DNA from: a virus
Strand: one strand, 5' to 3'
DNA length: 20,190 nucleotides
IMG/VR virus record: IMGVR_UViG_3300036668_000491
Coordinates: 1 to 20,190 of that record
Positions 1 through 20,190 of the stretch are shown here, piece by piece. Positions within the stretch are counted from its first letter, which is position 1; the number at the start of each line of letters is the position of its first letter. The translations under genes were made by a program, and so were the position numbers. The notes under the pieces were generated by a model. It had not been told where the DNA came from and did not search any database. It worked only from the letters and a program-made list of their open reading frames with translations.

Positions 1-2479
1 TATTAGAGTTCTCATCAAGACTCGTAAAAAGATTGTTTAGCTGGCCACCAGCAACCTGTAAACCCCTTACAATGTCAGCTGTTACTGAATCTCCAAAATT
101 TTGAAATATAGCAGCTACTTCATCTAAATTTGAGTTAATTTGATCAAGTCTGTTTTTCCAGATAGTTCTTTCAGCGTTTCCAATATTACTATCTGCTTCT
201 GCAGCTTGTGCGCTTCCTTTTTCAGCTACCCTTAATCTTTTCTGCCAATAGGCTATGTATTCTCGTAATTCATTATTGTTTAAATCTGAGATATTCCTTT
301 GAATGTTTTCATACAAACTTTCTTCTTTATTTAAAAACGCCTGGGCTGTTTGTAGTTTTTTTTGTTCAATAACAATACTTTGTGCTAAAGACTCTCTTTC
401 AGAATCATTTTTAGCTTTTGCGAAATCTTCATTTAGCTTTTTTAGCCTATTGTTTATTGCATTAATTGAAGTAGTATCTAATTCAATATCAATTTTTATT
501 GGTTTAGGATCAAATTTTAAAGGTGTGACCTCTTCTCTGTTTTTTAATCCTACTCCAGCACTTGAAGCAGCTCTAACAATTGCTTTTTCTTTCTCAAAAG
601 TTTTAGCTTTTTCTAACTCAGATTCAAGAAATTTTGAATAATCATCTCCTTGTAATAACAATGTTTTAAATCTTTCGTCTGCTTTTTTCTTACCTAATAG
701 GACAACATAATTTTCGTAATCTTCATATAATTTAGCTTTGTCATTTAAATAATCAGAATAAGTTTTTATTTCCTTAGGCTCATCGATACCTTCATTAGTT
801 TCTGTTGGTGGTGTAACTATATTTGAAGCCCCTATTCCAAACTGCTTTTTTAAATCTTCCCGAACCTTAGATAATTTATTAACTTGATCTTGTAAATTGT
901 CTGATTCTTTTTGAAGTTTTTCAATTGCTTTAGCTTCTTCATTTAATGAACTAGCTGCAAATATTTGACTTTTATTAGCTTCCGCTAAGCTTCCATTTTC
1001 TTTATTTAATTTTAAAATTGATTTATAAATTGCCTTTGCTTTTTCTAATGGAGTTAAAGTTTCATCAATTGAAATTTTCTGTTTTTCTTGAAGTTTAGCA
1101 ATGCCCTCTCTAAGCTTTAATGTTTTATCAATAATTTTATTTTCTAAATCAGCAGCATCGCTTGCAACTAATGAAATTTCTTCTTGCCTTTTTTGAATTA
1201 CTATTTGATTTATTAAACTATCATTTGTTGTGTCAATCGCTTTTAAAAGCTCTTTTTGTCCTGTTTTTTCTAGGTCCAAAGCCCCTATTACGTCTGGACT
1301 TATTTTCACTAATTCTTCAAGTATTTCTTTTCTCCTATTTTCTTCTATGTTGGTCTCTTGAATCTCAGAACGCAAAGAAATTAATCTAATCCGCTGTTCG
1401 TTCATCCCTCTGGAAACTTTATCAGTATCTTCCAGTGCCTTATTAAGAAAACTTGCCAAACCGCTGCTTACTTGCAAAACAGCAGTACCAATCCCTGAAG
1501 TTGTAGCCTTTATTCTATTTCCTAAAATAGCCCATTGATTTACATTAGATGAGGCCATTCTTTTGAATGCTTCTTCCGTAGATCCAATTACACCTTTGTA
1601 AGATTCTAAGTCAGCACTCGCTGCTTGAGCATTTTTTCCAGATACTGCCAATATTGCTTGCACAGCTTCAATACTACCAACCTCTTTTAATAAAGCTGTT
1701 TGATTTCCGTTTAAGCTATCATAAAGAGATTGCATGTTTTCCTGAAAAGTTTTTGTGCCATCTAAAGATCCTGCTTTCTGAATTCCAACAATGGCTGCCC
1801 TTATTTGAGTTGCTGCCTGAGCAGTAGGAACACCTTGCTTTGTCAAACTTGCTACAGTTGACAAGACTTCATTTAAAGGAATGTTAGAAGCAGCTGCAAT
1901 TGGAGCAAATTGCGCAATACTAGATGACAATTCTCCAAAGGTTGTTTTACCTAATTTTACAGTGTTGAATAAAGCATCTGATACACTTTCTGTTTCAGAT
2001 GCTGCAATTTTAAAAGAGTTTAAAACTGTTGTTATACCGTCTGCAGCAGTCATCGTATCTGTAACTCCGGCTACAGCTGCTTTGGCCGATACCTCCAAAA
2101 GCTTTAATCCCTCAGCACCATCAAAACCAGCAGATACTATTTGATAATAAGCCTTGGCTAGTTTTTCGGGCCCATCAGGTGTTATGTTACTAAGATCAAA
2201 AACTGATTGTGAAATTCCTTGAAAGTCACCTTGAACAGCTCCAGAAATTGTTTCAACCTCTTTCATTGCTTGCTCAAAATTCTTTGCTAAATCATAAGCT
2301 CCTTTCGCAATACTGGCAAATGCCACTGCTGCTCCAGCAGCAAGGGCCGCAAAAGGATTTATTGAAGCGATACTACTGCCTAAATTGCTAATAATGTTTC
2401 CAGCATCTGAAGCACCTTGTTTAAGACCTGAATTGTCTAATCCTGTCGCGAAAAACAAGCTATTATCACCTCTTACCAT
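1..2479 (-). CDS. Phage tail tape measure protein (partial, runs off left edge)
   Basis: The minus-strand frame opens with ATG at 2479 (MVRGDNSLFFATG) and stays open for 826 codons to the left edge, so the C-terminus is missing. Residues about 30-60 form an Ala/Gly-rich hydrophobic helix, followed by a TP901-type tape measure N-terminal region with the typical stretch AKNFEQAMKEVETISG near residues 65-80. From about residue 360 the protein is rich in K, E, L and N with long helical, coiled-coil-like stretches. A tape measure protein sets tail length and is threaded into the tail tube during assembly. The position two genes after the tail tube gene, next to a frameshifted chaperone pair, fits this role. 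A plus-strand gene separates it from the chaperone, which is unusual. Size and position make the call firm. Confidence 0.9.
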   Translation of the reverse strand, partial: MVRGDNSLFFATGLDNSGLKQGASDAGNIISNLGSSIASINPFAALAAGAAVAFASIAKGAYDLAKNFEQAMKEVETISGAVQGDFQGISQSVFDLSNITPDGPEKLAKAYYQIVSAGFDGAEGLKLLEVSAKAAVAGVTDTMTAADGITTVLNSFKIAASETESVSDALFNTVKLGKTTFGELSSSIAQFAPIAAASNIPLNEVLSTVASLTKQGVPTAQAATQIRAAIVGIQKAGSLDGTKTFQENMQSLYDSLNGNQTALLKEVGSIEAVQAILAVSGKNAQAASADLESYKGVIGSTEEAFKRMASSNVNQWAILGNRIKATTSGIGTAVLQVSSGLASFLNKALEDTDKVSRGMNEQRIRLISLRSEIQETNIEENRRKEILEELVKISPDVIGALDLEKTGQKELLKAIDTTNDSLINQIVIQKRQEEISLVASDAADLENKIIDKTLKLREGIAKLQEKQKISIDETLTPLEKAKAIYKSILKLNKENGSLAEANKSQIFAASSLNEEAKAIEKLQKESDNLQDQVNKLSKVREDLKKQFGIGASNIVTPPTETNEGIDEPKEIKTYSDYLNDKAKLYEDYENYVVLLGKKKADERFKTLLLQGDDYSKFLESELEKAKTFEKEKAIVRAASSAGVGLKNREEVTPLKFDPKPIKIDIELDTTSINAINNRLKKLNEDFAKAKNDSERESLAQSIVIEQKKLQTAQAFLNKEESLYENIQRNISDLNNNELREYIAYWQKRLRVAEKGSAQAAEADSNIGNAERTIWKNRLDQINSNLDEVAAIFQNFGDSVTADIVRGLQVAGGQLNNLFTSLDENSN

Positions 2480-2497
2480 TTAATATGTAGATTTGTG

Positions 2498-2514
2498 CTA
2501 AAATTAGATTTTAG
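2498..2514. other. 7-bp inverted repeat upstream of the tape measure gene
   Basis: CTAAAAT and ATTTTAG flank a 3-nt loop. The repeat sits 18 nt upstream of the tape measure ATG on the minus strand and also in the leader of the divergent plus-strand gene. It is AT-only apart from the end pairs, so a regulatory role is only a possibility. Confidence 0.3.
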
Positions 2515-2544
2515 GCTTTGGCATTTTGTTTATATTTACATTTA

Positions 2545-2560
2545 TGTTCAGTAGTTTCGT
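2545..2560 (+). repeat. 16-bp direct repeat, copy 1
   Basis: TGTTCAGTAGTTTCGT occurs here, ending five bases before the ATG of the plus-strand gene, and again at 8398-8413. It contains TAGTTTCG, one mismatch from the Bacteroidota TAnnTTTG -7 box, so it may be part of the promoter of the plus-strand gene. If so, the transcript would start at or very near the ATG. Confidence 0.5.
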
Positions 2561-2565
2561 AACTT

Positions 2566-3255
2566 ATGTACACACTTCAGTTTTCTAAAAACAAGTCTAA
2601 AGACTTTAATTCTGCGCTTAAATTTGCTCTAGAATTAGGCGGTTCTTATGATGGGAAAAATGTGAAAACTACTATTGATCATGATCAATTGCTAATTGCA
2701 TATAAGATGATGCGTACCTTGTTTGGTTTGGTGCAAAAATGGAAATCAACTAAAGCTTTTTATAAAGGAAAAGAAGTGCATCCTTATCAATTCATATTTT
2801 ATATGCACCGCATTTCTGAGTGTGCTGACTTATCTGAAATTAACAAAAATAACTGCTTGCTTATTGATGGAACTTTAGCTTGGAGCTGCAAGAAAGTAGA
2901 CATTATTAATTACCAAGAGTCTGGTTCTGGTGTTTACTCTGACAATAAACGCTACTGGTATAATTTTGGCAGTTTTAAGAAATCTAAATGGATTATAGAC
3001 AAGCAATTAATAAAGAAAAAATTACTTGATTTTAGTTATCTAAAGGGTTTAGATATATGCCCTTTCTTCGATGAAAATTCACTTATTAATCAAGTAGATA
3101 ATTTACCTAGCTTTATTTATCCAGACAATGTTACTTTTAAAATTCATTTCTCTGAACAGTACATAGATGGTATTAAAGTTCAAATACCAAATAACATTAG
3201 GCATATTACTGATAAAAATTTTAGTAGGCTTCAAGTTTTAACTGTTGTATTATAG
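2566..3255 (+). CDS. Uncharacterised plus-strand protein inserted in the tail cluster
   Basis: A 229-residue protein beginning MYTLQFSKNKSKDF. I do not recognise the family. It is soluble-looking, with no signal peptide or membrane span, rich in Lys, Tyr, Phe and Trp, with several Cys scattered over the length and a central stretch HPYQFIFYMHR. The C-terminal third looks like alternating beta segments. It is the only convincing plus-strand gene in the window. It ends inside the last codons of the convergent chaperone frame (6-nt overlap, 3250-3255) and starts 86 bp from the oppositely oriented tape measure gene. Such isolated, opposite-strand genes in structural clusters are often 'morons', expressed from the prophage and not needed for virion assembly. 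The role, perhaps superinfection exclusion or host fitness, is inference from position only. Confidence 0.75.
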   Translation: MYTLQFSKNKSKDFNSALKFALELGGSYDGKNVKTTIDHDQLLIAYKMMRTLFGLVQKWKSTKAFYKGKEVHPYQFIFYMHRISECADLSEINKNNCLLIDGTLAWSCKKVDIINYQESGSGVYSDNKRYWYNFGSFKKSKWIIDKQLIKKKLLDFSYLKGLDICPFFDENSLINQVDNLPSFIYPDNVTFKIHFSEQYIDGIKVQIPNNIRHITDKNFSRLQVLTVVL

Positions 3256-3489
3256 CTTTTTCATTATAAAACTCGTAAAATCTTTAGGCGTATTTTCATC
3301 ATCATCCTTATTGCTTTTAAATTTCGGAACAGATGCGCTTAATAACAAAAGATTATTAAATGACATTTTTTTTGTGGCTGTTTCAAAATCAAAATGATAA
3401 TAGTTGCAAATACTACCTATGAAGCTGTAGGGATTGAATCGTTTAGATTCATCGGATTGCTCACTTTTGCAATCTGGAAACAACTCAAA
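3250..3489 (-). CDS. Tail assembly chaperone, frameshift-encoded C-terminal part (gpT-like)
   Basis: This frame is -1 relative to the upstream chaperone gene and overlaps its end. It is open from the run of nine T at 3487-3495 to a TAA at 3250-3252, encoding about 79 residues (ELFPDCKSEQSDESKRF onward, ending FIMKKL). No ATG lies in the overlap; the first possible start is a TTG at 3483, which would be weak. Expression as a C-terminal extension by ribosomal slippage is therefore more likely, giving a fusion of about 208 residues. In lambda-like phages the corresponding gpGT fusion binds the tape measure protein and recruits tail tube subunits. The position directly before the tape measure gene (apart from the inserted plus-strand gene) fits. 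The sequence is too divergent for recognition by itself. Confidence 0.65.
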   Translation of the reverse strand, partial: FELFPDCKSEQSDESKRFNPYSFIGSICNYYHFDFETATKKMSFNNLLLLSASVPKFKSNKDDDENTPKDFTSFIMKKL

Positions 3490-3875
3490 AAAAAACTAGG
3501 ATTGCATTTTAAAGCCGTTTCCTGCATTATTTTAAGTAAATCAACAATTTGTACATTCTTAAGTATGAACTCTACGTACCACTCAGGATAATCACTGTCT
3601 TCCCATGATAAAACAGAAATTATTCTAGCAATTTGATCTTGATAGGTCATTGCAGTTTTTAAATCTGCATTTTCAGTATTGTAAACCTCATCAGGTATGT
3701 CTTCCATTAAGGAAGCGCATAATGACAAAACATAAGTTGTTGGTGGTTTTATCTTAAAATCAATTTCCTTCCTTTCAATTAATTCAGCTGGAAGCATTTC
3801 AGATTTACGAACTTCTATTGTGTAAGTAGTAGATTTTCTTACAAAAGCATCCAGTAATTGTTTTCTAGTATCCAT
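3417..3875 (-). CDS. Tail assembly chaperone (gpG-like)
   Basis: A 152-residue acidic-to-neutral protein starting MDTRKQLLDAFVRKSTTY, located between the tail tube gene and the tape measure region, where siphoviruses keep the gpG-type chaperone. It is predicted mostly helical after residue 45, with PPTTYVLSLCASLMEDI and WYVEFILKNVQIVDLLKI as amphipathic stretches. Its coding end overlaps a second frame, and codons 127-130 (Ser-Phe-Phe-Leu) lie on nine consecutive T, the proposed slip site. Unshifted translation gives the short form. The family call rests on position and the overlapping-frame layout; the sequence alone is not diagnostic. Confidence 0.75.
   Translation of the reverse strand: MDTRKQLLDAFVRKSTTYTIEVRKSEMLPAELIERKEIDFKIKPPTTYVLSLCASLMEDIPDEVYNTENADLKTAMTYQDQIARIISVLSWEDSDYPEWYVEFILKNVQIVDLLKIMQETALKCNPSFFLSCFQIAKVSNPMNLNDSIPTAS
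3487..3495 (-). other. Putative -1 ribosomal frameshift site (run of nine T)
   Basis: On the minus strand the mRNA reads AGT TTT TTT TTG AGT in the chaperone frame. Both T TTT TTT and T TTT TTG fit the X XXY YYZ slippery heptamer. A -1 slip enters the frame that stays open to 3250. The layout matches programmed frameshifting in phage tail chaperones. I did not identify a clear stimulatory pseudoknot downstream. Confidence 0.7.
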
Positions 3876-3885
3876 TTATACATGT

Positions 3886-3916
3886 AAAAAAAGCCATTAG
3901 ATATATAATGGCTTTT
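3886..3916 (-). terminator. Rho-independent terminator after the tail tube gene
   Basis: AAAAGCCATTA and TAATGGCTTTT form a perfect 11-bp stem around a 6-nt loop (stem 3889-3899 with 3906-3916). On the minus strand the stem runs into seven T (3892-3886). It lies between the tail tube gene and the chaperone gene, so it probably reduces transcription into the low-abundance chaperone and tape measure genes relative to the abundant tube protein. Confidence 0.8.
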
Positions 3917-3937
3917 GATTTAAATTGATTGTATTTT

Positions 3938-4462
3938 TTACGCCTCTATGGTACCAATTCTAAAAGGTGGTCCTTGAACATTTGCTGCTGATACTGGAGT
4001 GTTTGCTGTGATAACTAAATCAACTGCAGGTAATCCATTTTTAGTAACCGTTCCTTGAACTCTGGCTGTTATTTTAGCATAAGCCATTTCTAAAACACCC
4101 TTTCTGCCATTGTTAGGTTTACCTTCCATTTTAAATGAAAGATTAATTTCAGGAACGCTACGTGGTGCATTCCATAAACCATCACCCTCATCTACTGATC
4201 CCCCAGCAAGAAGTACCATTTGTAATGGCGTTACACCATACAATCTCGCGTTAACTGTTGTTGGTGTCGCGTCGTTGTTTAAAGTAATGTACGCGTCACT
4301 ACCTTCTGTTGAGATGGTTTCTTGATTGGCTTGAGATCCTTCAATATTAACACTACCAACTTCCACGTCTGGGAAATTAGTTAAAGTTGTTCCCATTATT
4401 CCATCCCCTGGCGCTCCAAGAGCGAATGCTAAAATTCCTAAAAAATTATTATTTGCTGCCAT
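3938..4462 (-). CDS. Major tail (tube) protein
   Basis: A 174-residue protein starting MAANNNFLGILAFALG. It is rich in Gly, Thr, Asn and Val, with alternating beta-type segments (PDVEVGSVNIEGSQ, SDAYITLNNDATPTTVNARL) and no membrane span after the first hydrophobic stretch. Size and beta-rich composition match tail tube subunits, which polymerise into the hollow tail. It follows the head-tail connector genes and precedes the chaperone pair and tape measure gene, the standard siphovirus position. A strong terminator directly downstream agrees with high expression. The exact family is not recognisable by eye; a minor capsid-like beta protein is the alternative. Confidence 0.8.
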   Translation of the reverse strand: MAANNNFLGILAFALGAPGDGIMGTTLTNFPDVEVGSVNIEGSQANQETISTEGSDAYITLNNDATPTTVNARLYGVTPLQMVLLAGGSVDEGDGLWNAPRSVPEINLSFKMEGKPNNGRKGVLEMAYAKITARVQGTVTKNGLPAVDLVITANTPVSAANVQGPPFRIGTIEA

Positions 4463-4474
4463 TTTTAAATTGTT

Positions 4475-4861
4475 TTAAATTGTTTGAAATTCTATTTTAA
4501 AATTGTAAAAGTACATGCCGTCATTGTCTTGATCTTTGAAAACCCCTTTATCATCGTCAATCTGAAAATGATAGCTGTTTATTGATACGTCTTTTATTAG
4601 TGGAATTATTATACCTATTAATTGCTGAAGCCTTTCTAAATTAGCCCTCCCAGATTTTAGTTGTGGAGTATAAATATTTAAATTTATAAATCCGTTTTGA
4701 AGGTATGTATTTGGGTTGTTTAAAACCTTAATAGTGATTTCTTCTAACTGACTTCCGTTTGGCGCGTCTCCTATATGTACTTTACCGCTTATTTCATTCT
4801 TCACAATTGGAATGTTTACCAATTGGAATAAAGCAGATGAAATATCAAGAGTTGATCGCAT
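4475..4861 (-). CDS. Tail completion / terminator-like protein
   Basis: A 128-residue protein starting MRSTLDISSALFQLVNIP. It has an N-terminal helix (LFQLVNIPIV), a central beta region that looks like a strand-and-loop core (EEITIKVLNNPNTYLQNGFINLNIYTPQ), a helix around GRANLERLQQLIGIIIPLI and a C-terminal strand pair with YNFKIEFQTI. This order of elements resembles tail terminator proteins of the gpU/SPP1 gp17 type, which cap the tail tube and join it to the head. It overlaps the upstream gene by 17 nt and lies directly before the tail tube gene, which is where a tail terminator normally sits. The call is mainly positional. Confidence 0.6.
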   Translation of the reverse strand: MRSTLDISSALFQLVNIPIVKNEISGKVHIGDAPNGSQLEEITIKVLNNPNTYLQNGFINLNIYTPQLKSGRANLERLQQLIGIIIPLIKDVSINSYHFQIDDDKGVFKDQDNDGMYFYNFKIEFQTI

Positions 4862-5279
4862 TTAAAATAGATTTTAATTCTGCGCTTGTAGGCGCTGAAC
4901 CTGTTATTACATCATAGTTTTTTGCTTCAACATAAGCAGCGTAATCCATGCCCGCTACTCCAATTAAAACATATCCTTTAGGGTATTGTTTTGCAACTTC
5001 ATTTGCAACATTTTTTCCTTTTAAGGATCCATCAGAATTACCTATGAAATTACTATCTACCTCAACGCCATTTTTTAGAATTACGTAACCAATAGAGCTT
5101 CTTAAATTGCCTGTGATATCTCTATATGTTCCACTTAGCCTAGCTTTATTTACAAATAACTCACCTTGATATTGCAGAGATATTAATGTTCTTTTTTCAT
5201 TTTCCTTTTGAAAATTTTCAATTACATTTTTTATCTGGTGTGATCCAAAAAGTGCTTTCATTCCATTTATTCTAGCCAT
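4845..5279 (-). CDS. HK97 gp10-like neck / minor tail protein
   Basis: A 144-residue protein starting MARINGMKALFGSHQIKN. After an N-terminal helix (residues about 12-45) comes the pattern TGNLRSSIGYVILKNG, a central glycine-rich segment, and then GMDYAAYVEAKNYDVITG near residues 107-124. The combination LRSSI...YAxYVE is typical of the HK97 gp10 family, proteins of the connector or neck that link head and tail. It overlaps both neighbours by 13 and 17 nt, in a tightly packed connector cluster. The family call is based on the pattern and the gene order. Confidence 0.7.
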   Translation of the reverse strand: MARINGMKALFGSHQIKNVIENFQKENEKRTLISLQYQGELFVNKARLSGTYRDITGNLRSSIGYVILKNGVEVDSNFIGNSDGSLKGKNVANEVAKQYPKGYVLIGVAGMDYAAYVEAKNYDVITGSAPTSAELKSILNAINS

Positions 5280-5623
5280 ATCTCACAATGAGTTTGATAA
5301 TTATGAAGCATTACTATTTGAAAGCGCTTATCATTATAAATTAAGGTTTGACCATCAATACCAAAAGGTATTAATTTAGTGCTCTCTTCATTAGAAATTA
5401 AGCTATCAGGAAACAATCCTTTTTCAATGAACTTTTTTAATAGGTAATCTAAACTTTCACAATAAAACTTACCCTTATAATCTATGTTGTCTGATTTACT
5501 TGCTTCTGGCTCAAACCTACCTTCAATAATGAATTCTTCTGTTTTAGTTGATGAAATTCCAGTATTAGAATCATTCTCAAAAACAACAACTATTTTTCCA
5601 TTATGTGGGTATCTCTTAAGCAT
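5267..5623 (-). CDS. Head closure (stopper)-like connector protein
   Basis: A 118-residue protein starting MLKRYPHNGKIVVVFEND. It looks like a small beta barrel: IVVVFE, EEFIIEGRFEP, KFYCES, TLIYNDKRFQIVMLHNYQTHCEIWLE, with a short helix LDYLLKKFIEKG. Head closure proteins of the SPP1 gp16 type are small beta-barrel proteins of this size and sit between the head-tail adaptor and the gp10-like gene. The similarity is in size, predicted fold and position. I cannot confirm the family from sequence alone. Confidence 0.55.
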   Translation of the reverse strand: MLKRYPHNGKIVVVFENDSNTGISSTKTEEFIIEGRFEPEASKSDNIDYKGKFYCESLDYLLKKFIEKGLFPDSLISNEESTKLIPFGIDGQTLIYNDKRFQIVMLHNYQTHCEIWLE

Positions 5624-5945
5624 TGCTTACATCAGTGACATTGACTATTATAGGTTGAGGTCTTAGTTCAATTGCCTTATCGTCATCATATTTATTGTAC
5701 AATGCCAAAGCTCTAGATTTAAGAATTCCACTATCATATTTTAATGATAATTGACCTTCCTTAAATTCAGGTAAAGTAGCTATTGCAGCATATAAATCCG
5801 CTGACACTAATTCTACATCTTTCAATGAACTTTCAGTATAATCAGCCGACCCACTAACGGACCGGCTAATCATTACTGATTCAATATAGTTTACCGGTAC
5901 ATTTACCAGTATAGGATTAGCTTTTATGGCTTCTAAAACCGTCAT
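5616..5945 (-). CDS. Head-tail adaptor-like connector protein
   Basis: A 109-residue protein starting MTVLEAIKANPILVNVPVNYIES. The sequence is helical at both ends, with a middle helix VELVSADLYAAIATLPEFKEGQ and a helical stretch KSRALALYNKY. Small helical proteins immediately after the major capsid gene in siphoviruses are usually head-tail adaptors (HK97 gp6 type) that attach to the portal ring. The start ATG overlaps the capsid stop codon by one base (TAATG), consistent with coupled translation. The assignment is positional. Confidence 0.6.
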   Translation of the reverse strand: MTVLEAIKANPILVNVPVNYIESVMISRSVSGSADYTESSLKDVELVSADLYAAIATLPEFKEGQLSLKYDSGILKSRALALYNKYDDDKAIELRPQPIIVNVTDVSNA

Positions 5946-7243
5946 TATGCAGAAGCTACTAATTCATCTTCAAATAAAGCAATACCTGCATCTGATAGAC
6001 TATCAATTTTCTTAGCTAGAGTAGCATCTGATTGAGCTGTTGTAGCTTTTGGAACATGATTATCTACTGATCTAGCAGCGTTTATACCTGCAACTACCGA
6101 TACTTTAGTGTAGTCAACTGAATTGTATGAGTAATCAGCATCATCCTCAGTTTGTGTGTCTAAACTAGCGGTGGCCTCGTTAGTGTCCATTATGTAAATA
6201 GAATCTACATTATCAAGCACTGGAATAGCCAAGGCTTGAACACTTGTGTTTTCTCTTAATGGATCATTAGTTCTATAAAGCGAACCTAATATAAAGCTAT
6301 CGATTACTCCATATTCAACACCATCAACAGGAGAATCTAACTCAGCCAACTCTGACCAAGTGATACTTCCTAAATCTAAAGATGAAGTAAATGTTACATT
6401 TCCTCGCTCCCAAGGCTCATAACCAACTTTAACACCACCTTTTTCTACCTGGACTGTTTTATCGATTACTATCAATGTCATTCCAAATTCTTCTAAAAGA
6501 AAAGCGTCTATTTCAGTTCTATTAATTCTAAATATCAAACTAGCATCCACGCGATTGAATCCAGCAAAGGCTTTTTTAACCTCTTCATTAGACTTAAAAG
6601 CGTTAAACGTTACTTTATCCATGAAGATGTTTAATAATGTATTGCCGTTACCCCTAGCAGCTGAAACAACATTTTCAATGTCTGTTATAGGTTTAGCACT
6701 TGCTTCAGTCCATACTTTTTGAACTCCAAACTGATTTTTTGATGGAATTCCAAAATCAACACGAATACCAGTCCCTGTATTATTGTTTTCATCAATAATA
6801 GTTACACCGGTTGAGAGAGCCTGGAGAAACATTATGTCAAGACGTTCGTAAACACCTTTAACACCATCGGCTAAATCTGTAAATAGCTTTTGAGCCATTA
6901 CTAGATGCTTGCCACCTCTAGATTTAAGGTTTTTAATTCCTTGAAGCTGAGTTTCATTTAAAGATTTCTTCATTCCAAGCTTTGGAATTTCTCCCTCTGC
7001 TGTTTTGAAAGAACCCCGCTTTTTTAGAGGTAATTCAGAATCTAATGATACGACATCTGCAGCTACAATAGAACTGTTGCTGCTTAATGAAGAAAATTTC
7101 ATGTCTGTAGAAAACTCAGGCTTCAAGTATTTTTGATGCTCAAATACAGGAGTTTCTACTTTTCCGTTAAATCTTTCAGTTAGTTTCGCAGCTACGGCTG
7201 GAAAGTACTTACTTATCAGGTCTTTAAAAATACTAGCTACCAT
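5945..7243 (-). CDS. Major capsid protein (gpE / HK97-fold type)
   Basis: A 432-residue protein starting MVASIFKDLISKYFPAVAAK. Residues about 10-30 contain FPAVAAKLTERFNGK and residues about 90-130 a long amphipathic helix with LNETQLQGIKNLKSRGG, followed by LFTDLADGVKGVYERLDIMFLQAL. The centre (TDIENVVSAARGNGNTLLNIFMDKVTFNAF) and the later stretch GYEPWERGNVTFTSSLDLGS are typical of the capsid protein E family, which adopts the HK97 fold. It forms the icosahedral shell. It follows a scaffold gene and a decoration protein gene. Length matches the family. The last hundred residues (VSVVAGINAARSVDNH) look more variable. Confidence 0.85.
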   Translation of the reverse strand: MVASIFKDLISKYFPAVAAKLTERFNGKVETPVFEHQKYLKPEFSTDMKFSSLSSNSSIVAADVVSLDSELPLKKRGSFKTAEGEIPKLGMKKSLNETQLQGIKNLKSRGGKHLVMAQKLFTDLADGVKGVYERLDIMFLQALSTGVTIIDENNNTGTGIRVDFGIPSKNQFGVQKVWTEASAKPITDIENVVSAARGNGNTLLNIFMDKVTFNAFKSNEEVKKAFAGFNRVDASLIFRINRTEIDAFLLEEFGMTLIVIDKTVQVEKGGVKVGYEPWERGNVTFTSSLDLGSITWSELAELDSPVDGVEYGVIDSFILGSLYRTNDPLRENTSVQALAIPVLDNVDSIYIMDTNEATASLDTQTEDDADYSYNSVDYTKVSVVAGINAARSVDNHVPKATTAQSDATLAKKIDSLSDAGIALFEDELVASA

Positions 7244-7244
7244 C

Positions 7245-7613
7245 TTATTCGCTTATAAATCTGATTAAACTTAATGCATTTTTTGCAGCTGTTGGAATCG
7301 CATATTTTGCGTATGCTTCGTTTACAGTACCACGTACCATAATAGCTGCTTGTGCATTTTCTTTTTTGATTGATGCCACTAAAATACCTGCATAGGTATG
7401 TGAAGCTGGTAAAGTACCTGTTACTGCTAGTGGTTTGTATTCACCGCTGGAAGTTTCCTTTATAATTACATGACCAGCTGATATTTCATCATCAGCAAAC
7501 CCTGTAACGTTTAAAGTGCGACCTCCTGGAATACCTTCAAAGTATTTTACTATAACGACAGAATCGTTAGTAGTATCAACACTTTGGCTTGTAGTTAAAT
7601 TCGCTGTTGCCAT
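7245..7613 (-). CDS. Head decoration protein
   Basis: A 122-residue protein starting MATANLTTSQSVDTTND. It shows the pattern of phage head decoration or stabilisation proteins: a flexible N-terminus, then GRTLNVTGFADDEISAGHV, a middle EYKPLAVTG, then THTYAGILVA-like residues and a terminal AAIMVRGTVNEA. The size fits lambda gpD-type proteins, which bind the expanded capsid at three-fold sites. It lies directly between the scaffold and major capsid genes with a one-base gap to the latter. Confidence 0.75.
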   Translation of the reverse strand: MATANLTTSQSVDTTNDSVVIVKYFEGIPGGRTLNVTGFADDEISAGHVIIKETSSGEYKPLAVTGTLPASHTYAGILVASIKKENAQAAIMVRGTVNEAYAKYAIPTAAKNALSLIRFISE

Positions 7614-7632
7614 TTTTTAAATTAATTTTAGA

Positions 7633-8328
7633 TTAAACGATTGCATCTACTATGTCATTAACTTCTGAATCTGAAGGCTTGTCTGCTGAACCTCCACCAA
7701 TAGGTAAACCTTTTGAGTTAACGGTCACAATTTTAAACTCAGTAACTTCTTCTTCAAGTGCCTTAATTTGGTCCTCGAATGAAGTTTCGCTTTCAAGATT
7801 AATTCTGTTTAACCAACTGTTTTGTAGTTTTTCTGGAAGTTTTTGAAGTGTAACGGATTTGGTAAATAAATCTTTAGCTTGTGAAAGTTTACCAGTGCTG
7901 GCTTTTTCTTTCTCTAGGTTTTCTACCTTACTAATTAATGCTTTAGCCCATTCAGGAGCGTCATTTTGATTTTGCATACCTTCTTTACCTTTACCGTCTT
8001 CATGCCCTTCCGCACCTTCTGGATCCATATCTTTAAAGTATTTCTCTTTAAATGTTTTGATTCCTGAACTCACTTTTTTGTCATGTTCGCTCTGTAATGT
8101 TTTTGAATTTTTTAAAAGTGAATCAAACCCATTTTTTTGAACATACGCATTGAATTCATTTGATGAAAGTACTTTTGAAAAGTCCAATTCGTCAGAGTTT
8201 TGAGTTGATGATAATTGAGTTAAAATCCCCTCGATTTGATCTTCAGATGTGATGTTAATTAAATCTGCAAGACCCTCGCTTAACCCTTTTAATTTAAGTG
8301 CTGCTTTGAGTTTCTCTAATAAAGTCAT
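7633..8328 (-). CDS. Capsid scaffold protein
   Basis: A 231-residue protein starting MTLLEKLKAALKLKGLSE. It is highly charged, with no hydrophobic core stretches. Residues about 45-100 are helical, an acidic Gly-rich linker (DPEGAEGHEDGKGKEG) follows near residue 101, then a coiled-coil region around residues 120-200. The C-terminus is KPSDSEVNDIVDAIV. Charged helical proteins directly before the capsid gene are normally scaffolds that template procapsid assembly. No protease motif is visible, so the scaffold probably leaves without cleavage by a protein encoded here. Sequence alone is not specific. Confidence 0.7.
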   Translation of the reverse strand: MTLLEKLKAALKLKGLSEGLADLINITSEDQIEGILTQLSSTQNSDELDFSKVLSSNEFNAYVQKNGFDSLLKNSKTLQSEHDKKVSSGIKTFKEKYFKDMDPEGAEGHEDGKGKEGMQNQNDAPEWAKALISKVENLEKEKASTGKLSQAKDLFTKSVTLQKLPEKLQNSWLNRINLESETSFEDQIKALEEEVTEFKIVTVNSKGLPIGGGSADKPSDSEVNDIVDAIV

Positions 8329-8390
8329 AGTATTTGTTTTCTTATTTGATTCAAATCTATGTTATAGCCTAATATTGGATAAGGTATTTT

Positions 8391-8735
8391 CTAATTCTGT
8401 TCAGTAGTTTCGTGAAATAAGTCATTCTGAACGCTTCTTGTGGTTATAAAAAACATTTCAGAAAGTTCGTAAAGCATTTCTTTCATCATTTTTTTATCTT
8501 GATTTTTTGCAATATACCACACAGCAAAAAGCTTTCTTTTTTCTTTAAGTCTCTTATTTCTTTTCATGGCATTAAGTCTAAAGATTAATTTTTCATTATT
8601 TAAATAAGCTTCAAATTCACGATGAAGAGTAGATAGTATTTCAAAACTTATAAATAATTCCTCTGATGAGGTGCTTAGACCATGCTCTTCAATGTGGTCT
8701 TGTGTGTTTTTTAAAATCTCTGACCTTATTTCCAT
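8391..8735 (-). CDS. Small helical protein with HTH-like C-terminus
   Basis: A 114-residue protein starting MEIRSEILKNTQDHIEEH. The N-terminal half is helical and acidic; the second half is basic (MKRNKRLKEKRKLFAVWYIA) and ends in EMLYELSEMFFITTRSVQND, which resembles a helix-turn-helix with the recognition helix TTRSVQNDL seen in sigma-like and transposase-type HTH proteins. It lies between the head morphogenesis gene and the scaffold gene, an odd place for a DNA-binding protein. It may act on packaging or late expression, but that is inference. No annotated family is recognised. Confidence 0.7.
   Translation of the reverse strand: MEIRSEILKNTQDHIEEHGLSTSSEELFISFEILSTLHREFEAYLNNEKLIFRLNAMKRNKRLKEKRKLFAVWYIAKNQDKKMMKEMLYELSEMFFITTRSVQNDLFHETTEQN
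8398..8413 (+). repeat. 16-bp direct repeat, copy 2
   Basis: Identical to 2545-2560. Here it lies inside the final codons of the small HTH-like gene (on the minus strand it encodes part of ETTEQ), so the match may be coincidental at this copy. Confidence 0.45.
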
Positions 8736-8737
8736 GT

Positions 8738-9775
8738 TTATTTCAATTCAAATCCATCTTTACTTTTTTTGAAGTTATCTTGAATAAAATAAGGCTTGTT
8801 TGAAAAACTTTTAATCCTTTCTGAATTTTCTTTGATATATTTTTGTGCTGCAGTAGGTATTGACTTCACATACTTTGACTCAGGTATTTTCATGCCATTA
8901 ACTTGTTTTGCAAAGTCTTCTTTAGACATTAATTTAGTAGTTGTGAAGCAAAGGCAATTTGGGTGCCAGCCTGTGAATTGAAAATCTTTTGGGTATTCCC
9001 CCTGTAATTCATCACAAATATCATATTCAGGATGCGCTGGGCTTAAACTAACCTGAATGCCTAGTACAAATGGTAATTGCTTCCTTCTTTCATTATCCGA
9101 AGTTCTGTAAGCTATATTTATTTCATTACGGGCTAACCTTAGTGAGTTTTTATAACTAGAACGATATACACCTCTCCCGGGTTTATAATTTTTAGCAGGA
9201 TCTGAAATAACCAATTTTCCTGTTTCAGGATTTCTTAATCTTCTAAATCTTTTTTCAGGTTCTTTTAAGTACCTCTGTAAGTCTGATGCTAATGATTTAG
9301 CAGAACTACCTGATGTTAGGCCGCTGGCTAAAAATGATTCTAATTGTTGCTTTGTTTGATTGGTAAGATTCCAAACCCTATCAGATAATTTTAAACCTCC
9401 TTTAGTTCTATTCTGAAAAGCTTTTAAAGCTTCTTTATTGCGGTTAAAGAACTTTTTAGATCCGCTTTCTGTAATAGGAATGCCTTTTATGTAATTTGAA
9501 ACTAAACTATCATTATGGCTATTAGAAAGTTCCCAAGCTGAAGCTGTACTTAATGAAATATTCTCGTAAATTAATTTTCGGTACTTAGACAATACAGCAT
9601 TTAACTTTTTCTTTACTTCAGGGTTTTTATGCCAAACGCTAGAATTGGCATTTATTTTATATAGTTTAAGAACTGAAGAAAGTTCTTTAGCCATATTTTG
9701 ATATATGGAGCCAAAAACATTTTCCTGTAATAACAAGAAGTTTAATAGTTGTTTATGGCTCTCTGGCGTTCTCAA
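8738..9775 (-). CDS. Head morphogenesis protein (Mu gpF-like)
   Basis: A 345-residue protein starting MRTPESHKQLLNFLLLQE. The first two thirds are helical. The diagnostic part is near residues 205-285: RLARNEINIAYRTSDNERR, then a stretch with HPEYDICDELQ and the ending GWHPNCLCFTT, matching the Cys/His-rich HPNCxC end of the phage Mu gpF-like domain (PF04233). These proteins are minor head components needed for head maturation and are usually encoded next to the portal gene. Here two short genes lie between portal and this gene. It starts directly beside the stop of the NTF2-like gene. Confidence 0.88.
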   Translation of the reverse strand: MRTPESHKQLLNFLLLQENVFGSIYQNMAKELSSVLKLYKINANSSVWHKNPEVKKKLNAVLSKYRKLIYENISLSTASAWELSNSHNDSLVSNYIKGIPITESGSKKFFNRNKEALKAFQNRTKGGLKLSDRVWNLTNQTKQQLESFLASGLTSGSSAKSLASDLQRYLKEPEKRFRRLRNPETGKLVISDPAKNYKPGRGVYRSSYKNSLRLARNEINIAYRTSDNERRKQLPFVLGIQVSLSPAHPEYDICDELQGEYPKDFQFTGWHPNCLCFTTTKLMSKEDFAKQVNGMKIPESKYVKSIPTAAQKYIKENSERIKSFSNKPYFIQDNFKKSKDGFELK

Positions 9776-10102
9776 TTATAATAACCGATTAATACTTATT
9801 GGATTAACCCCCCAATCACCATGAATGTCAGCATTAAATGGCTCTGATTCACAAATTAGCCTCGCTATTGCTTTGCGTTGCTTACCATCTACTTTTAAAG
9901 TCAATTCAAAATCATGAACAACGTCATTAACTTCATTTAAAGATGTTATTTTATATGACTTAAGCCTTTCATTAAAGAGGTTTTTAAGTTGTATTTTAGA
10001 ATTAGCAACTTTATAAGTCTTTTGACTCAAATCGTGCATTTTTTTGTAATCCTCAGCTTTCCAAGCTTCAAGAAATGATTTTATTGTTTCTGTAGATTTC
10101 AT
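9776..10102 (-). CDS. Small NTF2/SnoaL-like protein in the head cluster
   Basis: A 108-residue protein starting MKSTETIKSFLEAWKAEDYK. The opening helix pair (SFLEAWKAEDYKKMHDLSQ), a gap, then four likely strands (KITSLNEVNDVVHDFELTLKV, RKAIARLICES, GDWGVNPISI) give the order of an NTF2-like cone fold (SnoaL-type or DUF4878-like). No catalytic residue set is obvious. The ATG overlaps the upstream stop (ATGA), so it is translationally coupled to the 60-residue gene. It lies between portal and MuF-like genes. Its role in head assembly is unknown; the fold reading is moderate in confidence. Confidence 0.7.
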   Translation of the reverse strand: MKSTETIKSFLEAWKAEDYKKMHDLSQKTYKVANSKIQLKNLFNERLKSYKITSLNEVNDVVHDFELTLKVDGKQRKAIARLICESEPFNADIHGDWGVNPISINRLL

Positions 10103-10281
10103 ATTTTCTTTGATCTTTTAGTAGATGCATAGTTAGCATTACTGATTTTAAAACGTTTCTTAGGCTTTATTAGATGAGCTGCTCGCTCTTTATTAATCTC
10201 ATAATTAGCTTGCTTGAATGTCTTCTTTCCAAAGAGCACCCATTTCCATTTTAGCCACAGTACTTTTAATTTTTTAATCAT
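10099..10281 (-). CDS. 60-residue basic protein of unknown function
   Basis: MIKKLKVLWLKWKWVLFGKK opens a very basic protein with three Trp in the first 15 residues; the rest is Lys-rich (LIKPKKRFKISNANYASTKR). The N-terminal stretch could be a short amphipathic or membrane-associated helix. It begins one base after the portal stop codon and overlaps the next gene by four bases (ATGA), so it is a real member of the operon. Function is unknown; a minor virion or nucleic-acid-binding protein is possible. Confidence 0.65.
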   Translation of the reverse strand: MIKKLKVLWLKWKWVLFGKKTFKQANYEINKERAAHLIKPKKRFKISNANYASTKRSKKI

Positions 10282-10282
10282 C

Positions 10283-11641
10283 TTATAAAAATGAACTTCC
10301 TAAATCCTGAGTCCTTGAAGCTGCATCTTCGCTATTAATTGCCTCTAATTCTAATTCATCATTACTAACTAATGGATTGTGACTAATTGCTGTTTTCTGG
10401 GACATGATAGCCTTTCCTCCAGTGGCCTCTGATAACACTTCTATAATTTCTTTTAAATTCTCTGGCAATACAGATGTAAATCTTACATCTATCTCTAATT
10501 CGTCAAAATTCAATTTAGAATTTATAGTTTTAGAACTCGCAATAATTAAATTAAACATTCTGCTAATTGCCGTTTGGTAATCCCCTTCATCCCACTTAGC
10601 CTTTAGAATTGATCCGAAAAACAATAGTTTTAAAGCAATTCCAGAAACGCTACCTAGCCCTTTAACGCTATCAAATGATAAGTCTGGAGTATCTGTAAGC
10701 CCATATATCAATCCTTTAGAGGTTTCAAATTCTAATTTTAAAGCTTCAGGTGCCCGGTCCCATGAAAGCACCTCCAAATCGGCTTCTATGATATTACCTT
10801 TTTCAGTTTCTATAATGTCAAGCTGAACCATTTTACCAGTTTCATCTTTCTTAGGGATTGAAGCTACAGCGCCTTTAACCTTATACATTGGGCTGGCAAA
10901 ATATCCATTGGTATCTACAAACTTAGAAAATGACATTTCATAGGTGTCTATTAAATCTTGAACCTCCCACCACTCTGGATTCTCTTGGCTTAAATAAACT
11001 ACTGGAATTTTACCAAATAGATTTTCGGTCTCTCCTCCATCTGTTAAGGCCCATCCGTTACCACCTTCTTTAAATATGTAGTTTTTTTCTTTAGTCCAAA
11101 CGTAAAGGTACTTAGTCTCTTTGTCAGATTCTTTTGTATTATACTCCCAGGCAAAGGAAACCATGTCTCCAAAAGCGTCAAAAACAGGATATACTTTTCC
11201 GTTTTTAGAAGTTAAAAGCCTTGATTTCAGCTTTGGTTCTTCTCCTTCGTTTTGAACAATAAAGAAAACTATTGTAGCTTCAGTTTCTGATTTCACTGTT
11301 TTACAAAATTCTAAAAGAATTGAATTCATTCTTAATGACTTCCAGTAGTCCCTTAAGTATTCTGAAGGCTCTTTATTTTCAGAATAAACAACTTCAATGG
11401 GGCTGCCAAATAAAAATGAAGCAGCGCTTTTAACTATTTTACGCTGAAAAGGAATAGGGATTTTTGCAACTGTTACAGTATCGTTTTTAGAGGTTTTGTC
11501 AATACGCTTACCTACTTGTCCGTTTCTTATATCTCGCTTATTATTGTATTCATTAGCGTTGTTTTGAACACCCTCTTTAGAGTTTAGCAATAGATAAGCC
11601 TCTGATATTTTATTCTCTGATAATAGTTCTAAAAATGTCAT
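10283..11641 (-). CDS. Portal protein (SPP1 gp6-like)
   Basis: A 452-residue protein starting MTFLELLSENKISEAYLLLN. The N-terminal segment includes NKRDIRNGQVGKRIDKTS and PFQRKIVKSAASFLFG, followed by a beta-rich wing (KSRLLTSKNGKVYPVFDAFG, YLYVWTKEKNYIFKEGG) and a helical stem and crown region with EVQDLIDTYEMSFSKFVDTN and FSTSKGLIYGLTDTPDLSFD-like residues. This layout matches the SPP1-type portal family. Twelve copies form the ring for DNA entry and exit. It directly follows the large terminase, as expected. Confidence 0.88.
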   Translation of the reverse strand: MTFLELLSENKISEAYLLLNSKEGVQNNANEYNNKRDIRNGQVGKRIDKTSKNDTVTVAKIPIPFQRKIVKSAASFLFGSPIEVVYSENKEPSEYLRDYWKSLRMNSILLEFCKTVKSETEATIVFFIVQNEGEEPKLKSRLLTSKNGKVYPVFDAFGDMVSFAWEYNTKESDKETKYLYVWTKEKNYIFKEGGNGWALTDGGETENLFGKIPVVYLSQENPEWWEVQDLIDTYEMSFSKFVDTNGYFASPMYKVKGAVASIPKKDETGKMVQLDIIETEKGNIIEADLEVLSWDRAPEALKLEFETSKGLIYGLTDTPDLSFDSVKGLGSVSGIALKLLFFGSILKAKWDEGDYQTAISRMFNLIIASSKTINSKLNFDELEIDVRFTSVLPENLKEIIEVLSEATGGKAIMSQKTAISHNPLVSNDELELEAINSEDAASRTQDLGSSFL

Positions 11642-11652
11642 AAATTGTTTAT

Positions 11653-13167
11653 TTAAAATAGACCTAAGTCGTTTGCGTTTACTTCTGGTGAAATTCTAAA
11701 ATTTGACTTGCTTTCTTCTTCTATGATTCCTGTCAATGTATCTGGAGCATCATCAAATTCATTTAAAGAAAATATTTTTTTATACTTTGTAACCGCTTTG
11801 TAAAATTCAGGCCATCTAATATGCCAATCATCTGGAAATACAATTCTCCTGTTTACTGTTGCTGAATTAGAGAATATTCTAGCCTCTTTATTATTGCTTT
11901 GATGAAACCAGTTGTAAGTTATTGGAATTTCTTCTTTTTTTGTGATAGCTTCCACGTTTCTTGCAAAACTCCTACCTCCATTATTGCTTTCAATTTTTGT
12001 AGTGTTTATTAGATTATTTATTAAAATTGATGCAACTAAAGGCTCTGTTTTTTCCATAGCTTTATCAGTATAAACTAGGTCAATCACATATAGGTGTTCG
12101 TTGGTTTCGCTTAAAGCAACTCCGTAGTTGATAGAACACAGATTATCTTTTCCAGTATCGGCTGTGTCTGTATAATTCTTTTTGATTTTGAACACTGGTA
12201 GTGATGAATACGTTTTAAACTCATTAGGATAGAGCAATCCGTCTTTATTTACAGGGTTTCCTTGATATAAGCAATCAAATTTATCTGGATCCTTATCTCT
12301 AGTAGAAACTAATTTTTGTAAAGAATGCTTTTTTGGCCATAAAGCCTCTCCATCTTTTCTTTCATCAAATTCATTTATGCTACCCTCTTTAATTGCGGTC
12401 CAGTTAATTTTTAAAAATTCATCATGTTTTAATTTTACAATTAAATCATCAAGGGATTCATTCCCATTCCATTCAACTACTTTTCCAACATCTTCCAATT
12501 TAGCAATCAAATCATTTTCGGACCATCTTGTAAATACAATTAGCTGTTGAGAGTCATTGTGGAGTCTTGTTTCTGCAACTGATATATACCAGTCCCATAT
12601 TCTTTTTTGTACAATAGGTGAGTTACCATCGTGCCAGTCTTTGTACAAATCATCCATTATTAAAACATCTACAGGATCTCCTGTAAGTGGCCCACCTACA
12701 CCTACAAACTTCATAGATCCATCGCTGTTAATAGATTCTCTATTTTGATTTGTATTTGCTTTCTGTCCAGGGTAACCTCTATCTGGGTATTTTACATTAG
12801 GAAAAATAGCTTTATACTCATTTTCGTTCATTATTCCCATTATCTCCCTTCCAAACTTTTCAGCCTTATGAGCAGCAAAACTAACTACTGCTTGTTTTTC
12901 ATCTGGTCTAAGGCCCGCAATATAAGCTGGTAGTCTTCTCGAGCTCCCTTCAGATTTACCGTGCTGAGGTGGCATAGAAATAATCAAATTCTTTATTTCA
13001 GTATTTGCAAAGCGGTTCAGTATGTCATAGAACTTAATATGAAACCATTCAGGCTCAAATTTTTTAAAAGTAGTCGCTGTGAACTTTAGTAAATCATTCC
13101 TGCTTTCAGATATTATTTGATTATACAAAAGATTTTCAAGTTCAATTGATTCATCCTTTGTTAGCAT
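11653..13167 (-). CDS. Terminase large subunit
   Basis: A 504-residue protein starting MLTKDESIELENLLYNQ. Walker A is MPPQHGKS at residues 65-72; Walker B is VDVLIMDD at 166-173; the coupling motif FTRW is at 212-215. The later half, from about residue 330 (DTADTGKDNLCSINYGV), carries the acidic residues expected of the RNase H-like nuclease domain. It is the ATP-driven motor and nuclease that packages DNA through the portal. It overlaps the small subunit gene by 17 nt and precedes the portal gene. The length is normal for the family. Confidence 0.95.
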   Translation of the reverse strand: MLTKDESIELENLLYNQIISESRNDLLKFTATTFKKFEPEWFHIKFYDILNRFANTEIKNLIISMPPQHGKSEGSSRRLPAYIAGLRPDEKQAVVSFAAHKAEKFGREIMGIMNENEYKAIFPNVKYPDRGYPGQKANTNQNRESINSDGSMKFVGVGGPLTGDPVDVLIMDDLYKDWHDGNSPIVQKRIWDWYISVAETRLHNDSQQLIVFTRWSENDLIAKLEDVGKVVEWNGNESLDDLIVKLKHDEFLKINWTAIKEGSINEFDERKDGEALWPKKHSLQKLVSTRDKDPDKFDCLYQGNPVNKDGLLYPNEFKTYSSLPVFKIKKNYTDTADTGKDNLCSINYGVALSETNEHLYVIDLVYTDKAMEKTEPLVASILINNLINTTKIESNNGGRSFARNVEAITKKEEIPITYNWFHQSNNKEARIFSNSATVNRRIVFPDDWHIRWPEFYKAVTKYKKIFSLNEFDDAPDTLTGIIEEESKSNFRISPEVNANDLGLF

Positions 13168-13588
13168 TTCTCTTATTTATTAAAACTTCAATTCTAGCGT
13201 CCCTTTCTTCATCTGATATTTGAAGTGGTTTTCCGCCTGATGTTATATCTACCTTTCTAATAACTAAACCTTCAATTTTGATAATCTCCCTTTCAACCAT
13301 CATTATGGCTCTAATTCCAGAGGGAGAGCCTTTGTGCTCTTCTTTTAAACTTCTTTTCAATTGCTTTAATTCAGCGATTTTAGCACTTCTCTTTAAATCA
13401 ATGTCAATATCAATGTCTTCTTTCCAGTTTTGATAAGCCTTTTTTAAATAGTTTCTAGACTGTCTTAAGCCAATACTCCATTGGCTCTTTGATTGTTTTA
13501 AAATCAAATAGTCCTGAACACCATCAATGATCCAGCCCTGAATAGTAAATATTCTTCTTTCTAATTCTATTTTAGAACTTTTGGCCAT
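13151..13588 (-). CDS. Terminase small subunit
   Basis: A 145-residue protein starting MAKSSKIELERRIFTIQGW. The first 75 residues carry a helix-turn-helix-like region (IFTIQGWIIDGVQDYLILKQ, SKSQWSIGLRQSRNYLKKAY) that would recognise the packaging site, followed by a charged, probably oligomerising helix region (DLKRSAKIAELKQLKRSLKE). It directly precedes and overlaps the large subunit gene. Assignment is by position and the HTH-like region. Confidence 0.78.
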   Translation of the reverse strand: MAKSSKIELERRIFTIQGWIIDGVQDYLILKQSKSQWSIGLRQSRNYLKKAYQNWKEDIDIDIDLKRSAKIAELKQLKRSLKEEHKGSPSGIRAIMMVEREIIKIEGLVIRKVDITSGGKPLQISDEERDARIEVLINKRNANKG

Positions 13589-13618
13589 ATTTTCTTTATA
13601 TGAATCATTATGAATTAT

Positions 13619-13849
13619 CTACTCACTGGGATACATTCTTTTAATTACTTCAATATGTCTTTTGAGTTCATAGACTCTATCGTTGATTTTAATTCTTTCT
13701 TTTTCCCTCATTACTCGAATAGCTTCATTGTCTTCTGGGATTACCTGTGGTTCATAAGCTTTCAAAGCATCTTCATTAATGCTTTTCTCTTTTTCCAGAT
13801 AATCGATAATAGTGTCTCTCATTTGAATTAATGAATTATAATTGCTCAT
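13619..13849 (-). CDS. Small coiled-coil-like protein
   Basis: A 76-residue protein starting MSNYNSLIQMRDTIIDYLEK. It is almost entirely helical and charged, with a second helix MREKERIKINDRVYELKRHI. It starts inside the 3' end of the methyltransferase gene (14-nt overlap) and ends 30 nt before the small terminase. It has no recognisable family. It could be a partner of the methylase or of the small terminase, but nothing in the sequence decides this. Confidence 0.6.
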   Translation of the reverse strand: MSNYNSLIQMRDTIIDYLEKEKSINEDALKAYEPQVIPEDNEAIRVMREKERIKINDRVYELKRHIEVIKRMYPSE

Positions 13850-15284
13850 AGGTGAAATCTTTTAAGGTTAACTTACCGTTTAAGTGAGTAAAATTAACAT
13901 CTAGATTTCTTTTATTGCAATAGTTTATGTATCTATTTATGGAAGATTGAATATACATTGGTTCAATATCCGTGAATCTACCTTTCCTTTTTGTGTGTTC
14001 TGTTGCTATTAGAGCGGTACCAGATCCAAGAAACCAATCAATTACAATATCACCTTTGTTTGTGGTGTCAAGAATTGAATCTGCAATCATATTTACAGGC
14101 TTGGGTGTGGGGTGGTTTTTTAATTCAAACCTATCAGGATTAGCTGTTGAAGTTGCTGATGGGTATCTCCATACGTTTGTTCTAATTCTGTGCTGAAGTT
14201 CTAGGTGAGATAAGTGTTTAGCTTTATCTCCGTTCTTGAAAATAAAACACCACTCGTTATTGTCTTTGTAGAAATGCCCTCCATAATCTAGCATATCTTT
14301 ATTCCAGAGCGCTTTGGCTTTTTCATCAGAGAATATAAAACAAAGCTCATGTTGAGCTCTATAAAAAGATCCATTGGCCATCATGTCTTTATTCCAAACA
14401 CAAACTTGTTTTGGCTGTGGGCTACCGTAAATTAGTCTAGCGGCTTCTCCCATATGCCATGAGTGCCTAAAGTCCATAAAAATATAATGGATTGCACCTT
14501 GTACCGAATTGTCTATTGATGCTTGCATGATCAAAGAAAGAAACTTGACAAACTCTTCATCGGTCATTTCTCCACTGGCCATAGCAAAATCTTCATGTTT
14601 TTTCTCGTTTTTATTTGTAAAGAAGTTTGCTGGTAAATTATATGGGGGATCACAATTTATAATCCTTGCTTTTTCTCCATTCATCAGTTCAGTAACTGAG
14701 TTTTCATCCATGAAAGAAGAGCAAATTAACCGGTGGTCATTTATTTGAAATAAATCACCAGGCTTAACTATTATTTTATCCGGATGAATAATAACGTGCG
14801 GCTCCTCACAAGAACCTGTATCGTATATGTCAAATTTCTGTTCGTATCTTTCAATAGAGAAATCAGGAATATTTATAAAGTTTTTTAAGTCTGGTAGATC
14901 AAGTTCGAATTCTGTTACAAAATCAAATAATCCTTTCTGTGTAATTTTAGCGTATGCAGAAGAATAAACAATAACAAGCTCTGCAGCTTCTTTTTTGTTA
15001 ATACAATCAATAAAAGTAGCTGGAAGTAGTTCTGGCACCTCAATACCTTTTTCTATTAGGTTTTTAAGATCAAGGAACCTATGCTTACCATCAAGGCAAT
15101 ACAATACACCTTCATTCTCCCAAACCTTAAAAGGGTCTATGAATTGATATTTTATTAATGAATTTTCTAGTTTCTCATCACCAGAGGGTATCCAATCTTT
15201 AAAATTATCCTGCTGAATAAATTCAAGGGTTTTCCACTCAATAGTTTGAGTCTTTAATACTTTTGAATTTATGACTTTCGTCAT
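13836..15284 (-). CDS. ParB-like domain / DNA methyltransferase fusion
   Basis: A 482-residue protein starting MTKVINSKVLKTQTIEW. Residues about 15-115 resemble a ParB/Srx-like N-terminal domain (LIKYQFIDPFKVWENEG, LYCLDGKHRFLDL). From about residue 170 it is an amino-methyltransferase: the catalytic DPPY is at 212-215 and the SAM-binding motif DWFLGSGT at 416-423, with HPTPKPVNMI at 391-400 between. DPPY before the SAM motif means the beta arrangement of N6-adenine or N4-cytosine methylases. Phages carry such orphan enzymes to protect their DNA from host restriction. Between them, residues about 297-349 show a tandem duplicated block. It is the first gene of the late operon. Confidence 0.88.
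   Translation of the reverse strand: MTKVINSKVLKTQTIEWKTLEFIQQDNFKDWIPSGDEKLENSLIKYQFIDPFKVWENEGVLYCLDGKHRFLDLKNLIEKGIEVPELLPATFIDCINKKEAAELVIVYSSAYAKITQKGLFDFVTEFELDLPDLKNFINIPDFSIERYEQKFDIYDTGSCEEPHVIIHPDKIIVKPGDLFQINDHRLICSSFMDENSVTELMNGEKARIINCDPPYNLPANFFTNKNEKKHEDFAMASGEMTDEEFVKFLSLIMQASIDNSVQGAIHYIFMDFRHSWHMGEAARLIYGSPQPKQVCVWNKDMMANGSFYRAQHELCFIFSDEKAKALWNKDMLDYGGHFYKDNNEWCFIFKNGDKAKHLSHLELQHRIRTNVWRYPSATSTANPDRFELKNHPTPKPVNMIADSILDTTNKGDIVIDWFLGSGTALIATEHTKRKGRFTDIEPMYIQSSINRYINYCNKRNLDVNFTHLNGKLTLKDFTYEQL
14238..14396 (-). repeat. Tandem duplication inside the methyltransferase
   Basis: Residues 297-318 (WNKDMMANGSFYRAQHELCF onward) are repeated at 327-349 (WNKDMLDYGGHFYKDNNEWC onward), both ending CFIF, with a period of 30-31 residues and one residue of length difference. 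Related phage methylases usually carry this segment once, from general knowledge of the family. The DNA copies are still similar (TGGAATAAAGAcATG and TGGAATAAAGAtATG). Confidence 0.75.
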
Positions 15285-15304
15285 CTATGTGATGTTGTTG
15301 GGGT

Positions 15305-15323
15305 GCAGTGTTAAGATCACTGC
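15305..15323 (-). promoter_or_regulatory. Leader hairpin 1 of the late operon
   Basis: GCAGTG and CACTGC form a 6-bp stem around 7 nt, about 20 nt upstream of the methyltransferase ATG at 15284. It could be a regulatory hairpin or protein-binding site in the transcript leader. It lacks a T tract, so it is not a terminator. Confidence 0.4.
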
Positions 15324-15335
15324 CAGAAATATGTA

Positions 15336-15351
15336 CCTGATTAAAATCAGG
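15336..15351 (-). promoter_or_regulatory. Leader hairpin 2 of the late operon
   Basis: CCTGATT and AATCAGG form a 7-bp inverted repeat with a 2-nt centre (in RNA more likely 6 bp around 4 nt). It lies between the candidate promoter and the first hairpin. As DNA it could also be an operator. Confidence 0.4.
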
Positions 15352-15376
15352 ATTTTGAAGAAATATGTGTAAAAAA

Positions 15377-15384
15377 CAAATATA
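15377..15384 (-). promoter_or_regulatory. Candidate late promoter -7 box (TATATTTG)
   Basis: TATATTTG on the minus strand matches the Bacteroidota -7 consensus TAnnTTTG exactly. It lies about 93 nt upstream of the methyltransferase start and would give a leader of roughly 85 nt holding both hairpins. No well-spaced -33 TTTG is evident, so this is a candidate only. Confidence 0.5.
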
Positions 15385-15417
15385 ATAAATAACTAGATAT
15401 TTATTATTAAAAAGCAA

Positions 15418-15458
15418 TAAGAATTTTCAAAATATAGCTTTTTTATTGAAGATTCTTA
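15418..15458 (-). terminator. Long inverted repeat, possible terminator of the TIR gene
   Basis: TAAGAAT and ATTCTTA (7 bp) enclose TTCAA and TTGAA (5 bp) with one unmatched pair between and a 15-nt loop. On the minus strand TTGCTTTTT follows. It lies between the TIR-STAND gene and the candidate late promoter, so it may stop transcription of the defence gene or insulate the two units. The T tract is interrupted, hence the low confidence. Confidence 0.4.
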
Positions 15459-15543
15459 ATTACGTCTTTTACAGCTTTAAGTTCAGAATTTTCATAAGTA
15501 GAGTATTATTAACTACTAATTATGCACCGTGTCTACACAGTAT

Positions 15544-15591
15544 CCAGCTCTTGACTATCGGCGAGCCGAATACTTAGTTATTGGCAGCTGG
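15544..15591 (-). other. 48-nt imperfect hairpin just after the TIR-STAND stop codon
   Basis: CCAGCT and AGCTGG form the outer stem, with CTA/TAG and TCGG/CCGA pairs inside separated by unpaired bases. It begins 3 nt after the stop codon and is richer in G and C than its surroundings. No T tract follows on the minus strand, so it is not a normal terminator. The bulged, partly paired form recalls integron attC sites or a REP-like element. Confidence 0.45.
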
Positions 15592-15594
15592 CTT

Positions 15595-18156
15595 TTATTT
15601 ATGTTTTGCTATTTCAGCTAACAATTTTGACGCAGGAAGATGTAGTTTGTCTTCTATTTCCTTCAGTTTTTTAAATTCGATTTTATGCATTATGCAATGT
15701 TCTACAACTTTAAATTTTAAAAGTTGTTCCGCTGTTTTGGAAAAATCCTTATTAGAAATCCTATCAGATATTTCATTTAGCCTGACATTCTTATCATACC
15801 ACATTTTAATTCCATGGTTAACTATGAAAGCTGCAGGAGTTGATTCTTTTGTGCTCACATTTTCAGCTATTTTCAATAGGTTAATAGAGCCTAAAGCATG
15901 AATTGCCTTAGTAATAAATCCATGCAATACTCCAAAATTTACATTCCAATAAATTGCTTTAACTAGTTTTTCAACCTTATCAACGCTTAAGTCTTTTCTA
16001 TCTTCATTTTCTTCTATGATATGGTTTATGCGCTCTTTTAGAAGATTGACAATTAATTGTTCTGTTCCTTCGTCTTTAATTATTTCAATGAATGAGGTTA
16101 AAATTCTTAGGTGTAATTTAAGACCTTGTTCAAAAATGTATTCAAGACGATCTAAGCTGAGTGAACCCGAACGGTTTTTAATGATTAAACCCATTACTTC
16201 AACCGTTTTTATGCTCAATCTTAAATCCTGAAGTAATTCAGAAGAAATTTCATCATTATCCAAAGGAGTGTTGTTTGGTTCATCATTTCTTGTGTCTTCA
16301 ATTTCAGATTTTTCAATCAGCAACTTTTTTCTTTCTGCTTCTGGGTCATGTTGATAAGAAGGTAAAATTGCCTTTACTATTTTGTCTTCATGTTTATCAA
16401 AAAATGATAGTTCGTCCGTTTCTAAAGTGGCAGGCTCATACTTTTCAAATAGTATTTCGGCATTCAGCAAGAGTTCGTCAAGCAGGTAGTCTGATTTTGT
16501 ATGATGTGCAATAAATACTGTTATGTATGCATTCTCATCCTTGTGAAGATTTGAAAGAAGGTTAGCTATTGCTTCTTTTTGTTCAGCTTCATGTTCTGAA
16601 AGGTACTTGGCAACAAAAAAGAAGTAAATGTAGGAATAGCAGAAACCATACTGATTAAAAGAATCGAATTTACATATGTTTACATTGGAAAGTTTCGCCA
16701 CCAATTCACTTAATGGAATAGGTAAATTGAAGTTGGATTCATAAAACTCTGTAAATTCTTCAAAATCATTTCTATCTAGATTAACTCCATTCTTTTTGTC
16801 AAAAATCCAATATGACAATTCAGTTAAAAAGTTGGTATAAATGTCGATTTGTTCATTTGTAACACCTTCTCTTCTTAGATATAAGTAAATCAAAGCCTGA
16901 TAACAATGACCTTGAGATGTTATTTCTGAATCAAGAGGTTTTTGTGTGTCTTGGGCTGCAAGTATTGATAGAATGAAAAATGGATATGAAGGCATGATGC
17001 CTTTACCAAAAATAATTCCAAGAGAATTCTCAATTTTTTCAGTTTTATCATCAATGCTTTGCTGTAGGTGGTTAGGGTTGATTTGTATTTGAGATTCTTC
17101 TTTTACTTCAATCCATTTTCGTATTAACTCATTGCGCTCTAAGGATGTAAATTCTCTTATTTTAAACTTGCTATATTCAGCTATTAAAGCTTGATTTTTG
17201 ATATTCAAGCCAAAAATATCGTCAACTATTAAAACCTGATACCTAAATGATTCATATTGTTCAATATATTTTTCCTGATATTTTGCAATATGGAAGTTGT
17301 CGACTATTGGAACAACTCTTTTAATATCAATCTCATCAAAACTTTCGAAATCATATTGTTCTAAAAATGCTTTTTCGAGTTTTTTGTGAGGGTTTCCTAA
17401 ATATTTGTTTTCATCATCTAGAAAGATAGGAACGAAGTTATGTTCTCTATAAATTTGAAATAGCACTTTACAAAGTGTGGTTTTTCCCGCTTGGTTTTCT
17501 CCTGCAATAATTAGCTTCTCATAAATAAGTATTTCTGAGTTGAATTTTTTAGAATCGTACTTATGTGAAACTTCTTCTTCATTATAACATTTTAATCTAG
17601 GGTAAACGAATATGTCGTCAAGGTTTAATACCTCTTTGTTTTTATGTGATTTGGATAAGATATCCGCACTATTTAGGAATTTGTTAAATCGGTCTTTTAA
17701 TTTCAAGGATTTGATTGTGTTTACCGAATGACAAACTTTCATTATCCAATTTATAGCATCTAACCACCCTTCGTTTTTATCTGTAAATGAAGTCACGGCT
17801 TTGCCATCCGTTGGTATCGCCAATAATTCGCTTAATTCTTTATGAGTAGTCCATGCACATGGACTTAGAATTATTGGGATTACTCTGATACCTTTATTCT
17901 CTCTTAATTTTAGGGCAATATCTTTCTCTTCTAAGCAAGGTTTTGAAGCTAGAAAATTGCTTGAAATCATTAAACAGATTATATCTGCATTTTCTAAGTT
18001 ATTGTCAATATAATTTTGAAAGCCTTCTCCTGTCTCAATCTTTCTGTCATACCATTCTGATAGAATGCCATTATTTTTTAATGGTGCAACATGAGTGATA
18101 AAATCTTCAATTAGATTTTCGTCTTTGTGTGAGTAGCTTATAAAAAGTTTATTCAT
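15595..18156 (-). CDS. TIR-STAND (NACHT-like) NTPase, candidate anti-phage defence protein
   Basis: An 853-residue protein starting MNKLFISYSHKDENLIEDF at 18156. A GTG 11 codons upstream (18189) is open, but the TIR domain begins at once after this ATG. Residues 1-140 are a TIR domain: FISYSHKDE, WYDRKIETGEGF, and the SxxFLxSxxCxxE loop with the likely catalytic Glu at 77 (Glu76 adjacent), as in TIR domains that cleave NAD+. Walker A is GENQAGKT at 219-226 and Walker B ends at Asp286 (VVPIVDN). SYIYFFFVAKYL at 508-519 is where NACHT proteins end their winged-helix region. The remaining 330 residues are helical and probably the sensor; no LRR, WD40 or TPR pattern is obvious. Family knowledge suggests that infection triggers oligomerisation and NAD+ depletion. 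The trigger here is unknown. Confidence 0.88.
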   Translation of the reverse strand: MNKLFISYSHKDENLIEDFITHVAPLKNNGILSEWYDRKIETGEGFQNYIDNNLENADIICLMISSNFLASKPCLEEKDIALKLRENKGIRVIPIILSPCAWTTHKELSELLAIPTDGKAVTSFTDKNEGWLDAINWIMKVCHSVNTIKSLKLKDRFNKFLNSADILSKSHKNKEVLNLDDIFVYPRLKCYNEEEVSHKYDSKKFNSEILIYEKLIIAGENQAGKTTLCKVLFQIYREHNFVPIFLDDENKYLGNPHKKLEKAFLEQYDFESFDEIDIKRVVPIVDNFHIAKYQEKYIEQYESFRYQVLIVDDIFGLNIKNQALIAEYSKFKIREFTSLERNELIRKWIEVKEESQIQINPNHLQQSIDDKTEKIENSLGIIFGKGIMPSYPFFILSILAAQDTQKPLDSEITSQGHCYQALIYLYLRREGVTNEQIDIYTNFLTELSYWIFDKKNGVNLDRNDFEEFTEFYESNFNLPIPLSELVAKLSNVNICKFDSFNQYGFCYSYIYFFFVAKYLSEHEAEQKEAIANLLSNLHKDENAYITVFIAHHTKSDYLLDELLLNAEILFEKYEPATLETDELSFFDKHEDKIVKAILPSYQHDPEAERKKLLIEKSEIEDTRNDEPNNTPLDNDEISSELLQDLRLSIKTVEVMGLIIKNRSGSLSLDRLEYIFEQGLKLHLRILTSFIEIIKDEGTEQLIVNLLKERINHIIEENEDRKDLSVDKVEKLVKAIYWNVNFGVLHGFITKAIHALGSINLLKIAENVSTKESTPAAFIVNHGIKMWYDKNVRLNEISDRISNKDFSKTAEQLLKFKVVEHCIMHKIEFKKLKEIEDKLHLPASKLLAEIAKHK

Positions 18157-18203
18157 TTGATATGTGTTTGTTTTTTTCGCATGAAGCACAACGCAGGGCT
18201 AAA

Positions 18204-18215
18204 CGTACTAGTACG
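18204..18215. promoter_or_regulatory. 12-bp perfect palindrome upstream of the TIR-STAND gene
   Basis: CGTACTAGTACG is a perfect palindrome 48 bp upstream of the TIR-STAND start. On the minus strand it overlaps TACGTTTA, one mismatch from the TAnnTTTG -7 box. It may be an operator for a dimeric repressor acting on the defence gene. Confidence 0.4.
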
Positions 18216-18240
18216 CATATATCTTCTTTGTCATTACCTA

Positions 18241-18354
18241 CTAATCTAAGGGATTTTTTATTGTTTTAAAAGTATTTGTAGCTACATGGGTGTAAATTTC
18301 TGTTGTTTTACTAGAGCTATGTCCTAATAATACTTGTATTTGTCTTAAATCTAC
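18241..18354 (-). pseudogene. 3' remnant of a tyrosine recombinase (integrase) gene
   Basis: The minus strand encodes VDLRQIQVLLGHSS followed by SKTTEIYTHV and ends KTIKNPLD then TAG at 18243. This is the C-terminal end of a XerC/D-like tyrosine recombinase: LGHSS holds the conserved His and TTEIYTH the nucleophilic Tyr. The arginine boxes and everything upstream are missing. The homology stops at the 3' end of the neighbouring small gene, overlapping its last bases. An ATG at 18363 would open a 40-residue frame, but with no catalytic Arg it cannot be an active enzyme. The ending resembles integrases of Bacteroidota; whether it was a phage, integron or other integrase cannot be decided. Confidence 0.82.
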
Positions 18355-18578
18355 TCGTGCCATTCTCCAAGTATAGGTGTCAGGGCTTTCATTTCGTCAA
18401 GCGTTACTGGCTTGCCGTTCAGCTCTGAAATAGTCAAATCGCAAGTAAGTAAATTATCGCCTTCATATGTAAATTCTACTTCTAAAATGCCCTTAGCGTA
18501 TCGGTTTGTATGATATTGGTCGTGTTCATACTTTTCGGTTAATCTAAAACCAAGCCCTTTTAATTCATTTTCAGTCAT
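18351..18578 (-). CDS. Small phage protein of unknown function
   Basis: A 75-residue protein starting MTENELKGLGFRLTEKYEHD. It has two beta-type stretches, GILEVEFTYEGDNLLTCDLT and a C-terminal helix EMKALTPILGEW. Small proteins of this general pattern are frequent in early regions of Bacteroidota phages, but no function is known to me. The last codons overlap the start of the integrase remnant, so the final residues (WHE) may come from the junction and not from the ancestral gene. Confidence 0.7.
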   Translation of the reverse strand: MTENELKGLGFRLTEKYEHDQYHTNRYAKGILEVEFTYEGDNLLTCDLTISELNGKPVTLDEMKALTPILGEWHE

Positions 18579-18595
18579 TCTATTAATTTAAAATC

Positions 18596-18898
18596 TTAAA
18601 ACTCTGCGCTCTCATCAGTTTGTCTTAATAGCCTAGCAAAAACTTCTACAAATTTTTCCTTTTTAGATAGTTTGTGTTCTCCCATTGCATCCAAAATAAC
18701 ATGTACTTTTTCGTGATAGAATGTATCTAATGTATTACAGTCAGTTACTTTTTCGCCTTTATATTCGGAGCAAATATTTATTTGGTTATCTGTAAAACTA
18801 CAATCGCCTAATACTCCTTCATTACTTAGTCTTATGTTATCAAAGCCTACATTTATTGTAGATGCAAAGACTTTAAATTTTTTTGGTATATTTTTCAT
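18596..18898 (-). CDS. Small HExxH metallopeptidase-like protein
   Basis: A 100-residue protein starting MKNIPKKFKVFASTINV. The motif HEKVH at 62-66 follows a hydrophobic helix start (TLDTFYHEKVHVILDAMG), and Glu81 or Glu85 in KEKFVEVFARLL could be the third metal ligand, so a minimal zincin fold is likely. Two beta-type segments precede it. Small predicted metallopeptidases of this kind are common in early regions of Bacteroidota phages; the substrate is unknown. It starts 48 nt before the 42-residue membrane peptide ends, and ends 17 nt before the next small gene. Confidence 0.78.
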   Translation of the reverse strand: MKNIPKKFKVFASTINVGFDNIRLSNEGVLGDCSFTDNQINICSEYKGEKVTDCNTLDTFYHEKVHVILDAMGEHKLSKKEKFVEVFARLLRQTDESAEF

Positions 18899-18946
18899 TC
18901 TAATTTAATTTCTATATTAATAATCATGACTCTTTAAATGAAATCT

Positions 18947-19075
18947 CTATGAAGTTATGTATTTATCAAAAAGGTCTAGCAGAGTGCAGATCACCACTAA
19001 AAGAGTGCTGACTGAAATAAAAACCAGGGAGCAGGTAAGGGTTGTCAAAATCGTGTCTATAATTTTATTTTTCAT
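18947..19075 (-). CDS. 42-residue single-span membrane peptide
   Basis: ATG at 19075 opens MKNKIIDTILTTLTCSLVFI and the frame ends DLFDKYITS with TAG at 18947-18949. Residues about 9-33 are a continuous hydrophobic span, preceded by positively charged residues and followed by a short charged tail (N-in, C-out by the positive-inside rule). Such short proteins are easy to miss. It fills most of an otherwise empty 225-bp gap between two small genes. It could be a holin-like or regulatory membrane peptide. A plus-strand frame overlaps this region but reads through the next gene as well. Confidence 0.5.
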   Translation of the reverse strand: MKNKIIDTILTTLTCSLVFISVSTLLVVICTLLDLFDKYITS

Positions 19076-19123
19076 GATATTTTTTAATGTTAAAACATAC
19101 TCATATCGGTTAGTTGTAGGCAA

Positions 19124-19375
19124 TTACTTTGCTTCAAAGTGTTTGAACATATTTGGGCAAAGTCCTGATGCTCTAGAGTGCAATGCTTTTTTATTATCAC
19201 AATGCTTGCAAAGTAACTGTTCGCTTTGCTCTACAACAACGGGTATAGTTAATTGCTCTAATTCGTTTACATAATCAAGCAGTTTATTAAATTCTCTTAA
19301 TGCTTTTGCAATTTGATAGATATTTAATTCTCTACCTGTCATTTGTGCTTTTAAGTTTTCTATATCTATTTTCAT
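19124..19375 (-). CDS. Small protein with CxxC zinc-binding-like motif
   Basis: An 83-residue protein starting MKIDIENLKAQMTGRELNIY. The N-terminal half is helical (IAKALREFNKLLDYVNELEQ). The second half has CKHCDNKKALHSRASGLC at about residues 56-73, a CxxC with a later Cys and His that may bind zinc. The same SEQL-C...LHS element occurs in the partial gene at the right edge, so the two proteins share a module. The start is preceded by the shared leader. Confidence 0.68.
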   Translation of the reverse strand: MKIDIENLKAQMTGRELNIYQIAKALREFNKLLDYVNELEQLTIPVVVEQSEQLLCKHCDNKKALHSRASGLCPNMFKHFEAK

Positions 19376-19405
19376 TTTATTAAGTTTTTAGTTATTAATC
19401 CGCAC
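19373..19405 (-). repeat. Shared gene leader, copy 1
   Basis: On the minus strand this is GGATTAATAACTAAA followed by a short AT stretch and AATAAAATG. Near-identical leaders precede the starts at 19697 and 19986. It probably holds the translation initiation region of these small genes. Confidence 0.5.
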
Positions 19406-19433
19406 TAACCATATTACCATCCGTTAGCCACTA

Positions 19434-19697
19434 TTAATTTCCTAAATATCCATCTACATACTTATCTCTATCTACAATGTTTGCTCCTTCATCTTGGCAC
19501 ATTAGTACATAATCTAAGAAGTCAATTAACAGTTCACGTTGTTTGCTAACATTATCTATAGGTAATATTTGCCCTTGCTTTTTTTCTTCAAACTCACTTT
19601 CTACCCATTTAGCAATTGCAGCTATTTGGTCATCATAAGCATATAGCCCTCTAGTAATCTCTCTTTTAATCTTTAGATATATTGTTTTTGCTTGCAT
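19434..19697 (-). CDS. Small hypothetical protein
   Basis: An 87-residue protein starting MQAKTIYLKIKREITRGLY. It is helical and charged through the middle (AIAKWVESEFEEKKQGQ) and ends YVDGYLGN. No motif is recognised. It shares a leader with its neighbours and a 14-bp DNA match (encoding KYVDG) with the next small gene at 19750-19986. Reading-frame length and position support a real early gene. Confidence 0.6.
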   Translation of the reverse strand: MQAKTIYLKIKREITRGLYAYDDQIAAIAKWVESEFEEKKQGQILPIDNVSKQRELLIDFLDYVLMCQDEGANIVDRDKYVDGYLGN

Positions 19698-19726
19698 TTT
19701 ATTAAATTTTAGTTATTAAATCGGGT
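19695..19726 (-). repeat. Shared gene leader, copy 2
   Basis: On the minus strand the sequence reads TTTAATAACTAAAATTTAAT followed directly by AAAATG, closely matching the leader of the gene starting at 19375. Confidence 0.5.
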
Positions 19727-19749
19727 AAAAACTACCTATACACAACACG

Positions 19750-19986
19750 TTATAAGCCATTAGAGGTTAAGAAGTCAAACAATCGCTTCCTTAAGGTTTG
19801 GGGAAGTAATGGGCTTTCCCCATCTACATACTTTTGTATGTCTTTTTTTCTTACTTCTGTTAGTATTTCAAGTACTTCTTGGTAGCTATCTTCAGCCCAT
19901 ACTCTGCAATCTACTTTTGGAGGAGACATACTTGGTCCTAATCCTATTTTGTTGTCTCCTTTTTTAATTACTTGTGGTACATTCAT
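19750..19986 (-). CDS. Small hypothetical protein
   Basis: A 78-residue protein starting MNVPQVIKKGDNKIGLGPSM. Residues about 29-50 form a helix (AEDSYQEVLEILTEVRKKDI) and the C-terminus is LPQTLRKRLFDFLTSNGL. It is unrecognised. The stretch KYVDG is shared with the neighbouring small gene. It is preceded by the common leader and lies in the same strand order as the other early genes. Confidence 0.6.
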   Translation of the reverse strand: MNVPQVIKKGDNKIGLGPSMSPPKVDCRVWAEDSYQEVLEILTEVRKKDIQKYVDGESPLLPQTLRKRLFDFLTSNGL

Positions 19987-20017
19987 TTTCCGTATTTTTA
20001 GTTAATTAATCCGTATT
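19984..20017 (-). repeat. Shared gene leader, copy 3
   Basis: On the minus strand GGATTAATTAACTAAAA precedes a divergent stretch and AAAATG. It is the most different of the three leaders and also encodes the last residues of the 20-residue frame upstream. Confidence 0.4.
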
Positions 20018-20060
20018 CCTCTTCTTCGTGTCTTTCTCCAAATAGTTCTTTTAAATCCAT
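19998..20060 (-). CDS. Possible 20-residue peptide
   Basis: ATG at 20060 encodes MDLKELFGERHEEEEYGLIN and ends with TAA two codons before the next gene's leader. It is acidic and unrecognised. It may be a real short gene or a leader peptide; length alone cannot decide. Confidence 0.35.
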   Translation of the reverse strand: MDLKELFGERHEEEEYGLIN

Positions 20061-20096
20061 ACTGTTTTTATATTTTTTCGTTAGCGGTAATTGTGC

Positions 20097-20190
20097 TTAC
20101 TTCGGTTCTCTTACAAAAACTTGTTCGCCACATTTAAAGCATTTACCATTAAAATCTGTCGAGTGCAATCCTTCGCACAACTGTTCGCTT
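20097..20190 (-). CDS. Partial zinc-binding-like protein, runs off right edge
   Basis: The frame is open from the right edge to TAA at 20097-20099. The visible C-terminus is SEQLCEGLHSTDFNGKCFKC followed by GEQVFVREPK. Three Cys and a His suggest a small zinc ribbon. The element SEQL-C...LHS matches the CxxC protein at 19124-19375, with seven fewer residues in the middle. The N-terminus lies outside the window. Confidence 0.65.
   Translation of the reverse strand, partial: SEQLCEGLHSTDFNGKCFKCGEQVFVREPK

Follow-up and report, generated by a model that had tools for sequence, protein, structure and literature searches.

The window analysed here is a stretch of 20,190 nucleotides, a 20-kb contig from an uncultured phage, and carries on its minus strand a gene that combines a TIR domain, a NACHT-type STAND NTPase and a helical C-terminal region in a single protein (Table 1). 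An alternative GTG start at position 18189 would lengthen the reading frame, and the closest homologues start at the equivalent of position 18156. Packaging and head genes lie downstream of this TIR-NACHT gene, and replication-type genes lie upstream, as seen in a near-twin phage. Many related viral contigs conserve the neighbouring methyltransferase, with its ParB-like N-terminal half, and differ in the genes upstream of it. Within the tail operon, a lone plus-strand reading frame of 229 amino acids (positions 2566 to 3255) is 96.5% identical in the twin; it has no Pfam, PADLOC or convincing PHROG match and is possibly a moron. The twin also carries a tyrosine integrase and a reading frame that is Xre-like by eye, so that the phage lineage is probably temperate. 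The host is probably a member of the Bacteroidota.

Table 1. Features of the TIR-NACHT locus and its surroundings in the window
Feature	Positions	Strand	Remarks
Terminase large subunit, first gene of the packaging and head operon	11653..13167	-	phrog_38, E value 1e-80
DNA methyltransferase with ParB-like N terminus, right-hand neighbour of the slot	13836..15284	-	phrog_498, E value 2e-60; PF01555; shared with the twin
3' stump of the 308-aa gene (intact in the twin)	15443..15493	-	ENSELKAVKDVIKNLQ*, identical in window and twin
Cargo slot, replaced by other genes in the twin	15494..18581		3,088 bases without a match in the twin
TIR-NACHT gene with DS-8-like core	15595..18156	-	853 aa; intact reading frame from ATG, stop codon included
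Helical C-terminal putative sensor	15598..16611	-	Residues 516 to 853 (about 330 aa); DS-8 profile match, helical model
Conserved C-terminal motif EVMGLIIKNRSGS	16162..16200	-	Residues 653 to 665; 14 C termini aligned
NACHT-type STAND NTPase	16612..17721	-	Residues ~146 to 515; core model and Foldseek
Walker B, VPIVDNFH	17290..17313	-	Residues 282 to 289, with D286
Walker A, GENQAGKTT	17476..17502	-	Residues 219 to 227, read directly; G and K conserved in relatives
TIR effector domain	17722..18156	-	Residues 1 to 145; Pfam match at residues 5 to 114
E77, putative catalytic glutamate of the TIR domain	17926..17928	-	Invariance and Cat1 alignment
XerC/D-like tyrosine recombinase, C-terminal stump only; upstream of the TIR-NACHT gene	18241..18363	-	PF00589, XerD
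75-aa ORF inside the swapped stretch	18351..18578	-	Unmatched in Pfam, PADLOC and PHROG
phrog_1233 gene, left-hand neighbour of the slot	18596..18898	-	Shared with the twin

The N-terminal domain matches PF13676 (TIR_2) with an E value of 7.6e-15 and PF01582 (TIR) with an E value of 1.3e-9, both exceeding the cut-off, and a profile search with it also retrieves Cat1 and the NAD+ hydrolase AbTIR. The best-scoring PADLOC model for the first 146 residues is the ThsB-type TIR model (E value of 2.3e-35). All 14 relatives compared keep E77, which falls on the C-x-x-E segment in the alignment with the TIR protein Cat1; from what is established for TIR domains it is the putative catalytic glutamate.

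The central region gives weak Pfam matches to AAA_14 and nSTAND_NTPase4 and carries both Walker motifs, with the aspartate of Walker B invariant in 16 relatives. The core of the protein was modelled with AlphaFold from an alignment of 16 diverse sequences (pLDDT of 81.7, pTM of 0.80); an earlier full-length model, built from 6 close sequences, had a pLDDT of only 46.8 and was set aside. The nearest solved folds found by Foldseek are NLRC4 (E value of 1e-7), NOD2 and NLRP3, with the SIR2-STAND protein EfAvs5 weaker (E value of 4e-3). A firm resemblance to NLRs is confined to the NTPase part, because the TM-score over the whole core is low (0.27); the target TM-score reaches 0.60 for the isolated NTPase part of NLRC4. 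The NACHT assignment is sound on this basis. Sequence matches of the core to RecA repeats in the PDB cover the P-loop only and were not read as a sign of kinship. The initial annotation had proposed a TIR domain with a likely catalytic glutamate and a complete P-loop NTPase from the letters alone, and both proposals are borne out by these results; no close homologue with a different established role was found.

The same annotation described a helical C terminus of roughly 330 residues (520 to 853) that could not be matched to a known sensor, and took the sensor type to be undetermined and novel. The C terminus is indeed all helical in the model and gives no convincing Pfam family and no repeat family, in agreement with the claim that an obvious repeat-based sensor is lacking; it is helical and non-TPR, rather than a repeat sensor of the TPR or WD kind. 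Matches to DUF4351 and Integrator in this region were judged to be due to chance. The claims of novelty and of an unmatched region do not hold, since profile searches matched this region to DS-8 and PDC-S60. Residues 144 to 839 align with positions 301 to 993 of the 994 positions of the NCBIfam profile DS8_antiphage (NF053861), with 431 bits and an E value of 5.9e-129. This score lies below the equivalog cut-off of 790 bits, and relatives that bear a metallophosphoesterase (MPE) score 861 to 1131 bits. The first 300 positions of the profile, which are unmatched, correspond to the MPE domain, where the protein of the window has its TIR domain. The same core matches positions 188 to 889 of the 906 positions of the PADLOC candidate profile PDC-S60 (E value of 4.5e-57). 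By profile homology, the NACHT domain and the C terminus thus belong to the DS-8/PDC-S60 family, and the sensor family is a known one. The founder, DS-8, was found with DefensePredictor and has been validated as an anti-phage system that consists of one protein; its activity needs residues of both the effector and the NACHT domain (PMC13092281). The most conserved element of the C terminus, G-x-[IL]-x-[KR]-N-x-x-G-S, is common to TIR- and MPE-bearing proteins among the 14 C termini aligned.

The core family spans genomes of Bacteroidota and Fibrobacterota, plasmids and P2-like phages, where the Bacteroidota survey is a sample of 395 and 396 genomes and not a census. A TIR domain is fused to the DS-8-type core in the window, in L002 to L006, L070, L099, L100 and L105, and in the plasmids L008 to L010. 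In three related contigs, two of them P2-like phages, a TIR ORF is followed by a separate NACHT-core ORF (L102:9465-12016, L103:5226-7777 and L107:9498-11659). An MPE is fused to the same core in L011, L071 to L074, L101, L104, L106 and L109, and L108 is split into several ORFs. The distribution of TIR and MPE on the core tree needs at least two changes, and a single MPE clade is rejected (p-AU of 0.026). The tree thus lends modest support to a repeated exchange of the two effectors, its support being limited because some deep branches are weak. The P2-like phages hold the gene at two genomic sites, between the replication nickase and the portal in L103 and L105, and between tail completion and baseplate genes in L106 and L107. 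Defence-type genes adjoin some members, namely a CapV-like patatin in L002 and HsdS in L070 and L074. A single-sequence scan of viral contigs and a tblastn search of INPHARED phages gave no relatives; the viral relatives were found only by a profile scan of viral contigs.

The nearest relatives, with 65 to 88% identity, are found in Bacteroidota MAGs and in one Fibrobacterales genome. Their neighbourhoods have no genes in common with the phage of the window, and the closest homologues lie in non-phage contigs. The possibility that a cellular donor supplied flanking DNA along with the gene was rejected, as DNA homology with L002 to L007 stops at the ends of the gene. L007 contains an ORF of 371 amino acids (L007:9992-11107) that is 87% identical to the protein of the window over residues 1 to 316 and unrelated thereafter, which would reflect either a truncated gene or a break in the MAG assembly.

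The near-twin (IMGVR_UViG_3300041583_000386; 40,564 bases) is 98.9% identical to positions 1 to 15493 of the window and 98.4% identical to positions 18582 to 19087, and the stretch between these two segments is missing from it. In its place, the twin (L012:7863-9842) carries a SocA/Panacea antitoxin (PF13274; E value of 8e-21), an ORF of 149 amino acids with a weak PemK match below the cut-off (E value of 0.05), and an ORF of 308 amino acids (phrog_25239). From these matches, the slot of the twin appears to hold a toxin-antitoxin-like pair. Of the gene for the 308-aa product, the final 16 codons persist in the window, so that the window allele looks derived. Upstream of the TIR-NACHT gene, the recombinase stump matches positions 144 to 170 of PF00589 below the cut-off (E value of 3.3e-7) and XerD with an E value of 1.2e-6. 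An origin from the integrase of the phage itself was rejected, as the C termini differ by eye, and the stump is possibly a trace of the arrival of the cargo. The presence of other genes in the slot of so close a relative supports well the view that the TIR-NACHT gene is swappable cargo, and the placement between the early genes and the late operon originally suggested is confirmed by the gene order of the two phages. The two phages, otherwise almost the same, thereby show defence-type cargo being exchanged at one site, and they belong to a phage group outside the well-studied P2/P4 hotspots. Positions 19088 to 20190, in the early region, also lack a DNA match in the twin and form a second mosaic stretch, so that mosaicism is not limited to the cargo slot.

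Taken together, the protein is probably a single-protein, NLR-like anti-phage receptor in which a TIR domain sits on the NACHT and sensor portion of a DS-8-type protein. The phage, itself probably temperate, carries the gene as exchangeable cargo and would exclude rivals with it through cleavage of NAD+. By analogy with work on TIR-STAND proteins and DS-8, the gene would be expressed in the lysogen, where the helical C terminus would recognise some sign of an infecting phage. Nucleotide exchange and oligomerisation of the NACHT domain would follow, and the clustered TIR domains would cleave NAD+ by means of E77. The cell would stop growing or die before the rival phage replicates, as in abortive infection, and both the resident phage and the kin of the host would benefit from the exclusion of rivals from the lysogen. 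Phage exclusion had been put forward in the initial annotation together with a sensor of novel type; the likely role, the TIR-STAND identity and the cargo status stand, but the novel sensor does not.

The main alternative is that the TIR domain does not deplete NAD+ but makes a messenger of the cADPR type that activates a separate effector elsewhere, as in Thoeris. The preference of the TIR domain for the ThsB model speaks for such a route. However, no partner effector adjoins the gene, which is surrounded by the 75-aa ORF, the recombinase stump and the DNA methyltransferase, the fused NACHT core would suffice for oligomerisation, and DS-8, its MPE-bearing relative, has been described as working with one protein (PMC13092281). 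A messenger role is thus unlikely. It is equally improbable that the gene is a passenger, a host defence gene that recombination brought into the phage, where it is neither expressed nor selected. The stumps of the recombinase and of the displaced 308-aa gene flank it, so that the insertion looks recent and untidy, and scans for Bacteroidota-type and sigma-70 promoters upstream of the gene stayed at chance level, with no convincing promoter found. Against this, the frame of 853 amino acids is intact, aligns over its full length with homologues and keeps its catalytic and Walker residues, and the toxin-antitoxin-like pair at the slot of the twin, together with the recurrence of the family in P2-like phages, suggests selection for such cargo. 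An assembly artefact, in which a bacterial defence gene was wrongly joined to a phage contig, is very improbable even for a metagenomic contig with its closest homologues outside phages, because the DNA flanking the 3,088-base stretch on either side matches a single phage at 98 to 99% identity, and a 3' gene remnant survives at one edge. For a chimera to arise, misassembly would have had to strike phage DNA twice, with order and orientation correct both times.

The anti-phage receptor reading links a previously unannotated phage gene to DS-8, and, with MPE replaced by TIR on one core, DS-8 can be put to the test by comparing domains. Such a comparison predicts that the same trigger activates the TIR and MPE versions and that the MPE acts as an end effector. 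Tentatively, the DS-8/PDC-S60 core may be a single conserved module for sensing phages, with TIR and MPE effectors naturally exchanged on it in cells, plasmids and phages. If so, all members of the core family would respond to the same input, and the MPE would kill the cell or halt its growth, as an effector that can stand in for a TIR NADase and vice versa, and would not be a regulator that degrades a signalling nucleotide.

Among known systems, DS-8 is the closest in design, as a single protein in which the NACHT NTPase, with its Walker motif kept, and the whole C-terminal region align with the protein of the window. The two differ in the N-terminal domain, MPE in DS-8 and TIR here, and in that the present copy is borne by a phage of Bacteroidota type. 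PDC-S60, which is a candidate model only, differs in its N-terminal part, as the first ~190 positions of its profile are without a match. The animal NLRs (NLRC4, NOD2 and NLRP3) and EfAvs5 share the NACHT/STAND fold that gives the best structural match, but only 11 to 16% identity, and have other N-terminal domains and C termini of LRR or other types; no Avs (AVAST) profile is found among the PADLOC matches of the protein, and EfAvs5 is a weak fold match. ThsB of Thoeris has a TIR domain of the same type, but lacks a NACHT core and works with ThsA, and no match of the ThsA type is found among the neighbours of the TIR-NACHT gene. Satellite- and phage-borne TIR-NLR and TIR systems are known to block phages, and defence hotspots have been reported in P2-like phages (Rousset 2022; PMC9122126). 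The TIR-NLR of a P4-like satellite, located at a defence hotspot and shown to block phages, resembles the present protein in its TIR domain, central STAND NTPase and C-terminal sensor and in its residence on a mobile element (PMC9122126). It is set apart, by description, by its C-terminal TPRs, whereas the protein of the window has no Pfam repeat and a core of the DS-8 family. Exclusion by mobile-element-borne TIR-NLRs (PMC9122126) and the core itself, from DS-8, are thus already known; what is new is a TIR-bearing branch of the DS-8 core in a phage of this group, together with a natural cargo swap in its near-twin.
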